NCBI RefSeq assembly: GCF_005298075.1
Contig: NZ_SZZH01000004.1
Location: forward strand, 124,001 to 188,000
Direction: 5' to 3'
DNA: 64,000 bases
Origin: Nakamurella flava
GTDB taxonomy: Bacteria > Actinomycetota > Actinomycetes > Mycobacteriales > Nakamurellaceae
In this document: positions 1 to 64,000 of the stretch, piece by piece
Numbering within the stretch: the stretch's first letter is position 1
Layout: the number at the start of each line of letters is the position of its first letter
Notes under the pieces: generated by a model
What the model was told of the DNA's origin: nothing
Seen by the model: only the letters and a program-made list of their open reading frames with translations
The model's database searches: none
Position numbers and translations under genes: made by a program

Positions 1-612
1 GAACATGTTGCGAACGCTGACGTCGACCCACCGGCCCCGCAGCGGTTCGGTGGTTGTGGGACCGGCGTTGACCTCGCCGTCGGAGGTGTACGGCTCGCCC
101 TCCGGGGTCCACCATGGCGCCCCCAGGACGCAGGCCTGCCACATCGGGCCGGATGAGTACTGGCGCCGGTTGGGTTCCAGCGTGCTGGCGCTAATGGTGA
201 CCGAGACCCACCCGTCGACCGGTTGGACCGTCTGCGCCCCGAGGTAGGAGGCGGTCAGGGCCGCGCACGGGTCGTATCCGGGACCGACCCTCGACTCAGC
301 CAGGTCTGCCTGGATGTCGGCCTGGGTACGGACGCCCACGACTTCGCCGAACCACGGTTCCCGGCACGGGCCGTACCAGCGGTGGTAGGCCATGTCCTGC
401 CAGCTGCCGTCGAAACGCGCAGTGTTCCACGGACCGTCGGGGCCCGCGTACAGGCAGTCCCCCGCCTGCGGCGGCGGGTCGATCGGCGGCGCGCTGGCCA
501 CGCCGACCACCGAGGGTCGCCCCAGGCCGGCCCCGACGGCCAGCGCGAGGACGGCGGCGGCGAGCACGCCCACTCCCGTGAGCCGACGGGATTCGAGGCG
601 GGCGCGCGTCAC
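1..612 (-). CDS. Exported septum-formation-like protein, C-terminus missing (window edge)
   Basis: This is the third of three tandem paralogs. The reading frame runs off the left edge, so only the first 204 codons are present. The start is a GTG at 610-612 that overlaps the TGA of the upstream paralog in a GTGA junction, which implies translational coupling. Residues about 13-32 form one hydrophobic helix (signal anchor or signal peptide) after an Arg-rich start, followed by a PPPQxxDCxYxGPxG motif shared with the neighbour. Many Trp and paired Cys residues suggest a disulfide-bonded domain outside the cytoplasm. The layout recalls actinobacterial Septum_form domain proteins, but this is inferred from pattern only and no function can be given. 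Confidence 0.7.
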   Translation of the reverse strand, partial: MTRARLESRRLTGVGVLAAAVLALAVGAGLGRPSVVGVASAPPIDPPPQAGDCLYAGPDGPWNTARFDGSWQDMAYHRWYGPCREPWFGEVVGVRTQADIQADLAESRVGPGYDPCAALTASYLGAQTVQPVDGWVSVTISASTLEPNRRQYSSGPMWQACVLGAPWWTPEGEPYTSDGEVNAGPTTTEPLRGRWVDVSVRNMF

Positions 613-1592
613 CGGGGCACCAACGGAGGCGGGGCTGATCCCAGGCTCACGACGGTGGCGGTCAGTCGCATCCCCGGGTCGACCGGGCGGACCCAGCACT
701 CCGCCCAGCCGCCATCCGTCAGAGCGGTTGTGCGCGTGAGGATTTGGATCTCCGGGGCTGGATCAGAGCCGCGCACGACGACTTCCGACGTCAACGCCCC
801 GTCGGCGAATTCGTCACCCTGCTCGGTCATACGTGCTGCCTGCCCGGCGCAGCTGTCGATCAAGGTCGCGGCCACGGGGGCGATGTCCCAATAGGTGTGG
901 GCCAACTGCTCCCGGTCGTGCGGCTGGCCGCAGAAGACCAAACCGACGGGGCTTGCGCCATCCGTCCCGATCCCGCACTGACCCCACTGGTTGCGAAACA
1001 CCGGGTCCTGCCATTGGCCATGCCCTGTCTGCCCGCTCCGAATGAAGCCGGGACCGACGAAGGTCGTCGCATCCCTCCCCGATGGATCCCACATCGGCGC
1101 GGACAGCAGGCAGGCCACCCATCTCTGTCCGGCCGCGAACTGCCGTTGGTCCGGTGGCAGCGGGTCCGATGACGGTCCACTCGGCAGCCACCGACCGGCC
1201 GGGTCCGTGAAGTCGGGTTGGCGGACGTACCGCGCAGCCGCGCCCCCGCATTCATTGCGTCCGAGGTACGGCTTGTCGCTGACGCCGTAGGTCAGGCCAT
1301 CACCCTCGGCCATCGGGTGCACATCGACGATTTCCGCGTCCCACGGGGCGATGCACGGACCGAGCCGGACGCCGATATCGAACGAGACAAATGATCCCTC
1401 GTCGTCCAGTGGTCGTTCCGTCGTCCAATCCCGTGGACCCGTGTACACACAGTCCTCCACCTGCGGCGGCGGGTCGACCGGCAATGCACTGGCGACGCCG
1501 GCCGTCATCGGCCGGCTGAGCCCCGCCCCGACCGCCACGGCCAGGACGGCGGCCGCGAGGACACCCACTGCCCCGAGCCGACGACGGTCCAT
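609..1592 (-). CDS. Exported septum-formation-like protein, middle paralog
   Basis: The protein has 327 residues: a short Arg-rich N-terminus, one hydrophobic segment (about 8-30), then an extracellular Cys-rich region. It carries the PPPQxxDCVYTGP motif and a later FCGQPHDREQ segment, matching YCGDVHDGES in the third paralog and resembling the CsxPHxxE signature of septum-formation-type domains. The C-terminus ends PPPLVPR and the third paralog ends PPLAPR, so the copies arose by tandem duplication. A TAGGGT hexamer ends 6 bases before the ATG, indicating a leaderless transcript. The stop overlaps the next gene's GTG. The cellular role is not known. Confidence 0.75.
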   Translation of the reverse strand: MDRRRLGAVGVLAAAVLAVAVGAGLSRPMTAGVASALPVDPPPQVEDCVYTGPRDWTTERPLDDEGSFVSFDIGVRLGPCIAPWDAEIVDVHPMAEGDGLTYGVSDKPYLGRNECGGAAARYVRQPDFTDPAGRWLPSGPSSDPLPPDQRQFAAGQRWVACLLSAPMWDPSGRDATTFVGPGFIRSGQTGHGQWQDPVFRNQWGQCGIGTDGASPVGLVFCGQPHDREQLAHTYWDIAPVAATLIDSCAGQAARMTEQGDEFADGALTSEVVVRGSDPAPEIQILTRTTALTDGGWAECWVRPVDPGMRLTATVVSLGSAPPPLVPR

Positions 1593-1598
1593 GGCGTG

Positions 1599-1604
1599 AC
1601 CCTA
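1599..1604 (-). promoter_or_regulatory. Leaderless -10 element (TAGGGT)
   Basis: TAGGGT ends 6 bases before the ATG at 1592, matching the actinobacterial TANNNT -10 pattern with transcription starting at the start codon. No Shine-Dalgarno sequence is visible. Confidence 0.5.
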
Positions 1605-1640
1605 GTGATCCGACCCCTGGGCGCCTAGCGCATCGATGCG

Positions 1641-2612
1641 TCAGCGCGGGGCGAGCGGCGGGGTGTCGTCGCCGAGGGCGACGAGACTGGCGGTCAGTAC
1701 CTGCCCGGGATCGACCGGTCGCGCTTCGCAATCGACCCGGTCGGACGCGGTGAGGAAGACGGACTCCGTGATGGGGCCGTAATTTCCATCCCCGTCGAGA
1801 GCGTAGGCCGCAAGGGAGATGGCTCCCCCGAGCGTCGGGTCGTCACGGCCGATTACCGCCGCGGCGATCTTCCGGCAGCCGGCGGTCCATTCCGCCACCG
1901 ATCCGTAGGCGTCCCCGGCGGTGAAGGCCAGGGATTCGCCATCGTGGACGTCACCGCAGTAGGTGGTGAGGTCCCCGCTGATGCCGTCGCTGTACCAGCA
2001 GGTGCCGAGCCGGTCACGCGTCTCCTGCTCGGACCACTGACCGCGCACCGAGTCCGCGCCGACCGTCGTGTACCCGTCGGAGCCCACCTGCCCCTCGCGC
2101 CCGTCCGGTCCCCAGAACGGCGGCCGGATCAGACAGGCCGCCCAGTCCTGGTCGGAACGGGCCTGCCGGGGGTCGGGTCCGACGGCGAAACTCCCGTCGG
2201 TGAAGGACGGCCACCAGTCGCTGCTCATGCTGACCGGGTCGGGCGCGCCGAGATACTCGGCCAACGCGCTGTCGCAGTCGGCCTGCAGCCGGCCCATCGG
2301 GTATCCATCGGCATCGACGTTGCGGGCCTGCCCCTCGACGACGGCCGTGACCTCGCCGTAGCGGACGCCGTCACAGACGCCGAACGACCGGGAGTACGGC
2401 GACACGAGCCCCTCCCCGGTGTCCTCGTCGATGGGGAACGGCCCGTCCGGTCCACCCAGGAGGCAGTCGCCGACCACCGGCGGAGACGCGACCGCCGCGA
2501 GCGTGGGCGTCCCGACGACCGTCCGGCTGTCGGGTGCCGTGACGGCCACCACCCCGATGGCCACACCCACCGCGAGCGCGAGGCCGATCGGCAGAAGCCA
2601 CCGCTTGTCCAT
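1641..2612 (-). CDS. Exported septum-formation-like protein, first paralog
   Basis: The protein has 323 residues, with a hydrophobic segment at about 6-28 followed by a secreted domain. It is acidic and Trp-rich, with paired Cys including VVGDCLLGGPDGP near the start, WAACLIRPPFWGPDG in the middle, and YCGDVHDGES toward the end. These motifs match the two genes downstream, so it heads a three-gene tandem family. A leaderless promoter lies directly upstream (TACCGT at 2619-2624). It is probably anchored at the outer face of the membrane; similarity to Septum_form proteins is inferred from spacing of Cys and His residues, not from an alignment. Confidence 0.75.
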   Translation of the reverse strand: MDKRWLLPIGLALAVGVAIGVVAVTAPDSRTVVGTPTLAAVASPPVVGDCLLGGPDGPFPIDEDTGEGLVSPYSRSFGVCDGVRYGEVTAVVEGQARNVDADGYPMGRLQADCDSALAEYLGAPDPVSMSSDWWPSFTDGSFAVGPDPRQARSDQDWAACLIRPPFWGPDGREGQVGSDGYTTVGADSVRGQWSEQETRDRLGTCWYSDGISGDLTTYCGDVHDGESLAFTAGDAYGSVAEWTAGCRKIAAAVIGRDDPTLGGAISLAAYALDGDGNYGPITESVFLTASDRVDCEARPVDPGQVLTASLVALGDDTPPLAPR

Positions 2613-2618
2613 CGGCAG

Positions 2619-2624
2619 ACGGTA
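2619..2624 (-). promoter_or_regulatory. Leaderless -10 element (TACCGT)
   Basis: TACCGT is followed by 6 bases and then the ATG at 2612, so the transcript probably begins at the start codon. Confidence 0.5.
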
Positions 2625-2678
2625 ACCGTGCCCCCGTCCGGCCCCACGCAGGACGGGACGGTCAGGCCCCAGCTGTGA

Positions 2679-5600
2679 TCAGTTCGTGGCCGCGTCCAGC
2701 AGTTCGAGCACGTTCTGGTAGGCATGCCCGGTGGCCCGGGTCATGCCCAGTTCGCAGGTCCGGTTGCTCGAGGCGTACGCGTCGAACGTCCGGCCGTGCA
2801 TCCCGGCCACCTCCGGCCGGGTCGCCGACGCGGTCAGCTCCGGGTGCAGCAGCCCCCGGTCGCCGGCGAAGGCGCAGCAACCCCAGTCGTCCGGGACGAC
2901 CACCTCGTCGGCCACCGCGCCGGCCAGCGTCAGCAGGTGCGGCGTGGTGCCGAGGTGGGTGGACGAACACGTCGGATGCACGGCCAGCGAGCCGAGGCGC
3001 CGGCCGGCCGTGTCCGGCAGCCGGGGCAGCACGGTCTCGGCCACGAACTGCACGGCGTCGACGATCCGCAGCGCCGGCTCGTCCTGCACCACCGGTTCGG
3101 TGGCCACCGCCCGCTGCGCCGGCACCTTGTCGGTGGGCAGCGGGTCGCCGGTGGCCGTCCGCACCGGGTTCGTCACGCCGGCCAGTTCACCCAGCAGCCG
3201 GGCCGCCTCGGGATGGTGGAGCATTTCCCGGACCCCTTCGGTGCAGGACGAGGCGTCGACCACGACCGGCAGCCGGCCGCCGTCGGTCGCCCGCCACAAC
3301 GCGGGCAGCACCCGGCGAACCATGATCTCGTAGCCGTCGGCCATGCCCTTGGACTTCCACGGGGTACCGCAGCACAGCGAGTCCAGACCGTCCGGGTAGG
3401 CCAGTTCGACCCCGGCCCGCGCACACAGCCGGCGGAAGGCCACCGACGAGCCGGGCCCCTGGTCGGCCGGGCCGAACATGGTGCCCACGCAGGCCGGCAG
3501 GAACACCGCCTCCTCCCCGGCCGGATGGGCGGCCGGGGAGCCGACCGGCGGTTGGCCCTCCTGCTTCGACCGGCGGGTGCCGCCCTCCGGGAGCTCCGGC
3601 GACCAGGCCGGCATCACGTCCGGGTCGACGACCTTGCGCAAGAGACCGGTGGTGCCGGCCACCAGCGGCGACGGCGCCTTGTCGGCCACGGTCAGCGCGA
3701 TCGACGCGCCGCGGGTGGTCGTGTCCCAGTGCTTGGCCGCCGTCTTCCACACCCTGGCCGGAACCGTCTTCCTTCCGGAACCGTCGCCGCCGCCGGCCTC
3801 CTGCTTGCGGAGCGTGCGCACCAGATCGCCGGTGTTGATGAGTACCGGGCAGGCGGTCTGGCACATGCCGTCGACCGCGCAGGTGTCGACCGCGTCGTAG
3901 CCGTACTCGTCCTCCAGTTCGGCCAGCAGCGCAGTGTCGCCGGCCGCCTTGGCCCGCTGCATCTCCCGGCGCAGCACGATCCGTTGGCGCGGGGTGGTGG
4001 TGAGGTTCCGGCTCGGGCAGACGGGCTCGCAGTACCCACACTCGACGCAGCGGTCGACCTCGGCCTCGACGGTCTCGGTGGTCTTCAGATTGCTGACGTG
4101 CGAACGGGGATCGTCAGACAGCAGCACGCCCGGGTTGAGCCGGCCGTGCGGGTCGAACAGCCGCTTGATCTCCTGCATCACCTCGTACAGCTCGTCGCCG
4201 TACTGCCGGCGGACGTAGGGCGCCATCATCCGGCCGGTGCCGTGCTCGGCCTTGAGCGAGCCGCCGTGCCCCAGCACCAGATCGACCAGGTCCTCGGTGA
4301 ACGCGTCCAGCCGGGTCAGGTCGGGCTGCTGCCCGTTCCGGACCCCGAGCTGCTCGTTGATCATGAAGTGCAGGTTGCCGTCCTTGGCGTGCCCGAAGAT
4401 GACGCAGTCGTCGCCGTAGTCGTGCCGGGCGAACAACTCGGTCAGGGTCTGGCAGGTCGGCAGCAACTCGGGGACGGGGACGACGATGTCCTCCAGCAGC
4501 GCGGTGCTGCCGGACGGACGGGCGCCGGCCACCGTGGCGTAGAGGCCCTTGCGGATGTGCCAGAGCCCGGCGCGGGTCTTCGCGTCGGTACTCAGCTCGG
4601 CCGACGCGGTCAGCGGCAGGTCGGTGAGCACCGGGCGGGCCCGTTCGGCCTGCTCTCGCACCTCCTCCGCGGTGGCGGCCTGGTACTCCACCAGCAGCGC
4701 GGTGTGGTCGCGCACGTCGATGGCCATCACCAGCGGGTCGGCGGACGGGTCGGCCTGGGCCACCCGCAGGGAGGTGGCGTCCATCAACTCGATGGCCGCG
4801 ACGCCGGTGTCGACCAGCGCGGGCAGTGCGGCGGTGGCCCGGTCCAGGTCGGGGAAGACCAGCAGGCCGGTCATCGCCGCGGTCAGCAGCGGGACGGTGT
4901 TCATGGTGACCGAGGCGATGAACCCGAGGGTGCCCTCGCTGCCGATCATCAGGTGGGCCAGGATGTCGACGGGCCGGGTGTGGTCGAGCAACGAGTTGAC
5001 CCCGTAGCCCATCGTGTTCTTCATCGCGAACAGCCGTTCGATGGTCGCGACCGACGCGGCGTCACCGCGGACCCGGTCCCGCAGCCGCGAGAGCCCCTCG
5101 TACAGGCCGGGTTCGGCGGCGCGGAGCTGCTCGTCCGCGTCCGCGGCGCCGGTGTCGACCACGGTCCCGGACGGCAGGACCACGACCAGCGAATGCAGCG
5201 TCCGGTAGGTGTTGGCGACCACGCCGCAGGCCATGCCGGAGGAGTTGTTGGCCACCATTCCGCCGATGGTGCAGGCGATCTCGCTGGCCGGATCCGGCCC
5301 CAGCTTGCGGCCGTGCCGGGCCAGCCGGGCGTTCACCGCGCGGACCGTGGCGCCGGGCCCGACCCTGACCTTCGCTCCGCCGTCGAGGACCTCGACGTCG
5401 CGGAAGTGCATCCGGGTGTCGACCAGCACGCCGTCGGTGACGCCCTGCCCGTTGAGGCTGGTACCGCCGGACCGGAAGGTCAGCGGCACTCCGGTGCGGG
5501 CGGTGGCGGCCAGCAGCGCGCCGACCTGACCGGCATTCCGGGGCACGACGACCGCCTGCGGGGTAAGCGCGTAGTGCGAGGCGTCATGGCCGCGGGCCAA

Positions 5601-5765
5601 TCGGTCGGTGGCGCGGATCCGGACCTCGTCGGGCCCGACCGCGGCGGCCAGGGCGGCGGTCAGCGCGGGCGGGACCTCCGGCAGCAGACCAGGGCCGGTC
5701 CCGGACGGTTCGGCGGTCCGCGCCGAACGCTCGGCTCGGCTGGATCTGGTGGTCACCCCGGTCAT
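2679..5765 (-). CDS. FAD-linked oxidase / Fe-S protein, D-2-hydroxyacid dehydrogenase type
   Basis: This is a 1028-residue fusion of a GlcD/Dld-type flavoprotein and a GlpC-like electron-transfer module. The N-terminal half has the PCMH FAD-binding pattern (VVPRNAGQVGALLAA, then FRSGGTSLNGQG, then GGMVANNSSGM), followed by the FAD-oxidase C domain ending in SLKAEHGTGRMMAPY. Next come two ferredoxin-like clusters (CVECGYCEPVCP and CAVDGMCQTACP) and two CCG domains (SLCCGTPWKSKG and DDWGCCAFAG). Such fusions oxidise D-lactate, D-2-hydroxyglutarate or glycolate and pass electrons to the respiratory chain. The ATG at 5763-5765 is chosen over an upstream in-frame ATG because GAAGAAGG lies 9 bases before it. 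It is divergent from a FadR-type regulator, which probably responds to its substrate. Confidence 0.88.
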   Translation of the reverse strand: MTGVTTRSSRAERSARTAEPSGTGPGLLPEVPPALTAALAAAVGPDEVRIRATDRLARGHDASHYALTPQAVVVPRNAGQVGALLAATARTGVPLTFRSGGTSLNGQGVTDGVLVDTRMHFRDVEVLDGGAKVRVGPGATVRAVNARLARHGRKLGPDPASEIACTIGGMVANNSSGMACGVVANTYRTLHSLVVVLPSGTVVDTGAADADEQLRAAEPGLYEGLSRLRDRVRGDAASVATIERLFAMKNTMGYGVNSLLDHTRPVDILAHLMIGSEGTLGFIASVTMNTVPLLTAAMTGLLVFPDLDRATAALPALVDTGVAAIELMDATSLRVAQADPSADPLVMAIDVRDHTALLVEYQAATAEEVREQAERARPVLTDLPLTASAELSTDAKTRAGLWHIRKGLYATVAGARPSGSTALLEDIVVPVPELLPTCQTLTELFARHDYGDDCVIFGHAKDGNLHFMINEQLGVRNGQQPDLTRLDAFTEDLVDLVLGHGGSLKAEHGTGRMMAPYVRRQYGDELYEVMQEIKRLFDPHGRLNPGVLLSDDPRSHVSNLKTTETVEAEVDRCVECGYCEPVCPSRNLTTTPRQRIVLRREMQRAKAAGDTALLAELEDEYGYDAVDTCAVDGMCQTACPVLINTGDLVRTLRKQEAGGGDGSGRKTVPARVWKTAAKHWDTTTRGASIALTVADKAPSPLVAGTTGLLRKVVDPDVMPAWSPELPEGGTRRSKQEGQPPVGSPAAHPAGEEAVFLPACVGTMFGPADQGPGSSVAFRRLCARAGVELAYPDGLDSLCCGTPWKSKGMADGYEIMVRRVLPALWRATDGGRLPVVVDASSCTEGVREMLHHPEAARLLGELAGVTNPVRTATGDPLPTDKVPAQRAVATEPVVQDEPALRIVDAVQFVAETVLPRLPDTAGRRLGSLAVHPTCSSTHLGTTPHLLTLAGAVADEVVVPDDWGCCAFAGDRGLLHPELTASATRPEVAGMHGRTFDAYASSNRTCELGMTRATGHAYQNVLELLDAATN

Positions 5766-6170
5766 GTCGGCACCTTCTTCGCTGCACGATCGAGCCGGAC
5801 GGGCGGCGGTCCGCCGGCGGACGGTCGACCAGGCCGGACCCGTGCTGCGGCCTGATCCCGGATGCGTCGTCCAGGGCCGAGTGTGCGGCCGACCCGGGGC
5901 TGGCGCCTCCCACGTTCTCGCGGAGCGAGAGCCGCGGCTTCGTTCGCCGCCCACAACACGCAGATCCCGCTGTGGTCAGACCACACCGTACGGCAAGTGA
6001 GGTCCCCGCCGACCGGGTCCTTGGCCCCTGGACCGTCCCTGACGGATGTGGTCCGACCATGTGCTGGTGTGCTCGCTTCCCTGATAGCGTCGCCGCACCG
6101 GGTTGCTCGTTCCACCTGCGGCTGCGGCGTCTCGACCCGGGCGCCGGTCGCCACCCGTGAAGGACCTGAC
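5766..6170. promoter_or_regulatory. Divergent promoter region with two FadR/GntR operators
   Basis: This 405-base gap separates the oxidase from its regulator. It holds two palindromes with the FadR-family core TGGTCnGACCA: TGTGGTCAGACCACA at 5971-5985, perfect over 15 bases, and TGGTCCGACCA at 6049-6059, perfect over 11 bases. Their centres are 76 bases apart. A TAGCGT hexamer near 6084 could be the -10 of the regulator gene. The arrangement suggests repression of both directions with relief by the hydroxyacid substrate. No gene is seen in the gap. Confidence 0.65.
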
Positions 6171-6914
6171 GTGGCCACCGAACCGTCCTGGGCTCCGGTC
6201 GACCGGGTACCGACCTACCAGCTGGTCCTGTCCCGCATCGAGGAACAACTGGTCTCCCGCTCCCTGCGACCGGGCGACAAACTGCCGCCCGAGCGGGAGC
6301 TGGCCGCCATGCTCGGCGCGTCCCGCCCCGCGGTGCGCGAGGCCCTGCGCGTGTTGCAGGCGCAGGGCATCCTCAAGTCGTCGGTGGGCACCGGGGCGGA
6401 CTCCGGGACCGTCGTCATGTCCGCGCCGAGCGGTGCGCTCACCCATCTGCTGCGGGTGCACCTGGCGGTGGCCTCGTTCCCCCTGTCGGACGTCGTCGAG
6501 GCCCGGGTCATGCTCGAACGCTTCAGCGCGGTGAGCGCCGTGCAGTCGGGGGCCATCGACGGTGCCGCCCTCGACGGCATCCTCACCGCGATGGAGCGGG
6601 AGGACATCGGCCAGGACGAGTTCAACGAGCTGGACACCAGGTTCCACGTGGCCATCGCCGAGTCCGGCGGCAACCGCCTGGTCGCCGACCTGACGGTGGC
6701 CGTCCGCGAGTCCAGTCGCACCGACATCCACGCGGCCCTGACCGCCGATCCGGAGTGGGGTGACGTCCGGTCGACGCTGCGGGCCGAACACCGGGCGATC
6801 GCCGGCGCACTGACGGACGGCGACGGCCCCGGGGCCGCGGATCTGCTCGAGGCCCACATCCGCGGCTTCTTCCGCTACATGCGGCAGGTCGGCGTCGCCG
6901 CCGACCCCGACTGA
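6171..6914 (+). CDS. FadR-family (GntR) transcriptional regulator
   Basis: The product has 247 residues. It has an N-terminal winged helix (residues about 12-80; PGDKLPPERELAAMLGASRPAVREALRVLQAQG is the classic GntR pattern) and a C-terminal all-helical FCD ligand domain with the Asp/His metal-site residues (FNELDTRFHVAIAE and LRAEHRAIAGAL). The GTG at 6171 is preferred: GAAGGA lies 6 bases upstream and the longer frame has an unlikely Arg-rich start. Divergence from the D-2-hydroxyacid dehydrogenase and the two FadR-type operators suggest it controls that gene and itself, as LldR or GlcC-type regulators do. The effector is inferred only from the neighbour. Confidence 0.88.
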   Translation: MATEPSWAPVDRVPTYQLVLSRIEEQLVSRSLRPGDKLPPERELAAMLGASRPAVREALRVLQAQGILKSSVGTGADSGTVVMSAPSGALTHLLRVHLAVASFPLSDVVEARVMLERFSAVSAVQSGAIDGAALDGILTAMEREDIGQDEFNELDTRFHVAIAESGGNRLVADLTVAVRESSRTDIHAALTADPEWGDVRSTLRAEHRAIAGALTDGDGPGAADLLEAHIRGFFRYMRQVGVAADPD

Positions 6915-6924
6915 CCCGACGGGA

Positions 6925-7755
6925 TCAGGGCTGGGCGTACCGGGCGATCGAGATCCAGGCCCGGTCGGTGTCGACCAGGGCGGCCGCCGCGGGTCGCAGG
7001 GCATCCCGGCAGCCGTAGTCGGTCCAGGTGGCGCCCAGCAGTTCGGCGATGCAGTCGGCGTTGCTCTCCGTCGGACCCTTGTCCGACGGGTCGGCCCCGA
7101 CGATCTGGTTCAGGGCCGCAGCGGTCGCGTTCAGGTTGCCGTAGCGACGGACCTGCAGCACGTGCCCGTACTCATGGACCATGACCGACCATCGTTTGTC
7201 CGCCGGGACGTTCGGGTCGATGTAGACGGTGTGGCCGTCGGTGGCCCCCCAGGCCCCACGCGCCTCGAGCACCCAGGTCGCCAGTCCCCGCGGGTCCACC
7301 TGCGGACGGAGCGCCTGCATCCAGTCGGTCGGCGCGGCAGCCGCCGACTCCGGGATGAACGACAAGTCGGCCACCCGCCCCTCGGCGGACGGAACTGACT
7401 GTGAGGGGATCGAGGGCGCAGGCGTGGTGGCGGCGGCCTGCGCGTCGACCACCACGACCGCCGGGCCGGTCGGACCGACCGGGACAGCGGGCGCCAGGCT
7501 CGTCCCGGCCGCGGTCGTCGTCGGCGGGACCGAGCCGGGAACGGCGGGATCCGGTCGGTCGCGCCCGGCCGCCGCACCGGTGCGCGCAGTGGGCTCGACC
7601 GCCGGCTCATCACCGGAGGCCCGGACCGCCAGCACGACCGGCACGAGGATCGCCAGCACGCCGGTGATGATCGCGATGACCACGAGGGCAGCGTTGCGCC
7701 GGCGATCGGCGGGACCCGGGAACGAACCGGGCCGCGGGGACGCGGGCGCGAGCAT
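6925..7755 (-). CDS. Membrane-anchored HExxH protein, putative metallopeptidase
   Basis: The 276-residue product has a positively charged start (DRRRN) and one transmembrane helix (about residues 23-45). A low-complexity Pro/Thr/Ala linker follows, then a C-terminal extracellular domain containing SVMVHEYGHVLQVRRYG, whose HEYGH fits the zincin HExxH motif. A later Glu/Asp third ligand could lie in the ESNADCIAELLG segment, but this is a guess. The ATG at 7753-7755 is chosen over one 36 bases upstream because GGAG precedes it. It converges on the GntR gene and stands alone. It is likely a cell-surface protease; the catalytic role is inferred from the motif only. Confidence 0.65.
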   Translation of the reverse strand: MLAPASPRPGSFPGPADRRRNAALVVIAIITGVLAILVPVVLAVRASGDEPAVEPTARTGAAAGRDRPDPAVPGSVPPTTTAAGTSLAPAVPVGPTGPAVVVVDAQAAATTPAPSIPSQSVPSAEGRVADLSFIPESAAAAPTDWMQALRPQVDPRGLATWVLEARGAWGATDGHTVYIDPNVPADKRWSVMVHEYGHVLQVRRYGNLNATAAALNQIVGADPSDKGPTESNADCIAELLGATWTDYGCRDALRPAAAALVDTDRAWISIARYAQP

Positions 7756-8192
7756 GAGTGGACTCCTGGCGTGATGGACCCCGGGTCGCACACATCGATC
7801 GATGTGGACGCACAGTCACGGCCTTGTTGCCGAGGGAGCACAGCGCGGCGCGACGGGGGAATGCTGATGACCGTCAGTGACACTACGGATCGACGCGTCC
7901 GTGCAGGGGTCTCCAAAGGGGGGTCCCGGAGCCCCGGCGGGTGACATGCCGGCCGTGTGTGACCGTCCGTCGAACCACCCCTACGTTCTGTCGACTTCGT
8001 CAGCCGTCCAGGGCCCACGGCCCGAGCAGGGCCGATCGGTAGCGGCGGCATCCCCCGATTCACCATGCGGGCGCCCTGGCTACCCTGACGGCAGCTCACC
8101 AGGACCGTCGGCACCCTCTGAGGGTGCCGCCCACCGGAGGGGCGGGTACCGGACCGTCACGCGGCGCCGGCGACACCGCTCGAGGAGGATCC
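7756..8192. promoter_or_regulatory. 437-base divergent gap with a perfect palindrome and a hairpin
   Basis: No convincing gene is present. CACATCGATCGATGTG at 7791-7806 is a perfect 16-base palindrome 36 bases upstream of the HExxH gene and is a candidate operator for it. At 8109-8129 the inverted repeat CGGCACCCTC-T-GAGGGTGCCG lies between a TACCCT hexamer near 8080 and the MBL gene, in a position where it could form a hairpin in the leader of that transcript. Confidence 0.45.
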
Positions 8193-8822
8193 ATGCGCGT
8201 CACCAAGTTCGGCCATTCCTGCCTGCACGTGACCGAGGGCTCGGCCAGCATCCTGCTGGACCCCGGCGCGTTCTCCTCCGGGTTCGAGTCCCTCACCGGC
8301 CTGACCGCCGTCCTCCTCACGCACCAGCACTTCGATCACGTCGACGCCGACAAGCTGGTGACCCTGCTGGCCGCCAACCCCGGCGCCTCGGTGCACGCCG
8401 ACGCCCAGACGGCCGCGATCCTGAGCGAGAAGGGCATCGAGGTCACCACTGTCCAGGCGGCCGACGAGTTCGACGTCGGGGTCCCGGTGTCGGTCTACGG
8501 GGCGCGGCACGCCGTCATCCACAAGGACATCCCGGTGATCAGCAACGTGGCCTACCTGATCGACGGGCGGCTGCTGCACCCGGGCGACTCGTTCACCGAG
8601 ATCGACCGCCCCGTGGAGATCCTCGCCCTGCCGGTGTCCGCCCCGTGGATGGCGGTGAAGGAAGCCGTCGAGTACGTCCGCTCGGTGTCGCCGGCGTACG
8701 TGATCCCGATCCACGAGCAGGTGCTGTCCCGGCCGGCGATGGTCTACGGCATGGTCGAACCGCTGCTGCCGAAAAGTTCCCGCTGGGTACTGATGGACGA
8801 CGGGCAGACCCGGGAGTTCTGA
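8193..8822 (+). CDS. MBL-fold metal-dependent hydrolase
   Basis: The 209-residue protein is of the small, stand-alone metallo-beta-lactamase type (UlaG/YfiR-like). The HxHxDH zinc motif is seen as THQHFDHVD near residue 50, with later ligands in GARHAVIHKD, LLHPGDSFTE and VIPIHEQ. It starts MRVTKFGHSCLHV, the typical first strand of this subfamily. The start is the ATG at 8193 with GGAGGA 4 bases upstream; an in-frame upstream ATG lacks a ribosome site. It is monocistronic and its substrate is not evident. These proteins hydrolyse small esters, lactones or phosphodiesters in the cytoplasm. Confidence 0.85.
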   Translation: MRVTKFGHSCLHVTEGSASILLDPGAFSSGFESLTGLTAVLLTHQHFDHVDADKLVTLLAANPGASVHADAQTAAILSEKGIEVTTVQAADEFDVGVPVSVYGARHAVIHKDIPVISNVAYLIDGRLLHPGDSFTEIDRPVEILALPVSAPWMAVKEAVEYVRSVSPAYVIPIHEQVLSRPAMVYGMVEPLLPKSSRWVLMDDGQTREF

Positions 8823-8844
8823 ACACGTCTGCCCGATCACCCCG

Positions 8845-9276
8845 TCAGGTGACCGGCAGCAGACCCCGTTCGGCGAAGACGTCCTTGGCGACCATCGTGG
8901 CGTTCAGGGCCCGCGGGATCCCGCAGTAGACCGCCGAGTGCAGCAACGCCTCGACGATCTCCTGCGGGGTCAGGCCGACGTTCAACGCGGCATTGAGATG
9001 GACGGTCAGCTCCTTCTCGCACCCGCCCAGGGCGGTGAGCATGCCCAGGGTGAGCAGCTGCCGGTCGCGGGGCACCAGCCCGGGGCGGGCGTAGATGTCG
9101 CCGTAGGCCCAGCCGATGATCTGGTGGGCCAGTTCCGGGGCGACGTCCTGCAGCGCGGTGATGACCGCCTCCCCCGCCGCCCCGTCGACCGCGTCCAGCA
9201 CCGCCCGTCCGCGGTCGAAGCGGTCCCGGCGTTCCCGATCCTCCGGTGTGATCGGGTCTGGTGTCGTGGTGCTCAT
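8845..9276 (-). CDS. Carboxymuconolactone decarboxylase family protein
   Basis: This 143-residue single-domain protein carries the CMD-family core: RDRQLLTLGMLTALGGCEKELTVHLNAALNVGLTPQEIVEALLHSAVYCGIPRALNA. It has the His and Glu residues usual for gamma-carboxymuconolactone decarboxylase and lacks the CxxC redox pair of AhpD, so an alkylhydroperoxidase role is unlikely. Length fits the family (about 130-150). No protocatechuate-pathway genes are nearby, so the true substrate is open. It lies 36 bases downstream of the APC permease start region in the same direction and could be its operon partner. Confidence 0.8.
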   Translation of the reverse strand: MSTTTPDPITPEDRERRDRFDRGRAVLDAVDGAAGEAVITALQDVAPELAHQIIGWAYGDIYARPGLVPRDRQLLTLGMLTALGGCEKELTVHLNAALNVGLTPQEIVEALLHSAVYCGIPRALNATMVAKDVFAERGLLPVT

Positions 9277-9312
9277 GCGGACGTCCCCCCGGGCGTGTGC
9301 GGCCGACGGCGA

Positions 9313-10746
9313 TCAGTTGATCGCGCCGTGCGACTTCAGATTCTCCTCGTCCTCCTCCGGTGGGACGGGACGCACCCCCAGCTTGCGGTTGATGGCCGTG
9401 GTCACGACGAACAGCACCAGCCCGAGAACGAGCAGCCCGCCGGCCACCACGTACTGGGACACGGCGCGCCCGGACAGCGGCGTCACCAGGTACAGGCAGC
9501 AGATCGCGCCGACGATCGGCAACACGGTGGGGGCATGGAAGTGGTTGCGCTGCTGCCCCTTCCGCTTACCCGGTCGCCGCAGCACCAGCACGGCGACGTT
9601 GACGACGGCGAACACGCCGAGCAGCAGCAGGGCGGTGGTCCCGCCCAGCACCGCGACGGCGTCGGAGCTGCCCAGCGAGACGAAAACGATCAGCGCGAGG
9701 GACAGGGCGGTGGTGAAGCCGATGGCCACGTACGGGGTCCGCCGGACCGGGTGCACCTTGCCGAGCACCGGCGGCAGCACGTGCTGGCGGGCCATGCCGT
9801 AGATCAGCCGGCTGGCCATCAGCATGTTGATGAGGGCCGAGTTGGCCACCGCGAACATGGAGATGAACGGCAACAGGGTGCCGATCGGCAGATCCGGAGC
9901 GCCGGCCTGGACGACCAGCACCAGCGGGGTGTCGCTGGAGGCCAGGTCACCCACCGGCACCAGCGCCACGGCGACGACGGAGACCAGCACGTAGATCACG
10001 CCGGTGATGCCCAGCCCCGTGAGCATCATCTTCGGGAAGCACTTGACCGGGTCCTTGGTCTCCTCGGCCATGTTGACCGAATCCTCGAACCCCACCATGG
10101 CGAAGAAGGCGAGCGATGTCGCCGTGGTCACCGCCAGGAACACGCTCTTGTCCTGCGGGGTGTCGAAGGCGATCACCCGGGACCAGTCGGCATCACCGCC
10201 GAACAGGGCCAGGAATCCGACCATGATCACCAACAGCAGTCCGGACAGTTCGATGAGGGTGAGAACCACGTTGGCCTTGACGCTCTCGCCGACGCCGCGG
10301 TAGTTGACCGCCGCGACGAGCAGCATGAACAGCAGCGCGATGCCGACGATGAGCAGCGGCCCGTCGTCCCACCCGAAGCCCTTGGCCATGTTCGAGGCGA
10401 ACGCCCGGGAGGCGGTCGAGGCCGAGGTGATGCCCGAACACATCACCACGAACGCGATCATGAAGGTGAAGAACTGCACCCCGAACGCTCGATGCACGTA
10501 GAGCGCGGCCCCGGCCGCCTGCGGATATTTGGTGACCAGCTCCAGGTAGGAGAACGCGGTGACGGTGGCGACCGCGAAAGCGACGAGGAACGGGAGCCAG
10601 GCGGCTCCGCCGACCTCGCCGGCGACGTCCCCGGTGAGCGCGTAGACGCCGGTGCCGAGGATGTCGCCGACGATGAAGAGCAGTAGCAGCTTCGGGCCCA
10701 TGACCCGCTTGAGTTCCGGCTGGGCCGTCGTGGTGGTCGCGGTCAT
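9313..10746 (-). CDS. APC-family amino acid/amine permease
   Basis: The 477-residue protein has about 12 hydrophobic segments and the APC opening pattern KLLLLFIVGDILGTGVYALTGDVAG, in which the unwound helix 1 contacts the substrate. The glutamate-bearing helix 6 pattern AFFAMVGFEDSVNMAEETKDP matches amino-acid transporter APC members. It probably imports an amino acid or amine by proton symport across the inner membrane. The ATG at 10744-10746 is chosen, with GGGAG 5 bases upstream, over a much longer Arg-rich upstream frame. The CMD-family gene follows 36 bases downstream. The substrate is not predictable. Confidence 0.87.
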   Translation of the reverse strand: MTATTTTAQPELKRVMGPKLLLLFIVGDILGTGVYALTGDVAGEVGGAAWLPFLVAFAVATVTAFSYLELVTKYPQAAGAALYVHRAFGVQFFTFMIAFVVMCSGITSASTASRAFASNMAKGFGWDDGPLLIVGIALLFMLLVAAVNYRGVGESVKANVVLTLIELSGLLLVIMVGFLALFGGDADWSRVIAFDTPQDKSVFLAVTTATSLAFFAMVGFEDSVNMAEETKDPVKCFPKMMLTGLGITGVIYVLVSVVAVALVPVGDLASSDTPLVLVVQAGAPDLPIGTLLPFISMFAVANSALINMLMASRLIYGMARQHVLPPVLGKVHPVRRTPYVAIGFTTALSLALIVFVSLGSSDAVAVLGGTTALLLLGVFAVVNVAVLVLRRPGKRKGQQRNHFHAPTVLPIVGAICCLYLVTPLSGRAVSQYVVAGGLLVLGLVLFVVTTAINRKLGVRPVPPEEDEENLKSHGAIN

Positions 10747-10963
10747 GGCTGCTCCCGGACGCCGTTCGCGTCGCCGGTGCCGACGACGCCGGTCGGACGG
10801 TCGCGATCGATGCCCGGGAGCGTAGGGCCTGGCTGGTGCCCTGGCGAGAGCGGGTGGCGATCCGGAAGCAAGATCGTGATCTTGTTTGGTCGCTGCCTGG
10901 GTGGGGTACTCACACTGGTTTCGCCTGTCCACCACGGCCATCCGCGCCCGTCCCGCCGGTCAG

Positions 10964-11365
10964 TCAGGCGACGGCCGTGCCGTCGAGTTCGACCAGCTGC
11001 CCGGGCACGGCCAATCCGCTCACTCCGAGCAGCGTCGTGGTCGGCGCCGCACCGGCGGTCGCCAACCGACCGGCCAGCACCCCGTAGTGCGACAGGAGCC
11101 CGTCGACATCCGTGGTGTAGACAGCGAGGCGGACCAGGTGAGACAGATCCATGTCGGCGGCCCGCAGAACGGATTCGAGATTGTCGACGCTGAGCGACAG
11201 CTGAGCGGCGAGGTCACCGTCGTGCTGGGGGCGACCGTCGGCGTCCATCGCGGTCTGACCGGAGATGTGGAGTGTTCGCTGTGCCCCGGTCACCAGTTCG
11301 CCCTGGGGGAACCCCAGGGCCAACGACCAGGTGACCGGGTTGACGGGCGTGCGGTGCAGTGTCAC
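10964..11365 (-). CDS. RidA/YjgF-family protein lacking the catalytic Arg
   Basis: The 133-residue product shows the YjgF fold pattern: SGQTAMDADGRP, SVDNLESVLRAADMDLSHLVRLAVYTTD, and a C-terminal PTTTLLGVSGLAVPGQLVELDGTAVA. Canonical RidA has PxRxxV at this last site, where the Arg binds the 2-aminoacrylate carboxylate. Here Thr replaces it, placing the protein in the Arg-less Rid subfamilies whose activity is not imine hydrolysis. The start is a GTG at 11363-11365, chosen because the homologous domain begins there. It is divergent from the WYL regulator with an inverted repeat between them, so it is probably the regulated target. Confidence 0.8.
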   Translation of the reverse strand: MTLHRTPVNPVTWSLALGFPQGELVTGAQRTLHISGQTAMDADGRPQHDGDLAAQLSLSVDNLESVLRAADMDLSHLVRLAVYTTDVDGLLSHYGVLAGRLATAGAAPTTTLLGVSGLAVPGQLVELDGTAVA

Positions 11366-11448
11366 GGGCCTGTTCCGTTCGTCGTGGCGGCGCCCCCGGC
11401 CCGGTGGCCGGCGTACCCGCGCTCGCCCGACAACCGTCGCAACCCAAC

Positions 11449-11467
11449 GGTGACATCTACTGTCACC
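11449..11467. promoter_or_regulatory. Perfect inverted repeat between ridA-like and WYL genes
   Basis: GGTGACA-N5-TGTCACC is a perfect 7+7 inverted repeat placed between the two divergent start codons and just upstream of the WYL gene's -10 element. It is probably the operator bound by the WYL regulator. Confidence 0.6.
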
Positions 11468-11476
11468 GATTCCTCC

Positions 11477-11482
11477 TACGAT
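11477..11482 (+). promoter_or_regulatory. Leaderless -10 element (TACGAT)
   Basis: TACGAT is followed by 6 bases and then the ATG at 11489, the leaderless pattern seen repeatedly in this window. Confidence 0.5.
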
Positions 11483-11488
11483 CGGTGC

Positions 11489-12493
11489 ATGCGCGCCGAC
11501 CGCCTGGTCTCCCTGGTGCTGCTGCTTCGTCACCATGGCCGCATGTCCGCCACCGCCCTGGCCCGCGAGCTCGAGGTATCCAAACGGACCGTGCTGCGCG
11601 ACGTCGACGCCCTCTCGGCGGCCGGAGTTCCGATCTACGCCGAGCACGGTCGTCACGGCGGCTTCGCCCTGCTGCCGGGTCTCCGGACGGAACTGACGGG
11701 GGTGAACGACGACGAGGCCGTCGCGGTGCTCGCGCTCGGCCGAGGCGCTTCCGCCGATCGGCTCGGCCTCGGACCGGACCTGGTCTCGGCGTTGCGCAAG
11801 GTCGTCGATGCCCTTCCCGACGCCCAGATGAAGACGGCCGGCGAGGCGGCGAGGCGGTTGCTCGTCGACGCCGAGACGGATCTGCTGCCCCGCCGACTCT
11901 CCTCCGACTCGGTCGCCGCGGCGGTGCTGGGGACCGTACGTCGCGCGGTGATCGCCGGTCGCCGGCTCACCCTGCGGTACACGGCGCGCGGCGGCGAACC
12001 GGCCTGGCGCACCGTCGACCCGGTCGGACTGGTCGCCGCGGGTGGACGCTCGTATCTCCTGGCCCTGCGGGACGGCGTCGACCGGACCTACCGGTTGTCG
12101 CGGATCACGGCGGCCACCGAGTTGGACGCACCGGCCGAGCGCCCGGAACGGGTCGATCTCGACCGACTCTGGCAGGAACGATGCCGACGGTTCCTCGCCG
12201 ACGATCACCTGGACGTGGTTGTCCACGTCGCGCCCCACCGACACGACGCACTGCTCGAGACCGCCGTCACCGTGCGGTCGCTGGAACCTGCCTCACCACC
12301 GGACGCCGAAGGGCGGCTGCCCCTGCACGTCACCTACCAGGACGCCTGGCACGCCGAGTGGGCGCTGTGGCGTCTGGGTCCGGACGCCGAGGTGGTCTCC
12401 CCGCTCCCGCTGCGGACGACGTTGGGCGCCCGAGCTCTCGCCATGGCGAGGGCCTACGGCGCAGCTCAGCTGCCGGGTGAGCGCTGCCCGTAG
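11489..12493 (+). CDS. YafY-type WYL-domain transcriptional regulator
   Basis: The 334-residue protein has an N-terminal HTH_11 winged helix (residues 1-60; SATALARELEVSKRTVLRDVDALSAAGVPIYAEHGRHGGFAL) and a central WYL ligand domain (about 140-215; RRLTLRYTARGG then WRTVDPVGLVAAGGRSYLLALRDG). A C-terminal WCX extension follows (about 235-320). Such proteins bind DNA as dimers and sense a small ligand through the WYL domain. It is divergent from the RidA-like gene with a perfect inverted repeat between. The 3' end overlaps the convergent amidase gene by 28 bases. The start follows the leaderless -10; no Shine-Dalgarno is seen. Confidence 0.88.
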   Translation: MRADRLVSLVLLLRHHGRMSATALARELEVSKRTVLRDVDALSAAGVPIYAEHGRHGGFALLPGLRTELTGVNDDEAVAVLALGRGASADRLGLGPDLVSALRKVVDALPDAQMKTAGEAARRLLVDAETDLLPRRLSSDSVAAAVLGTVRRAVIAGRRLTLRYTARGGEPAWRTVDPVGLVAAGGRSYLLALRDGVDRTYRLSRITAATELDAPAERPERVDLDRLWQERCRRFLADDHLDVVVHVAPHRHDALLETAVTVRSLEPASPPDAEGRLPLHVTYQDAWHAEWALWRLGPDAEVVSPLPLRTTLGARALAMARAYGAAQLPGERCP

Positions 12494-13878
12494 CCAGTCG
12501 CCTCCTCGAAGGCTTTCGCCACTGCGAGCAACCGGGCTTCCGACCGGGCGCGGGTAACGATCTGCAGGCCGACCGGCAGACCGCCGGGCGTGAACCCGGC
12601 CGGGATGGACAGCGCCGGCACCCCCGTGGCGCTGATGAGGTAGCAGGAGGCCATCCAGTCCAGGTACGTGTGCAGCGGGGTGCCGTCGATGTGGTCGGGC
12701 CAGAGCACGTCGGCGTCGAACGGGGCCAGCTGGCTGACCGGCGCCAGCAGCACGTCGAAGGTGTCGAAGAACGCGTTCATCACCCGGTGCAGGCGACTGA
12801 TCTCCGCCCATGCCCGGCTGACGTCCCGACCCGACAAGCCCTGTCCCTGGCGGATGTTCCAGGCCAGGTCGTCCTTGAACGCCTCCGGGTGCGCGGCCAG
12901 CAGGTCGCTCCACAGCAGGTCGAACTGGGCGGCCCGCATCGTCCGGAAAGCGTCGTCGGCGCCATCGAGGTCGGGGCAGGCGTGGTCCACCTCCGCGCCG
13001 AGGTCGGAGAACAGGGCGACGGCCGGGTCGAGGACGTCCAGCACCTGCCGCTCCACGGGCACCCGACCACCCAGGGTCGGCGCCCACGCGACCCGCACAC
13101 CGCGGAGTTCGGCGGGCGTCACGGTGGCCAGGACGCCCGGGTCGTCGGACAACGACAGCGGGTCGTCCGGGTGGGGGCCGGCGACCACGGACAGCAGCAG
13201 GGCCAGGTCGTCGACCGAGCGGGCCATCGGCCCGCCCACCCCGAGCGGCGAGAACCCCAGCGCCGTGCCCGGTTCCGGTACCCGCCCCGGGGTCGGCCGC
13301 AGGCCGACCACGTTGCAGAACGACGCCGGGTTGCGCAGCGAGCCGCCCATGTCGGTGCCGTCGGCAATGGGCAGCATCCGGGCGGCCAGTGCGGCCGCCG
13401 CCCCACCGCTGCTGCCGCCGGCGGACCGGTTGGTGTCCCACGGGTTGCGGGTGGTGCCGAAGACGGAGTTGAAGGTGTGGGACCCGGCCGCGAACTCCGG
13501 GACGTTCGTCTTGCCGACCCGGATCGCCCCGGCCCGTTCGATGCGATCGACGATCTCGTCGTTGCGGTCGGGAACCGTCGCGGCGTGCAGCGGTGAACCG
13601 TAGGTGGTGCGCAGCCCGGCGGTGGCGTGGGTGTCCTTGTAGGCCACCGGAAGCCCGTGCAGCGGGCCGAGCGGCTCGCCGGCGGCGCAGCGCCGGTCGG
13701 CGTCGGCCGCGGCCGCCTGCGCCCCCTCGACGTCGAGGCTGACGATGGCGTTCACCGTCGGGTTCAGCTGGTCGATCCGGGCCAGGTGGTCGGCCAGCAC
13801 CTCGCGGGCCGAGAACCGCCGGCTGCGCAGCCCGGCGGCGAGATCCCGGGCGCTGAGCGCGGCGAGTGATGCGGTCAT
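12466..13878 (-). CDS. Amidase-signature hydrolase, candidate ureidomalonase or malonamate amidase
   Basis: The 470-residue amidase has the full Ser-cisSer-Lys triad: Lys81 (PVAYKDTH), Ser156 (SAGGSSGG) and Ser180 (DGTDMGGSLRNPAS), spaced 75 and 24 residues apart as in the family. It is a close paralog of the amidase at 53185-54591. Transcribed after the barbiturase in the same direction with a 161-base gap, it is the natural candidate for the next step: hydrolysing ureidomalonate to malonate and urea, or an amide derived from it. The ATG at 13876-13878 has GGAAG 6 bases upstream. Alternative: an AtzE-like carboxybiuret hydrolase if the ring enzyme acts on cyanuric acid. Confidence 0.85.
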   Translation of the reverse strand: MTASLAALSARDLAAGLRSRRFSAREVLADHLARIDQLNPTVNAIVSLDVEGAQAAAADADRRCAAGEPLGPLHGLPVAYKDTHATAGLRTTYGSPLHAATVPDRNDEIVDRIERAGAIRVGKTNVPEFAAGSHTFNSVFGTTRNPWDTNRSAGGSSGGAAAALAARMLPIADGTDMGGSLRNPASFCNVVGLRPTPGRVPEPGTALGFSPLGVGGPMARSVDDLALLLSVVAGPHPDDPLSLSDDPGVLATVTPAELRGVRVAWAPTLGGRVPVERQVLDVLDPAVALFSDLGAEVDHACPDLDGADDAFRTMRAAQFDLLWSDLLAAHPEAFKDDLAWNIRQGQGLSGRDVSRAWAEISRLHRVMNAFFDTFDVLLAPVSQLAPFDADVLWPDHIDGTPLHTYLDWMASCYLISATGVPALSIPAGFTPGGLPVGLQIVTRARSEARLLAVAKAFEEATGYGQRSPGS

Positions 13879-13922
13879 GGTCGGCTTCCCGTCGGGTCGG
13901 TCGCGGACGTCGGTGCACCTAC

Positions 13923-13946
13923 CGGTACAGACATCGGTACGGACAT
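13923..13946. repeat. Tandem 12-base direct repeat between barbiturase and amidase genes
   Basis: CGGTACAGACAT is followed at once by CGGTACGGACAT, one mismatch in 12. It lies 45-68 bases upstream of the amidase start within the gap between the two genes, so it may be a binding site or an mRNA processing element. No terminator-like T tract is present. Confidence 0.4.
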
Positions 13947-14039
13947 GGAGGAACGCCCCGGGGCCGGCGGGCACCGACCCCGGAGCGTTCGGTCGGGGGG
14001 GGTTTCCGCCGCTCCCGGGGGACGGCGGCTGCGGGCGGA

Positions 14040-15170
14040 TCAGGCCCGCTGGTAGCCGGTGGGGTCGGCTCCGAGGTCGACGATGGCGGCGACCGGACCG
14101 CCGCCCTCCGGGCCCTGGTGGGCGGCCGAGACGGAGACGAACACGGCCGGGTCGCCGGTGACGGCCGCGGTCACACCGCCGACGCACGACTTGATCTGCC
14201 GGTGCCAGTGCACGTCCGAGTCGTCGAGCATGGCGTTGCGGCGGCCGCGGACGGTGCCGTCCTGGCTGGCCTCGCACTTGAGGAACACGTTCACCAACCG
14301 GCCCTGCAGGTCGGTGGTGCGCGGACGCTCCGGCAGGTCCAGTCCGGCGTCCTTGATCGCGGTCCAGATGCCGTCCTGGTCGAGGGCGTCCTGCATGACC
14401 GAGTGGCCGATGCGGTAGCGGCCGCCGACCCCGCGGGCGTTGCCGACCACGACGATCTGCGCCTGGTCGAGTTCGACACCCGAGGAGCACGAGGCGACCG
14501 ACGAGTAGAGCTCGCGGTTGTGCATGATGTCGGCGTCGGTGGGCTTCTCGATCTCGCCGAGGGCCAGCGCGACACCGAGGCCGGTGGTGCCGTTGGACAG
14601 GTCCATCGACTCGTGGGTGTGCTCGGTCCACACCGTCTTCCCGCGGCTCTTGGCGTCGCGGATGGTGTGGATCGTCAGCAGCGGGGTCTTGGTCTGTACG
14701 TAGTGCACGTCGGCCGGGTCGGTGATGCCGGCCCGCTCCATGGCGACCTTCACACCGGCCGCGACCTTCTCGATCATGCCGAGGTAACCGATCTCCTCGG
14801 GCGCGATGGGCTCGCTCATGGCGAACCCGACCGTCAGGCGGGGCTCGTCGGTCTGCTCGGCCTTCTCCGCGGGCACCGTGGCGAAGATGGTGGCGTGCGG
14901 GCTGATGACGCCGTCGGTGCCGCCGGACCAGACGATCGGGATCTGCTTGACCTGTTCGGCCGGAGCCCCCTTGGCGATCAGCGCCTCCCGGAACGCCCGG
15001 TCGGCGATGATGCGGGTGTAGTCGTTGACCCCGCCGTTGCCCTCGGTCTTGCCGATGATCGCGACGACGCGGTCGGCCTCCAGCACGCCGTCGTCGATGA
15101 GCTTGGTCAGCTCGGAGGCGTCGGAGACGCCGTGGATCGGAACCTTGCGGACCTCGATGGCTTCAGGCAT
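14040..15170 (-). CDS. Ring-opening amidohydrolase, probable barbiturase
   Basis: The 376-residue protein belongs to the AtzD/barbiturase family, which hydrolyses the ring amide of barbituric or cyanuric acid. The three-fold repeated structure is visible through its three Lys/Ser pairs: Lys41-Ser82 (IIGKTEGNG and VWSGGTDGV), Lys161-Ser230 (VQTKTPLLT and [10 protein letters not shown]) and Lys298-Ser346/348 (VFLKCEAS and [16 protein letters not shown]). One pair, by homology the second, supplies the nucleophile. The ATG at 15168-15170 gives the usual family length. Barbiturase is favoured over cyanuric acid hydrolase because the neighbours are pyrimidine-type (carboxyltransferase, PucR, uracil-type permease) and no allophanate hydrolase is present. 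A close call between the two subfamilies needs alignment. Confidence 0.88.
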
Positions 15171-15292
15171 GACCTGGACCCTTTCGGTGGAGTGGGATCG
15201 GCGGGCGGGCAGGGGGCCGAGGAGGTCACGGTGGAACTCGGGTGCTCGGCGGTTCGGTTCCATCCCACCGGACGTCCCCCGGACGGTTCATT

Positions 15293-15306
15293 AGCAGATC
15301 TTGCCA
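15293..15306. promoter_or_regulatory. Shared 14-base regulon motif, copy 1
   Basis: AGCAGATCTTGCCA lies midway between the divergent barbiturase and PucR genes (about 123 and 126 bases from their starts). It fits the consensus RGCARHTSTTGCCA, an imperfect GGCAA-N3-TTGCC inverted repeat found upstream of the other pyrimidine-type units in this window. Confidence 0.5.
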
Positions 15307-15419
15307 AATGTGCCGGGCCTGGTCCGGGGACCACTCACAGCCGCCGCCCGCGTCGAGCGGTCCGCCCGGGCTTAGGTGGACGGTGACGTTCGCCGGCCGG
15401 GACCGGCAGATTCCGCCAG

Positions 15420-15425
15420 TAGGGT
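15420..15425 (+). promoter_or_regulatory. Leaderless -10 element (TAGGGT)
   Basis: TAGGGT is followed by 6 bases and the GTG at 15432. Confidence 0.5.
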
Positions 15426-15431
15426 GCGGGC

Positions 15432-17120
15432 GTGACCACTTCCCCCGACGCGATCTCCCCGCCGGGCGTCGGGTCGCTGACGCCTCGCCCGCAGCCGTTC
15501 GTGACCGTGCCCCTGGCCGCGGTGCTCGATGACGCCACCCTCCGTCCGCCGGCCGCACTCCCGGGGCTGGACGACGTGCGCATCGGCGGCGCCGCGGTCG
15601 CCGACGACGGTGCGCTCCCGGAGGCCGAGCTCGACCGCTGCCTGCTGGTGGTGTCCGGCACCATGCCCCGCGCCGCGGTTCTGGTCGCCGACGCCGCCGC
15701 CCGGGGCGTGTCGGTCCTCGTCCTCGCCGACCTGCCGGACGGGCAGCTGGCGATCTGCCGGGACGCGGCGGCCGCGGCGGGTCTGCCGGTGCTGGCCACC
15801 GACGAGGTGACCGCACGGGCCTGGCACGCGCGCGCCCTCCGGCTGGTGCTCCACGAACAGTCACTGCTGCTCGATCGCATCGACCGGGTGCACCGGATGA
15901 TCGAGCAGAGCGTGCTCACCGGGGGCAGCCTCGACGAGCTGGCCGATCACCTGGCGGTGCTGATGGACGGGGCGGTCATGGTGACCGACACCGACGGCCG
16001 GGTCCTGGTGACCAGCAGCACGGCGGTCGCCGAGCTCGACAATGCGCGCCGACACCCGTGTTTCGACGCCTCTGGCCGCCTGGTGGTGGAGGAGCAGCGC
16101 TTCGGCGTCACCGCGGAACCGACGGTCGGCGGCAGCCGGGCGATGGTGCGCATCGTCGCCGCCAACACCGATCTCGGCCGGCTGGTCGCGTTCGCCAGCG
16201 ACCGGGTCATGGTCGAGCAGGACGTCACCACCCTGGAACGCGCGGCGATGGTGGCCGCCCTGGCGATCACCCGCTCGCAGGCGGTGTCGGCCGTGGAGAG
16301 CAAGTACCGCGCCGAGTTCCTGCGCGATGCGCTGGCCGGCCGGGCCGGCCGGCGCGCCGAGGCCATCGCCCACGCCCGGTCGCTGGGCTGGGACATCGAC
16401 CGGCCGATGGTGGTGGTCGTCGCGGAGACCGACGAGGACGATCAGCAGACGGCCCGGCCGGCCGAGGAGATCCGGGCCCTGCAGGACCGCTTCACCCGGG
16501 CCTGGGTGCGCAGTGCGACGACCCGGGACGCCACCACCCCGGTCATGGGGTTCAGTCAGGAGGTCGTCACCCTCTTCCCGATCGAGGGCACGGCCAGCCG
16601 GCAGGACGTGGTCGACGAGGTCACCCGGATCGTCACGATCGTGCGGGGGCTGGGCGGCGGCGGCCGGCGCACGTTCTGCACGGGGATCTCGCAGACCGTC
16701 ACGTCGGTCGATGCCCTCCCCCGGGCGTACGAGGAGGCGCTCAACGCCGTCACCGTGGGCCGGCAGATCCACGGGTCGTCGGCCATCACCCACTTCGACG
16801 ACCTGGGCACCTACCGGCTGCTCGCGCTCATCCCGGACACCGACGCCCTGCACCGTTTCGTCGGCGACACCCTGGGCGACCTGGCGCTGGACACCCCGGA
16901 AGCCGCCGAGCACCGACGGACCCTCGGCCTGCTCATCGACACCAACATGAACGTCGCCGAGTCCGCGCGGCGCCTGTTCATCCACTACAACACGCTCCGG
17001 TACCGGATCGGCCGGCTCGAACAGCTGCTGGGTCCGTTCGTCACCGACGCCGAACTGCGCATGACCCTGGCCATGGCCCTGCGCGTCCACGGCATGCGCG
17101 GCCTGGCCCGACCCCGCTGA
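15432..17120 (+). CDS. PucR-family transcriptional regulator, long form
   Basis: The 562-residue protein has an N-terminal purine-catabolism-type sensor domain (about 20-130), a GAF-like middle with a GGDEF-like degenerate domain, and a C-terminal PucR helix-turn-helix. The last is seen in DTNMNVAESARRLFIHYNTLRYRIGRLEQLLG (about residues 500-532). This family usually activates catabolism of purines, hydantoins or other N-heterocycles in response to a pathway intermediate. It is divergent from the barbiturase with a 261-base gap holding one copy of the shared motif, so it probably controls the barbiturase-amidase operon. The GTG start follows a leaderless -10. Its 3' end is 7 bases from the convergent carboxyltransferase stop. 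Confidence 0.88.
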   Translation: MTTSPDAISPPGVGSLTPRPQPFVTVPLAAVLDDATLRPPAALPGLDDVRIGGAAVADDGALPEAELDRCLLVVSGTMPRAAVLVADAAARGVSVLVLADLPDGQLAICRDAAAAAGLPVLATDEVTARAWHARALRLVLHEQSLLLDRIDRVHRMIEQSVLTGGSLDELADHLAVLMDGAVMVTDTDGRVLVTSSTAVAELDNARRHPCFDASGRLVVEEQRFGVTAEPTVGGSRAMVRIVAANTDLGRLVAFASDRVMVEQDVTTLERAAMVAALAITRSQAVSAVESKYRAEFLRDALAGRAGRRAEAIAHARSLGWDIDRPMVVVVAETDEDDQQTARPAEEIRALQDRFTRAWVRSATTRDATTPVMGFSQEVVTLFPIEGTASRQDVVDEVTRIVTIVRGLGGGGRRTFCTGISQTVTSVDALPRAYEEALNAVTVGRQIHGSSAITHFDDLGTYRLLALIPDTDALHRFVGDTLGDLALDTPEAAEHRRTLGLLIDTNMNVAESARRLFIHYNTLRYRIGRLEQLLGPFVTDAELRMTLAMALRVHGMRGLARPR

Positions 17121-17127
17121 ACGGGGC

Positions 17128-18675
17128 TCAACCCAGCGACCCCAGGCGGGTGAAACGTGCGGAACGCTCGGCCATCCGCTGCTCGGCGTCGGCGCGCAGC
17201 AGGCGGGCCAGCTCGTACCGCAGGACGTGCGAGAGCCGCTCGAAGAACTGTTCCGGGTCGTCCGCAGCGTCGGGACGTTCGGACACGATGCGGTCGACGA
17301 TGCCGTCGGCGAGCAGGTCGCGCGACCGGATGCGTTGGCGCGCAGCCAGTTCCGGGGCGCGGTCGACGTCGCGGTGCAGGATGACCGACGCCCCCTCCGG
17401 CGGCAGCGGGGACAGCCACGCATGCTCGGCGCAGATCACCCGGTCGGCGGGCAGCAGGGCGATGGCACCGCCGCCGGTGCCCTGGCCCAGCAGCAGGCAG
17501 AGGGTCGGCGCCGGCAGGGCGACCAGATCGGCCAGACAGCGGGCGATCTCGCCGGCCAGCGCACCCTCCTCGGCCTCCTGGCTGAGCGACGCGCCCGGGG
17601 TGTCGATGATGCTGATCAACGGCAGGTTGAGCTCGTGGGCCAGCCGCATGCCGCGGCGCGCGGCACGCAGGCCGGCCGGGCCGAGTTGCTGGCTCTCGCT
17701 CTGGTTGCGCCGGTCCTGGCCGAGGACGACGCACGGGATCCCCCCGAACCGGGCCAGGGCGATGCGGATGCTGGGGTCCTGTTCGCCCTCGCCGGTCCCA
17801 CTGAGCGGCACGACGTCGGTGGCCGCGTGCCGCAACAGCTCCCGGACGCCCGGCCGGTCCGGCCGCCGGGACCGGGTGACCGATTCCCAAGCCGGGATGT
17901 CGGCCAGCACGTCCTTGGGCAGTTCGCTGAGTTCGGGCAGTCCCTCGCGCGGCGACATCAGCACGTTCAGCACCCGGGACGCGACGGCGGCCAGCGCGGT
18001 CACCGGCAGGACGGCGTCGATCGACCCCCGCCGGTATAGATTCTCGGCCGTCTGCACGCCGGCCGGGAACGCCGTCCCGTACAACGCCTCGTAGACGCGG
18101 GGGCCGAGGAAGCCGACGAGCGCGCCGGGTTCGGCCGCGGTGAAGTGGCCGAGCGACCCCCAGGAGGCGAGCACCCCGCCGGTGGTGGGGTTGCGGAGGT
18201 AGACGATGAACGGCAGACCGGCCGCCTTGTGCCGGGCGACGGCCGCCGAGATGGCCACCATCCCGACGAACGCCCGGGTGCCCTCCTGCATGCGGGTGCC
18301 GCCCGAGGTCGGGGCGGCGCACAGCGGCAGACCCTCCCGGGTGGCCCGTTCGACGGCGGCCACCAGTCGCTCGGTGGCCGCGCGGCCGATCGATCCGGCC
18401 AGGAAACGGAACTCGCTGACGACGATGGCCACCGTGCGGCCGTCGATCCGTCCGGTGCCGGTGATCAGCGCCTCGTCCGTGCCGGCCTTGGCCGCGGCGG
18501 CGGCCAGCTCGGCGGCGTACTCGGGCGCGGCGCCCGCGTTCGCGGCCGGCGGGATGTCCCAGCTCTGCCAGCTGCCCGGGTCCAGCACGATGTCGAGCAG
18601 TTCCCGCGCGCCCACCCGACCTCGGGCCGTGTCCGCGCGCGGTCCGCTCGACGGGTGCTGCTCGGTCGTGGTCAT
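17128..18675 (-). CDS. Fused carboxyltransferase (AccD/AccA or MdcD/MdcE type)
   Basis: The 515-residue protein joins two crotonase-fold carboxyltransferase halves. The beta-type N-half contains EFRFLAGSIGRAATERLVAA and APTSGGTRMQEGTRAFVGM; the alpha-type C-half contains ISIIDTPGASLSQEAEEGALAGEIARCLADL and VICAEHAWLSPLPPEGAS. This order matches both acyl-CoA carboxyltransferases and the beta/gamma subunits of biotin-independent malonate decarboxylase. No biotin carboxylase or biotin carrier gene is in the window. Since barbiturate breakdown yields malonate, decarboxylation of a malonyl thioester is an attractive role, but this is inference. It starts at an ATG with GGGAG 6 bases upstream, 135 bases below the carbamate kinase. 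Confidence 0.75.
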   Translation of the reverse strand: MTTTEQHPSSGPRADTARGRVGARELLDIVLDPGSWQSWDIPPAANAGAAPEYAAELAAAAAKAGTDEALITGTGRIDGRTVAIVVSEFRFLAGSIGRAATERLVAAVERATREGLPLCAAPTSGGTRMQEGTRAFVGMVAISAAVARHKAAGLPFIVYLRNPTTGGVLASWGSLGHFTAAEPGALVGFLGPRVYEALYGTAFPAGVQTAENLYRRGSIDAVLPVTALAAVASRVLNVLMSPREGLPELSELPKDVLADIPAWESVTRSRRPDRPGVRELLRHAATDVVPLSGTGEGEQDPSIRIALARFGGIPCVVLGQDRRNQSESQQLGPAGLRAARRGMRLAHELNLPLISIIDTPGASLSQEAEEGALAGEIARCLADLVALPAPTLCLLLGQGTGGGAIALLPADRVICAEHAWLSPLPPEGASVILHRDVDRAPELAARQRIRSRDLLADGIVDRIVSERPDAADDPEQFFERLSHVLRYELARLLRADAEQRMAERSARFTRLGSLG

Positions 18676-18810
18676 CGGGGCTCCCGGGTCGGTGTGCTCG
18701 TCGTATCGGTGGGGCGGCCCGGGGCTGGTCGCCGAGGTTCTTCACATCCCCCGTCGATCGAACCCCCCGGCCCGCCCGTGCAGGCGCCGGGGGCGACGGG
18801 TCGACCCCGA

Positions 18811-19740
18811 TCAGGGGACGATGACGGTCCCCACGTCGTCGGTGATTGCATCGGCCAGGTGGGCCAGGTCGGTGATGACCGCCCGCCGTCCGCCCTGTTC
18901 GACGAAGCGGCAGGCGGCATCGACCTTCGGGCCCATCGAGCCGCTGGCGAAATGTCCCTCGGCGGCCAGCTCGCGCATCCGCGCGACGGTCACCGTTCCG
19001 ACGTCCCGGGCTTGCGGGGTCCCCCAGTGCAGGACGGCGTGCGCCACATCGGTGCCGATGACCAGTACGTCGGCGCCGATCGACCGGGCCAGCAACGCGG
19101 CCCCGAGATCCTTGTCGATGACGGCCTCGACCCCGCGTAGCCGGCCGTTCTCGCGGATCCCCGGAACCCCGCCGCCGCCGTTGGCGATGACGACGAACCC
19201 GGCCGCGATGAGGGCGACGACCGCTGGGGCGTCGAGGATCTCGCGGGGTTCGGGCGATGCGACGACCCGTCGCCACCCCTTCGCCCCGCGGTCCTGCCAG
19301 GTCTCGCCGCGGTCGACGAGCACCTGCGCCTGCACCTTCGGCAGGTGCCGCCCGATGGGCTTGGTGGGGGTGGTGAAACCCGGATCGTCGGCGTCGACCC
19401 GGGTCCGGGTGACCAGCGTCGCGGCGGGACGGTCGATACCCCGGTCGGCCAGCGCGGCGTCCAGGGCGTTCATCAGGACGACCCCGAGCGTGCCCTGCGT
19501 CTGCGCCCCGCACCAGTCCAGGGGGACGGGCGGCACCACGCCGGCGGCCAGTTCGTTCTTCACCAGCAGGTTGCCCACCTGCGGGCCGTTGCCGTGGGTG
19601 AGAACGACCTCGACGTCGCGGCCGAGGAGCTCGGCGACCGCGGCCATGGCCACCTGGGCGGCGGCGATCTGGTCCTCGGGCTGGGCGCGCCCCTCGGCGT
19701 TCGTCATGGCGTTGCCGCCCAGGGCGAGCAGGACTCTCAT
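18811..19740 (-). CDS. Carbamate kinase
   Basis: The 309-residue protein is full length for ArcC/AllK enzymes (about 300-315). It shows the amino-acid-kinase fold motifs: LLALGGNAM at the start, LTHGNGPQVGNLL near residue 50, VIANGGGGVPGI for the nucleotide loop, VIDKDLGAALLA, and ASGSMGPKVDAA. It transfers phosphate from carbamoyl phosphate to ADP, giving ATP, CO2 and ammonia. There is no arginine deiminase or ornithine carbamoyltransferase nearby, so another source of carbamoyl phosphate is needed. The FdrA-type transcarbamoylase at the right end of the window would supply it, as AllFGH does for AllK in Escherichia coli. It has its own leaderless promoter and motif copy. Confidence 0.92.
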   Translation of the reverse strand: MRVLLALGGNAMTNAEGRAQPEDQIAAAQVAMAAVAELLGRDVEVVLTHGNGPQVGNLLVKNELAAGVVPPVPLDWCGAQTQGTLGVVLMNALDAALADRGIDRPAATLVTRTRVDADDPGFTTPTKPIGRHLPKVQAQVLVDRGETWQDRGAKGWRRVVASPEPREILDAPAVVALIAAGFVVIANGGGGVPGIRENGRLRGVEAVIDKDLGAALLARSIGADVLVIGTDVAHAVLHWGTPQARDVGTVTVARMRELAAEGHFASGSMGPKVDAACRFVEQGGRRAVITDLAHLADAITDDVGTVIVP

Positions 19741-19746
19741 GGCCTC

Positions 19747-19752
19747 AACCTA
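19747..19752 (-). promoter_or_regulatory. Leaderless -10 element (TAGGTT)
   Basis: TAGGTT is followed by 6 bases and the ATG at 19740, giving the carbamate kinase its own leaderless transcript even though it follows the HyuAB-NmrA unit. Confidence 0.5.
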
Positions 19753-19808
19753 GGGACGCTCCGACCAGCGGACATGGGCAGGAATGCGCGAAAATCGTGG
19801 CCGGCGCG

Positions 19809-19822
19809 GGCAGTTGTTGCCA
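19809..19822. promoter_or_regulatory. Shared 14-base regulon motif, copy 2
   Basis: GGCAGTTGTTGCCA matches every position of RGCARHTSTTGCCA. It lies 68 bases upstream of the carbamate kinase start and just below the stop of the NmrA-like gene. Confidence 0.5.
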
Positions 19823-19849
19823 GGGACCGCCGGCCGGGCCCGTCAGCCG

Positions 19850-20545
19850 TCACCGGGATCCGAGCAGGTGCCGCAGCACGCCGAGACCCACCGGCAGGCC
19901 GTGCCGGTCGTAGTAGTCGAACATCGCCCGCAGCCACGGATGCTCCACCTCGTTGGGTACCTGCTGTGCCGTCAGCCCACACTCGGCCGCCAGCTCGCGC
20001 ACGGTGGCCTGCCGGGTCGCCAGCTCGTAGGTCGCCCCCGCGTGAGAGGCATCGAGCAGCACGGTGGCGGCCACCGCACCGAGATCGGCCAGGTCGAGGA
20101 ACCCGAACACGGCGTCGACGTCGTACGGCACGGTGACCGTCGGCCCGGACAGGTCCAGGTTCTCCCGGTACGCCCCGGGTTGCAGGATCGTCCAGGACAG
20201 CCCGGACCGGCGGACCAGGTCCTCGGAACGGGCCTTGCCGACGTGGTGCGGCATGTCCGGCGCGTAGGGTGAGGCCACCGAGTGGTAGACGACCCGCGGC
20301 ACACCGGCCCGGGTCAGGGCACCGAGAACCGTTGCGACGTAGTCCGGTTCGTCCGGGTGCAGATTGGGGGCGATCACACACGCCGCCTGGCAACCGATCA
20401 GCGCCGTCCCGAGTGCGGGCCACTCCGCGCGTCCCAACGGGACGGGTTCCGCGCCTCGTTCGATCAGTGCCGCGATGACGGCCCGGCCGGTCTTGCCATG
20501 ACCGCCGAAGACGGCGACCCGCCGCGGCCCGGCCGGATCGTTCAC
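19850..20545 (-). CDS. NmrA-like NAD(P)-binding protein
   Basis: The 231-residue Rossmann protein begins RRVAVFGGHGKTGRAVIAALIERG, the GxxGxxG dinucleotide motif of atypical SDR/NmrA proteins. VVYHSVASPYAPDMPHHVGKARSEDLVRRSGLSWTILQPG follows, where the usual YxxxK catalytic pair is not conserved. It may act as a redox sensor or an NADPH-dependent reductase. The GTG start at 20543-20545 overlaps the HyuB stop in a GTGA junction, so the three genes HyuA-HyuB-NmrA are translated together. The longer upstream frame is antisense-like and discarded. The role in hydantoin or pyrimidine breakdown is not known. Confidence 0.75.
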   Translation of the reverse strand: MNDPAGPRRVAVFGGHGKTGRAVIAALIERGAEPVPLGRAEWPALGTALIGCQAACVIAPNLHPDEPDYVATVLGALTRAGVPRVVYHSVASPYAPDMPHHVGKARSEDLVRRSGLSWTILQPGAYRENLDLSGPTVTVPYDVDAVFGFLDLADLGAVAATVLLDASHAGATYELATRQATVRELAAECGLTAQQVPNEVEHPWLRAMFDYYDRHGLPVGLGVLRHLLGSR

Positions 20546-22545
20546 CGCGCCGCCGCCATCGGGACGTCGACCGCGGCATGGCTGGCCCCGCCGGCCAGGG
20601 TCGAGTAGCCGGGACCGCGGTCGAAGAACGCGGTGCCGGCCGTCGACCGACCCTGGCGTTCCCGGCGGGTCGCGGCGTCGTCGTACCCGAGGGTGTCGTC
20701 GTCGAGCGATCCGGTGAGGACGACGCCGTAGTCGGCCAGCGCGGCGGCGGCGGAGACCTTGTGCCACTGGACGTCCCGCACGACCAGCGCCGGGTCGCGC
20801 TGCAGCGGGTCGCCCCAGCCGCCGCCGCCGGTGGTCCGGATGCGGACGACCTCGCCGGCGCTGATGGGTTCGGAGTCGGCCAGCGCGTCGATCTCCCGTT
20901 CGTTCGGCCCGCCCGGGTCGATGGTGACCTGGAACGGCTTACCGGCCTTGCCGCCCTTGACCCCCCAGCAGCCGAGGATCGAGCGGTCGGCGATCGACAT
21001 GAAGTGACCGTCCTTGAGCATCCGGATGTGCTTCTCATAGCCCAGGCCGCCGCGGAACTGGCCGGCTCCCCCGCTGTCGACGGCCAGGGACAGCGACTCG
21101 ACCCGGAAAGGGAACCGCGCCTCGGTGAACTCGGTCGGCAGGTTCCGGGAGTCGGGCACCACGTGGATGGTGTCCTCACCGTCCGCGTAGTAACGGCCGC
21201 CGGACCCGCCGCCCAGCACCTCGCGCATGAGATACGAGCGGCCGTGCAGGTCCTCGCCGTACACGCCGGTGTAACGGATCGTCTCCTGGTCGGCGGGCAT
21301 CCGACCGTCCACCGCCTTGGCGACCACCCCGGCCAGCACCCCGAGCAGCCGCAGGATGACGAACGTGCGCGCGTTGGTGGGCGCGGGGAACACCGGCGTG
21401 AGCAGGGTGCCGGGCGGCGGGAAGCGCATCTCGATGAGCGGCACGATGCCCTCGTTGACGTCGAGTTCGGCCATCCGCTCCGGGGTGTCGGCCAGGTTCC
21501 GAAGGATCGGCGCCAGCCACTTCTTGAGGAAGACGCCGTCGCTGTAGTCGCCGCAGTGGTTGATCGGGCCCTTGGCCTGCGGCGAGGTGCCGCCGAAGTC
21601 GAGGATGAGCCGCTCCCCCTCCGGGTCGTCGGCCGGGGTGCGGGTGAGAGTGATCCGCTGGGTGTGCAGCTGCGGTTCGTCGACCCCGTCGTGCTCGGCG
21701 TAGTCCTCCCACACCCAGCTGCCGACCGGGATCTTGGACAGGATCTCGCGACGGTAGGTCTGGGTGGTCCGGCTGATGATGGCGTCGAAGCAGGATTCGA
21801 CGGTGTCGACGCCGTACCGGTCGAAGAGTTCGCCGAGTCGGCGGGCGCCCATCAGGCAGGCCGAGCATTCGGCGTCGAGGTCGGCCGACAGCGACTCGGG
21901 CATCCGCGAGTTGCGGGTCATGATGGCCAGCGCGGCGCGGTTCGGCACGCCCGCGTCCCACAACCGGATCGGCGGGACCATCAACCCCTCCTCGAACACG
22001 CTGGTGGCGTGCGAGGGCATGGAACCGGGGACGGCGCCGCCGATGTCGTCGTGGTGGCCGAAGGCCTGCACGAACGCCACGACCCGACGATCCCCCGCCG
22101 GCCCGGCGAACACCGGGACGGTGACGCACAGGTCGGGCAGGTGCCCGATGCCGCCCTCGGAGCGGTAGACGTCGTTGTGGAAGAACACGTCCCCCTCCCG
22201 CATCTGCTCGATGGGGAAGTCACGGGCCACCGGGTGCACGAGCGCGGAGTACGACCGGCCGGTGAGCTTGCGGAGCAACCGGTCGTGGATGCCGGCCCGG
22301 AAGTCGTGGGCGTCCCGGATCATCGGGCTCCGGCTGGTCCGGGCGATCGCGGTCTCGACCTCCATCTCGACGGAAGCCAGTGACCCCTGGACGATCTCGA
22401 CGAGCACCGGGTCGGCCCCGGCGCCGGCGTCGACGGTCAGCGAGGTGAACGGGAACTGGGTGGGGGCCCGGCGGCTCTCGCCGACGGATGGGGTCGTGGC
22501 GGAGGCCGGGCCCGTCGAACTGACGCCGGTCGAACAGGTGCACAT
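20542..22545 (-). CDS. Hydantoinase B / oxoprolinase-type subunit
   Basis: The 667-residue protein is the catalytic amide-cleaving half of an ATP-dependent hydantoinase, oxoprolinase, acetone carboxylase or caprolactamase. Family marks include FFHNDVYRSEGGIGHLPD, FGHHDDIGGAVPGSMPS, ILDFGGTSPQAKGPINH, LGGGSGGRYYADG and GAGQFRGGLGYEKHIRM. It is longer than the usual 520-600 residues because of N- and C-terminal extensions. The ATG overlaps the HyuA TGA by one base (TGATG), so the subunits are coupled. The pair probably hydrolyses a cyclic amide or ureide ring with ATP; the exact ring cannot be read from sequence. Confidence 0.85.
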   Translation of the reverse strand: MCTCSTGVSSTGPASATTPSVGESRRAPTQFPFTSLTVDAGAGADPVLVEIVQGSLASVEMEVETAIARTSRSPMIRDAHDFRAGIHDRLLRKLTGRSYSALVHPVARDFPIEQMREGDVFFHNDVYRSEGGIGHLPDLCVTVPVFAGPAGDRRVVAFVQAFGHHDDIGGAVPGSMPSHATSVFEEGLMVPPIRLWDAGVPNRAALAIMTRNSRMPESLSADLDAECSACLMGARRLGELFDRYGVDTVESCFDAIISRTTQTYRREILSKIPVGSWVWEDYAEHDGVDEPQLHTQRITLTRTPADDPEGERLILDFGGTSPQAKGPINHCGDYSDGVFLKKWLAPILRNLADTPERMAELDVNEGIVPLIEMRFPPPGTLLTPVFPAPTNARTFVILRLLGVLAGVVAKAVDGRMPADQETIRYTGVYGEDLHGRSYLMREVLGGGSGGRYYADGEDTIHVVPDSRNLPTEFTEARFPFRVESLSLAVDSGGAGQFRGGLGYEKHIRMLKDGHFMSIADRSILGCWGVKGGKAGKPFQVTIDPGGPNEREIDALADSEPISAGEVVRIRTTGGGGWGDPLQRDPALVVRDVQWHKVSAAAALADYGVVLTGSLDDDTLGYDDAATRRERQGRSTAGTAFFDRGPGYSTLAGGASHAAVDVPMAAAR

Positions 22546-24632
22546 CAGTTGCTCTCCTTCGACTCGAGCCGGGTGACGATGAGGTTGAGGTGGTCGTCGA
22601 CGCGGACGCTGAAGCCGGGGTGCACGGGGACGGTCGACCCGAACTCCTCGATGATCACCGGGCCGTCGACGACGACCCCCGGCCGCAGGTCGGTCCGCCA
22701 GAGCACCGGGGTGTCGACGTACCCGCCGGCGGCGTCGAAACAGACTCCCCGCCGGGACTTCTCGGCCGGCACCCGGCCGTCACCCCACGGGTGTCGACGG
22801 ATCTCCGGTCGCTGGATGGGGCCGATGCCCGACACCCGCAGGTTGACCCACTCGACCTGCTGGGTCGGGTCACCGGCGAAGTCGTAGCCGTAGAGCGCGG
22901 TGTGCTCGGCGTGGAACCGGCGGGCGACCTCGGCCAGCACGTCGGCGTCGATCGGCCCCTCGGGCACGGGGACCCGCACCTCGAAGGCCTGACCGAAGTA
23001 GCGGACGTCGGCGGTGCGCGAGTAGACGTGCTCCTCGGGTGGGAAGCCCTCGGTGGCCAGGGCCTTCGCGGCCTGCGCGGTGAGCCCGTCGTAGATGCCG
23101 GCGACGACGGCCGGGTCGAGCTCGTCCGGCAACGCCACATGGGTCTGCACGTAGTCGTTCTTGACGTCCACCGTCAGCAGGCCGAACGCCGAGACGTTGC
23201 CGGGGTTGGGCGGCACCAGGACGGCGGGCAGACCGAGCACGTCGATCAACCGGCACAGCAGGAGCGAGCCGGAACCACCGAAGGTGACCAGGACGAAGTC
23301 GCGGACGTCCAGGCCCCGCTTGACGGTGACCTGGCGCAGCGCGTTGGCCTGGTTCCAGGCGGAGATCTCCAGGATGCCGGTGGCGCAGGCCTCCGGGCTC
23401 AGACCCAGCTTGTCGGCGAGGATCTCGATGCCGCGGTGGGCGGCCTCGGTGTGCAGCTGGATCTCGCCGCCCAGCAGGTGCGGCGGGATGCGGCCGAGGA
23501 ACACGTGGGCGTCGGTGATGGTGACGTCCTGACCACCCTTGCCGTAGCAGAGCGGACCGGGATCGGCGCCGGCCGACTGCGGCCCGACCTTGAGGGTGCC
23601 CTCGGGCGACAGCCAGGCGATGGAGCCGCCGCCGGCGCCGACGGTGACGACATCGATCATCGGGATCTTGGACGGGAACGCCCCGACCGATCCCTCGGTG
23701 GTCAGCGTCGGCTCGCCGTCGATGACGACGCTGACGTCGGTGGAGGTGCCGCCGCCGTCGGAGGTGAGCACCTTGTCGAACCCGGCGACCTTGGCGATCA
23801 GCGCGGCTCCGAGCGCCCCGGCCGCCGGGCCGGAGAGCACCGTGGTGATCGGCTGGTGGACGACCTCGTCGGCGGACAGCACCCCGCCGTTGGACTTCAT
23901 GACGTAGAAGGGGATGGTCCGGCCGTCGAGGGCGTTGAGCCGCTGGGCGATGTTGCGGACATAGGCGGACAGGCGCGGCTTCACGGCGGCGTCGACGAGA
24001 GTCGTCATGGCCCGCTCGTACTCGCGGTACTCGCGCAGCACCTCGCTGGACACCGACACCACCGCACCGGGATGTTCCTGCGCGAGGATGGCCCGCATCC
24101 GGTCCTCGTGATCGGAGTTGGCGTAGGCGTGCAGGAAACAGACGCCCAGCGTGTTGACGCCCTGATCGCGGAACCACCGGGCGACGGCCCGAGCCCCGCC
24201 CTCGTCGAAGGGGCGCACCTCCTCGCCGTCGACGCCGAGCCGGCCCTCCACCCCTTTCACCAGATGGCGCGGGACGATGCGGTCGGGCTTGACCCAGAAG
24301 TAGGAGTTGCCGTACCCGTCGGGCACGGACTGCCGGGCGATCTCCAGCATCGCCTCGTATCCGGCGTTGGTGATCAAGCCGAGCCGGTCGACCTTGCCCT
24401 CCAGGAGCTGGTTGGTCGCGACCGTCGTCCCGTGGCTGACCGCGTCGACGTCGGCGGCGCTCCCCCCGACGAGGGCGAGCACCTTGTCGATCCCGGCCAG
24501 GAATCCGTCGGCCGGGTTGCTGGGTGTCGACGGGGTCTTGGTGGTGACCAGCTCCCCCGACTCCTCGTCGAAGGCGACGACATCGGTGAACGTGCCGCCG
24601 GTGTCGATGCCGATCCGGATGCTCCGGGCCAT
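22545..24632 (-). CDS. Hydantoinase A / oxoprolinase-type ATP-binding subunit
   Basis: The 695-residue protein begins with the acetate/sugar-kinase-like phosphate motif IRIGIDTGGTFTDVVAFDE. It continues with SHGTTVATNQLLEGK (about residue 66), VMKSNGGVLSADE, LSGPAAGALGAAL and TSDGGGTSTDVSVVIDGEP, all typical of the HyuA family. It phosphorylates the amide oxygen of a cyclic substrate so that the HyuB partner can cleave it. Length fits (about 680-720). AGGAG lies 5 bases before the ATG. It heads a three-gene operon and is divergent from coxD, sharing a promoter region with two copies of the regulon motif. Confidence 0.88.
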   Translation of the reverse strand: MARSIRIGIDTGGTFTDVVAFDEESGELVTTKTPSTPSNPADGFLAGIDKVLALVGGSAADVDAVSHGTTVATNQLLEGKVDRLGLITNAGYEAMLEIARQSVPDGYGNSYFWVKPDRIVPRHLVKGVEGRLGVDGEEVRPFDEGGARAVARWFRDQGVNTLGVCFLHAYANSDHEDRMRAILAQEHPGAVVSVSSEVLREYREYERAMTTLVDAAVKPRLSAYVRNIAQRLNALDGRTIPFYVMKSNGGVLSADEVVHQPITTVLSGPAAGALGAALIAKVAGFDKVLTSDGGGTSTDVSVVIDGEPTLTTEGSVGAFPSKIPMIDVVTVGAGGGSIAWLSPEGTLKVGPQSAGADPGPLCYGKGGQDVTITDAHVFLGRIPPHLLGGEIQLHTEAAHRGIEILADKLGLSPEACATGILEISAWNQANALRQVTVKRGLDVRDFVLVTFGGSGSLLLCRLIDVLGLPAVLVPPNPGNVSAFGLLTVDVKNDYVQTHVALPDELDPAVVAGIYDGLTAQAAKALATEGFPPEEHVYSRTADVRYFGQAFEVRVPVPEGPIDADVLAEVARRFHAEHTALYGYDFAGDPTQQVEWVNLRVSGIGPIQRPEIRRHPWGDGRVPAEKSRRGVCFDAAGGYVDTPVLWRTDLRPGVVVDGPVIIEEFGSTVPVHPGFSVRVDDHLNLIVTRLESKESN

Positions 24633-24678
24633 GACTGCTCCTGTTCCGCGACGTCGCCCCGTGCCGTCGTCTGTCTGA

Positions 24679-24760
24679 GGTTGGATTCAACCGACCACCC
24701 GGACCCGGGACCACAGCAATTCTTGCCGTCGTCCGCCCACATGTTGTCCAACTCTTGCCA
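24679..24760. promoter_or_regulatory. Divergent hyuA/coxD control region with two regulon motifs
   Basis: Copies 3 (AGCAATTCTTGCCG, 24715-24728) and 4 (TCCAACTCTTGCCA, 24747-24760) of the shared motif are exactly 32 bases apart, about three helical turns. Copy 4 sits just upstream of where the coxD -35 would be, an activator-like position. A separate small inverted repeat, GGTTG-GATT-CAACC at 24679-24692, is closer to hyuA. Confidence 0.5.
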
Positions 24761-24783
24761 GGTCGGCGCGCGGAGCCGCGCCG

Positions 24784-24789
24784 TAGTCT
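24784..24789 (+). promoter_or_regulatory. Leaderless -10 element (TAGTCT)
   Basis: TAGTCT is followed by 6 bases and the GTG at 24796. Confidence 0.5.
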
Positions 24790-24795
24790 TGACCC

Positions 24796-25677
24796 GTGGC
24801 TCCCGAATCCGCCGCCGACATGTCCGAGCTGTTGCAGGGCACCGGGTATCTCAGCGACGACGCGCTGGCCACGGTCACCTTCCTGGCCCTGCGGATGCAG
24901 CGTCCGGTCCTGCTGGAGGGCGAGCCGGGGACGGGCAAGACGGCGCTGGCCGAGGCGCTCGCCCAGGCGCTGTCGATCCCACTGGTGCGGTTGCAGTGCT
25001 ACGAGGGCATCGACGCCGCGCAGGCGCTCTACGACTGGAACTTCCCGCAGCAGATCCTGCACCTGCGGGCACTGGAGGCGGCCGGCGGCGTCACCCGCGA
25101 GACCGTCGCCGAAGCCGAGCAGAGCGTCTACAGCGAACGTTTCCTTTCCGCCCGGCCGGTGCTGCAGGCCCTGCAGCAGAGTCCGGCGGTGCTGCTGATC
25201 GACGAGATCGACCGGGCCGACGACGAGTTCGAGGCTTTCCTGTTGGAAGTGCTCTCGACGTACCAGGTCTCGATCCCCGAGTACGGCACGGTCAGTGCCA
25301 AGACACCGCCGGTGGTGGTGCTGACCTCCAACCGCACCCGCGAACTGCACGACGCCCTCAAGCGCCGCTGCCTCTACCACTGGGTCGACCACCCGGACCT
25401 GGACCAGGAGCTGCGCATCGCCCGGTCCCGGGCGCCGGAGGTGTCGGAGACGCTGCGCCGCCAGGTCGTCGAGGTCGTCCAGCGCCTGCGTACCGCGGAA
25501 TCCCTACAGAAGCCACCCGGGGTCGCCGAGACCCTGGACTGGGCGCGGGCCCTGCACCACCTCGGCGCCGCCGAACTCGATCTGGCCTCGGCCGCGGCCA
25601 CTCTCGGCGCCCTGGTGAAGTACCGGGAGGATGTCGATCGGGTGCGGCTGGCGCTGGACCGGCTGCTGCGACCGTGA
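24796..25677 (+). CDS. CoxD-type MoxR AAA+ ATPase
   Basis: The 293-residue protein has Walker A GEPGTGKT (residues 42-49), Walker B VLLIDEIDRADDE, sensor-1 VVVLTSNRTRELHDALKRRC and a C-terminal lid. This is the MoxR/CoxD pattern. CoxD proteins, working with the VWA protein CoxE, help insert the mature molybdenum cofactor into xanthine-dehydrogenase-family enzymes. The expected client is the CoxMSL enzyme at 55256-58976, about 30 kb away. In most genomes coxE follows coxD directly; here a 1.6-kb module separates them. The GTG start is set by the leaderless -10. It is divergent from hyuA. Confidence 0.85.
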   Translation: MAPESAADMSELLQGTGYLSDDALATVTFLALRMQRPVLLEGEPGTGKTALAEALAQALSIPLVRLQCYEGIDAAQALYDWNFPQQILHLRALEAAGGVTRETVAEAEQSVYSERFLSARPVLQALQQSPAVLLIDEIDRADDEFEAFLLEVLSTYQVSIPEYGTVSAKTPPVVVLTSNRTRELHDALKRRCLYHWVDHPDLDQELRIARSRAPEVSETLRRQVVEVVQRLRTAESLQKPPGVAETLDWARALHHLGAAELDLASAAATLGALVKYREDVDRVRLALDRLLRP

Positions 25678-25756
25678 GCGCTATGGATGATCGCTCTCGC
25701 CGACGTTGCGGAACCGGCGTCTTCATCCCGAGGGGCATCCGCCTACGCCATAGCGC
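25678..25756. repeat. 9-base inverted repeat just after coxD
   Basis: GCGCTATGG at 25678-25686 is matched by CCATAGCGC at 25748-25756, 61 bases apart. It begins at the base after the coxD stop codon, where the inserted module starts. It may mark the module boundary or act as a long-range terminator stem; no T tract follows. Confidence 0.4.
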
Positions 25757-25863
25757 AGTCACTGATATCGCCTTCCGGCCAACCGGCCGGCCTGCTTGAT
25801 CCTGCGCACCCTTGTTCTGCTCTGCGCAGGCGCTGGCCGTCATCCCGCCATCAGCGGCAGGTA

Positions 25864-25881
25864 AAGTGAAAAGAAGTGAAA
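25864..25881. repeat. AT-rich direct repeat upstream of the stand-alone ATPase
   Basis: AAGTGAAA occurs twice with a 10-base period (25864-25871 and 25874-25881) in a stretch much richer in A than its surroundings, about 22 bases upstream of the ATPase GTG. One helical turn spacing suggests a binding site for a regulator. Confidence 0.4.
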
Positions 25882-25902
25882 GCTTGGTAAAGGGGGTAGC
25901 GG

Positions 25903-27093
25903 GTGGAGAACCCGTTCCGGCCGTCGTTCGGCGTCAACCCGCCGCTGCTGGTCGGCCGCGACGCCGAGCTGCTGGACTTCGTTGACGCGCTCGAGTCTGG
26001 CCCTGGTGCTCCTGGTAGGGCAACCCTGTACACCGGTCTGCGCGGGGTCGGGAAGACCGTGATGCTCAACGAGGCCGAGTCCCTGGCCCGGGAACGGGGA
26101 TGGGTGGTCGTCTCCGAGACCGGAGTGCCCGGCATCGTCGATCGCCTCGTCCAATCCCGCCTGCCCGAAGTCGCCGCCCAGCTCGAGGTAGCCGTCGGCG
26201 GTGCGGAAACCCGCCGGCGACTCACCTCCGTGAGCCTGCCGTTCCACCTGGGCGGCGTGACATGGCAACCGCCGGCTGCCGCCCAACAGCTCGATCTGCG
26301 GGCCCAGATCAACGCCCTGACCGACCATCTCGCCGATCACAGCACCGGTCTGCTCATCACCGTCGACGAGCTACACCGAGCCGACCGAGCCGGCATGCGC
26401 GAGTTGGTGGCCACCCTGCAGCACTGCTTCCGCGAACAGCGCCCCATCGCCTTCGCCGGCGCCGGCCTGCCCGCCGCCATTACCGACCTCCTCAACGACG
26501 ATGTCCTGACCTTCCTGCGCCGAGCCGACCGCCACCACCTGGGCGCCGTCGACCCCGCCGACGTATCCGACGCCCTCCGCACCCCGCTCCATGCCGCCGG
26601 ATACGAGATCACCGACGCAGCGCTCGACATGGCCACCCGCGGCACGGGGGGTTACCCGTTCCTCATCCAGCTGGTCGGCTACTGGACGTGCAGGACCCTC
26701 ACCAACGGCCAACCGACCACGCTGATCGACACCACCGCGGCTGCCGCCGGCGTCCAGGCTGCGCGAAGACGCCTGGGATCACTGGTCCACGAACCTGCCC
26801 TGCAGGACTTGTCCGACGTCGACCGGACCTTCCTGACCGCCATGGCCCTGGACCAGGGCCCGTCTCGCACCGCGACTATCGCCGACCGAATGGGGGTCGA
26901 CACCAATTACGCCGCTCAGTACCGCCGGCGATTGATCGCCGCCGATCTGATCACCCCCGCCGGGCACGGCCGTATCGACTACACCCTGCCCCAGCTCCGC
27001 GAGTACCTCCGTGAGCACGCCGCCAGCTCGGTCGATCATGAGGACCTGCAGCCCGCGGCCCCAGAACATCCGTCACCCTCGACCGGCATGTAG
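25903..27093 (+). CDS. Stand-alone STAND/Orc-like AAA ATPase
   Basis: The 396-residue protein has an N-terminal P-loop domain: PPLLVGRDAELLDFVDAL, then Walker A TGLRGVGKT (about residues 44-52) and Walker B GLLITVDELHRA. A C-terminal winged-helix region follows (RTFLTAMALDQGPSRTATIADRMGVDTNYAAQYRRRLIAADLI). This matches the COG1672-like predicted ATPases found as mobile, strain-specific genes in actinobacteria, whose function is unknown. The GTG start is preceded by AGGGGG 7 bases upstream. It lies between coxD and coxE, breaking a usually adjacent pair, with an unusual A-rich upstream repeat. It is probably acquired DNA. Confidence 0.75.
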   Translation: MENPFRPSFGVNPPLLVGRDAELLDFVDALESGPGAPGRATLYTGLRGVGKTVMLNEAESLARERGWVVVSETGVPGIVDRLVQSRLPEVAAQLEVAVGGAETRRRLTSVSLPFHLGGVTWQPPAAAQQLDLRAQINALTDHLADHSTGLLITVDELHRADRAGMRELVATLQHCFREQRPIAFAGAGLPAAITDLLNDDVLTFLRRADRHHLGAVDPADVSDALRTPLHAAGYEITDAALDMATRGTGGYPFLIQLVGYWTCRTLTNGQPTTLIDTTAAAAGVQAARRRLGSLVHEPALQDLSDVDRTFLTAMALDQGPSRTATIADRMGVDTNYAAQYRRRLIAADLITPAGHGRIDYTLPQLREYLREHAASSVDHEDLQPAAPEHPSPSTGM

Positions 27094-27106
27094 GAGACCC
27101 CCGCTG

Positions 27107-27187
27107 ATGACCGCCCGCGAGACCAGCCGCTACAAGGTCCACGTCCTGGTACCGGGCTCGGTCGTCGACACTGATGCCGTGGGCTGA
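27107..27187 (+). CDS. 26-residue ORF after the ATPase, probable gene remnant
   Basis: An ATG 14 bases after the ATPase stop, with TAGGAG upstream, opens a 26-codon frame starting MTARETSRYKVHVLV. It ends at a TGA at 27185-27187. Such ATPases are often followed by a second gene, so this may be the truncated start of a lost partner. It is too short to assign and could be non-functional. Confidence 0.3.
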   Translation: MTARETSRYKVHVLVPGSVVDTDAVG

Positions 27188-27340
27188 CGTCAACCTACTG
27201 GTGACGCTCCTGAGGCTTCACGGCTGACATGCCGATCCTGTCCGCCCTGGCCAAGCAGCGTAGCTGCGGTTGCCCCCGGCCCAGCCTCCACGGCACGGCG
27301 ACAACGCGGGTTCGCAGCGTCGGAACTCCACACTGCTGAG

Positions 27341-27346
27341 TACGGT
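27341..27346 (+). promoter_or_regulatory. Leaderless -10 element (TACGGT)
   Basis: TACGGT is followed by 6 bases and the ATG at 27353, so coxE has its own start of transcription to the right of the inserted module. Confidence 0.5.
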
Positions 27347-27352
27347 CGGACC

Positions 27353-28468
27353 ATGATCAGCCGCGACGCCGACGAGGTACTCCTCGCCTTCGTCCACGCC
27401 CTCCGGGTGGCCGGCGTCGCAGTGACTCCCGATCGCGCACAGACATTCCTGGCCGCTGTCGCGGTGGTCGGGGCCGACACCGCCCGGGGCGTTCATTTGG
27501 CCGGGCGGGCGACGCTGTGCGCCAGCCCGGACGACCTGGCCCGTTTCGACCTGGTCTTCCCGGCCTTCTTCTCCCGGCACGCCGGACCCCGGCAGGCCCC
27601 GGCCGACCGGTCCCGCACGACCGCCCGGGCGCCGCTGCCCGACCGCGACGGGGACTCCGGCCCGGAAGAGGGCGAGAGCGAGGTCATCCGGGCGCTGGTC
27701 AGCGACACCGACGTGCTGCGCAGCCGGGACATCGCCGAGCTGTCCGCGGACGATCGCCGGCGTCTCGCCGGGTTGTTCGCGTCGTTGCACCCGCGGCCGC
27801 CCCTGCGGCGGACGGCCCGGCATCAGCGTTGGCACCGCGGTGAAGTGGATGTCGGCCGAACCCTGCGGAACGCGCTCCGGCAGGGCGGCGAAGCGGCCGA
27901 ATTGGCCCGGCGCCGGCGTGGGCGCCGACCCCGCCGGGTCATCCTGCTGGTCGACGTCTCCGGCTCGATGCGGGCCTACGCCGACGCCCTGCTGCGCTTC
28001 GCCCACCGCTGCACCGTCGCGACCCGCCGCCAGGGCGGGACGGTCGAGACCTTCACCGTCGGAACGCGTCTGACGCACGTGACTCGTGCCCTGCGGACCG
28101 AGGACCCCGAGCGAGCGCTCGCCGCGGCCGGGGCCACCGTGCCCGACTGGTCGGGCGGCACCCGGCTGGGCGAATCGCTGCAGGTGTTCCTCGACCGGTG
28201 GGGCCGGCCCGGGATGGCCCGCGGCGCGGTGGTCGTCGTGTTCAGCGACGGGTGGGAACGGGGCGAACCCGACCTGCTCGCCGACCAGGCCGCCCGACTC
28301 CGACGCATCGCCCACCGGGTGATCTGGGCGACCCCGCACCAGGGCCGAGCAGACTACGAACCCGTCCAACGCGGCGTGCTCGCCGTGCTACCGCACTGCG
28401 ACCATTTCGTCGCCGGGCATTCGCTGGCCGCGTTCGCCGAAGTGGCTGAGCTCGTCGCCCGGTCCTGA
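27353..28468 (+). CDS. CoxE-type VWA-domain protein
   Basis: The 371-residue protein carries a von Willebrand A domain with the MIDAS motif VILLVDVSGSMRAYADALLRFAH (about residue 200) and later TRLGESLQVFLDRW and VVVFSDGWERGEPD. The N-terminal two fifths is a helical region typical of the VWA_CoxE family. It works with a CoxD-type AAA ATPase in maturing molybdenum hydroxylases, possibly by remodelling the CoxL subunit. It is probably the partner of coxD at 24796-25677, separated by the inserted ATPase module. A leaderless promoter of its own may explain why it survived the separation. Confidence 0.85.
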   Translation: MISRDADEVLLAFVHALRVAGVAVTPDRAQTFLAAVAVVGADTARGVHLAGRATLCASPDDLARFDLVFPAFFSRHAGPRQAPADRSRTTARAPLPDRDGDSGPEEGESEVIRALVSDTDVLRSRDIAELSADDRRRLAGLFASLHPRPPLRRTARHQRWHRGEVDVGRTLRNALRQGGEAAELARRRRGRRPRRVILLVDVSGSMRAYADALLRFAHRCTVATRRQGGTVETFTVGTRLTHVTRALRTEDPERALAAAGATVPDWSGGTRLGESLQVFLDRWGRPGMARGAVVVVFSDGWERGEPDLLADQAARLRRIAHRVIWATPHQGRADYEPVQRGVLAVLPHCDHFVAGHSLAAFAEVAELVARS

Positions 28469-28675
28469 CAGCTGCGGACCGGGCCTCGGCTACGGCCAAC
28501 GACACACACCCGTAACCACAGACACGGCGAGCAGTAACACAGCCGGTGTCCACTGTCATGAGCCAACGCCTCATCACAGTGGTCCGAAGTTCGGGTTCCT
28601 CGCGCTCCGACCGCACTGTGTCGCGTCCGATTGTCACTGGTCGTCCCGACCGACTCGAACCCGGAAGGTCTCTGC
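28469..28675. promoter_or_regulatory. Upstream region of the ammonium transporter with hairpin and GTAAC repeats
   Basis: CCACTGTCATGAG (28550-28562) pairs with CTCATCACAGTGG (28570-28582) with one mismatch and a 7-base loop. Two GTAAC words begin at 28512 and 28534, exactly 22 bases apart, the period of actinobacterial GlnR boxes, though the intervening GAAAC halves are not clear. Nitrogen control of the transporter is plausible but not shown. Confidence 0.4.
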
Positions 28676-30007
28676 ATGGACACCGGAAGTACCGCCTGGA
28701 TCCTGGCCGCATCAGCGGCCGTCGCCCTGATGATCCCCGGCCTCGCCCTGTTCTACGGCGGGATGACCGCCGCCCGCAGCACGCTCAACATGATGATGAT
28801 GGTCTTCGGCGCCGTGGCCCTGACCGGTGTGCTGTGGGTGCTGTACGGCTACTCCGCCGTCTTCGGCAATTCCCTGGGCGGCCGCGGCCTGCTCGGCGAT
28901 CCGACCGAGTACCTCGGGCTCGGGCAGCTGATGGCCCCGACCCCGGATGCCACGCTGCCGCCCATGCTGGTCGCCGCCTTCCAGGCGTTGTTCGCCGCCA
29001 TCACGGTGGCCCTGGTCGCCGGCGCCGTGGCCGACCGCATGAAGTTCGGCCCGTGGATGGTCTTCAGCGGCCTGTGGGTCACGCTGGTCTACTTGCCCGT
29101 CGCGCACTGGGTCTTCGCCTTCGACGCCCCCGACGGTTCGGTCACCGGCGGATGGATCGCCAACCAGCTCAAGGCCATCGACTTCGCCGGCGGCACCGCC
29201 GTCCACATCAACGCCGGGATCGCCGGTCTGGCCGTCGTGCTCGTCCTGGGTCGACGGCTCGGCTGGCCGCGCTCTCCCCGCCCCCACAACCTGCCCGCCA
29301 CGGTGCTGGGTGCCGGCATCCTGTGGTTCGGCTGGTTCGGGTTCAACGCCGGCTCCGCGCTCGCCGCCGGGACAGCGGCGTCCGTGGTGTTCATGACGAC
29401 GTTCGTCGCCGCCTGCGCCTCGCTGCTGGCCTGGCTGGTCGTCGAGAAACTCCGCGACGGCCATGCCACCACCCTCGGCGCGGCGTCCGGCCTGATCGCC
29501 GGGCTCGTCGCGATCACCCCGTCCTGCGGCGCGGTGTCCCCGATCGGCGCGATCGTGATCGGCCTGATCGCCGGCGCGGTCTGCCCGCTGGCCATCGGGC
29601 TCAAGCGGCGCTTCGGCTACGACGACGCTCTCGACGTCGTCGGGGTGCACCTGGTCGGGGGCATCATCGGCACCCTGCTCATCGGACTGCTGGCCACCGA
29701 CGCCGCCCCCAACGGCCGGTCCGGACTGTTCTACGGCGGGGGCTGGGAGCTGCTCGGGGAGCAGGCCGTCGCGGCCGGCTCGGTGATGGCGTACTCGTTC
29801 GTCGTCACCCTGCTGATCGCGCTGGTGCTGCACAAGACCATGGGGCTGCGGGTCGACGCGGAAACCGAACGCGCCGGGGTCGACCTCGTGCTGCACAGCG
29901 AGACCGCCTACGACCTGGGCTCGGCCGGCGCCGGCGAGGACGACGGTTCCGTCGTCCCGGCTTCCGGGGCGCACCACCAGAAGCTGGTGGCCCCGCACAC
30001 CGCCTGA
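28676..30007 (+). CDS. Ammonium/methylammonium transporter (Amt family)
   Basis: The 443-residue protein has about 11 membrane helices and the Amt signatures: LALFYGGMTAARSTLNMMMM, DFAGGTAVHINAGIAGLAV with the first pore His, WFGWFGFNAGSALAA, and DVVGVHLVGGIIGT with the second pore His. It conducts ammonium, and many Amt proteins also carry methylammonium, across the inner membrane. The ATG at 28676 is chosen with GGAAGG 8 bases upstream. No GlnK gene follows, unlike the usual amtB-glnK pair. The nearby N-methylglutamate-type genes make methylammonium uptake a real possibility. A strong terminator follows. Confidence 0.93.
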   Translation: MDTGSTAWILAASAAVALMIPGLALFYGGMTAARSTLNMMMMVFGAVALTGVLWVLYGYSAVFGNSLGGRGLLGDPTEYLGLGQLMAPTPDATLPPMLVAAFQALFAAITVALVAGAVADRMKFGPWMVFSGLWVTLVYLPVAHWVFAFDAPDGSVTGGWIANQLKAIDFAGGTAVHINAGIAGLAVVLVLGRRLGWPRSPRPHNLPATVLGAGILWFGWFGFNAGSALAAGTAASVVFMTTFVAACASLLAWLVVEKLRDGHATTLGAASGLIAGLVAITPSCGAVSPIGAIVIGLIAGAVCPLAIGLKRRFGYDDALDVVGVHLVGGIIGTLLIGLLATDAAPNGRSGLFYGGGWELLGEQAVAAGSVMAYSFVVTLLIALVLHKTMGLRVDAETERAGVDLVLHSETAYDLGSAGAGEDDGSVVPASGAHHQKLVAPHTA

Positions 30008-30026
30008 TGCGGGATCGGCAGTGATC

Positions 30027-30068
30027 GATGGCGGCGCCGGGTTTCCCGGCGCCGCCATCTCCTTTTCT
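30027..30068 (+). terminator. Rho-independent terminator after the Amt gene
   Basis: A perfect 15-base stem (GATGGCGGCGCCGGG with CCCGGCGCCGCCATC) closes a TTT loop and is followed by TCCTTTTCT. This is the clearest intrinsic terminator in the window. Confidence 0.85.
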
Positions 30069-30127
30069 CGACCCCGAGCGGCGTGCCCGCCGCGCCCCCG
30101 ATCCTGCGCACCGTCCGGGAGGACACT

Positions 30128-30814
30128 GTGACCATGACAGTCGAGGACCTGGCCAGAGACGAGTCCGGCGCGGAAGCGGTCGGCACCGGCTCCCCGGCCC
30201 GCGAGATCCGTCGCGAACCATCCGGCCCCCGCGAGGGCGACCTCGAACGGAGCATCGCTGCCCAGGTCCGCTTCTACCGGTCCGCGGCGGGCCTGTCGGT
30301 GGCCGACATGGCCGAGCGCGTCGGCATCTCCAAGGCGATGCTGTCGAAGATCGAGAACGCGCAGACGTCCTGCAGTCTCACCACTCTGGCCCGGCTCGCC
30401 GCGGGACTCGAGGTGCCGGTGACCGCCCTGTTCCGGGGGATCGACGCCGAGCGGGAGGCGGTGTTCGTCCCCGCCGGCCATGGCGCGCGGATCGTCCGCC
30501 GAGGGTCCCGCCAGGGGCACCTCTACGAGCTGCTCGGCGCCCTGCGGGGGCCGCACAAGCGCATGGAGGCCGTCCTCGTCACGTTGACCGAGGCCTCGGA
30601 GGTGTTCCCGCTCTTCCAGCACCCCGGCACCGAACTGCTCTTCATGCTGGAGGGCCGCATGATCTACGGGCACGGCGAGACCCGCTACACCTTGCAACCC
30701 GGGGACGCGTTGCAGTTCGACGGTGAGGGCCCCCACGGCCCCGAGGAGCTGTCCGAGGTCCCGGTGCGCTTCCTGTCGGTCACCGCGTACGGCGACGCGC
30801 CGGCGTCGCCCTGA
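30128..30814 (+). CDS. XRE-family regulator with C-terminal cupin
   Basis: The 228-residue protein has an Arg/Glu-rich lead, an HTH_3 DNA-binding domain (about residues 40-95; RSAAGLSVADMAERVGISKAMLSKIENAQTSCSLTTLARLAAGL) and a cupin sensor domain (about 150-220; FQHPGTELLFMLEGRMIYGHGETRYTLQPGDALQFDGEGPHGPEEL). Such SutR/PuuR-like proteins usually repress or activate amine and amino-acid catabolic genes. GGGAGG lies 5 bases before the GTG at 30128, which is preferred over the upstream ATG frame. It sits between the transporter and the amidohydrolase-oxidase-MgsABC genes and is the best local candidate for their regulator. Confidence 0.82.
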   Translation: MTMTVEDLARDESGAEAVGTGSPAREIRREPSGPREGDLERSIAAQVRFYRSAAGLSVADMAERVGISKAMLSKIENAQTSCSLTTLARLAAGLEVPVTALFRGIDAEREAVFVPAGHGARIVRRGSRQGHLYELLGALRGPHKRMEAVLVTLTEASEVFPLFQHPGTELLFMLEGRMIYGHGETRYTLQPGDALQFDGEGPHGPEELSEVPVRFLSVTAYGDAPASP

Positions 30815-30889
30815 CCGAGCGGATCCGGGCGCTGCGAGCCGCTGTTCGGCCGTCGCACCCGTGCCTGACCACCGGGCGCGCAGACAGGT

Positions 30890-30931
30890 AGGCGCCCGCT
30901 CGGGGCCTGGAGGAATCCCGAGCGGGCGCCT
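30890..30931. terminator. Bidirectional hairpin between convergent genes
   Basis: AGGCGCCCGCTCGGG and CCCGAGCGGGCGCCT form a perfect 15-base stem around a 12-base loop between the XRE gene and the M20 gene stop codons. No T tract is present on either side, so it may stop transcription weakly or protect 3' ends. Confidence 0.65.
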
Positions 30932-30957
30932 GGTCCGGTGGCCGTCCTGCGGCCTTC

Positions 30958-32220
30958 TCAGGGTCGTTCAGCGGGAGCTCCGTCGGCGAGCAGATCGGCC
31001 AGCACATCGGCCAGCGCGAGCGCTCCCCGGTCGGCGTCGACGTCCTCGACGGTCTCCTCCGGTGAGTGGGAGATGCCGGTGGGGTTGCGGACGAACAGCA
31101 TCGCCGACGGGACCCGAGCGGCGAGGACCCCGGCGTCGTGACCGGCCCCGGTGTCGAGCACCGGCGCCCCGCCCAGGGTCCGGGCCATGCGTGCGCCGAG
31201 CTGCGGGTCGAGATCGACGGTGGGACTGAGCGATTCCTGCCGGACCTCGACCGCACAGCCCTCGATCGCGGCGGCCCCCTGCGCGGCGGCGGTGATCTCG
31301 GCGACCACCGCGGCGGTGACCAGGTCGTCGACATGCCGGGCGTCCAACCAGAGGTCGACCCGGGAGGCGATGACGTTGGTCCCGCCGGGCACCGGCTGGA
31401 TGCGGCCCACCGTGGCACGAGCCCCCGGGTGCCGGCCGGCGATCCGCCGGACGGCGACGACCACCTCCGCGGCGACCAGCAGCGGGTCCCGGCGGTCAGC
31501 CATCAGCGTGGTGCCGGCGTGGTTGCCCTGCCCGGTGATGCTGATCCGCCATCGGCCGTGCCCGAGGATGGCGGCGCCGACCGCGACCGGGGCGTCCAGG
31601 TCGATCAGGCCCCGCCCCTGTTCGACGTGCAGTTCGACGAAAGTACCGATCCGTCCGAGGGTCTCGTCGTCACGGCCGATCGCGGCCGGATCGAGCCCGG
31701 CCGCCGTCAACGACTGGGCGTAGGTGACACCGTCGGCGTCGGTGAGCGCCAGGGCCCGCTCGGGTTCCAGGACGCCGCTGAGCAGCCGGGACCCCAGGCA
31801 GGCGACCCCGTAGCGGGATCCCTCCTCCTCGGGGAAGACGGCGACGGCGAGCGGTCGGGCGGGCTGCACACCGCGGGCCTGCAGGACGTCGACCGCGCGC
31901 AACGCGGACGCCACCCCGAGGGGACCGTCGAACGCTCCCCCGCCCGGCACCGAGTCCAGGTGGCTACCGGTGACCACCGCGTCCTGCAGCGGCGCTCCGG
32001 CCGGGTTCCACCAGGCCCACACGATGCCGTTCCGGTCGACCGTGAGGTCGAGGCCACGGCGCGTGGCGGCATCGGTGAACCAGTCGACCAGCGTCCGCTC
32101 CCCGGACGAGAAGACCGGACGGGAGTAGCCGCCGCGGACCGGATCCCGCCCGACGTCGGCGATCTCGGCCAGCAGGTCGGCCGTCGTCGGACCGGGGACG
32201 GGCGCAACGGGGTCAGACAC
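30958..32220 (-). CDS. M20-family Zn amidohydrolase (carbamoylase / allantoate amidohydrolase type)
   Basis: The 420-residue protein has the M20 dinuclear metal pattern: GSHLDSVPGGGAFDGPLGV, FPEEEGSRYG with the catalytic Glu, VELHVEQG, and near the end AGHDAG and RNPTGISHSPEE. The subfamily includes N-carbamoyl-L-amino-acid hydrolase, allantoate amidohydrolase and beta-ureidopropionase. All release ammonia and CO2 from a ureido group. It starts with a GTG at 32218-32220 that overlaps the upstream oxidase stop by 8 bases, so it belongs to the mgs operon. The substrate may be an N-carbamoyl compound; the neighbours do not settle which. Confidence 0.85.
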   Translation of the reverse strand: MSDPVAPVPGPTTADLLAEIADVGRDPVRGGYSRPVFSSGERTLVDWFTDAATRRGLDLTVDRNGIVWAWWNPAGAPLQDAVVTGSHLDSVPGGGAFDGPLGVASALRAVDVLQARGVQPARPLAVAVFPEEEGSRYGVACLGSRLLSGVLEPERALALTDADGVTYAQSLTAAGLDPAAIGRDDETLGRIGTFVELHVEQGRGLIDLDAPVAVGAAILGHGRWRISITGQGNHAGTTLMADRRDPLLVAAEVVVAVRRIAGRHPGARATVGRIQPVPGGTNVIASRVDLWLDARHVDDLVTAAVVAEITAAAQGAAAIEGCAVEVRQESLSPTVDLDPQLGARMARTLGGAPVLDTGAGHDAGVLAARVPSAMLFVRNPTGISHSPEETVEDVDADRGALALADVLADLLADGAPAERP

Positions 32221-33370
32221 CGGCGGTCTCCCGCTGGACGCCGAAGCGCGGCACCACAGCGGTCCCGGCGAGTGCCGTGTCGGCCGCCCAGCGGCCGAGC
32301 AACGGCGCGAACTTCGCTCCGTGCCCGGAGCAGGCCGACAGCACGGTCACGTCGTTCGCGGTGTCGATGACGAAGTCCTCCGACGGGGTCGTGGTGAACA
32401 GACAGGTGGTCTCGGCGTAGGGCTCGGGGTCCAGGCCGGGGAGGAACTCGCGCACGTACTCGACGACCCGGGCCCGATTGGCCTGATCGACGGTGCCGCT
32501 GCCGTGCGTGGCCGATCCGATGACCGACCCACCTTCGTACTCGGCGACCTTCTGGCCCCGGAAGCCGGCGTCGCGGTCGCCGGGCAGCGAATAGACCGCC
32601 ATCTCCGGCCGCTTGTGGATCAGCGTGGGCCAGCGCGCTGCACCCTGGTCGCGGTAGGGGAAGTGGAAGGCGTTCTCCTCCCGCACGGTGAACCCCGGGA
32701 TCGCGGCCCGGAACCCGGCCGGCAGGTCGAGTCCGTCCAGCAGGTCGGGCAGCCAGCCTCCCGCGGCGATGACGACGTGGTCGGCGTCGACGGTGCGCCC
32801 GTCGGCCGCCCGGGCCGACAGCCCCGTTGGCGTGCGGGTGAGACCCGCGACCGAGAAACCGCTCTCGACGTGGGCACCGTGCGACTGGGCCTGTCCGAGC
32901 ATCGCGTGCACGGTGCTCTCGGCGTCGATCACCCATCCGGGATGGGCCAGGACGTCGGTGTCGGGACGCAGTCCGGCCCAGCGGCCGCGGGCCTGGTCCG
33001 GGGTAAGCAGCTCGTGCGCCACCCCGGCTCGGGCCAGCACCGCGGCCAGGGCGGCGGGATTCCGGGTGACGCCGTAATCCAGGGCGACGGTCGGGGTCAG
33101 CACCTGAGTACCGGACACCTCGGCCAGCTCCCGCCACCCGGCGGTCGCCTCCTGCACCCACTGGACGTAGTCCAGGTCCGGGTAGGCGAACCGCAGGATC
33201 CGGGCGGACCCGTGCGAGCTGCCCGCGGCGGACGCGGGGACGTCCCGCTCGACGACGGTGACCGCGTGCCCGCGGCGGGCCAGGTGCCAGGCCGCGGACG
33301 CCCCGGCCAGACCCGCTCCGACGACGAGGAACCGCCGCCGGTCGCCCGCGGGACCGTTCCCTGCACTCAT
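32213..33370 (-). CDS. Covalent-FAD amine oxidase, monomeric sarcosine oxidase type
   Basis: The 385-residue protein begins with a dinucleotide motif (FLVVGAGLAGASAAWHLARRG) and has the sarcosine/N-methyltryptophan oxidase architecture. Cys323 in TTCLFTTTPSEDFVID aligns with the Cys that binds FAD covalently, and SACSGHGAKFAP follows as in that family. It oxidises a secondary amine with O2, giving formaldehyde, H2O2 and a primary amine. Seven bases separate its start from the MgsC-like gene upstream. In the N-methylglutamate pathway the oxidation is normally done by a four-subunit dehydrogenase (MgdABCD). Here this single enzyme may replace it and oxidise N-methylglutamate. That assignment is inference. 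Confidence 0.85.
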   Translation of the reverse strand: MSAGNGPAGDRRRFLVVGAGLAGASAAWHLARRGHAVTVVERDVPASAAGSSHGSARILRFAYPDLDYVQWVQEATAGWRELAEVSGTQVLTPTVALDYGVTRNPAALAAVLARAGVAHELLTPDQARGRWAGLRPDTDVLAHPGWVIDAESTVHAMLGQAQSHGAHVESGFSVAGLTRTPTGLSARAADGRTVDADHVVIAAGGWLPDLLDGLDLPAGFRAAIPGFTVREENAFHFPYRDQGAARWPTLIHKRPEMAVYSLPGDRDAGFRGQKVAEYEGGSVIGSATHGSGTVDQANRARVVEYVREFLPGLDPEPYAETTCLFTTTPSEDFVIDTANDVTVLSACSGHGAKFAPLLGRWAADTALAGTAVVPRFGVQRETAGV

Positions 33371-33377
33371 CAGGGCC

Positions 33378-34709
33378 TCACACCTGTCCGGGGATCCAGC
33401 TGGTGCCCGCGAGCGGACGGCGGGTCATCGCCGCCGCCTCGATGGTCAGCGCGACCAGGTCCTCGGGCTCCAGGTGGTGCAGGTGGGCCTTGCCGCAGGC
33501 CCGCGCGATGATCTGCGCCTCCATGGTCATGACCCGCAGGTAGTTCGCGAGCCGGCGGCCGGCGACCTCGGGGTCGAGATTGAGCTGCAGCTCGGGATCC
33601 TGCGTGGTGATGCCGGCCGGGTCCTTCCCGGCCTGCCAGTCGTCGTAGTACCCGGCGGCCGAGCCCAGCTCGCGGTACTTGGCGTCCAGCGCCGGATCGT
33701 TGTCGCCCAGGGCGATGAGCGCGGCGGTGCCGATGGCGACCGCGTCCGCTCCCAGGGCCAGGCACTTGGCCACGTCGGCCCCGTTGCGCACGCCGCCGGA
33801 GACGATGAGCTGGACCTTGCGGTGCATGCCCATCTCCTGCAGGGCCCGCACCGCGTCGCCGATGGCAGCCAGGGTGGGGATGCCGACGTGCTCGATGAAG
33901 ACGTCCTGGGTGGCGGCCGTGCCGCCCTGCATGCCGTCGACGACGACGACGTCCGCCCCGGCCTTCACAGCCAGCTTCACGTCGTAATAGGGGCGGCTCG
34001 CGCCGATCTTGACGTAGATCGGCTTTTCCCAGTCGGTGATCTCGCGCAGCTCACCGATCTTGATGGCCAGGTCGTCGGGGCCGGTCCAGTCCGGGTGCCG
34101 GCAGGCCGAACGCTGGTCGACACCGGCGGGCAGCGTCCGCATGCCGGCGACCCGTTCGGTGATCTTCTGGCCGAGCAGCATCCCCCCGCCGCCGGGCTTG
34201 GCCCCCTGGCCGAGGACGATCTCGATGGCGTCGGCGGCCCGCAGGTGGTCGGGGTTCATCCCGTAGCGGGACGGCAGGTACTGGTAGACCAGGTGCTTGG
34301 AGTGGCCGCGTTCCTCGTCGGTCATCCCGCCGTCACCGGTGGTGGTGGAGGTGCCGACGGCGCTGGCGCCGCGACCGATGGCCTCCTTGGCCCGACCGGA
34401 CAGCGCGCCGAAGCTCATCCCCGCGATGGTCACCGGGGTGGCCAGCCGCAGCGGGTACTTGGCGTGGAGATCGCCCAGCACCACGTCGGTGTCGCACCGC
34501 TCGCGGTAACCCTCCAGCGGGTACCGGGACATGCTGGCCCCCAGGAACAGCAGGTCGTCGAAGTGCGGCAGCGGGCGCTTGGCGCCCCCACCGCGGATGT
34601 CGTAGATGCCGGTACGGGCGGCGTGCTGGATCGCGGCGATGGTGCGACGGTCGAAGGTCGCCGACTCACGGAGCCCGGCGGCGGCCGGGTCGAAGGAGTT
34701 GTCGGTCAT
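33378..34709 (-). CDS. FMN-binding glutamate synthase-like subunit (GlxD/MgsC type)
   Basis: The 443-residue protein is the FMN/(Fe-S) synthase domain of glutamate synthase as a separate polypeptide. GMSFGALSGRAKEAIGRGASAVGTSTTTGDGGM, GQGAKPGGGGMLLGQKITERVAGM, VKIGASRPYYDVKLAVKAGADVVVVDGMQGGTAA and SGGVRNGADVAKCLALGADAVAIGTAAL are all diagnostic. With the two upstream subunits it would make N-methylglutamate (MgsABC) or act as the GlxBCD set of rhizobia. A GGAG lies before the ATG. It follows the GXGXG subunit by 44 bases. Confidence 0.88.
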   Translation of the reverse strand: MTDNSFDPAAAGLRESATFDRRTIAAIQHAARTGIYDIRGGGAKRPLPHFDDLLFLGASMSRYPLEGYRERCDTDVVLGDLHAKYPLRLATPVTIAGMSFGALSGRAKEAIGRGASAVGTSTTTGDGGMTDEERGHSKHLVYQYLPSRYGMNPDHLRAADAIEIVLGQGAKPGGGGMLLGQKITERVAGMRTLPAGVDQRSACRHPDWTGPDDLAIKIGELREITDWEKPIYVKIGASRPYYDVKLAVKAGADVVVVDGMQGGTAATQDVFIEHVGIPTLAAIGDAVRALQEMGMHRKVQLIVSGGVRNGADVAKCLALGADAVAIGTAALIALGDNDPALDAKYRELGSAAGYYDDWQAGKDPAGITTQDPELQLNLDPEVAGRRLANYLRVMTMEAQIIARACGKAHLHHLEPEDLVALTIEAAAMTRRPLAGTSWIPGQV

Positions 34710-34753
34710 GGGATGTCGGTCTCCGGGGCTCGTGGCTGAGGTGTCTCGAGAAC

Positions 34754-35521
34754 TCAGTAGCTCGAGGCGTTGTCGACGTGGAAGTGGTACAGCGTGCGGG
34801 CGGAGCCGTATCGGGTGAACTCGGCGGGGTCGTCGTCCCGGCCGGCGGCGGACAGCAGTTCGGCCAGCTCGGCGAGGTGCTGCTCGCGCATCGGCTTGGC
34901 GATGCAGTCCGCGCCCAGGGAGGCGACCGTGCCCTTGACGTAGATGCGGGCCTCGTAGATGGAGTCGCCCAGCGCCTCCCCGGCGTCGCCACAGATCACC
35001 AGGCGGCCGGCCTGGGCCATGAACGCGCTCATGTGCCCGGCGTTGCCGCCGACGACGATGTCGACTCCCTTCATCGAGATCCCGCAGCGGGCCGCGGCAT
35101 TCCCGTCGATCACCAGCAGGCCGCCGTGCGCCGTGGCGCCGGCCGACTGCGAGGCGTCACCGGTGACGTGCACCCGGCCGGACATCATGTTCTCGGCCAC
35201 GCCGACCCCGGCGTTGCCCTCGACCACCACCGTGGCCTGCTGGTTCATCCCGGCGCAGTAGTAGCCGACATGCCCCTCGATCGTGACGTGCAGGGGACCG
35301 CGCAAACCCACGGCGAGCGAGTGCGTGCCGACCGGGTGGGTGACCCGGAAGGCCCGGGTGGATCCCTCGGGTTCGGCGTGCAGGGTCGAGTTGAGCTCCC
35401 GGGTGCTCGACCGGGCGAGGTCGACGGTGCTCACCTCGGCGGCGGGCACGGCCTGCGCTGGCACCGTGGCCGCAGCGACATCGGCAGCCACGGAGGGGGT
35501 CTCGGACGTCAGCGTTCCCAT
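34754..35521 (-). CDS. GXGXG-domain glutamate synthase-like subunit (GlxC/MgsB type)
   Basis: The 255-residue protein is a free-standing copy of the glutamate synthase C-terminal beta-helix. Its repeated glycine turns are visible: GYYCAGMNQQATVVVEGNAGVGVAENMMSG, GLLVIDGNAAARCGISMKG and GGNAGHMSAFMAQAGRLVICGDAGEALGDSIYEA. It holds together the amidotransferase and FMN subunits. The 5' end overlaps the amidotransferase gene by 13 bases, so the proteins are made in step. An Ala-rich N-terminal extension of about 30 residues is unusual for the family. Confidence 0.85.
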   Translation of the reverse strand: MGTLTSETPSVAADVAAATVPAQAVPAAEVSTVDLARSSTRELNSTLHAEPEGSTRAFRVTHPVGTHSLAVGLRGPLHVTIEGHVGYYCAGMNQQATVVVEGNAGVGVAENMMSGRVHVTGDASQSAGATAHGGLLVIDGNAAARCGISMKGVDIVVGGNAGHMSAFMAQAGRLVICGDAGEALGDSIYEARIYVKGTVASLGADCIAKPMREQHLAELAELLSAAGRDDDPAEFTRYGSARTLYHFHVDNASSY

Positions 35522-36414
35522 GCGTACACCACTTCCGGTTCAGGTTCGAAGATGCGGGCGGACTCGATGCCGGGCAGCCCGGTGAGGTAGCGGTACTCGC
35601 TGGCCATCGCGACCCAGCGGTCGGTCTCGGCGATGACGGCCGGCTTGCAGGCGATCGCGTCGCGGACGACGGCAAAGGAGTTCTCGGTCGCGACCAGCAG
35701 CGTGTAGAAGCCGTCGAAGCGTTCGCACAGCAGGCGCAGCGCCTTCTCGACGTCCGCCCCGGCGGCCAGCTGGGCGGCGACGAACCGGGCTCCGACCTCG
35801 GTGTCGTTCTCCGAGTCGAAGGTGATCCCGTCGGCCATCAACTCGCGGCGGATGGTCGCGTGGTTGGCGAAGGAGCCGTTGTGCACCATGCACTGGTCGG
35901 GGCCGACCGAGTAGGGGTGGCTGCCGGTGGAGGTGACGGCGGACTCGGTGGCCATCCGGGTGTGGGCGACGCCCTGGTAGCCGGTGGCCTCCGCCAGCGA
36001 GAACGTGCTGGCCAGCGCATCCGGATGGCCGGTGCCCTTGAGCACCGACAGTGCGGTGCCGCGACTGGTCAGGACGGCCTCCGGCAGCGCGGCCCGCACG
36101 GCGGCCTCCAGATCGGCGGATCCGGCGGCGGCGGTGAACAGGGCGGTCTGACCGGCGACGCGTTGGTCGACCGGCCGGCCCAGGAGCGCGGTGACGGCGG
36201 CAGCGGCGGCCACGGCGGCATCCGTCGTGGCCGGCCCGTCGACGACGCAGACGGTGGACCGACCCGCCGGGTTCAGCGATGGATCGCCGTAGATGCCGAT
36301 GCCCGCGGCATCGGTTCCCCGCTCGGCGGCCTGACACAGCATGCCGCCCAACAGTTGTCCGAGTCGGGGACGGAGTTCGTCGTCCCGCAGATGGAGCCCG
36401 GCGATACCGCACAT
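35509..36414 (-). CDS. Class II glutamine amidotransferase subunit (GlxB/MgsA type)
   Basis: The 301-residue protein starts MCGIAGLHLRDDE, giving an N-terminal Cys nucleophile after Met removal. AAERGTDAAGIGIYG and a later TRMATESAVTSTGSHPYSV and MVHNGSFANHATIRRELM segment complete the Ntn-hydrolase glutaminase. It delivers the amide nitrogen or, in MgsA, handles gamma-glutamylmethylamide. The ATG at 36412-36414 is chosen because GGAGG lies 7 bases upstream and Cys must be residue 2. It leads three overlapping or closely spaced subunit genes, downstream of a glutamine-synthetase-like gene. Confidence 0.88.
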   Translation of the reverse strand: MCGIAGLHLRDDELRPRLGQLLGGMLCQAAERGTDAAGIGIYGDPSLNPAGRSTVCVVDGPATTDAAVAAAAAVTALLGRPVDQRVAGQTALFTAAAGSADLEAAVRAALPEAVLTSRGTALSVLKGTGHPDALASTFSLAEATGYQGVAHTRMATESAVTSTGSHPYSVGPDQCMVHNGSFANHATIRRELMADGITFDSENDTEVGARFVAAQLAAGADVEKALRLLCERFDGFYTLLVATENSFAVVRDAIACKPAVIAETDRWVAMASEYRYLTGLPGIESARIFEPEPEVVYAWER

Positions 36415-36541
36415 GGGCTTGCCTCCGATTTCCCGGGCCGCACCGCCGTGCGGGCGACCCACTGAAGTGTTGACCAGTAGTAGATCATGTCTCTTGTTGT
36501 GAAACGCAGGATCAGCCGGGTGGGCCCTCTCACACGCCGAC

Positions 36542-37951
36542 TCAGACGGCGGTCAGGTAGCGCTCGACCTCCCAGTCGGTAACGCGCGCATGCCACTCGT
36601 AGAACTCCTCGCGCTTGAGCTGCGCGTAGTAGTCGGCCACTCCGGCCGCGGGCGACACCGAGTCCAGGACCCCCCGGACGACGGCGTCGGACTCCAGCGC
36701 GGCCACAGCATCCAGCAGCGTGCGCGGCAGCAGCGGGGCGTCGGCCGGGCGCGCGCCGGGCGCCCCGGGATCCCGGTCGGACCGGATGCCGGCCAGGCCG
36801 GCGCCCAACGCGGCCGCCACCGCCAGGTGGGCACTGCCCGCTCCGTCACCGGAACGCAGTTCGACCCGCTGGGCGTCCGGCACCCGCACCAGGTGCGTGC
36901 GGTCGTTGCCGCCGTAGGTGGCGGCCCGCGGCGCCCAGGTGGCCCCGGACGCAGTGGAGCTGGCCCCCGTGCGCTTGTAGGAGTTCACGGTCGGGGCGAG
37001 GATGGCCTGCAGACCGGGGGCGTGCTCCAGCAGCCCGGCCACGAAGGCGTAACCGGTCTCCGACAGACCGAGCCCATGGGGGTCGACACCGGCGGACGGG
37101 AAGCGCGGGCCCGCCTCGTCCCAGAGCGAGAGGTGCAGGTGCATCCCGCTTCCGGTGCGGTCGGTGAACGGCTTGGGCATGTAAGTGGCGATCATCCCGC
37201 GCTGCTCGGCCAGCATTTGGATCACGTAGCGCAGCGTGGTGACCCGGTCGGCGGTGGTGAGCGCGTCGGCGTAGTGGAAGTTCTGCTCGAACTGGCCGTT
37301 GCCGTCCTCGTGGTCGCTGGCATACGGCCCCCAGCCCAGGGTGCCCATGGCATCGGAGACCGCGGTCAGGTGGTCGTACATTCGGGTCAGCCCACGGGCG
37401 TCGTAGCAGGGGCGGTCGGCGTCGTCGGCCGCGTCGGCCGTCCGCAGGCGGCCGTCGGCGCCGCGGGTGACCAGGAAGTACTCGACCTCGGCCCCGACCG
37501 ACAACGTCATGCCCAGTTCGGCGGCCGCGGCGATCTGCTGACGCAGGATCACCCGCGGGGCGAACGGGTAGGGATCACCGTTCACGTGCGGGTCGCACTG
37601 CACCATGGCCAGGCCGGGCCGGACGAACGGCAACGGCGTGTAGGACGAGACGTCCGGGACGGCGACGATGTCCGGGTCGGCCGGCACCTGCCCCATCGCG
37701 CCGGCCGCGTACCCGGCGAACCCGCACCCCTCCTCCTGGAGCTGGTCGGCCACGGCGACCGGAACCAGCTTCGCGCAGGGCTTGCCGCTCAACGTGGTGA
37801 AGGTGGCGAGCAGGTGCTGGACGCCGTCCGCGGCGGCGAGCTCGGCCAGGCTCGCGATCGGGGCGGCGGTCGTCGGGGAGGTCGCGACCGAGCCCCCGGA
37901 CCGCGCAGCGATGGGGAGGCGGGTATCGGGCGAGAGCGCGGTGGCGGTCAC
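36542..37951 (-). CDS. Glutamine synthetase-like ligase (GlnT / gamma-glutamylmethylamide synthetase type)
   Basis: The 469-residue protein has the glutamine synthetase catalytic barrel: AEVEYFLV, ASDHEDGNGQFEQNF, GSGMHLHLSLWDEAG (ATP/Glu-binding His), LAPTVNSYKRTG and RVELRSGDGAGSAHL. It is nearer to the GlnT/GmaS subgroup than to GlnA because the tyrosine-adenylylation region is missing. GmaS makes gamma-glutamylmethylamide from glutamate and methylamine. Together with MgsABC-like subunits and an N-methyl amine oxidase it forms a plausible methylamine route. The GTG at 37949-37951 is chosen with GAGGAG 8 bases upstream. Alternative: a polyamine or ethanolamine ligase. Confidence 0.82.
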   Translation of the reverse strand: MTATALSPDTRLPIAARSGGSVATSPTTAAPIASLAELAAADGVQHLLATFTTLSGKPCAKLVPVAVADQLQEEGCGFAGYAAGAMGQVPADPDIVAVPDVSSYTPLPFVRPGLAMVQCDPHVNGDPYPFAPRVILRQQIAAAAELGMTLSVGAEVEYFLVTRGADGRLRTADAADDADRPCYDARGLTRMYDHLTAVSDAMGTLGWGPYASDHEDGNGQFEQNFHYADALTTADRVTTLRYVIQMLAEQRGMIATYMPKPFTDRTGSGMHLHLSLWDEAGPRFPSAGVDPHGLGLSETGYAFVAGLLEHAPGLQAILAPTVNSYKRTGASSTASGATWAPRAATYGGNDRTHLVRVPDAQRVELRSGDGAGSAHLAVAAALGAGLAGIRSDRDPGAPGARPADAPLLPRTLLDAVAALESDAVVRGVLDSVSPAAGVADYYAQLKREEFYEWHARVTDWEVERYLTAV

Positions 37952-37987
37952 GGGCGGAACTCCTCGATGTCTCATGTGAGGCTGATT

Positions 37988-38006
37988 TGTCTACTAGCAG
38001 TAGACA
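37988..38006. promoter_or_regulatory. Perfect operator palindrome upstream of the glutamine-synthetase-like gene
   Basis: TGTCTACT-AGC-AGTAGACA is a perfect 8+8 inverted repeat 37 bases above the GTG at 37951, where it would overlap the promoter. A partial match (AGTAGTAGATCATGTCTCTT, around 36475-36495) occurs above the amidotransferase gene, suggesting one regulator for both. Confidence 0.65.
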
Positions 38007-38221
38007 GGGCCTCCGTAACAACCATGTATCCGCGGCGTCAGCATCATGTTGCGATGCATGCCAGTGACCATTCGGTGTCGAGAGATTCTGTCGCTGCACC
38101 GTGAGCTCTTGCGCAGTACGAGCGCGGAATTTACGGTTGGTGGACCCGAACGCCCACTGTTGATGTATGCATCATGCGTCACGCCGGCGTCCACGAGATC
38201 GCCACCGCCTCAGGAGCTCGC

Positions 38222-39016
38222 ATGTCGTGTGCCCCACTGCCCGACTCCCCCGTGCGGCCGCGACGGGAGGCTCCGTTCGTCCGCGCCGGCATCTTTCCCC
38301 CGGGGCCGGCGCTTCGCCGGCCCGACGGGACCGCGGCACGGGTGGAGCGGGTGACCAGCACCCGGATGCCCCTGGCCCAGGGCCTGTTCACCGCCATCGG
38401 GTACCGCGATCGCGTCACCGGCGACGAGATCGTCGCGCTGGTGATGGGTCTGGACGTCCCCGGGGAGACCGATGGGCCCGCGACGGCCGCCGGCGCAGGT
38501 CGCTCCGACGGGGAGCCGGTCCCCGTCCGCCTACATTCGGAGTGCCTGACCGGGGACGGGTTCGGCTCCCTGCGCTGCGACTGCGGCCCGCAACTGCAGG
38601 CCGCCTTGGCCGTCGTGGCGGAGGCCGGCCGCGGCGTCGTCGTCTACCTGCGCGGCCACGAGGGCCGCGGTATCGGACTGCTCGACAAGCTGCGGGCCTA
38701 CCGCCTGCAGGACGCCGGCGCCGACACGGTGGACGCCAACCTCGCGCTCGGCCTGCCCGAGGACGCCCGCGAGTACGGCGGCGCGGTCGCGGTCCTGACC
38801 GACCTCGGCGTGAGCGCGGTCGCGCTGATCACCAACAACCCGGCCAAGACCCGGGCGCTGACCGGGGGCGGCGTGCGGGTCGTCCGCCGGCTGGCCCTGC
38901 CCGCCGCGGTCACCCCGGCCAACATCGGCTACCTGCGGACCAAGCGCGACCGCATGCACCACCAGTTCGGTCCGTCCACGGCCCCGGGGCCGGACGAGGC
39001 CACCAGCCGCCGATGA
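38222..39016 (+). CDS. GTP cyclohydrolase II
   Basis: The 264-residue protein has the RibA core: [24 protein letters not shown] with the three zinc Cys residues, [19 protein letters not shown] with the catalytic Arg and Tyr, and [22 protein letters not shown] at the C-terminus. It converts GTP to a diaminopyrimidine, the first step to riboflavin or to deazapurine-type compounds. It is a stand-alone GCH II, without the RibB domain usual in actinobacterial RibBA, and no other rib gene is nearby. It may boost flavin supply for the FMN/FAD enzymes here or serve a separate pathway. The ATG at 38222 has AGGAG 5 bases upstream. Confidence 0.85.
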
Positions 39017-39567
39017 CGGCTCGGCCGCTCGTCCGGTTCCGCGACCGGCGACCCCAGCCCTGGGCCAACGGCCTGGGCAGCACCACCGAGCTACTCGGGT
39101 GGTCCGACGGCCCCGGGCTGTTCGGATCCGATGGTCCTGCGTGGCGCCTGAGCATCGCCCGGCTCGACGGCCCTGCGCCCTTCTCACCGCTCCCGGGCGT
39201 CGACCGCCACTTCCTGCCGATCGGTGCGGACGTCCGGCTGCGCATCGCCGGGGCGGACATCCCCGTGCCGGCCGGCCAGGTCTGCCGGTTCTCCGGCAAG
39301 GACGTCGTGGAACTCCTGGATCTGACGTCGGCCCCGGCCTTCGCGGTGAATCTGATGGTCCGTGCATCCGGGGGCGGACCGGAACTGGTGATGGCCGACT
39401 CCCACGACCCGCGCTGCGCCGCGGCGATCGCCGCGCTCACCCTGACTCCGGGCGGCGGGTTCGGTCGGTTCGACATCGTCCGCCCCCACGCCGGTCTCGC
39501 GTCCGGCCCGGCGCTACCGCTGGCCCTGGTGCTCCCCGGAGCGGCGCCCGGCCCGACGATGGTCTGA
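39013..39567 (+). CDS. HutD-family cupin protein
   Basis: The 184-residue protein shows the HutD/Ves pattern: [52 protein letters not shown] and [15 protein letters not shown]. HutD proteins occur in histidine-utilisation loci and are thought to act as a governor or binder of an intermediate; the chemistry is unknown. The ATG overlaps the stop of the GTP cyclohydrolase gene (ATGA), so the two are co-translated. No other hut gene is in the window, so this is an unusual setting. Confidence 0.82.
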
Positions 39568-39626
39568 CGCGACCCGACCCCGGGGCGCGGCGTTCCGCGC
39601 ACGACCCGGGGCCGGATCGCGGACGA

Positions 39627-40667
39627 TCAGCCGAACGCCGGGACGACCTGCTCGATGAACAGGGCGAGCGAGCGCTTCTTCTCCTCGTGCGACATCCCGT
39701 TATCGCACCAGAAGCTGTACTCGTCCACTCCCAGCTGCTCGTAGTAGCGAATGCGCTCGATGACCTCGTCCGGGGTGCCGATCATCGCCGTGCGGTGCAG
39801 CGAGTCGATTCCGAACTCGGGCCGTTCGGCGAACTTGGATTCCGGGCTTGGCTCGAGGAACCCGTCGACCGGGGTGGTCTTGTTGCCGAACCAGGCATCG
39901 AAGGTGCGGTAGAAGCGGTTGACCGCGGTGGCACCGGCGACCCAGCCGTCGGGCTCGTCCGCCGGGTGCACGTAGGTGTGCCGCAAGACCATCAGATCCG
40001 GCCGGGGCACGTCCGGGTTCTCGTCCAGGGCGGCCTGGAACTTGTCGCGGAGATCGACGACCTCCTCGTCGCCCTTCATCAGCGGTGTCACCATCACGTT
40101 GCACCCGTTGCGGACCGCGAATTTGTGCGACTCCGGGTCCCGCGCGGCGATCCAGATCGGCAGTGGCCGCTGGATCGGCTTGGGCACGCTAGTGGAGGTG
40201 GGGAACTGCCAGATGTCCCCGTCGTGGGCGTAGTCGCCGGCCCACAGCTCCCGGACCGCCGGCACCAGCTCGCGCAAGTGGTTGCCACCGCTGCTGGCCG
40301 GGATGCCGCCGGCCATCCGGTCGAACTCGAACTGGTATGCCCCACGGGCCAGGCCGATCTCGGCCCGACCGTTGCTGATGACGTCGAGCAGGGCCGCCTC
40401 GCCGGCCACCCGGGTCGGGTTCCAGAACGGGGCGATGATGGTGCCGGCGCCGAGCCGGATCGTCGACGTGCGAGCGGCGAGATAGGCCAGCTGCGGCATC
40501 GGATTGGGCGAGACGGTGTATTCCATCGAATGGTGCTCACCGATCCACACCGTGCCGAAGCCGCCGGCCTCGGCCATCAGGGTCAGTTCGGTCAGGTCCT
40601 CGAAAAGCTCACGGTGGCTGACGGTCTCGTCCCACCGCTCCATGTGGATGAACAGGGAGAAGCGCAT
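39627..40667 (-). CDS. LLM-class flavin-dependent monooxygenase
   Basis: The 346-residue protein has the bacterial luciferase-like barrel pattern: MRFSLFIHMERW, GFGTVWIGEHHSMEYTVSPNP, ARTSTIRLGAGTIIAPFWNPTRVAGEAALLDVISNGRAEIGLARGAYQFEF. It uses reduced FMN supplied by a partner reductase and O2 to oxidise or cleave an organic substrate. The flavin reductase at 45817-46347 in the divergent operon is the likely partner, as RutA-RutF are paired. It is the last gene of a seven-gene unit; AAGGA lies 8 bases before the ATG. The substrate is not known; a nitrogen-containing ring is inferred from the company it keeps. Confidence 0.88.
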   Translation of the reverse strand: MRFSLFIHMERWDETVSHRELFEDLTELTLMAEAGGFGTVWIGEHHSMEYTVSPNPMPQLAYLAARTSTIRLGAGTIIAPFWNPTRVAGEAALLDVISNGRAEIGLARGAYQFEFDRMAGGIPASSGGNHLRELVPAVRELWAGDYAHDGDIWQFPTSTSVPKPIQRPLPIWIAARDPESHKFAVRNGCNVMVTPLMKGDEEVVDLRDKFQAALDENPDVPRPDLMVLRHTYVHPADEPDGWVAGATAVNRFYRTFDAWFGNKTTPVDGFLEPSPESKFAERPEFGIDSLHRTAMIGTPDEVIERIRYYEQLGVDEYSFWCDNGMSHEEKKRSLALFIEQVVPAFG

Positions 40668-40717
40668 TGCTGGGGTCCTTTTCTCGTTCTCGGACCGTGC
40701 GTCGTCGACGCGGACGG

Positions 40718-41458
40718 TCAGGTGCGGTGGTCCACGGCGGACCGGGCCATCGCCTCGCGGGCGGAGGCCACGACGTGGTCGCGCATGGCGATCTCGGCAC
40801 CCACGCCGTCCTTCTCGAGGATCAGTTCGAGGATGCGGTGGTGTTCGTCGTTGGATCGGTCGAGCCGTTTCGGGTTCTGAACGGTGCGCAGCACCATGCG
40901 GTGGTACGCCATCTGGTTCATCAGGCTGGTGTAGTGCTCGATGAGTTTGTGGTTGTCGCTGCCTTCGACGATGGCCCGGTGGAACTCGTGGACGAGCGCG
41001 GCGTAGCGCTCGCCGTCGTGGCGGGCGGCGGCGATCTCCGAATCGGCGATGTTCTCCCGCAGGATGTCCAGCTCGGGAACCTGCCCGCGACGGGCCAGCA
41101 GGCGGGCGGCCATGCCCTCCAGCACCTCTTTCATCTCGAACATCTCGCCGACCTCACGGCGGCTGATCTCGCGGACGAAAGTGCCGACCTTGGGCCTGAT
41201 CTCGACCAGCCCTTCCACCTGCAGCTGTTTGAGGGCCTCACGGACGGGCGTACGGCTGACGTTGAACATCTCCGCCAGCCGGACCTCGGACAGGGCCGTC
41301 CCCGGGGTGAGCCCGTCGCCGAGCACCATGTCCCGCAACCGGGTCAGCAGGCTGGTGTCCGGCTCCACGCCGGGGCGGATGCCGCGCGGCCGGGAAACCC
41401 CGGAGCCGGCCACATCGGACGAGACGGCCCTGTCCTGCTGATCGCTCATGACCGACAT
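40718..41458 (-). CDS. GntR/FadR-family regulator of the LLM cluster
   Basis: The 246-residue protein has an N-terminal winged helix (LSEVRLAEMFNVSRTPVREALKQLQVEGLVEIRPKVGTFV, residues about 55-95) and a C-terminal FCD domain (HEFHRAIVEGSDNHKL and SNDEHHRILELILEKDG with metal-binding Asp/His). It lies inside the operon, between the tautomerase and the LLM gene, with only 2 bases from the tautomerase stop. It is the natural candidate to bind the CGTCAACCTCTTGACG operator in the divergent promoter region. An internal ATG nine bases downstream is an alternative start. Confidence 0.87.
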   Translation of the reverse strand: MSVMSDQQDRAVSSDVAGSGVSRPRGIRPGVEPDTSLLTRLRDMVLGDGLTPGTALSEVRLAEMFNVSRTPVREALKQLQVEGLVEIRPKVGTFVREISRREVGEMFEMKEVLEGMAARLLARRGQVPELDILRENIADSEIAAARHDGERYAALVHEFHRAIVEGSDNHKLIEHYTSLMNQMAYHRMVLRTVQNPKRLDRSNDEHHRILELILEKDGVGAEIAMRDHVVASAREAMARSAVDHRT

Positions 41459-41460
41459 TT

Positions 41461-41664
41461 TTACGGGAGACCTCCGGCGTCCATCTCGGCCAGGGTGACG
41501 TCGCCGGTGGCCCAGTGCGTGCGGGGCACCTCGTGGACGACCACACGGACGTGCTCGGGCCGGGCCCCCGCGGCGCGGACGACGGCGTCGTGGACCTCGT
41601 GCAGCAGAGCACGCACCTGCTCGGGGCTGCGTCCGGCGGACAGGGTGATCGCGACGTGCGGCAT
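41461..41664 (-). CDS. 4-oxalocrotonate tautomerase-like protein
   Basis: The 67-residue protein begins MPHVAITLSAGRSPEQVRALLHEVHDAVV. After Met removal Pro becomes the N-terminal catalytic base, and the beta-alpha-beta fold and length (about 60-75) fit the tautomerase superfamily. An Arg pair equivalent to Arg11/Arg39 of 4-oxalocrotonate tautomerase is seen at Arg12 and nearby. It isomerises an enol or dienol acid, or hydrates/decarboxylates a semialdehyde acid as in malonate semialdehyde decarboxylase. Gaps of 2 bases on both sides place it firmly in the operon. Confidence 0.8.
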   Translation of the reverse strand: MPHVAITLSAGRSPEQVRALLHEVHDAVVRAAGARPEHVRVVVHEVPRTHWATGDVTLAEMDAGGLP

Positions 41665-41666
41665 CT

Positions 41667-43157
41667 TCAGCTCCGCATCACGAAGGGATCGGCGACCGGT
41701 TCCTCGCTGGTGTTGATCCAGACGCTCTTGAGCCGGGTGTACTCCTTCATGCTCTCCACGCCGTGCTCGATGCCGACGCCGCTGTTTTTGAACCCCTGAC
41801 GCGGCGACATCGGTGACATCGCCCGGTAGGTGTTGACCCAGATGGTGCCGGCCTCCAGGCGATCGGCCAGTCGGTGGGCGCGGGACAGATTGCTGGTCCA
41901 GATGCCGGCGGCCAGACCGTAGTCGGTGTCATTGGCCAGCACGGCGACCTCGTCCTCGGTGTCGAACGGCATGATCGCCGCCACCGGGCCGAAGATCTCC
42001 TCGCGGACCACGCGCATCGAGTTGTCGACGCCGGTGAGCACGGTCGGTTCGTAGAAGTAGCCGCCCAGGCCCCCGCCGTCGGTGGGCCGGCCGCCGGTCA
42101 GCACGGTCGCCCCCTCGCTGCGGCCCAGATCGACGTATCCGGCGACCTTGTCGCGCTGGTCGGCGAACGCGAGGGGGCCGAGCTCGGTGTCGCTGAGCAG
42201 CGGGTCGCCGACGCGAATCGTGCGGGCCCGGTCGGTCACCCGCTCGAGCAGTTCGTCGTAGACGCCCCGCTGGGCGAAGACCCGGCTGCCGGCGATGCAG
42301 GTCTGCCCGGCCGCGGCGAAGATCCCGGCCACCACGCCCATGGCGGCGTTGGCCACGTTCGCGTCGTCGAAGATGATGTTGGGCGACTTGCCGCCCAGCT
42401 CCAGGGTGGTGCCGATGAACCGGGACGCCGCGCTGGCCGCGATCCGGGCGCCCGTGGCCGTACTTCCGGTGAACGAGATCTTGGCCAGCCCCCGATGGTC
42501 CACCAGCGGCTGCCCGGCCTCCACGCCGTACCCGGTCACGACATTGATCGCCCCGGGCGGGAACCCGGCCTCGTCGACCAGCTGGGCCAGGCGCAGCACC
42601 GTGGCACTGGTGTACTCCGACGGCTTGACGACGACCGTGTTGCCCGCGCAGAGCGCGGGGGCCAGCTTGCTGGTGGTCAGGGTCAACGGCGAGTTCCACG
42701 GGGTGATCGCCCCGACCACCCCCAGCGGTTCGCGCTGGGTGTAGTTCAGGACCCGGCGATCCGAGGTGGGGATCACGTCGCCCTGGATCTTGTCGGCCAG
42801 TCCGGCGTAGTAGTGGTAGTACTCCGGCAGAGCGGCCATCTGGCCACGCATCTCGCGCAGCAGCTTGCCGTTGTCCAGTGACTCCATCTCGGCCAGCTCG
42901 TCGGCGTGCTCGCCGATGAGATCGCCCAACCGGCGCAGCAGGTGGCCCCGACGGGTCTGGCTCAGATCGCGCCATCGGGGGTCGTCGAATGCGGCCCGGG
43001 CCGCGGCGACCGCTCGGTCGACGTCGGCGGCGTTCCCGCGGGCCGCCTCGTACAGCGCCTTCCCGGTGGCCGGGTTGGTGCTGGTGAAGTACTCGCCGCC
43101 CGACGGCGGCACCGCAGTACCGCCGATGTGGTGCTCGTAGCGAGTCGGGTGCGTCAT
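41667..43157 (-). CDS. NAD(P)-dependent aldehyde dehydrogenase 1
   Basis: The 496-residue protein has the class 1/2 ALDH pattern: GAITPWNSPLTLTTSKLAPALCAGNTVVVKPSEYT, ISFTGSTATGARIA, TLELGGKSPNIIFDDANV with the catalytic Glu and AAGQTCIAGSRVFAQ with the Cys nucleophile. The end is GVGIEHGVESMKEYTRLKSVWIN. It oxidises an aldehyde to the acid. ATGA overlap with the alpha/beta hydrolase upstream and a 2-base gap to the tautomerase downstream place it in one transcript. It would complete the clearing of a semialdehyde made by the LLM enzyme and hydrolase. Confidence 0.92.
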   Translation of the reverse strand: MTHPTRYEHHIGGTAVPPSGGEYFTSTNPATGKALYEAARGNAADVDRAVAAARAAFDDPRWRDLSQTRRGHLLRRLGDLIGEHADELAEMESLDNGKLLREMRGQMAALPEYYHYYAGLADKIQGDVIPTSDRRVLNYTQREPLGVVGAITPWNSPLTLTTSKLAPALCAGNTVVVKPSEYTSATVLRLAQLVDEAGFPPGAINVVTGYGVEAGQPLVDHRGLAKISFTGSTATGARIAASAASRFIGTTLELGGKSPNIIFDDANVANAAMGVVAGIFAAAGQTCIAGSRVFAQRGVYDELLERVTDRARTIRVGDPLLSDTELGPLAFADQRDKVAGYVDLGRSEGATVLTGGRPTDGGGLGGYFYEPTVLTGVDNSMRVVREEIFGPVAAIMPFDTEDEVAVLANDTDYGLAAGIWTSNLSRAHRLADRLEAGTIWVNTYRAMSPMSPRQGFKNSGVGIEHGVESMKEYTRLKSVWINTSEEPVADPFVMRS

Positions 43158-43879
43158 GAGCTCTCCCGGATGAAGGTGGTGATGGCGGTGACGAAGGCGT
43201 CCGGTTCCTGTACTGGCAGCATGTGCCGGGCGCCCGGGACGATCTGCACCCGGCAGTCCGGCAGGACCTGTGCCAACCGCTCGGACATCGAGGGAGTGGA
43301 CCCGCCGTCGAGTTCGCCGGTGATGGCCAGCGCCGGTGCGGTGATCCGGCCGAGTTCCAATCCGATGTCGGCGTCGCCGGCGGCGAACACCCGGTAGCAG
43401 GCCAAGAAAGATCCGACATCGTTGGCCAGCAGCACCTGCCGGGTGCGGTCCACGGTGGCCTGGTCGACGTCGGTCCCGGCATACCACCGCTCGATCGAGG
43501 CCGCGGCGCTGCCGGCGAAGTCCCGCTCGGCCAGGGCCAACCGGTCCAGGACGGCGGCCCGCTCCTCCGGGGTCCGGCGGCACACCGAGCTGACGCAGGT
43601 GAGGGTCCTGACGAGTTCCGGCCGGAAGCGGGCCAGGTGCTGGGCGGCCAGTGCCCCCAACGAGAACCCGACGACGTGGGAGCCGGGTGGGATCTCGTCG
43701 GCGACCCGGTCGGCCAGCTCCCGCAGGCTCAGGTCCGCTGGGACCGGGGCTCGGCCGCCGTGACCGGGCAGATCGGGTGTCAGCACGGCGAACTCGCCCG
43801 ACAGGCGGGTCACGACCGGTCGCCACATGGTGTGGTCCAGCCCGACCCCGTGCAGCAGCACGATCGACGGTGCAGTCAT
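43154..43879 (-). CDS. Alpha/beta-fold hydrolase (RutD-like)
   Basis: The 241-residue protein has the hydrolase core: IVLLHGVGLDHTMWRPVVTRL (oxyanion HG), LTPDLPGHGGR, HVVGFSLGALAAQHLARF with the Ser nucleophile in GFSLG, ALAITGELDGGSTP for the Asp, and PGARHMLPVQEPDAF for the His. It hydrolyses an ester, an enol-lactone or an acyl-amide. RutD-type enzymes in uracil breakdown have the same size and sit in the same kind of operon. The stop overlaps the ALDH ATG (ATGA). Confidence 0.86.
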   Translation of the reverse strand: MTAPSIVLLHGVGLDHTMWRPVVTRLSGEFAVLTPDLPGHGGRAPVPADLSLRELADRVADEIPPGSHVVGFSLGALAAQHLARFRPELVRTLTCVSSVCRRTPEERAAVLDRLALAERDFAGSAAASIERWYAGTDVDQATVDRTRQVLLANDVGSFLACYRVFAAGDADIGLELGRITAPALAITGELDGGSTPSMSERLAQVLPDCRVQIVPGARHMLPVQEPDAFVTAITTFIRESS

Positions 43880-43894
43880 CGCGTCCGTCCGGGG

Positions 43895-44452
43895 CTAGAG
43901 CTGGTCGGGTGAGAACGCCGCCAGCCGCTGCTGCGGGCGTCCCTGCGCGGCAGCCGCCAGCGCGATGATCAGCTCGTCGGGGTGCGGCGCGTCGGCGATG
44001 CGCACCTCGAGGCTTTGGTGGTGGGAGCGGATGGTGGCGTCGGTGACGTGCTTGAGCGGGATGTCGAAGACGATGCCGGCCGGACCGCGCTTCTCGACCG
44101 CAGGCAGCAGGGTGGTGGCGTTCGCGGCCCGGCGGAAGTGGTTGCCGAAACCGAGGAAGTGGATGAGCCCGGAGCCGTGCTCGATCTCGCCGTTCACCCC
44201 GACGATCGCCGCCTTGCCGAACGCCTCCGCCGGAGCGCCCAGCGCCTCCAACACCCGGGGAGCGAGCAGCGCGCCCAGGTCCGAGCCGTTGGCCTCGATG
44301 CCGGGCGTCAGATCCTGCACGAAACCCTGGCCAGCCCATGGGTTCTGGATGACCGCGGCCACCACGGCGACGCGCGCTGCGGGATCGACCCGACGACCGC
44401 CCTCGGAGTGGGTCTCCTCGACGACGGTCACGATCTTGCGGATTTCTACCAT
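43895..44452 (-). CDS. AA_synth (DUF1185) family protein, second copy
   Basis: The 185-residue protein starts MVEIRKIVTVVEETHSEGGR and carries the family core AEAFGKAAIVGVNGEIEHGSGLIHFLGFGNHFR. The HVTDATIRSHHQSLEVRIADAPHPDELIIALAA tail is shared with the neighbour. The family has known structures but no proven reaction as far as I can recall. Its constant presence beside LLM monooxygenases and flavin reductases suggests hydrolysis or release of ring products. It overlaps the upstream paralog by 7 bases, so the two are made together and may form a heterodimer. Confidence 0.8.
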   Translation of the reverse strand: MVEIRKIVTVVEETHSEGGRRVDPAARVAVVAAVIQNPWAGQGFVQDLTPGIEANGSDLGALLAPRVLEALGAPAEAFGKAAIVGVNGEIEHGSGLIHFLGFGNHFRRAANATTLLPAVEKRGPAGIVFDIPLKHVTDATIRSHHQSLEVRIADAPHPDELIIALAAAAQGRPQQRLAAFSPDQL

Positions 44453-45120
44453 GACAGGTCACTCTCCAGGTGCTGCGCGGCGTTGACGACGGGGTCGGTG
44501 GAACGGTCACCGATGCGGGCGTGCGGCCGCGGCCCGGTGGAGGCCGCAGCGATGACGACGATCTCACCGGCGTGCGGCGCATCCGCCACGCGGGCGCAGA
44601 CCGTCTGGTAATGACTGCGGGTCGCGACGTGCCGCTTGTGCCACATCGGCACGACGAGGGCCTCCCCGGCCTCCGCCCGCGCGTCGGCGAAGCAGATGAT
44701 GGAGTCGCCATCCAGGAAATCGCGCATGAGATTGCCGAAGTACGGCGTGTGGATCAGGGCACCCGCGTGCTCGATCTCGCCGGCCGTGCCCACGATCGCC
44801 GCCTTGCCGAAGGCCTCGATCCGCTCGGGCCCGCCGAGTGCGTCGATCAGGCGGTCGGTCAGCCCCCGAGCCAGCACCGGCGCGATGGCGAACACCTCGT
44901 CGCCCAGATCGGCGGTCGGGTCGGTACCCAGCCAGGGATTGGCGATGACGGCGGCGGCGAAGGCCCGCCGGGCCGGGACGGCCGGGCCCCGTCCGTTCTC
45001 CAGGAGGACGTCCTCGACGCCCAGCACCGTCTTGCGGACACCGGCGAGGACCTGGGGGGCGGCGCGGCCGGAGCCGCCGGCCGACTCCCGGGCATCCCCG
45101 GCGAGGGCGAATGCGGTCAT
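44446..45120 (-). CDS. AA_synth (DUF1185) family protein, first copy
   Basis: The 224-residue protein is a diverged paralog of the next gene, with EAFGKAAIVGTAGEIEHAGALIHTPYFGNLMRDF, a shared HVATRSHYQTVCARVADAPHAGEIVVIAAA tail and a longer N-terminus (VRKTVLGVEDVLLENGRG). The ATG at 45118-45120 is chosen with AAGGA 8 bases upstream. It is the first gene of the leftward seven-gene operon. No function can be given beyond probable involvement in the flavin-monooxygenase pathway. Confidence 0.8.
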   Translation of the reverse strand: MTAFALAGDARESAGGSGRAAPQVLAGVRKTVLGVEDVLLENGRGPAVPARRAFAAAVIANPWLGTDPTADLGDEVFAIAPVLARGLTDRLIDALGGPERIEAFGKAAIVGTAGEIEHAGALIHTPYFGNLMRDFLDGDSIICFADARAEAGEALVVPMWHKRHVATRSHYQTVCARVADAPHAGEIVVIAAASTGPRPHARIGDRSTDPVVNAAQHLESDLSW

Positions 45121-45303
45121 GACAGGTGTCCTTCGTGAGAGGGAACGGAAAACCAGCTGTTGTATGGCAGTCAACGTAACTGCTCGGCCAGCAACGGTCC
45201 ACCCCCTTTTGCAATGAGTAAGTCATCGGCCGGATGGCCCCGCTTCACCAGGTCACTTGGCCTTGTTCATAGTGTTTCCCGTTGTGAACGCCACATTTCC
45301 TGA

Positions 45304-45342
45304 CGTCAACCTCTTGACGGCCTTGCACGTCACTCCTAATCT
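45304..45342 (+). promoter_or_regulatory. Promoter with operator over the -35 of the reductase operon
   Basis: CGTCAA-CCTC-TTGACG (45304-45319) is a perfect 6+6 inverted repeat. Its right arm is the -35 element TTGACG, followed 17 bases later by the -10 TAATCT (45337-45342). A protein bound here would block RNA polymerase. The GntR regulator of the leftward operon is the likely binder. Confidence 0.7.
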
Positions 45343-45388
45343 CGGCTGATCCGCCTACCATGCAACGTCACGCCGGAGATGACCGCAG

Positions 45389-45817
45389 ATGACCATGGAT
45401 TCACCCCAGAAGGCCGCCATTGCGCAGGCCTGGGCCCGCGCCTGGGACGACGGGGACGTCGACGCTCTCGACGATCTGCTGGCTCCGGGTTTCACCCGCC
45501 GCACGCAAGGCTCCAAGACGTCGTTGTCGGCGGACGAACTGAAGAAGGAGATCCGCGCGACCCGCGAGGCCTTTCCCGACCTCGTGACCACGATCGACGA
45601 GATCGTTCTCGACGGCGACCGGGTGGCCATTTTCTGGACCAGCACCGGCACCCATCAGGCCGAGCTGCTGGGCATCCCGGCCACCCGGCGCAAGGTCGTG
45701 ACCTATGGCTCCAATCTCTGCACCCTGTCCGACGGCAAGCTCACCGACGAGCGCGTGACCTGGGATCCCCGGCACCTGCTCACCGCGCTGGGCATCTCGA
45801 CTGTGAGGCACGACTGA
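45389..45817 (+). CDS. SnoaL/NTF2-like ester-cyclase family protein
   Basis: The 142-residue protein has a cone-like NTF2 fold pattern: AWARAWDDGDVDALDDLLAPGFTRRTQG, ELKKEIRATREAFPDLVTTIDEIVLDGDRVAIFWTSTGTH, then VTYGSNLCTLSDGKLTDERVTWD. SnoaL-like proteins act as cyclases, isomerases or dehydratases on polyketide-like or small ring substrates. It is first in the rightward operon, 47 bases after the predicted -10. A nearby second ATG (45395) is an alternative start. The following flavin reductase start overlaps its stop by one base (TGATG). Confidence 0.8.
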   Translation: MTMDSPQKAAIAQAWARAWDDGDVDALDDLLAPGFTRRTQGSKTSLSADELKKEIRATREAFPDLVTTIDEIVLDGDRVAIFWTSTGTHQAELLGIPATRRKVVTYGSNLCTLSDGKLTDERVTWDPRHLLTALGISTVRHD

Positions 45818-46347
45818 TGACCGACGCCCTGTCCACCCCACTGACCGACGAGCCCGATCTGGACGCACTCAAGGGTTTCAACCGGCAGTTCGTCACCGGC
45901 GTGACCGTCGTGACCACGATGGACGACGGCCGCGCCCGCGGACTCGCCGTCAATGCCTACTGCTCGATCTCGTTCGACCCGCCGCTGGTGATGGTGTGCG
46001 TGCAACGCACATCGTCGACCTGGCCCGCCCTGTTCGCCGCGACCCACCTGGGGGTCAATGTGCTGAGCAACCAGCAGCAGGCGGTGGTGGCCACCTTCGC
46101 CTCCAAGCACCCGGACAAGTTCTCCCAGGTCGAATGGCAGCCTGGCCCACACGGTTCCCCGCTGATCCCCGGCTCGGCGGCCATGCTGGAGGCGGAGATC
46201 CGCGAGCGCTTCCAGGCCAAGACCCACACCCTGTTCCTCTGTCGGGTGCGACACGCCCAGGTCGCCGATCTCGCACCGATGGTCTACAAGGCCGGCCGGT
46301 TCTTCGACGGGGCCGATCTGACCGAGCTCGCGTCGGCGACGGGCTGA
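45817..46347 (+). CDS. Flavin reductase (FMN, RutF-type)
   Basis: The 176-residue protein has the flavin-reductase-like split barrel: FNRQFVTGVTVVTTMDDGRARGLAVNAYCSISFDPPLVMVCVQRTSSTWPALFAATHLGVNVLSNQQQ. The SxxPP and GHPD-like turns follow the family. It reduces FMN with NAD(P)H and passes it to a two-component monooxygenase; the LLM enzyme at 39627-40667 is the only such enzyme in the window. Its start shares an A with the upstream stop. Confidence 0.87.
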   Translation: MTDALSTPLTDEPDLDALKGFNRQFVTGVTVVTTMDDGRARGLAVNAYCSISFDPPLVMVCVQRTSSTWPALFAATHLGVNVLSNQQQAVVATFASKHPDKFSQVEWQPGPHGSPLIPGSAAMLEAEIRERFQAKTHTLFLCRVRHAQVADLAPMVYKAGRFFDGADLTELASATG

Positions 46348-46352
46348 GCCCG

Positions 46353-47813
46353 ATGACCCTCACCATCGTGGCCACGGACATGGTTGCCGGGGGCTGGGTC
46401 GGTCAGGACCGGGTGGGCGGCGGCGCCCCCATCACGGTGCACAATCCCTGGGACGGAAGCGTTCTCGCCACCGTCGAACAGCCGCGACCGGCCGACGTCG
46501 AACGCGCCGTGCAGCTGGCGGCCGGTGCCCGTGACGAGCTGGCCCGGACCCCCGCCCACCGGCGCAGCACGGCGCTGCACCACATCGCCGACCGGCTCCG
46601 GCAGCGGCTGGACGAATTCGCCGAGCTGATCACCGCCGAGAGCGGCAAGCCGATCCGATGGTCCCGCGGCGAGGTGCGGCGGGCGGCATCGACCTTCCGC
46701 TGGGCGGCCGAGGAGGCCAACCGGTGGTCCGGTGAGCTGCAGCGACTGGACACCGACCCGGCCGACGAGGGACGGCTGGCCCTGCTGCTGCGGGTCCCGC
46801 GGGGCCCGATCCTGGGCATCACCCCGTTCAACTTCCCGCTCAACCTGGTCGCCCACAAGGTCGCACCCGCCCTCGCCGTAGGCGCGCCGATCGTGCTCAA
46901 GCCGGCGCCGGCCACCCCGCTGAGCGCGCTGGCCCTCGGCGAGATCATCGCCGAGTGCGACCTCCCGGCCGGCGCATTCTCCGTCCTGTGCGTCGACAAC
47001 GCCGGCGCCGCCGATCTTGTCGCCGACCCACGACTGCCGGTGGTCTCGTTCACCGGTTCCGGACCGGTCGGCTGGAGTATCCGCGACGCCGTCCCCCGCA
47101 AGCACGTCGCCCTCGAGCTCGGCGGTAACGCCGCGGTGCTCGTCTGCGACGACTGGTCCAGCCCGGCCGATCTCGAGTTCGCGGCCCGGCGGATCGCCCT
47201 GTGCGCCAACTACCAGGGTGGGCAGTCCTGCATCTCCGTGCAGCGGGTCCTCGTCGATCGGGCCGTCCACGAGGCGTTCCTGCCGCGATTGCTGGCCGCG
47301 GTTGCCGACCTGCGGACGGGCGATCCACGGGACCCGGACACGGATGTCGGCCCGCTCATCGATGCGGCCGCGGCCGACCGCGTCCACACCTGGGTGCAGG
47401 CCGCCGTCGACGCCGGGGCCCGGCTCCTCACCGGCGGGACCCGGACCGGCGCGGTCGTCGCCCCGACGGTACTCACCGACGTCGACCCCCGATCCGCGGT
47501 GGCCTGCGACGAGGTCTTCGGCCCGGTCATGACGGTCGAGACGGTCGACGGCCTCACCCACGGGCTGCGACGCATCAACGACTCGCGATTCGGCATCCAC
47601 GCCGGAGTCCTCACCCACGACCTCGCCACTGCCTTTCGCGCCCACCGGGAGCTCGAGGTCGGCGGTGTGATCATCGGCGACGTCCCGACCGTGCGCGCCG
47701 AGCAACTGCCCTACGGCGGGGTCAAGGAATCCGGCATAGGACGCGAGGGCGTCCGCTCCGCGATGGAGGACTTCACCGATGTCCGCACGCTCGTGCTGTC
47801 CGGCCTGAGCTGA
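46353..47813 (+). CDS. NAD(P)-dependent aldehyde dehydrogenase 2
   Basis: The 486-residue protein is another ALDH, of the succinate-semialdehyde/non-phosphorylating type: GPILGITPFNFPLNLVAHKVAPALAVGAPIVLKPAPAT, VSFTGSGPVGWSIR, HVALELGGNAAVLVCDDW, and NYQGGQSCISVQRVLVD holding the Cys. It is only distantly related to the ALDH in the leftward operon. It begins 5 bases after the flavin reductase. Having two ALDHs implies two aldehyde products or oxidation at both ends of one. Confidence 0.9.
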   Translation: MTLTIVATDMVAGGWVGQDRVGGGAPITVHNPWDGSVLATVEQPRPADVERAVQLAAGARDELARTPAHRRSTALHHIADRLRQRLDEFAELITAESGKPIRWSRGEVRRAASTFRWAAEEANRWSGELQRLDTDPADEGRLALLLRVPRGPILGITPFNFPLNLVAHKVAPALAVGAPIVLKPAPATPLSALALGEIIAECDLPAGAFSVLCVDNAGAADLVADPRLPVVSFTGSGPVGWSIRDAVPRKHVALELGGNAAVLVCDDWSSPADLEFAARRIALCANYQGGQSCISVQRVLVDRAVHEAFLPRLLAAVADLRTGDPRDPDTDVGPLIDAAAADRVHTWVQAAVDAGARLLTGGTRTGAVVAPTVLTDVDPRSAVACDEVFGPVMTVETVDGLTHGLRRINDSRFGIHAGVLTHDLATAFRAHRELEVGGVIIGDVPTVRAEQLPYGGVKESGIGREGVRSAMEDFTDVRTLVLSGLS

Positions 47814-47928
47814 TCCGTTCTCCCCACCGCACTCCCGTTCTGGTACTGCCGCTCTCCCGGCACCGACGCCGCCCGCCCACACCCATTCAGTGAGCCCACG
47901 CTCACCCACTCCAAGGTGGACATCAACG

Positions 47929-49653
47929 ATGGCCAACACCTCCCCACCCCCGGCGGACCCCACCGCCTCCCGATCGACCGACGGACCCGCGAACGAGCGG
48001 CATGCGGTGAACGCCCCGTTCATCGACGCACCCGGCCGGCACGGCGTCGGCGCCGTGTTCGCCGTGTCCGTGGCGCTGCTGGCCGTCTTCGTCCTCTGGG
48101 CGTCGATCTGGCCGGAGAACCTCAACACCGTCATGTCCGCGGCCAGCACCTGGGTCACGTCCTCGATCGGCTGGACCTACCTCATCGTCCCGCTGGCCTG
48201 CCTGATCTTCCTGGTCTCCCTGGTCTGCACCCGCTACGGCGCCATCCGCCTGGGCAAACCCGAGGACCGTCCGGAGTTCTCCACCTGGGCGTGGCTGGCC
48301 ATGATCCTGTCCGCCGTCATGGGCGTGGGTCTGATCAGTTACGGCGTCGCCGAACCCATCTCGCATTTCGCCACCCCACCCCACGGGCTGGCCGAACCGG
48401 AGACCATGGACGCCGCCGTCCGGGCCATGCAGTACAGCTACTTCGACTGGGGCCCCCACGCCTGGGCCATCTTCGCCGTCTTCGGGCTGGCCATCGCCTG
48501 GTCCCGGCATCGCAAGGGCCGGTCCGGGCTCATCTCCCCCATGCTCCGCCCCGTCCTGGGCAAGGCGGTCGACGGCTGGTTCGGCATGGCCATCGACATC
48601 TTCGCCATCCTGGCCACCCTGTTCGGCACCACCACCTCACTGGGGCTCGGCGCCTCGCAGATCGATGAAGGGATGAGCCGGGTCTTCGGCACCCCCAGCG
48701 GCACGGGAGTGCAGATCGCGGTCATCGCCGTCGTGACTGTGCTGTTCACCCTGTCCGCGATGTCCGGGGTGCACCGTGGCGTCAAGTACATCAGCCAGGT
48801 GACCACCGTTCTCGGTGTGGGTCTTGCCGTCTACGTCCTCGTCTTCGGTCCCACCGACTTCGTCTCCAACCTGTTCGTCCGGGCGACCGGCCAGTACTTC
48901 GGAGACTTCTTCTCCACCAGCCTGCTCACCCCGCTGTCCAGTGACGACCTGACCTGGATGCAGTGGTGGACCTACTTCATGATGGCCTGGTGGCTGAGCT
49001 GGGGAGCCTTCGTCGGGGTCTTCCTGGCCAAGATCTCCAAGGGCCGCACCGTCCGGCAGTTCATCCTCGGTGTGCTGGGCGTCCCGACCCTGGTCTTCGC
49101 CGGCTGGTTCACGATCTTCGGCGGCTCCGCCATCAAGTTCGACATGGACGGCGCGCCGATCGTCGCGGCCACCCAGGAGAACATCAACAACGCGTTCTTC
49201 TCGCTGCTCGAAAACCTGCCGCTGACCCAGATCACGTCCATCGCCGCGCTCCTGCTCGTGGCCCTGTTCTTCATCTCCGGCGCGGACGCCAACACCTATG
49301 TGCTGGGCATGCTGTCCTGCAAGGGGACGCTCTACCCGCGGCGTTCGGTGCTGCTCACGTGGGGTGTGCTGACCGGGATGTGCGCCATCGTGCTGCTGCT
49401 GGCCAATGGTCTGCAGGCACTGCAGCAGGCCGCGCTGCTGTCGGCGCTGCCGTTCACCGTGATCGTGACCCTGCTCGGGATCTCCCTCACCAAGGAACTG
49501 CGCAGCGACCCGCACTACCACGCGTTGCATCCGCACGCGCCGGAACTGCCGGCCGTCCCCGGCCCGTTCGTCGACGACAGCCGCGACCTGTACGCCCCCG
49601 AGGACGTCCGGCCGGAACCCGCCGCCGTCCGCACCACGGCCCCCCTGCACTGA
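47929..49653 (+). CDS. BCCT-family betaine/choline/carnitine-type transporter
   Basis: The 574-residue protein has about 12 helices and the BCCT core: MGVGLISYGVAEPISHFATPP, YSYFDWGPHAWAIFAVFGLAIAW, TTSLGLGASQID, and WTYFMMAWWLSWGAFVGVFLAKISKGRTVRQFILGV with the Trp cage that binds a quaternary amine. It imports a trimethylammonium compound by Na+ or H+ symport. Its place at the end of the reductase operon suggests the pathway substrate is a betaine-like or charged N-compound. The ATG at 47929 is chosen with AAGGTGG upstream; the other in-frame start is less convincing. Confidence 0.9.
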   Translation: MANTSPPPADPTASRSTDGPANERHAVNAPFIDAPGRHGVGAVFAVSVALLAVFVLWASIWPENLNTVMSAASTWVTSSIGWTYLIVPLACLIFLVSLVCTRYGAIRLGKPEDRPEFSTWAWLAMILSAVMGVGLISYGVAEPISHFATPPHGLAEPETMDAAVRAMQYSYFDWGPHAWAIFAVFGLAIAWSRHRKGRSGLISPMLRPVLGKAVDGWFGMAIDIFAILATLFGTTTSLGLGASQIDEGMSRVFGTPSGTGVQIAVIAVVTVLFTLSAMSGVHRGVKYISQVTTVLGVGLAVYVLVFGPTDFVSNLFVRATGQYFGDFFSTSLLTPLSSDDLTWMQWWTYFMMAWWLSWGAFVGVFLAKISKGRTVRQFILGVLGVPTLVFAGWFTIFGGSAIKFDMDGAPIVAATQENINNAFFSLLENLPLTQITSIAALLLVALFFISGADANTYVLGMLSCKGTLYPRRSVLLTWGVLTGMCAIVLLLANGLQALQQAALLSALPFTVIVTLLGISLTKELRSDPHYHALHPHAPELPAVPGPFVDDSRDLYAPEDVRPEPAAVRTTAPLH

Positions 49654-49858
49654 ACGGGCGAGGATCAGGAGCGCTGGAGAAGAACGGCTTGGGCGAGGAC
49701 CCGGGCGGATCTGCCCGGTGTCGGTGCCGAGCGCGACCCAGACCCTGCCGGGCGGGACCATGATCGTCGGCGCCATCGTCGTCGCCGTGTGCTTCCGGAG
49801 CACCGTGGCCACCAGCACGAGCTTCCTCAGCGGCTGACCGGCCGTGGCCGCGTCCCGG

Positions 49859-52711
49859 TCACCGACCGGTCTGGTCAGGTCGCCGGCGCCACCGGACCAG
49901 CAGGGCCGCGCCGGCGGCCAGGGCCAGGAGCCCGACGGCGGTCGGGACGCCCAGGTCGGCGCCGGTGGCGGCCAGCCAGCCCCGGGGCGTGCCGCGACCA
50001 CCGTTTTCACCGTCCGCATCGCGTGGGCCTGCCGCCATGGCCAGCACGGTCGTCGTCGTGCTCGTGGTGCACGGGTCGGCAGTGGACGGACCGGTGGTGG
50101 TCGATCCGTTCGTCGGGTCCGTGCTGGTCGTCGTCGTGCTGGTCGCCGGCGTGGTGATGGTCGGCGGGGTGGTGGTCGGTACCGAGGTGGTGGTCTCCGG
50201 GTCGGGGGCGTCGACCATCACGGTGCCCTGGGCGATTCGGCCCGACCCGGCGCCCACTGCGGTGACCGGGTAGGACCCGGCGGGTGCCCCGCCTACATCG
50301 ACGGCCAGGCTCAGGACGCCGCCGGAGTCGGCGACCGGTGTCGGGGTGGACGAGGGCAACCCGGTGATCGTCACCGTCTCCCCGGGTCGGAAGCCGTCCG
50401 CCCGCAGGATCGTGTCCGTGGCCTCGTCCTGGGTGGCCGTCACGGTCAGCGGCACCGGTTCGGCCAGCGCCTCGGCACACACGTCGCCCTGCTCGCCGAA
50501 TCGGACGGGATCGGTCGACCCGGCCGGTCGGAAGGCGGCATCGACCGTCACCCGGTCCGGCACCGCCCCCGTCACCAGGGTCTGCGTGAGGCGCAGCCCG
50601 ACGCCCGTGGTTCCGGCGCGCACCGGCATTCCCACCGCGACACACCTCTCACCGGCGGGTATCTCGGCCCAGCGGACCCGGTCCTCCCCGGGTCCCTGGT
50701 CGTTGGAGAGGGCCAACTGGGTCCAGACGCCGACGGTCTGGTCGACGGCGCGGTCCAGGACCAGGGCCATCTTGACGGTCTGCCGGTCCCCGGTGAGGTC
50801 CACCTTGGTCGGCCGCAGGTCCAGCGAGGGAAGGTCCGGGACGGCCGGCGCCCCGACACCGGCGTCACCGGCGGAGACGTCGCCGAGCAGGATGCCACCC
50901 GCCGCCGTCAGGGGCCGGATCCGCAGTTCGGCCACCCGGCCGAGGTCGATGCCGACCAGGGAGTCGAGCGGGACGCGGACCCCGCGGAGGACGATCTTGC
51001 GCAGCTGCGGGGATGCCCCGGGCAGCACGTCCAGGGCGGGGGCGAGCCGGGTGGGGTCCACCGTGGCCACCCCACCGTCGCTGTCCACGACATCGAGGGC
51101 GATGTCGGTGGAGCCGGCGACGGAGTCGTCCGGGGCCAGGGCCAGATCGAGGAAGCCGCGGCCGGTCAGGTCGGCGGCTTCGGGTCGCACCGTGACGGTC
51201 AGTGCCGCGTCCGGCGAGGTCCAGCTCAGGTGGGCCATCGGAGTGCGGGGGACCGCCTGGGCCAGAGAGATCGGGGCGAAGTGCGGGAGCTGGTCGCCGT
51301 CCAGGGCGGAGCAGGCCGGGAGCGCCCCGGGCAGGAGGTCCGGGAAGGTCGTCCGGTCCTCGGCCTGACGAGCGGTCCCCGCGCAGATCTCGGCCTGCGC
51401 GTCCCCCTCGGCGCGCACGGCGCCGGTTGTCGGGACCGTCGTGCTCTCGCCGCTGTCCGACCGGGTCCAGCCCTCGGCGAAGCGGGTCAGGTCGAGCCGG
51501 GTGCCGGCGGGGGCCTGGGCGGTGACCCGGACGTCGGCGGCGGCCAGGGCCGCGGTCGCGGCCGGGTCGGTCCCGGCGAACGGGTCCGGCAGCGGGCCGG
51601 ACGCCGTCCCGTCCAGCATCGGGCGCAGCGTGTCGTCGCCGAGCAGGGTGGTGCGGAACAGCGCGAGCAGATAGGCCGAGGCCACCGCCCGCTGCTGGGT
51701 CTGGGTCAGCCGCGCGGGGGCGGTCGGCCCGCAGACCCGGGCGTTGACCGGGTCGTCGTCGAAGAGGTGTTCGATGTCATCGACCCCACCCACCGGGAAT
51801 CCGCCCGGCGACCAGATCGCGTTGAAGAAGTTGTGGTTGGCCCCCATGACCAGCACCGTCGACCGCAGGACCGAATCGTTCAAGTCCCGGGAGGCGTCGA
51901 TGTACTGCTGGGCGTTGTCGGAATCGCAGTAGCCGAGCACCACGGCGGTGGTCACGCCGGGCAGGGTCAGGCCGAGGAACGGGGCGGCGGCCAGCGGCAT
52001 GACCGCCTTGATCGGGTACGGGTGTGCCCGCTGGGTGTTGAGCTGGGTGGCCCGCACCACGCCTTCGCCGCCTCGGGAGTGGCCCATCAGGCCGACCCGG
52101 CTCAGGTCAAGAGTGCCGCGCAGCTCGGCCGGGAATCCGGGCGAGCCCAGCGGTGACGTGGCGGCGGCGAGTCGGTCCAGGGTGTCCAGGACGAGCTGGC
52201 CGCGGGCCCGCGCGCCGTAGTCGGTGGATCCTCCGTCGGCGTTGTTGATGGCCAGGGCGGAGATCGACACCACGGCGATGCCCTGGCGGGCCAGGGCCTC
52301 CGCCGCGTCGGCGTACCCCAGGTAGCTCGGGATGGCGCCCTGACGGCAGGGCCAGCTGTCCCCGTCCTCGACGCACACGCGGTGCTGACCGTGCAGGAAG
52401 ACCACCACCGGGCTGGGGGTCGACGCTGCGGCCGGCAGGTAGACCCGGCCGCGCAGCTCACCCAGGGCGTCCGGAATGCCGGCCAGCGGCACCACTTCGT
52501 CGCCGAGGTCGTAGTCGACGACGTGCACTCCGACGGGGTCCACCGCCGGGAGCACGGGTGCGGCACGGACCGGTGTCGCGGCGGATGCGCCGACGACGGG
52601 TGCGGCTCCGATCGGCAGGGACAGGGCAAGCACCAGCGCGGCCGCCACCGCAGCACCGCGTCGGCCGATCCGCCTCCCGACGCTGCCCGCCCGTGTGCCC
52701 GACCCGTTCAT
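49859..52711 (-). CDS. Cell-wall-anchored alpha/beta hydrolase with LAATG sortase motif
   Basis: The 950-residue protein has a signal peptide (about residues 10-45, RRGAAVAAALVLALSLPIGAAPVVGA). A secreted alpha/beta hydrolase domain follows (VVVFLHGQHRVC; GLMGHSRGGEGVVRA with Ser in GHSRG; YCDSDNAQQY). Then come beta-rich domains, a Thr/Pro/Ser-rich stalk of about 60 residues, and a C-terminal LAATG, hydrophobic helix and RWRRRP tail. LAxTG is the class E sortase signal of high-GC actinobacteria. It would be displayed on the wall as an esterase or lipase acting on an outside polymer or lipid. It stands alone. Confidence 0.82.
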   Translation of the reverse strand: MNGSGTRAGSVGRRIGRRGAAVAAALVLALSLPIGAAPVVGASAATPVRAAPVLPAVDPVGVHVVDYDLGDEVVPLAGIPDALGELRGRVYLPAAASTPSPVVVFLHGQHRVCVEDGDSWPCRQGAIPSYLGYADAAEALARQGIAVVSISALAINNADGGSTDYGARARGQLVLDTLDRLAAATSPLGSPGFPAELRGTLDLSRVGLMGHSRGGEGVVRATQLNTQRAHPYPIKAVMPLAAAPFLGLTLPGVTTAVVLGYCDSDNAQQYIDASRDLNDSVLRSTVLVMGANHNFFNAIWSPGGFPVGGVDDIEHLFDDDPVNARVCGPTAPARLTQTQQRAVASAYLLALFRTTLLGDDTLRPMLDGTASGPLPDPFAGTDPAATAALAAADVRVTAQAPAGTRLDLTRFAEGWTRSDSGESTTVPTTGAVRAEGDAQAEICAGTARQAEDRTTFPDLLPGALPACSALDGDQLPHFAPISLAQAVPRTPMAHLSWTSPDAALTVTVRPEAADLTGRGFLDLALAPDDSVAGSTDIALDVVDSDGGVATVDPTRLAPALDVLPGASPQLRKIVLRGVRVPLDSLVGIDLGRVAELRIRPLTAAGGILLGDVSAGDAGVGAPAVPDLPSLDLRPTKVDLTGDRQTVKMALVLDRAVDQTVGVWTQLALSNDQGPGEDRVRWAEIPAGERCVAVGMPVRAGTTGVGLRLTQTLVTGAVPDRVTVDAAFRPAGSTDPVRFGEQGDVCAEALAEPVPLTVTATQDEATDTILRADGFRPGETVTITGLPSSTPTPVADSGGVLSLAVDVGGAPAGSYPVTAVGAGSGRIAQGTVMVDAPDPETTTSVPTTTPPTITTPATSTTTTSTDPTNGSTTTGPSTADPCTTSTTTTVLAMAAGPRDADGENGGRGTPRGWLAATGADLGVPTAVGLLALAAGAALLVRWRRRPDQTGR

Positions 52712-52859
52712 CCGCCCCGCCCCCCGTCGTCCCGGCCGCGGTCCGGCCGGCCGAGTAGTCAGGACGCAGAGTAGCCATCAACTACGTCGCGTCACCATCA
52801 ACGTGGGCGCGGAGGCCACGATCACGTTCTCACCACTGCGGTCGGCGCGACTGCGGCCA

Positions 52860-53174
52860 TCACCCGAAGTACAGGTGGTGGTGCAGCCGGCACCGCGGAT
52901 TGAACGCGGCACCGCAGTGCGGACAGCCGTCGGCGACGACGTACTCCTCGATGGCCAGGGTCCGCCGGCACACCCCGCAGGCCACCGCCTGGACCTGCCG
53001 CTCGGTCGCCGGCCACACCACCGCCGGGTGGTCGGCGCATTCGGCGTGGCAGAGGTGGCAGCCGTAATAGGGCTCGCAGCAGGCGAACCGGATCGCCACG
53101 ACGTCGACCTCGGTGCGGTAGTGCGTGCACCTGCTCTGCGCGTCGACCAGCCGCCCCGCCAGCTCCACCGTCAT
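52860..53174 (-). CDS. CHY-type zinc-finger protein
   Basis: The 104-residue protein is a compact zinc-ribbon with CTHYRTEVDVVAIRFACCEPYYGCHLCHAEC and a following CGVCRRTL, VADGCPHCGAAFNPRC and LHHHLYFG. Many Cys/His pairs are spaced as in the CHY zinc-finger family. Bacterial members are of unknown function. It begins 10 bases after the stop of the amidase and may be carried on the same long transcript. Confidence 0.82.
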   Translation of the reverse strand: MTVELAGRLVDAQSRCTHYRTEVDVVAIRFACCEPYYGCHLCHAECADHPAVVWPATERQVQAVACGVCRRTLAIEEYVVADGCPHCGAAFNPRCRLHHHLYFG

Positions 53175-53184
53175 GGATCCCAGG

Positions 53185-54591
53185 CTAGAACTCCCCGCGC
53201 ACCAGCTCCTCCACTGCCGCGGCGGCCCCCAGCAGGAACGCGTCCCGCCCGTGGGCGGCGACGATCTGGATGCCGATGGGCAGGCCGTCGGCGGTGCGGG
53301 CGAACGGCAGGCTGACCGCCGGGCACCCGGTGGCGGTCACGTAGTAGGCCGCGCGCATCCAGGCCAGGTAGTCGCCCACCGGCTCGCCGTTGATGTGGCT
53401 CGGGTACTCCTGGTCGGCCGGGAACGGCGGCACCTGGGCGGCCGGCAGGACCAGCAGATCGTGCTCGCGGAAGAACAGCCGCATCCGCTCGGACAGCTGG
53501 GTCCGCAACCGGTAGGCCCGGGCCACGTCCGCGCCCGACAAGTGTTCACCGGCGCGGATGTTCGCTTCCAGTGACGGTTTGAACGCGTCCGGGTTCGCCG
53601 CCAGCAGGGCGCCGAACTTCGCCTGGAAATGCCAGGCCCGCAACGTGCGGAACACCTCGTCGGCCTCGTCCAGCGCCGGATGTTCGGCCGTGACCGTCGC
53701 CCCGGCGCCGGTGAGGGCAGCGGCCGACGACTGCACCGCGGCCGCCACCTCGTGGTCGACCGCGAACGCGCCACCCAGGTCCACCGAGACCGCGACCCGC
53801 CGCCCGGCCAGCGAGACCGGTTGCGCCGAGGCGAACGTCGAGCCGGGATCCCCCAGCGCCTGCGGCGCCCGCGGGTCGGGTCCGGCCATCACCGACAGCA
53901 GCAGGGCCAGGTCGCCGACGTTGCGGGCCATCGGCCCACCCACCGATGTCGTCTCCCACTGGTTGTAGAGCGGCCACTCCGGCACCCGCCCCAGGGAGGG
54001 ACGCAGACCGACCACCCCGCAGAACGACGCCGGATTGCGCAACGACCCGGCCATGTCCGAACCGTCCGCCAACGGCACCATCCCGGCGGCCAGCGCACAC
54101 GCCGCACCCCCGGAGGAACCGCCGGCCGACCGGCGCGGATCGATCGGGTTGCGGGTGAGCCCGAAGACCCGGTTGAAGGTGTGCGATCCGGCGGCGAACT
54201 CCGGCACGTTCGTGCGACCGATGACCACCACCCCGGCCCGCCGGACCCGTTCCACGATCAACTCGTCCTGCTCGGGGACGTGGTCGGCGAACAGCGGCGA
54301 GCCGTAGGTGGTGGGCCATCCGGCGACGGCGTGGGTGTCCTTGAACGCGAACGGCAGCCCGTGCAGCGGACCCAGTGGCCCGCCGGCGGCCTGGGCCTCG
54401 TCGGCGGCCGCGGCCGCGGCCCGGGCCCGTTCCGGATCGAGCGAGACGACGGCGTTCAGCTCGGGGTTGCGGTCGGCGATCCGGTCCAGGTGCAGGTCGA
54501 GCAATTCCCGGGCGGAGATCTCTGACCGCCGGAGTGCGGCCAACTGCTTGCGGGCCGACGAGTCGACCGTCAGAGCGTCGGACGAGCTCAC
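53185..54591 (-). CDS. Amidase-signature hydrolase 2
   Basis: The 468-residue protein has the amidase triad Lys84 (FAFKDTH), Ser159 (SAGGSSGG) and Ser183 (DGSDMAGSLRNPAS), and is a close paralog of the amidase next to the barbiturase. Its GTG start overlaps the CoxG stop by 4 bases (GTGA). It therefore belongs to the permease-molybdoenzyme operon. Two related amidases in one proposed regulon suggest two amide steps, or separate handling of the uracil and thymine branches (malonyl- and methylmalonyl-type products). Confidence 0.86.
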   Translation of the reverse strand: MSSSDALTVDSSARKQLAALRRSEISARELLDLHLDRIADRNPELNAVVSLDPERARAAAAAADEAQAAGGPLGPLHGLPFAFKDTHAVAGWPTTYGSPLFADHVPEQDELIVERVRRAGVVVIGRTNVPEFAAGSHTFNRVFGLTRNPIDPRRSAGGSSGGAACALAAGMVPLADGSDMAGSLRNPASFCGVVGLRPSLGRVPEWPLYNQWETTSVGGPMARNVGDLALLLSVMAGPDPRAPQALGDPGSTFASAQPVSLAGRRVAVSVDLGGAFAVDHEVAAAVQSSAAALTGAGATVTAEHPALDEADEVFRTLRAWHFQAKFGALLAANPDAFKPSLEANIRAGEHLSGADVARAYRLRTQLSERMRLFFREHDLLVLPAAQVPPFPADQEYPSHINGEPVGDYLAWMRAAYYVTATGCPAVSLPFARTADGLPIGIQIVAAHGRDAFLLGAAAAVEELVRGEF

Positions 54592-55259
54592 CGGCGACGG
54601 CCGAGCACCGCTCCGACGGCCACCCCGGCCAGCGCCACCCCGGCTCCGGCCAGCAAACCGATGAGCAGGTCCTTTGGACCGCCCGCCCCGGCGGCGGACG
54701 GCGCCTTGCCGGGCGTGGTGAACACCTGCCCGGCCGCGGGGGCGGCCACCGGCTCCGCCGAGGACTGACCCGGCTGGTTGGCCGCCGGCGCAGCGGACTC
54801 GGAAGCCGCCGTGGGGACGCCGTTCTCGATCGCCTTGGCCACGTTGCCGAAGAACTCCGCCGCCATCCGCTTGGACACCGACGTCAGCATCCGCTGCCCG
54901 ACCCCACCGACCATGCCGCCGACCACGGCGTCGGCCTCGTAGTCGATGCGGGTCGACCCGGGGGTCGCCTCGTTGAACGACACCACCACGGTGGCGTCCA
55001 CCGTGCCCGGCGCCCCCGAACCGGACAGCTTCATCGTCAGGGCGGAACGTTCCTTGAGGTCGTAGAGCGAACACGCGCCCCGGTAGGTGCCCTTGATGGC
55101 CGCCACCCCGGCGGTCACCGTCATGTCGTAGGCGTTGTCGCCGGTCGCGGTCAGCCGCTCGCACCCCGGGATGGTCGCGGCCAGCACCTTCGGGTCGAGC
55201 AGGGCGTCCCAGACGACCGGGATCGCGTACGAGACGACGTTCGAGCCGTAGATCTTCAC
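54588..55259 (-). CDS. CoxG-type SRPBCC membrane-anchored protein
   Basis: The 223-residue protein has an N-terminal SRPBCC fold of the CoxG family: VVWDALLDPKVLAATIPGCERLTATGDNAYDMTVTAGVAAIKGTYRGACSL. An Ala/Pro linker (about 150-195) follows, then a C-terminal transmembrane helix ending LGRRR. CoxG recruits carbon-monoxide-dehydrogenase-type enzymes to the membrane so electrons reach the respiratory chain. It overlaps CoxL by 4 bases (GTGA). A quinone-linked pyrimidine oxidation rather than an NAD-linked one is suggested. Confidence 0.85.
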   Translation of the reverse strand: MKIYGSNVVSYAIPVVWDALLDPKVLAATIPGCERLTATGDNAYDMTVTAGVAAIKGTYRGACSLYDLKERSALTMKLSGSGAPGTVDATVVVSFNEATPGSTRIDYEADAVVGGMVGGVGQRMLTSVSKRMAAEFFGNVAKAIENGVPTAASESAAPAANQPGQSSAEPVAAPAAGQVFTTPGKAPSAAGAGGPKDLLIGLLAGAGVALAGVAVGAVLGRRR

Positions 55260-57646
55260 TGTGTGTGCTCCAGGCGCAGGGTGAACAGGTCGGACGGGGA
55301 GATGGGCATCGCCGTGACGGGCAGCTTCTCGGCGTCCTCGATGGCCGCGGCGAGCACCGCGGAACCGGGGATGACGCCGGCCTCGCCGGCCCCCTTGATG
55401 CCCAGCGGGTTCAGCGGGGACGGCGTCTCGAGGTGGTCGACGGCGATGCCGTCGGGGATCTCCGAGACGTACGGGATGAGGAAGTCCATGAACGAGGCGT
55501 TGAGCAGCTGGCCGGCGTCGTCGTAGGCCATCCGCTCGTAGAGGGCGCCGCCGATGCCCTGGGCCACGCCGCCGTGGATCTGCCCCTCGACGATCATCGG
55601 GTTGATGAGGTGCCCGCAGTCGTGGACGACGGCGTACTTGTGGATGGTGATCTCGGCGGTGTCCTCGCTGGTCTCCACGATCGCGGCGTGCATGCCGGAG
55701 GCGAACGTGGCCCGATCGGGCGAATAGAAGTCCTTGCCCTCCAGTCCCGGCTCCTCGCCGCGCGGGACCGGCGGACGGTCCGGGTGGCCGACCGAGAACT
55801 GCGTGGCCAGCTTCGATTTCTCGTCGAACGCGTAGCGCAGCGGGTTGGACAGCACGGCCACGGTGCCGAGGTCGATGGAGGTGCCCGGCGAACCCTTCAC
55901 CGAGACGACCCCGTCGACGATCTGCAGGTCGTCGGGATCGGCCTCCAGCGCGTCGGCCGCGATCTTGAGCGCTTTCTCCTTGGCCCGCTTGGCGGCCAGG
56001 TGGATGGCTGACCCGCTCATCACCGCGGCCCGGGAGGCGTAGGTGCCGACCGCGTACGGCATCCGCCGGGTGTCGCCGGTGACGACCTCGACGTCCTCGA
56101 ACTTCACCCCCAGCTCGTCGGCGACCAGCTGGGCGAAGACGGTCGCGTGGCCCTGGCCCTGGGTGGTCAGCCCGGTCGCGACCTTGACCTTGCCCGTCGT
56201 CTCGATGTGCACGTGCCCGCCCTCGTAGGGTCCGACCCCGGTGCCCTCGACGTAGCAGGCCAGTCCGATCCCGAAACGCCGCCCCTGGGCGGCCATCTCG
56301 GCCTGCAGCGCGGGGAAGTCGTCCCAGCCGATGAGCGCCTTGATCTTCTCGAGCGACTGCGGGTAGTCGCCCGAGTCGTAGATCAGCGGGCGGCCGTCCT
56401 GGAAGATCAGACCGTGGTCGAAGGGGAACTCGTCCGGCCGGATGAAGTTGACCGCCCGGACCTGCGTGCGGTCCTTGCCGAGGTACTGGGCGATGGCGTC
56501 CATGGTGCGTTCCATGGCGAAGACGCCCTGCGGCCGGCCCGCCCCGCGGTACGGGGTGACGATGACGGTGTTGGTGTACAGCGACTCGAAGACGACCCGG
56601 TAGTTCTGCGGCTTGTAGGGGCCGAGCAACTGGGTCGAGGTGATGATCGGCACGATGAGCCCGTACGGCGTGTAGGCCCCGTGGTCGTGCCAGAACTCGA
56701 CGTCCAGGCCGAGGATGCGGCCCTCGTCGTCGAAACCGACCTCGATGTGCTGGTCCTGGCCGCGCTCGTGCGCCGAAGAGATGAAGTGCTCGCGGCGGTC
56801 CTCGGTGAACTTCACCATCCGGCCGAGCAGCTTCGCGGCCATCGGCACGAGCAGGTCCTCGGGCCACGGGTGGTTGATCTTGACACCGAAGCCACCCCCG
56901 ACGTCGGGGGTGATGACGTCGACCTGCCCGAGATCCAGGCCCATCTTGACCGCGACGGCCGCCCGCACCCCGGTCGCCGTCTGGGTCGAGGCCCACAGCT
57001 GCAGACGGTTCAGGTCGCGATCCCACCGGGCGACCACACCGCGGCCCTCCATCGGCATGCAGGCACTGCGTTCGATCGACAGATCGAGCGACAGGCGATG
57101 GGGGGCTCCGGCGATCGCGGCCTGGGCATCACCGACGTTCTGTTCGAAGTGGGCGGCGACGTTGCCGGGGATGTCGTCATGCACCAGGTTCCGGGCCGCC
57201 CGCGCGGTCGGGATGCCGACCACCGGGGTGAGCACCTCGTAGTCGACGACGATCTGGCCGACGGCATCCTCGGCCACGTACCGGTCGTCGGCGACGACGA
57301 AGGCGATGGCCTCGCCGACGTAGTTGACCTCGTCCTTGGCCAGCGCGTACTGGGTGCGCCCGTGGGTGAGCGCCGGGTGCGGGATCAGCAGCGGCAGCGG
57401 CTCGGCCATCTCCGGGGTGAAGTCGGCCAGGTCGTCGTAGGTGAAGACGGCGTGCACACCGTCCATGTCGAGCAGCGCCGAGACGTCGATGTCGATGATG
57501 CGGGCATGCGCGTGGGGCGACCGGAGCACGGCGGCGTGCAGGGTGCCGTTCTCGACGGCGACGTCGTCGACGTACCGGCCCTGGCCGCGGAGGAACCGCT
57601 GGTCCTCGACGCGCTGGACCCGCTGGCCCATCAACTTCGTCGTCAT
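55256..57646 (-). CDS. Molybdenum hydroxylase large subunit (CoxL form II / XdhA-type)
   Basis: The 796-residue protein has the molybdopterin-enzyme layout: GRYVDDV, NHPWPEDLLVPMAAKLLGR, PYRGAGRPQGVFAMER (365-371), GLTTQGQGHATVFAQLVADELG, and near the end LGIKGAGEAGVIPGSAVLAA with the catalytic Glu. The loop is PYRGAGR, not the AYRCSFR of true CO dehydrogenase, so it does not oxidise CO. Form II members hydroxylate N-heterocycles. With the uracil-type permease before it and a barbiturase in the same proposed regulon, the best-fitting role is oxidation of uracil and thymine to barbiturates. This role is inference. Confidence 0.85.
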   Translation of the reverse strand: MTTKLMGQRVQRVEDQRFLRGQGRYVDDVAVENGTLHAAVLRSPHAHARIIDIDVSALLDMDGVHAVFTYDDLADFTPEMAEPLPLLIPHPALTHGRTQYALAKDEVNYVGEAIAFVVADDRYVAEDAVGQIVVDYEVLTPVVGIPTARAARNLVHDDIPGNVAAHFEQNVGDAQAAIAGAPHRLSLDLSIERSACMPMEGRGVVARWDRDLNRLQLWASTQTATGVRAAVAVKMGLDLGQVDVITPDVGGGFGVKINHPWPEDLLVPMAAKLLGRMVKFTEDRREHFISSAHERGQDQHIEVGFDDEGRILGLDVEFWHDHGAYTPYGLIVPIITSTQLLGPYKPQNYRVVFESLYTNTVIVTPYRGAGRPQGVFAMERTMDAIAQYLGKDRTQVRAVNFIRPDEFPFDHGLIFQDGRPLIYDSGDYPQSLEKIKALIGWDDFPALQAEMAAQGRRFGIGLACYVEGTGVGPYEGGHVHIETTGKVKVATGLTTQGQGHATVFAQLVADELGVKFEDVEVVTGDTRRMPYAVGTYASRAAVMSGSAIHLAAKRAKEKALKIAADALEADPDDLQIVDGVVSVKGSPGTSIDLGTVAVLSNPLRYAFDEKSKLATQFSVGHPDRPPVPRGEEPGLEGKDFYSPDRATFASGMHAAIVETSEDTAEITIHKYAVVHDCGHLINPMIVEGQIHGGVAQGIGGALYERMAYDDAGQLLNASFMDFLIPYVSEIPDGIAVDHLETPSPLNPLGIKGAGEAGVIPGSAVLAAAIEDAEKLPVTAMPISPSDLFTLRLEHTQ

Positions 57647-58140
57647 GACGCCGCCTTGTCGGACGCACCGATCTGCGCCGCCCGCTCGACCGCCTTCACG
57701 ATGTTCTGGTAGCCGGTACAGCGACACAGGTTGCCGGCGATCATCTCTCGGGCCTGCTCGTGCGACGGGCACGGGTTCTCCCGCAGCCCGGCGGTGATGG
57801 TCGTCAGGAATCCCGGGGTGCAGAATCCGCACTGCAGGCCGTGGCACTCGGCGAACGCCTGCTGCACCGGGCTCAGGGTCCCGTCCGGTGCGGCCAGCCC
57901 CTCCACCGTGGTGATCTCGTGGTCGGCGGCCGAGACGGCCAGCATCAGGCAGGAGCGCACCGGGTCACCGTCGACCAGGACGGTGCACGCCCCGCAGACC
58001 CCGTGCTCGCAGCCGACGTGGGTGCCGGTCAGGCCGACGTCGTGCCGCAGGGCGTCGGACAGAAGCCGCCGGGCCGGGACCTCCACCCGATGGGTCACCC
58101 CGTTCACGGTCAACCGGACGGGGTGCAACTCCTCGCTCAT
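57643..58140 (-). CDS. Molybdenum hydroxylase [2Fe-2S] subunit (CoxS type)
   Basis: The 165-residue protein carries both iron-sulfur clusters: Cys44, Cys49, Cys52 and Cys64 (GCEHGVCGACTVLVDGDPVRSC), and Cys104, Cys107, Cys139 and Cys141 (QCGFCTPG and NLCRCTGY). It relays electrons from the molybdenum site to FAD. It overlaps CoxL and CoxM by 4 bases each (ATGA), so subunits are made in balance. Length fits the family (about 160). Confidence 0.92.
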   Translation of the reverse strand: MSEELHPVRLTVNGVTHRVEVPARRLLSDALRHDVGLTGTHVGCEHGVCGACTVLVDGDPVRSCLMLAVSAADHEITTVEGLAAPDGTLSPVQQAFAECHGLQCGFCTPGFLTTITAGLRENPCPSHEQAREMIAGNLCRCTGYQNIVKAVERAAQIGASDKAAS

Positions 58141-58976
58141 CGCTCTGCTCCTTCGGCGTGGGCCCGCGCGGCCCGGACCACCCGGCGGGTCAGCACCCGC
58201 ACCAGTTGGGCGCGGTACGCGGCAGTGGCATGGATGTCGTCGCCCGGGTCGAGGTGGGCCAGGGCGGCGTCGCCGAGTTCGGTCTCATCGACCCCGGTCA
58301 GGTCGACGACGGTCGGCAGATCACCGGCCGACAGGTAACCCACCCGGACCGTCTCATCCTGCCCGCGGCCGGTGACCAGCGCAGCCGCGCCGACCAGGGC
58401 GTAGTCGCCGTGCCGGCGGGCGATCTCGCTGAACGCGACCCCGGCCCCCGGCGCCAGGGCCGGGAAGAAGGCGGCGACGGCGATCTCGTCGTGCGCGAGG
58501 GAGGATTCGAGCGGTCCGACGTAGAGGTCGGGGGCGGCGATGGTGCGCCGGCCGGACGGGCCCTGGACCTCCACCGATCCCCCGGTCAGCAGCAGGACGA
58601 CCGGCATCTCGGCCGCGGCGTCGGCGTGCACCAGCGAGCCGACGGTCGTGCCGCGGTTGCGGATGGTGGCGTGGGCGACGTTCGCCAGGGCCAGGCTCAC
58701 CAGCGGTTGCACCCGGCGGACGTCCGGATCGGCCAGCACCGCGGCGTGCCGGGCCAGCGCCCCGATCCGCACCCCCCGCTCGTCGACCTCGATGGCATCC
58801 AGACCGGGGATCTCATTGATGTCGACCAGCAGGGACGGGGCGGCGAGCCGCATGGACAGCAGGGGGATCAGGCTCTGCCCACCGGCCAGCACCTTGGCGC
58901 CGGAATCGGCGGCCAGCTCCCGCACCGCCTCGGCGACGGTGGACGGGCGGCGGTAGCCGAAGGGGGCGGGCTTCAT
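58137..58976 (-). CDS. Molybdenum hydroxylase FAD subunit (CoxM type)
   Basis: The 279-residue protein has the FAD-binding pattern KVLAGGQSLIPLLSMRLA near residue 30 and the second FAD contact ATIRNRGTTVGSLVHADAAAEMP, both typical of the CoxM/XdhB family. It takes electrons from the Fe-S subunit and passes them to the membrane. Overlaps by 4 bases with the permease and with CoxS place it second in the operon. Confidence 0.9.
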   Translation of the reverse strand: MKPAPFGYRRPSTVAEAVRELAADSGAKVLAGGQSLIPLLSMRLAAPSLLVDINEIPGLDAIEVDERGVRIGALARHAAVLADPDVRRVQPLVSLALANVAHATIRNRGTTVGSLVHADAAAEMPVVLLLTGGSVEVQGPSGRRTIAAPDLYVGPLESSLAHDEIAVAAFFPALAPGAGVAFSEIARRHGDYALVGAAALVTGRGQDETVRVGYLSAGDLPTVVDLTGVDETELGDAALAHLDPGDDIHATAAYRAQLVRVLTRRVVRAARAHAEGAER

Positions 58977-60349
58977 CGTGCCGGTGCGGTGTCCGGGGAC
59001 CCGTGGTCGGAGTGGCTGCGGCTGCGCCCGGTGTTGACCAGGTGGTAGCCGACGATGACGAGGATGGAGCCCAAGGCGATGCCCCCCAGTTCGAAGTTGT
59101 CGGTCAGCTTCAGGGACACGCCGCCGATACCGGCGATGATCCCCGGGGCCAGGCCCACCAGGTTGACCGACGACCCGAAGTCGACCCGGTTGTCGACCCA
59201 CACCTTGGCGCCGACCAGTCCGATCATGCCGTAGAGCACGACGGTCACGCCGCCGAGAACGCCGCCGGGGGTCGCGTTGACGATCGCCCCGAACTTCGGG
59301 CACAGGCCCAGCAGGATGGCCACGAGCGCTGCGACGTAGTACGCGGCCGTCGAGTACACCTTGGTGGAGCTCATGACGCCGATGTTCTCGGCGTAGGTGG
59401 TGGTCGGCGAGCCACCGAACAGGCTGGACAGCGCGGTGGCACCACCGTCGGCCGCGATCGCCCGGCCCATGTACGGGTCGAGGTTCTTTCCGGTCATCTC
59501 CGCGACAGCCTTGACGTGGCCGGTGTTCTCGGCCACCAGCGCGATGACGCCGGGGATGACCAGCAGGGCGAAGCTGAGGGAGAAACTCGGCCCGTGGACG
59601 ACGCCGACCCCGTCGGACAGCACCCCGCTGGGCAGGCCGATCCAGTTGGCCGCCTCGACCCCGGCCCAGGACACCCGGTCGTGGGCGACCGGGTCGGTCG
59701 AACCGGGGAGTACCGAGGTGATGGGTCCGATCGCCATGTCGAAGATCCAGGACAGCACGTAGCCGAAGACCAGCGCGAGGAGCACGGCGATGCGGGCCCA
59801 GAACCCTGGCAACCGGACTGCGGCGACGATGAGGAAGAGCGCGGTCAGCAGCGCCACCCACTGGTCCTGCGGCCAGTAGACGGTGGCGACGACCGGGGCC
59901 AGGTTGAACCCGATGAGCAGGACGACCGCACCGGTCACCGGTGCGGGCAGCAGCTTGTGGATGAAGCCGGCCCCGACGAAGTGGATGGCCACGCCGATGG
60001 CCAGCAGGATCACGCCGGCGATGAGGATCGCGCCGGTGACGTCGGCGGAGTTGCCGCCCTGGGCACGGATCGTGGCCACCCCGGCCACGAACGACGCGCT
60101 GGTCCCCAGGTAGCTCGGGACCTTGTTGGCCGTGACGAGCAGGAACAGGATCGTGCAGATCCCGGAGAACATGATCGCCAGGTTGGGATCGAGACCCATG
60201 ACCACCGGGAAGACGAACGTCGCGCCGAACATCGCCACGACGTGCTGGGCACCGATGCCGATCGTCTTGCCCCAGGCCAGACGCTCGTCGGGGGCTACCG
60301 GCTCTCCGGGCCGCGGGCTCACCGCGGTCCAGCGGAACATCGACGACAT
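58973..60349 (-). CDS. NCS2-family uracil/xanthine permease
   Basis: The 458-residue protein has about 14 helices and the NCS2 signatures QHVVAMFGATFVFPVVMGLDPN, GVALVAENTGHVKAV-type helix 8 (seen as VIALVAENTGHVKAVAEMTGKNLDPYMG with the substrate-binding Glu) and the SLFGGSPTTTYAENIGVMSSTKV loop. It is closer to the uracil (UraA/RutG/PyrP) group because of TYAENIG and the short tail. GGAAGG lies 6 bases before the ATG. It heads the operon NCS2-CoxM-CoxS-CoxL-CoxG-amidase, so import and first oxidation are co-expressed. Confidence 0.9.
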   Translation of the reverse strand: MSSMFRWTAVSPRPGEPVAPDERLAWGKTIGIGAQHVVAMFGATFVFPVVMGLDPNLAIMFSGICTILFLLVTANKVPSYLGTSASFVAGVATIRAQGGNSADVTGAILIAGVILLAIGVAIHFVGAGFIHKLLPAPVTGAVVLLIGFNLAPVVATVYWPQDQWVALLTALFLIVAAVRLPGFWARIAVLLALVFGYVLSWIFDMAIGPITSVLPGSTDPVAHDRVSWAGVEAANWIGLPSGVLSDGVGVVHGPSFSLSFALLVIPGVIALVAENTGHVKAVAEMTGKNLDPYMGRAIAADGGATALSSLFGGSPTTTYAENIGVMSSTKVYSTAAYYVAALVAILLGLCPKFGAIVNATPGGVLGGVTVVLYGMIGLVGAKVWVDNRVDFGSSVNLVGLAPGIIAGIGGVSLKLTDNFELGGIALGSILVIVGYHLVNTGRSRSHSDHGSPDTAPAR

Positions 60350-60425
60350 CGCGCACCTTCCGTCCTTTCGGGCCGGCGGGGCCCGAATTCGGATCAACCT
60401 AATGACGGCGTGAGCGGGGTCACCA

Positions 60426-60439
60426 TGGCAACAGCTGCC
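60426..60439. promoter_or_regulatory. Shared 14-base regulon motif, copy 5
   Basis: On the minus strand this reads GGCAGCTGTTGCCA, a full match to RGCARHTSTTGCCA, 76 bases upstream of the NCS2 permease start. Confidence 0.5.
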
Positions 60440-60501
60440 GAAGCGAAAGCGTTGTCGATGGCACATGTCCGCCGTTCCGAGCGGCCGGACGCGGCCCGCT
60501 A

Positions 60502-61779
60502 TCAGGGGGAAATCTCCAGGAAACGGAGCGCCACCGCGGCGTCGATCCGGCGCTGCGGGTCGGTCGACAACGGACCGAGCAGCCGCTCCAGCTTCGTCAG
60601 CCGGTAGCGCATCGTGTTGTAGTGGAAGAACTGCAACCGGGCGGCTTCCGCGACGTTGAAATTGGTGTCGAGCAGGACCTGCAGCGAGCGCCGGAGGTCG
60701 GCGGCCTCGGACGTGGACTCGGCCAGCGGGCCGAGAGCATCGCGGATGAACGCCTGCAGTTCGGCGGCACTCTGGGCCGTGTCCGGGATGAGTGCGAAGA
60801 GCCGGTGCAACCCGAGCTGATCGAAGAACGTGGTCGACCCGCCGCCATTCACCCGGCGGCCCACCTCCACCGCCCGCCGGGCCTGGCCATAGGCGGCCGG
60901 CAGGTCGCCGATGCCCGCGGCGACCCGGCTGACCCCGGCGGAGAACGGCCGGCGCCCGCCGCCCCGGTCCCCCACCACCGCGGTGACGGTCCGGCCGACG
61001 ACCGCATGGCCCCCGTCGCCGGACTGGGTGGGCTCGACCGGTAGCAGGGTGACCACCTCGGACGAGAAGTCGACGCAGGCGATCCGCGGGTCCTGGCCGC
61101 GGGTGACCTGCCGCCAGGCGGCCGAGAAGCGTTGCTGCCATTGGCGTCGTTGCTGGCTGGAGGTGGGCTCGTCACCGGGGACGTGGTCGAGTTCGGCGAC
61201 CACGACGACCACGGGCCGATCGATGTCCCAGCAGAAGGTCTCGGTGTGCTCGGCGATGTACTGCGGATCGGCGGCATGGCGCAGCAGCAGGTCCCGGAGG
61301 AAATCCCCCTGGTACTTGTTCTCGACCGCCATGACGGCCTCCTGCCGGGTGATCAGCAGTGCGGCCACCGTGGCCGCCCGCTCGAGGGCGTGCACGTCGT
61401 CCGACGTCGACCGGCCTTCCGGACGGAAGCACACCAACCGGGCCAGGTCGGTACCGCCCGCCGTGACCCGGTGCTTGCTGAGCCACCCGCCGGCCACCGC
61501 CGTCCCGGCCTCGCCCAGACGTTCGACCCGCACGCGGCCCGTCTCGTCCAGGTAGTCGGCCGCCCGCAGCACCGTCCGCGCCGACGACGGCAGCGCCGAC
61601 TCCCACTCCCGGCCGTCCACCGACGTGAACACCACCCCGACGCCGAGCACCCGGGCGACCTCATCGGCGATCCCGGCGAGATCGCCGCCATTGAGCACGA
61701 TCTGAGTCAGTCCGGTGTGCAGCGCATCGAGCCGGGCGAGCGCGGTCGTCGCCCGGCGCTCGGCATCCGATCCTGTCAA
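60502..61779 (-). CDS. PucR-family transcriptional regulator, short form
   Basis: The 425-residue protein lacks the N-terminal PucR sensor domain of the regulator at 15432 but shares its middle (LHTGLTQIVLNGGDLAGIADEVARVL onward) and the C-terminal HTH_30 (DTNFNVAEAARLQFFHYNTMRYRLTKLERLLG). A TTG at 61777-61779 is the only credible start: an in-frame stop lies three codons upstream. The start codon is inside motif copy 6, so the protein may control its own expression by direct occlusion. It is divergent from the DUF2877-FdrA operon and downstream of nothing, hence probably its regulator. Confidence 0.8.
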   Translation of the reverse strand: MTGSDAERRATTALARLDALHTGLTQIVLNGGDLAGIADEVARVLGVGVVFTSVDGREWESALPSSARTVLRAADYLDETGRVRVERLGEAGTAVAGGWLSKHRVTAGGTDLARLVCFRPEGRSTSDDVHALERAATVAALLITRQEAVMAVENKYQGDFLRDLLLRHAADPQYIAEHTETFCWDIDRPVVVVVAELDHVPGDEPTSSQQRRQWQQRFSAAWRQVTRGQDPRIACVDFSSEVVTLLPVEPTQSGDGGHAVVGRTVTAVVGDRGGGRRPFSAGVSRVAAGIGDLPAAYGQARRAVEVGRRVNGGGSTTFFDQLGLHRLFALIPDTAQSAAELQAFIRDALGPLAESTSEAADLRRSLQVLLDTNFNVAEAARLQFFHYNTMRYRLTKLERLLGPLSTDPQRRIDAAVALRFLEISP

Positions 61780-61787
61780 CAGTTGTC
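61774..61787. promoter_or_regulatory. Shared 14-base regulon motif, copy 6
   Basis: The minus strand reads GACAACTGTTGACA, 12 of 14 matches to RGCARHTSTTGCCA; the plus strand shifted by one base also matches at 11 positions. It covers the TTG start of the short PucR gene and lies 70 bases upstream of the DUF2877 start. Confidence 0.4.
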
Positions 61788-61843
61788 ATCCCCTGCGGCG
61801 ATCATGAGCAGAACCTCACATCGGAAAAGCTAGCCCGCCCCGA

Positions 61844-61849
61844 TAGCGT
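61844..61849 (+). promoter_or_regulatory. Leaderless -10 element (TAGCGT)
   Basis: TAGCGT is followed by 7 bases and the GTG at 61857. Confidence 0.5.
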
Positions 61850-61856
61850 CGATCAG

Positions 61857-62528
61857 GTGATGTCGGTGAGCGCACCCCCGCGAGTGCAGTCGCGGCTGCG
61901 GTCGGCGCCGGACGGGCCCGTTCCGATCGTGCACCACGGCGCGGACGCCCTCTACGTCATGGTGGCCGACCGGGTGGTCGGCGTGGTCGGCACCGAAGCC
62001 GTCGCGGTGCCGTGTGCGCTGCGCACCCGGCTCCCCCGTCTGCCGCGCGTCGCAGCGGCGGCCGTCCTCGGCGGCGTCCTGCACCTGGACGGCGTTTCCC
62101 TGCGGGTCGGTCGCCTCCTGGACGTCGGGGTGCCGCCGCTGCGGGCGGCGCGGCGGACCGCCGGACCCCCGCCCGGGGACGTGGCCACGATGATCGGCCG
62201 CGGTGACGGCCTGACGCCGTACCAGGACGACGTGCTCTGCGGCTGGCTCGCCGTGCACCGCGCGGCGGGCATCGCCACCCCCGAGGTGGACGCGGCCGTC
62301 CGGGCCCATCTGCACCGCACGACACTGCTGTCGGCCACGCTGTTGGACTGCGCCCTGCACGGCGAAGCGATCCCTGAGTTCGTCGCCTGGCTGGCCGCCC
62401 TCGGCACTCCGGACGCGGTCCGACGGAGCGTTGCACTCACCGCGGTCGGGCACTCGTCCGGCCGCGGGCTCCGGCAGGGCGCACTCGCGGCCCTGTCCCA
62501 GATCTCACCCGTGGAGGGAGCGGCATGA
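61857..62528 (+). CDS. DUF2877 protein, AllH-like subunit
   Basis: The 223-residue protein carries GRGDGLTPYQDDVLCGWLA (about residues 117-135), the GxGxGLTPxxDD motif of DUF2877. In Escherichia coli the DUF2877 protein YlbF (AllH) is one of three parts of oxamate transcarbamoylase, which splits oxalurate with phosphate. GTG at 61857 follows a leaderless -10; ATG at 61860 is an alternative. The stop overlaps the FdrA start (ATGA). The N-terminus shows two short hydrophobic strands but no export signal. Confidence 0.85.
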   Translation: MMSVSAPPRVQSRLRSAPDGPVPIVHHGADALYVMVADRVVGVVGTEAVAVPCALRTRLPRLPRVAAAAVLGGVLHLDGVSLRVGRLLDVGVPPLRAARRTAGPPPGDVATMIGRGDGLTPYQDDVLCGWLAVHRAAGIATPEVDAAVRAHLHRTTLLSATLLDCALHGEAIPEFVAWLAALGTPDAVRRSVALTAVGHSSGRGLRQGALAALSQISPVEGAA

Positions 62529-63934
62529 GCCATTTCCATGTCGAGCTGCGGCCCGGCGCCTACGCCGACTCGGTCGCCCTGCTGCAGGTCAGCCGGTCGG
62601 TCCAGGGCATCGACGGGGTCCTGGCGGCCCAGGTCGCGATGGCCACGCCGTTGAACGTGGACGTGCTGACGCAGATGGGGTTCGCCGTTCCCGAGCGGGC
62701 CACCCCCAACGACATGGTCGTGGCCGTCCACCTCCGGGACCCCGCGCGGCTCGACGCCGCGATCACCGGCGTCGACAACGCCCTGCGTGATGCCGGCCGC
62801 CGCTCCGAAGGCGCCACCGAGGTGGCCGCACCGCGCACCACCGCCGCCGCCCTGCGGCGGGACCCCGGTGCGCTCACCGTCGTCTCGGTGCCCGGCCCGC
62901 ACGCCATGGTCGAGGCGATGGACGCGGTCGAAAGCGGCAGCGACGTCATGATCTTCAGCGACAACGTGCCGCTGGACCACGAGGTCGCCCTCAAGCGGGC
63001 GGCAGCCGAGCGCGGCGTGCTGGTGATGGGACCCGACTGCGGGACCGCGGTGGTCGACGGGATCGGGTTGGGTTTCGCCAACGTCGTGTCCCCCGGCCCG
63101 GTCGGCATCGTCGCCGCCTCCGGCACCGGGTGCCAGCAGATGCTGGCCCTGCTCGACCACGCCGGGGTGGGGGTGTCGTCCGCACTCGGCGTGGGCGGCC
63201 GCGACCTGTCGTCGACCGTCCGGGGTCTGGCGACCCGGGAGGCGCTGCGCCGGCTGGACGCCGACCCGGGGGTGGAGCTCATCGTGCTCATCTCCAAGCC
63301 GCCGGCCGCCGACGTGGCCGACGAGATCGCCGATGTGGCGGCGGGTCTGGCGACCCCGGTCGAGTTTGCGCTGCTCGGTCCGGGCCGGCCCGACCTCACC
63401 GCAGCCGCCGAGGCCGTGCTGCGCCGGCTCGACCGTGAGGTGCCGGACTGGCCCGCCGAGCGACCGGCCGGTGCCCGTGACCCCGGCCGCGGCGCGCGAC
63501 TGCACGGCCTGTTCGTGGGCGGGACCCTCAAGAGCGAGGCCGCGCTGATTGCCGCCGAGACCCTGGGTGCCGACCACGGCCACACGTTCGTCGACTTCGG
63601 CGACGATGCCTATACGGCCGGACGGGCCCACCCGATGATCGATCCCACCCTGCGCCTGGAGCATCTGCGGCGGGCCGCCGCCGATCCCGAGACCGCCGTC
63701 ATCCTGCTCGATGTCGTCCTCGGCCACGGCGCCGAGGACGATCCGGCGTCGCTCCTCGCCCCCGCCGTTGCGGCGAGCGACCGGCCGGTCGTCGTGGCCG
63801 TGGTCGGCACCGCCACCGACCCGCAGCATCGCGACCGGCAGGTCCGGGCCCTGGTCGAGGCCGGCGCCGAGGTCCACCTGTCCGACGCGGGCGCGACCCG
63901 ACGGGCCATTGAACTGTTGGGAGAACGCGCATGA
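62525..63934 (+). CDS. fdrA: FdrA protein, AllF-like transcarbamoylase subunit
   Basis: The 469-residue protein has the succinyl-CoA-synthetase-like Rossmann layout of FdrA: MIFSDNVPLDHEVALKRAAAERGVLVMGPDCGTAVVDGIGLGFANVV, IVAASGTGCQQMLALLDHAGVGVSSALGVGGRDLSS and LFVGGTLKSEAALIA. In Escherichia coli FdrA (AllF) with AllG and AllH turns oxalurate plus phosphate into oxamate and carbamoyl phosphate. The ATGA overlaps on both sides show it is made with its partners. In this window the acyl-urea ureidomalonate from barbiturase is a close chemical analogue of oxalurate and is a candidate substrate. Confidence 0.9.
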   Translation: MSHFHVELRPGAYADSVALLQVSRSVQGIDGVLAAQVAMATPLNVDVLTQMGFAVPERATPNDMVVAVHLRDPARLDAAITGVDNALRDAGRRSEGATEVAAPRTTAAALRRDPGALTVVSVPGPHAMVEAMDAVESGSDVMIFSDNVPLDHEVALKRAAAERGVLVMGPDCGTAVVDGIGLGFANVVSPGPVGIVAASGTGCQQMLALLDHAGVGVSSALGVGGRDLSSTVRGLATREALRRLDADPGVELIVLISKPPAADVADEIADVAAGLATPVEFALLGPGRPDLTAAAEAVLRRLDREVPDWPAERPAGARDPGRGARLHGLFVGGTLKSEAALIAAETLGADHGHTFVDFGDDAYTAGRAHPMIDPTLRLEHLRRAAADPETAVILLDVVLGHGAEDDPASLLAPAVAASDRPVVVAVVGTATDPQHRDRQVRALVEAGAEVHLSDAGATRRAIELLGERA

Positions 63935-64000
63935 GCACCACCGACAGCGTCGTGACCGTCGGTACCGAGCTACTCGCCGATGCCGTGGCCCGGCAGGCGG
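63931..64000 (+). CDS. DUF1116 protein, AllG-like subunit, 5' end only
   Basis: The ATG at 63931 overlaps the FdrA stop (ATGA) and opens a frame beginning MSTTDSVVTVGTELLADAVARQ, cut by the window edge after 23 codons. Position after DUF2877-FdrA predicts a DUF1116 (YlbE/AllG) protein, the third oxamate transcarbamoylase subunit. The identity is inferred from gene order, since the conserved core lies outside. Confidence 0.6.
   Translation, partial: MSTTDSVVTVGTELLADAVARQA

Follow-up and report, generated by a model that had tools for sequence, protein, structure and literature searches.

A probable actinobacterial variant of the trigonelline pathway with paired AA_synth (DUF1185) genes in Nakamurella flava

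A gene cluster of Nakamurella flava probably serves the catabolism of trigonelline (N-methylnicotinate), or else of an N-methylpyridinium carboxylate closely akin to it, and would represent an actinobacterial variant of the Tgn/trc systems. This reading is built on protein families, on co-clustering and co-occurrence, on linkage to methylamine-type genes and on the gene set of the S. meliloti plasmid pSymA; the substrate and the reactions are deduced from these or carried over from known systems. The variant is characterised by a duplicated AA_synth gene, a tautomerase, a SnoaL-like protein and an operator-like motif, and in most cases by a BCCT importer. A Pfam scan of the window (the whole 64,000-nucleotide stretch of DNA analysed) assigned families to 11 open frames spanning 39,627-49,653, among them every gene that an earlier note on this DNA had named. 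The GntR/FCD regulator at 40718-41458(-) was missing from that note. The features are as follows, the first being linked to the cluster but not part of its core.

33378-37975, minus strand: GltS-like, GXGXG/FwdC-like and amidotransferase genes with a type III glutamine synthetase (linked, not core)
39627-40667, minus strand: LLM flavin-dependent monooxygenase, putative TgnA-like ring-cleaving oxygenase (PF00296, 2.3e-59)
40718-41458, minus strand: GntR/FCD regulator, proposed local regulator (PF07729, PF00392)
41461-41664, minus strand: 4-oxalocrotonate tautomerase-like protein, accessory (PF01361, 1.3e-15)
41667-43157, minus strand: ALDH1, putative hydroxybutyrolactone dehydrogenase, TgnC-like (PF00171, 1.7e-172)
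43154-43879, minus strand: alpha/beta hydrolase, putative N-methylformamido-methylene-succinate hydrolase, TgnD-like (PF12697, 1.3e-22)
43895-44452, minus strand: AA_synth (DUF1185) copy 1 (PF06684, 1.6e-58, 197.5 bits)
44446-45120, minus strand: AA_synth (DUF1185) copy 2 (PF06684, 1.5e-53, 181.3 bits, scanned from 45174)
45160-45169, no strand: TTGYATRSMA motif resembling an operator, 40 bp upstream of AA_synth copy 2
45389-45817, plus strand: SnoaL-like protein, accessory (PF07366, 8.7e-27)
45817-46347, plus strand: flavin reductase, putative TgnB-like supplier of reduced flavin to the LLM protein (PF01613, 4.9e-38)
46353-47813, plus strand: ALDH2, role uncertain (PF00171, 9.8e-135)
47890-49653, plus strand: BCCT transporter, proposed betaine importer (PF02028, 2.8e-168)

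Two known systems provide the framework for this assignment. The trc region of S. meliloti pSymA is reportedly the subject of work by Boivin in 1990 and 1991. Between noeB and nifT on this plasmid, also in strain 1021, AA_synth, hydrolase, flavin reductase, LLM and ALDH genes lie in a row, with a nearby SSADH that scores 695.1 bits against a cut-off of 646.35. According to PMC4207669, S. meliloti lacking pSymA does not grow on trigonelline, and from replicon, place and phenotype we infer that this locus is the trc region. It differs from the window in possessing an ABC importer, a NIPSNAP protein and a single AA_synth, where the window has a BCCT transporter and two AA_synth genes. The second system is the tgn trigonelline catabolism of Acinetobacter baylyi, said to have been described by Perchat in 2018 with an ALDH, a hydrolase, an SSADH and a transporter. 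A plasmid locus of A. junii (L167) contains these families, plus AA_synth: hydrolase, flavin reductase, LLM, ALDH, an NCS1-type permease and an SSADH (694.7 bits), adjoined by FolD and sarcosine-oxidase-like genes. TgnA/TgnB is described in PMC8269262 as a two-component flavin oxygenase that opens the ring. Compared with Tgn, the window has two AA_synth genes, a tautomerase, SnoaL, BCCT and a short flavin reductase, and its ALDH2 is no clear SSADH; conversely, the CMD-like and NCS1 genes of the A. junii locus have no counterpart among the 11 cluster genes. The earlier note could not match this gene set to a described pathway, a view that is not supported, since the core set (LLM, flavin reductase, one ALDH, hydrolase and AA_synth) occurs both in the symbiotic region of pSymA that is linked with trigonelline use and in the Acinetobacter cluster with its SSADH and sarcosine-oxidase-like genes, in an order that is similar, not identical. 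Its suggestion of a betaine or quaternary-amine substrate, on the other hand, is likely to be right, since trigonelline, as the betaine form of nicotinate, is such a compound. It is common in plants and in coffee and acts as a nutrient near the roots of legumes.

Direct comparison with the two proteobacterial clusters gave identities of 49-52% over the full length for LLM (51-52% with S. meliloti), and of 34-35% for the flavin reductase, 45-46% for ALDH1 and 27-30% for the hydrolase. Across a wider range of proteobacterial clusters the hydrolase shares 27-38% and ALDH1 shares 42-53% with ALDHs adjoining LLM or AA_synth. Family and neighbourhood thus predict a two-component oxygenase of the TgnA/TgnB type, which has an ALDH and an alpha/beta hydrolase beside it, as in Tgn/trc. 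A close relation of the hydrolase to alpha-(N-acetylaminomethylene)succinate hydrolase found no support: 3KXP was matched at only 3.8e-10, and eleven further entries, among them esterases, BioH and enol-lactonase, ranked ahead of it. ALDH2 reaches 307.5 bits on the SSADH model TIGR01780 (cut-off 646.35) and is 37% identical to the A. junii SSADH, whereas contig C2 encodes a protein matching that SSADH at 46%; none of the eight other actinobacterial clusters holds an ALDH2 counterpart closer than 39%. Its role is uncertain, and its candidacy as the SSADH is kept only on that footing, because the genome's best SSADH match is elsewhere.

The earlier note had likened the LLM protein, flavin reductase and hydrolase to the Rut uracil route while judging that the gene set does not fit it. 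The likeness holds at the level of common broad families (LLM, flavin reductase, alpha/beta hydrolase) but fails at the curated cut-offs, with 54.5 bits against 238.5 for RutD and 76.4 against 254.75 for RutF. The misfit is supported by these scores and by the absence of any RutB, RutC or RutE family member among the 11 cluster genes; RutA structures were matched only at 2.9e-4 or worse, and ALDH1 and AA_synth are foreign to the pathway. With curated scores not reached and families missing, Rut membership was rejected, and a divergent Rut pyrimidine pathway is scarcely credible.

Degradation of carnitine, choline or glycine betaine might be read from the BCCT gene and from ALDH1, whose top NCBIfam match is betaine-aldehyde dehydrogenase at 508.6 bits. 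However, that score lies under the cut-off of 668.6, so that a betaine-aldehyde or carnitine route was set aside, and we know of no place for a two-component LLM oxygenase with AA_synth in any of these routes. The importer varies among relatives between BCCT, NCS1 and ABC types, a replacement that tells further against these three substrates and leaves them very improbable. The trigonelline reading, for its part, is favoured by the occurrence of betaine-type transporters (BCCT, ProX-type ABC) in several lineages.

The variety of importers also favours a different alternative, in which the same chemistry, LLM ring cleavage with amine release, acts on another N-heterocycle such as N-methylpyridinium, N-methylnicotinamide, nicotinate or homarine. 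The window LLM shares 76-82% identity with members of an actinobacterial/Pseudomonas clade and 43-64% with LLMs from the remaining lineages analysed. In the tree its clade (100/99) stands apart from the one (99/96) that includes S. meliloti and Acinetobacter, so that the substrate may have shifted. This alternative can also draw on Sulfitobacter (L169), where an AA_synth pair adjoins a gene annotated as 6-hydroxynicotinate reductase. Against it, both LLM clades retain the downstream genes, and SSADH or methylamine-type genes occur at some loci of both; for homarine, PMC8269262 argues on steric grounds that TgnA/TgnB action is unlikely. We regard another N-heterocycle as possible but unlikely, and trigonelline or a very close carboxylate as the probable substrate.

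The gene set is conserved among relatives. Both AA_synth genes, hydrolase, ALDH1, flavin reductase, SnoaL, GntR and LLM are found together in all eight of the other actinobacterial clusters examined, joined by the tautomerase in seven and by BCCT in five (six and five, respectively, in a seven-locus actinobacterial set); this joint clustering exceeds chance. Searches of the open-access literature listed no paper assigning a function to the actinobacterial set. In Proteobacteria the core set has one AA_synth, and in many Pseudomonas the route is split over two places. Gene fusions link SnoaL to flavin reductase in Arthrobacter dokdonellae (L007) and hydrolase to flavin reductase in Mesorhizobium (L008). 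Across 341 genomes of Pseudomonadales, AA_synth is present in 9/9 with LLM against 6/332 without, or 8/8 against 6/332 by Fisher test once the centre genome G300, picked for having LLM, is left out.

At 1.7 kb from the cluster lie mgs-like genes (33378-37975) with domains PF13522, PF01493 and PF01645 and a type III glutamine synthetase scoring 574.6 bits on TIGR03105, above 469.6. These point to a putative N-methylglutamate (NMG) synthase with a GMAS-type synthetase, its methylamine- and ammonia-using forms not being told apart. The GltS-like gene is 82-83% identical to copies near LLM in Pseudomonas. Of 80 loci examined, 17 have LLM flanked by two or more mgs-like genes or by two or more mgd-like genes, as do L014, L157, L163 and L167; the other 63 of the 80 fall under this count, some of the stretches being short. 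The 80 loci are mostly Pseudomonas (73, with 7 actinobacterial) and not independent. A 22-genome set was drawn from the same loci for having LLM (19 of the 73 Pseudomonas and 3 of the 7 actinobacterial). We read the sarcosine-oxidase-like genes of L167, which score under the curated sarcosine-oxidase cut-offs, as NMG dehydrogenase; a search of the N. flava genome with one query, the SoxA-like protein of that locus (sarcosine-oxidase/NMG-dehydrogenase alpha subunit), gave a best match of 36% on contig C6.

The AA_synth copies both exceed the PF06684 gathering cut-off of 27 bits, and no other matches at E <= 0.001 occur in the 4.84 Mb genome. The open frame of copy 2 extends to 45174, the likely ATG being at 45120. 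Each copy falls in a clade of its own (99/94 for copy 1, 100/99 for copy 2), and at the C-terminus copy 2 keeps RPHxRIGDR where copy 1 has RPQQRL. An AF2 model of copy 1 superimposes on 3BYQ (BB2672; Z 23.0, rmsd 2.2, 173 aligned) and 2QTP (SPO0826; Z 21.4, rmsd 1.3, 144 aligned), proteins that share PF06684 with the window copies but are without assigned function; their gene neighbours, according to section 3.3 of PMC2954203, suggest a link with the metabolism and transport of branched-chain amino acids. Foldseek returned only the three DUF1185 chains at E <= 0.001. The next VIA rows have Z of at most 7.1 (PurM 7.1, chorismatase 6.2, Rid 5.8, barbiturase 5.2), and the Rid protein PA0814 (rmsd 3.6, 114 aligned) is accompanied by many unrelated rows of similar Z, so that none of these proteins is favoured. 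We suggest, quite tentatively, that AA_synth, whose present name refers to amino-acid synthesis, may be a hydrolase or isomerase of aminomethylene-dicarboxylate enamines or imines that splits methylamine (or ammonia) off the product of ring opening, and that in Actinobacteria the two genes may form a hetero-oligomer; its role in pyridine-ring catabolism would then parallel that of RutC/RidA in Rut. The family is not confined to the LLM route: neither LLM nor hydrolase is found near AA_synth in four neighbourhoods read outside that context, namely L165 and L166 (two of the six Pseudomonadales genomes having AA_synth without LLM) and two further copies, L156 in G318 and L164 in G570. The L166 neighbourhood includes a NUDIX-like frame and a BCCT gene; ALDH genes are present in the other three.

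The motif TTGYATRSMA has a single match in the window against 0.09 expected. Relatives have it again between their divergent operons. Its presence there is not independent evidence, since the motif was selected visually in the very promoter regions later counted; its near absence from other parts of the stretches is independent. GntR genes are found with many relatives, and the window's GntR protein, as putative binder of such sites, may control the divergent operons.

In the proposed trigonelline route, BCCT would bring the betaine into the cell, and LLM with flavin reductase would open the pyridine ring directly. ALDH1 would oxidise the hydroxybutyrolactone to N-methylformamido-methylene-succinate, from which the hydrolase and AA_synth, perhaps with the tautomerase and SnoaL, would yield formate, CO2, methylamine and succinate semialdehyde. 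The last would enter the TCA cycle through an SSADH, and methylamine would be taken up by the adjoining N-methylglutamate-synthase/glutamine-synthetase-like genes.

With this cluster Actinobacteria gain a likely trigonelline route. The route varies in its importer, its small accessory proteins, AA_synth duplication and, in many Pseudomonas, its splitting into two places. AA_synth, so far represented by two crystal structures of orphan proteins, would thereby be placed in a defined pathway, at a step open to experiment.

The eleven genes of the cluster form two divergent runs, arranged as follows.

Gene runs of the cluster
Within 39,627-49,653, (-) strand: AA_synth 2, AA_synth 1 (both PF06684, DUF1185), alpha/beta hydrolase, aldehyde dehydrogenase ALDH1, tautomerase, GntR, LLM (PF00296 flavin-dependent monooxygenase, proposed TgnA-like)
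Within 39,627-49,653, (+) strand: SnoaL, flavin reductase, aldehyde dehydrogenase ALDH2, BCCT

At E <= 0.001 the whole genome (4.84 Mb, 13 contigs) contains no PF06684 genes beyond this pair. Distribution within the order is sporadic: LLM (E <= 1e-40) is found in four of 298 genomes, N. flava itself counted, and in 3 of 76 genera, with none in the 16 other same-genus genomes among those listed. Adjoining the cluster (38174-39567) are a HutD-family gene and a GTP cyclohydrolase II (riboflavin synthesis), which may be a relevant flavin supply gene. A second N-heterocycle island (53185-63934) carries an amidase, CoxG, a three-subunit molybdenum hydroxylase, a xanthine/uracil permease, a PucR-type regulator, AllH and a CoA-ligase protein that we take to be FdrA-like.

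Comparison by tblastn with loci fetched from other genomes revealed the set in eight actinobacterial clusters, namely Arthrobacter dokdonellae (L007), two Geodermatophilus (L015/L020, L017/L055), two Nocardioides (L019, L089), Mycolicibacterium wolinskyi (L016/L084), Mycobacterium sp. Root135 (L053) and Streptomyces lomondensis (L081). Each of the eight has AA_synth 1 and 2 together with LLM, ALDH1, hydrolase and flavin reductase, at ~54-85% identity to the window genes, as well as SnoaL and GntR genes; tautomerase is present in seven and BCCT in five. Proteobacterial replicons carry one AA_synth with LLM, flavin reductase, hydrolase and ALDH (S. meliloti, Ensifer, Mesorhizobium, Ruegeria, Paraburkholderia, Azospirillum, Agrobacterium, Pantoea, Acinetobacter). 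Since each is fused to flavin reductase in one locus (SnoaL in Arthrobacter L007, hydrolase in Mesorhizobium L008), the SnoaL gene and the hydrolase are tied to the oxygenase system. Two further proteins, a Zn-ribbon NUDIX hydrolase and one that is CMD-like, are encoded repeatedly next to pathway genes (L158, 3270-3824; L076, L088, L095, L096).

The operator-like motif TTGYATRSMA has a single match in the 64-kb window (0.09 expected), at 45160, between the divergent operons. By hand count over nine actinobacterial clusters (window, L007, L015, L016, L019, L053, L055, L081, L089; second loci L020, L084, L154 and L155 of counted genomes omitted), 15 of 18 distinct sites fall inside the divergent region or on its border, the very regions from which the motif was derived; the remaining three lie past the LLM of L019.

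Pseudomonas LLMs (76-81% to that of the window) are mostly accompanied by flavin reductase and an NCS1-type permease, and are usually separate from AA_synth. Pseudomonas sp. DTU12.3 (L043) has two adjoining LLM matches, 79% and 73% identical to the window LLM. AA_synth lies in the same stretch as LLM in only 12 of 80 genome loci, seven of them actinobacterial; it occurs somewhere in all 19 Pseudomonas genomes searched (from 73 Pseudomonas loci), giving 22/22 LLM genomes, with three Actinobacteria, versus 0/14 controls. At the four Pseudomonas AA_synth places that were read (L151, L152, L153, L162) there is an AA_synth-hydrolase-ALDH-flavin reductase block, joined by GntR in the first three. 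Among 341 Pseudomonadales genomes, all nine with LLM (E <= 1e-80) fall within the 15 with PF06684 (Fisher p = 3e-14, or 7e-13 with the LLM-bearing centre genome of the sample removed, both uncorrected for kinship).

Family scans located heterotetrameric sarcosine-oxidase-like genes, presumably N-methylglutamate (NMG) dehydrogenase, near LLM in L022 and in the Acinetobacter junii plasmid cluster L167, the latter scoring under curated sarcosine-oxidase cut-offs. Such genes, accompanied by FolD or PurU, and likewise genes of the NMG-synthase-like kind occur near LLM in several arrangements, preceding it in some Pseudomonas and following it in others, and methylamine-type genes are also near LLM in L167, L157, L163, L014 and the window. 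Taking at least two genes of one kind per locus as the threshold, synthase-like genes are found in 10 and dehydrogenase-like genes in 7 of 80 loci (17 combined; 63 under threshold), these loci being mostly Pseudomonas and not independent. An oxidase and an N-carbamoylase-like gene lie on the same strand as the window NMG-synthase-like genes (33378-37975), whose role may extend to other amines. Within 28631-37975 these NMG-synthase-like genes and a glutamine synthetase of type III have beside them an ammonium transporter, an N-carbamoylase/allantoate-amidohydrolase-like gene and a sarcosine-oxidase-like gene.

Twenty residues, including E89, E91, H92, H144, R172 and R176, are invariant in 50 AA_synth sequences (47 different) and are retained in both window copies. 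In motif they agree with the salt bridges and histidines that PMC2954203 (section 3.3) describes as conserved at the interface of BB2672, a PF06684 protein of known crystal structure (3BYQ). A tree, for which the program warned of long branches, places the copies in separate clades (99/94 for copy 1, 100/99 for copy 2) that each comprise 10 rows from nine clusters. The end of copy 2, RPHARIGDR, resembles that of most proteobacterial copies (RPHHRIGDR and similar); copy 1 ends in RPQQRLA. A Sulfitobacter plasmid (L169, 1523-8585) bears an AA_synth pair, distant in the tree, with molybdopterin-type dehydrogenase genes, UPF0280 and a gene annotated 6-hydroxynicotinate reductase, whose protein has no Pfam match. 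This is perhaps another pyridine context, a pyridine-carboxylate (homarine-like) route, and because the pair recurs there a bold reading would have AA_synth act in a putative enamine/imine step common to pyridine routes; a fold search with AA_synth did not single out Rid proteins.

In Perchat's 2018 work on trigonelline catabolism, the later steps reportedly run via hydroxybutyrolactone and then formamido-methylene-succinate to methylamine, formate, CO2 and succinate semialdehyde, and a conserved hypothetical protein is said to assist in them. That helper may be either AA_synth or the CMD-like protein that adjoins succinate-semialdehyde dehydrogenase (SSADH) in L167. On the S. meliloti symbiotic replicon pSymA the cluster is flanked in strain ABS7 by noeB (left) and nifT (right), and strain 1021 has the same core genes plus an SSADH exceeding its curated cut-off. 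With trigonelline as sole carbon source, PMC4207669 describes growth for the wild type alone and failure for delta-pSymA; PMC8269262 describes poorer growth of pomeroyi on homarine than on trigonelline. The clade that holds the window LLM (100/99) comprises Actinobacteria and Pseudomonas, and the S. meliloti and Acinetobacter LLMs fall in another (99/96); we therefore regard trigonelline as the probable, rather than the assured, exact substrate of the N. flava cluster; that its substrate is at least some N-methylated pyridine compound is likelier still.
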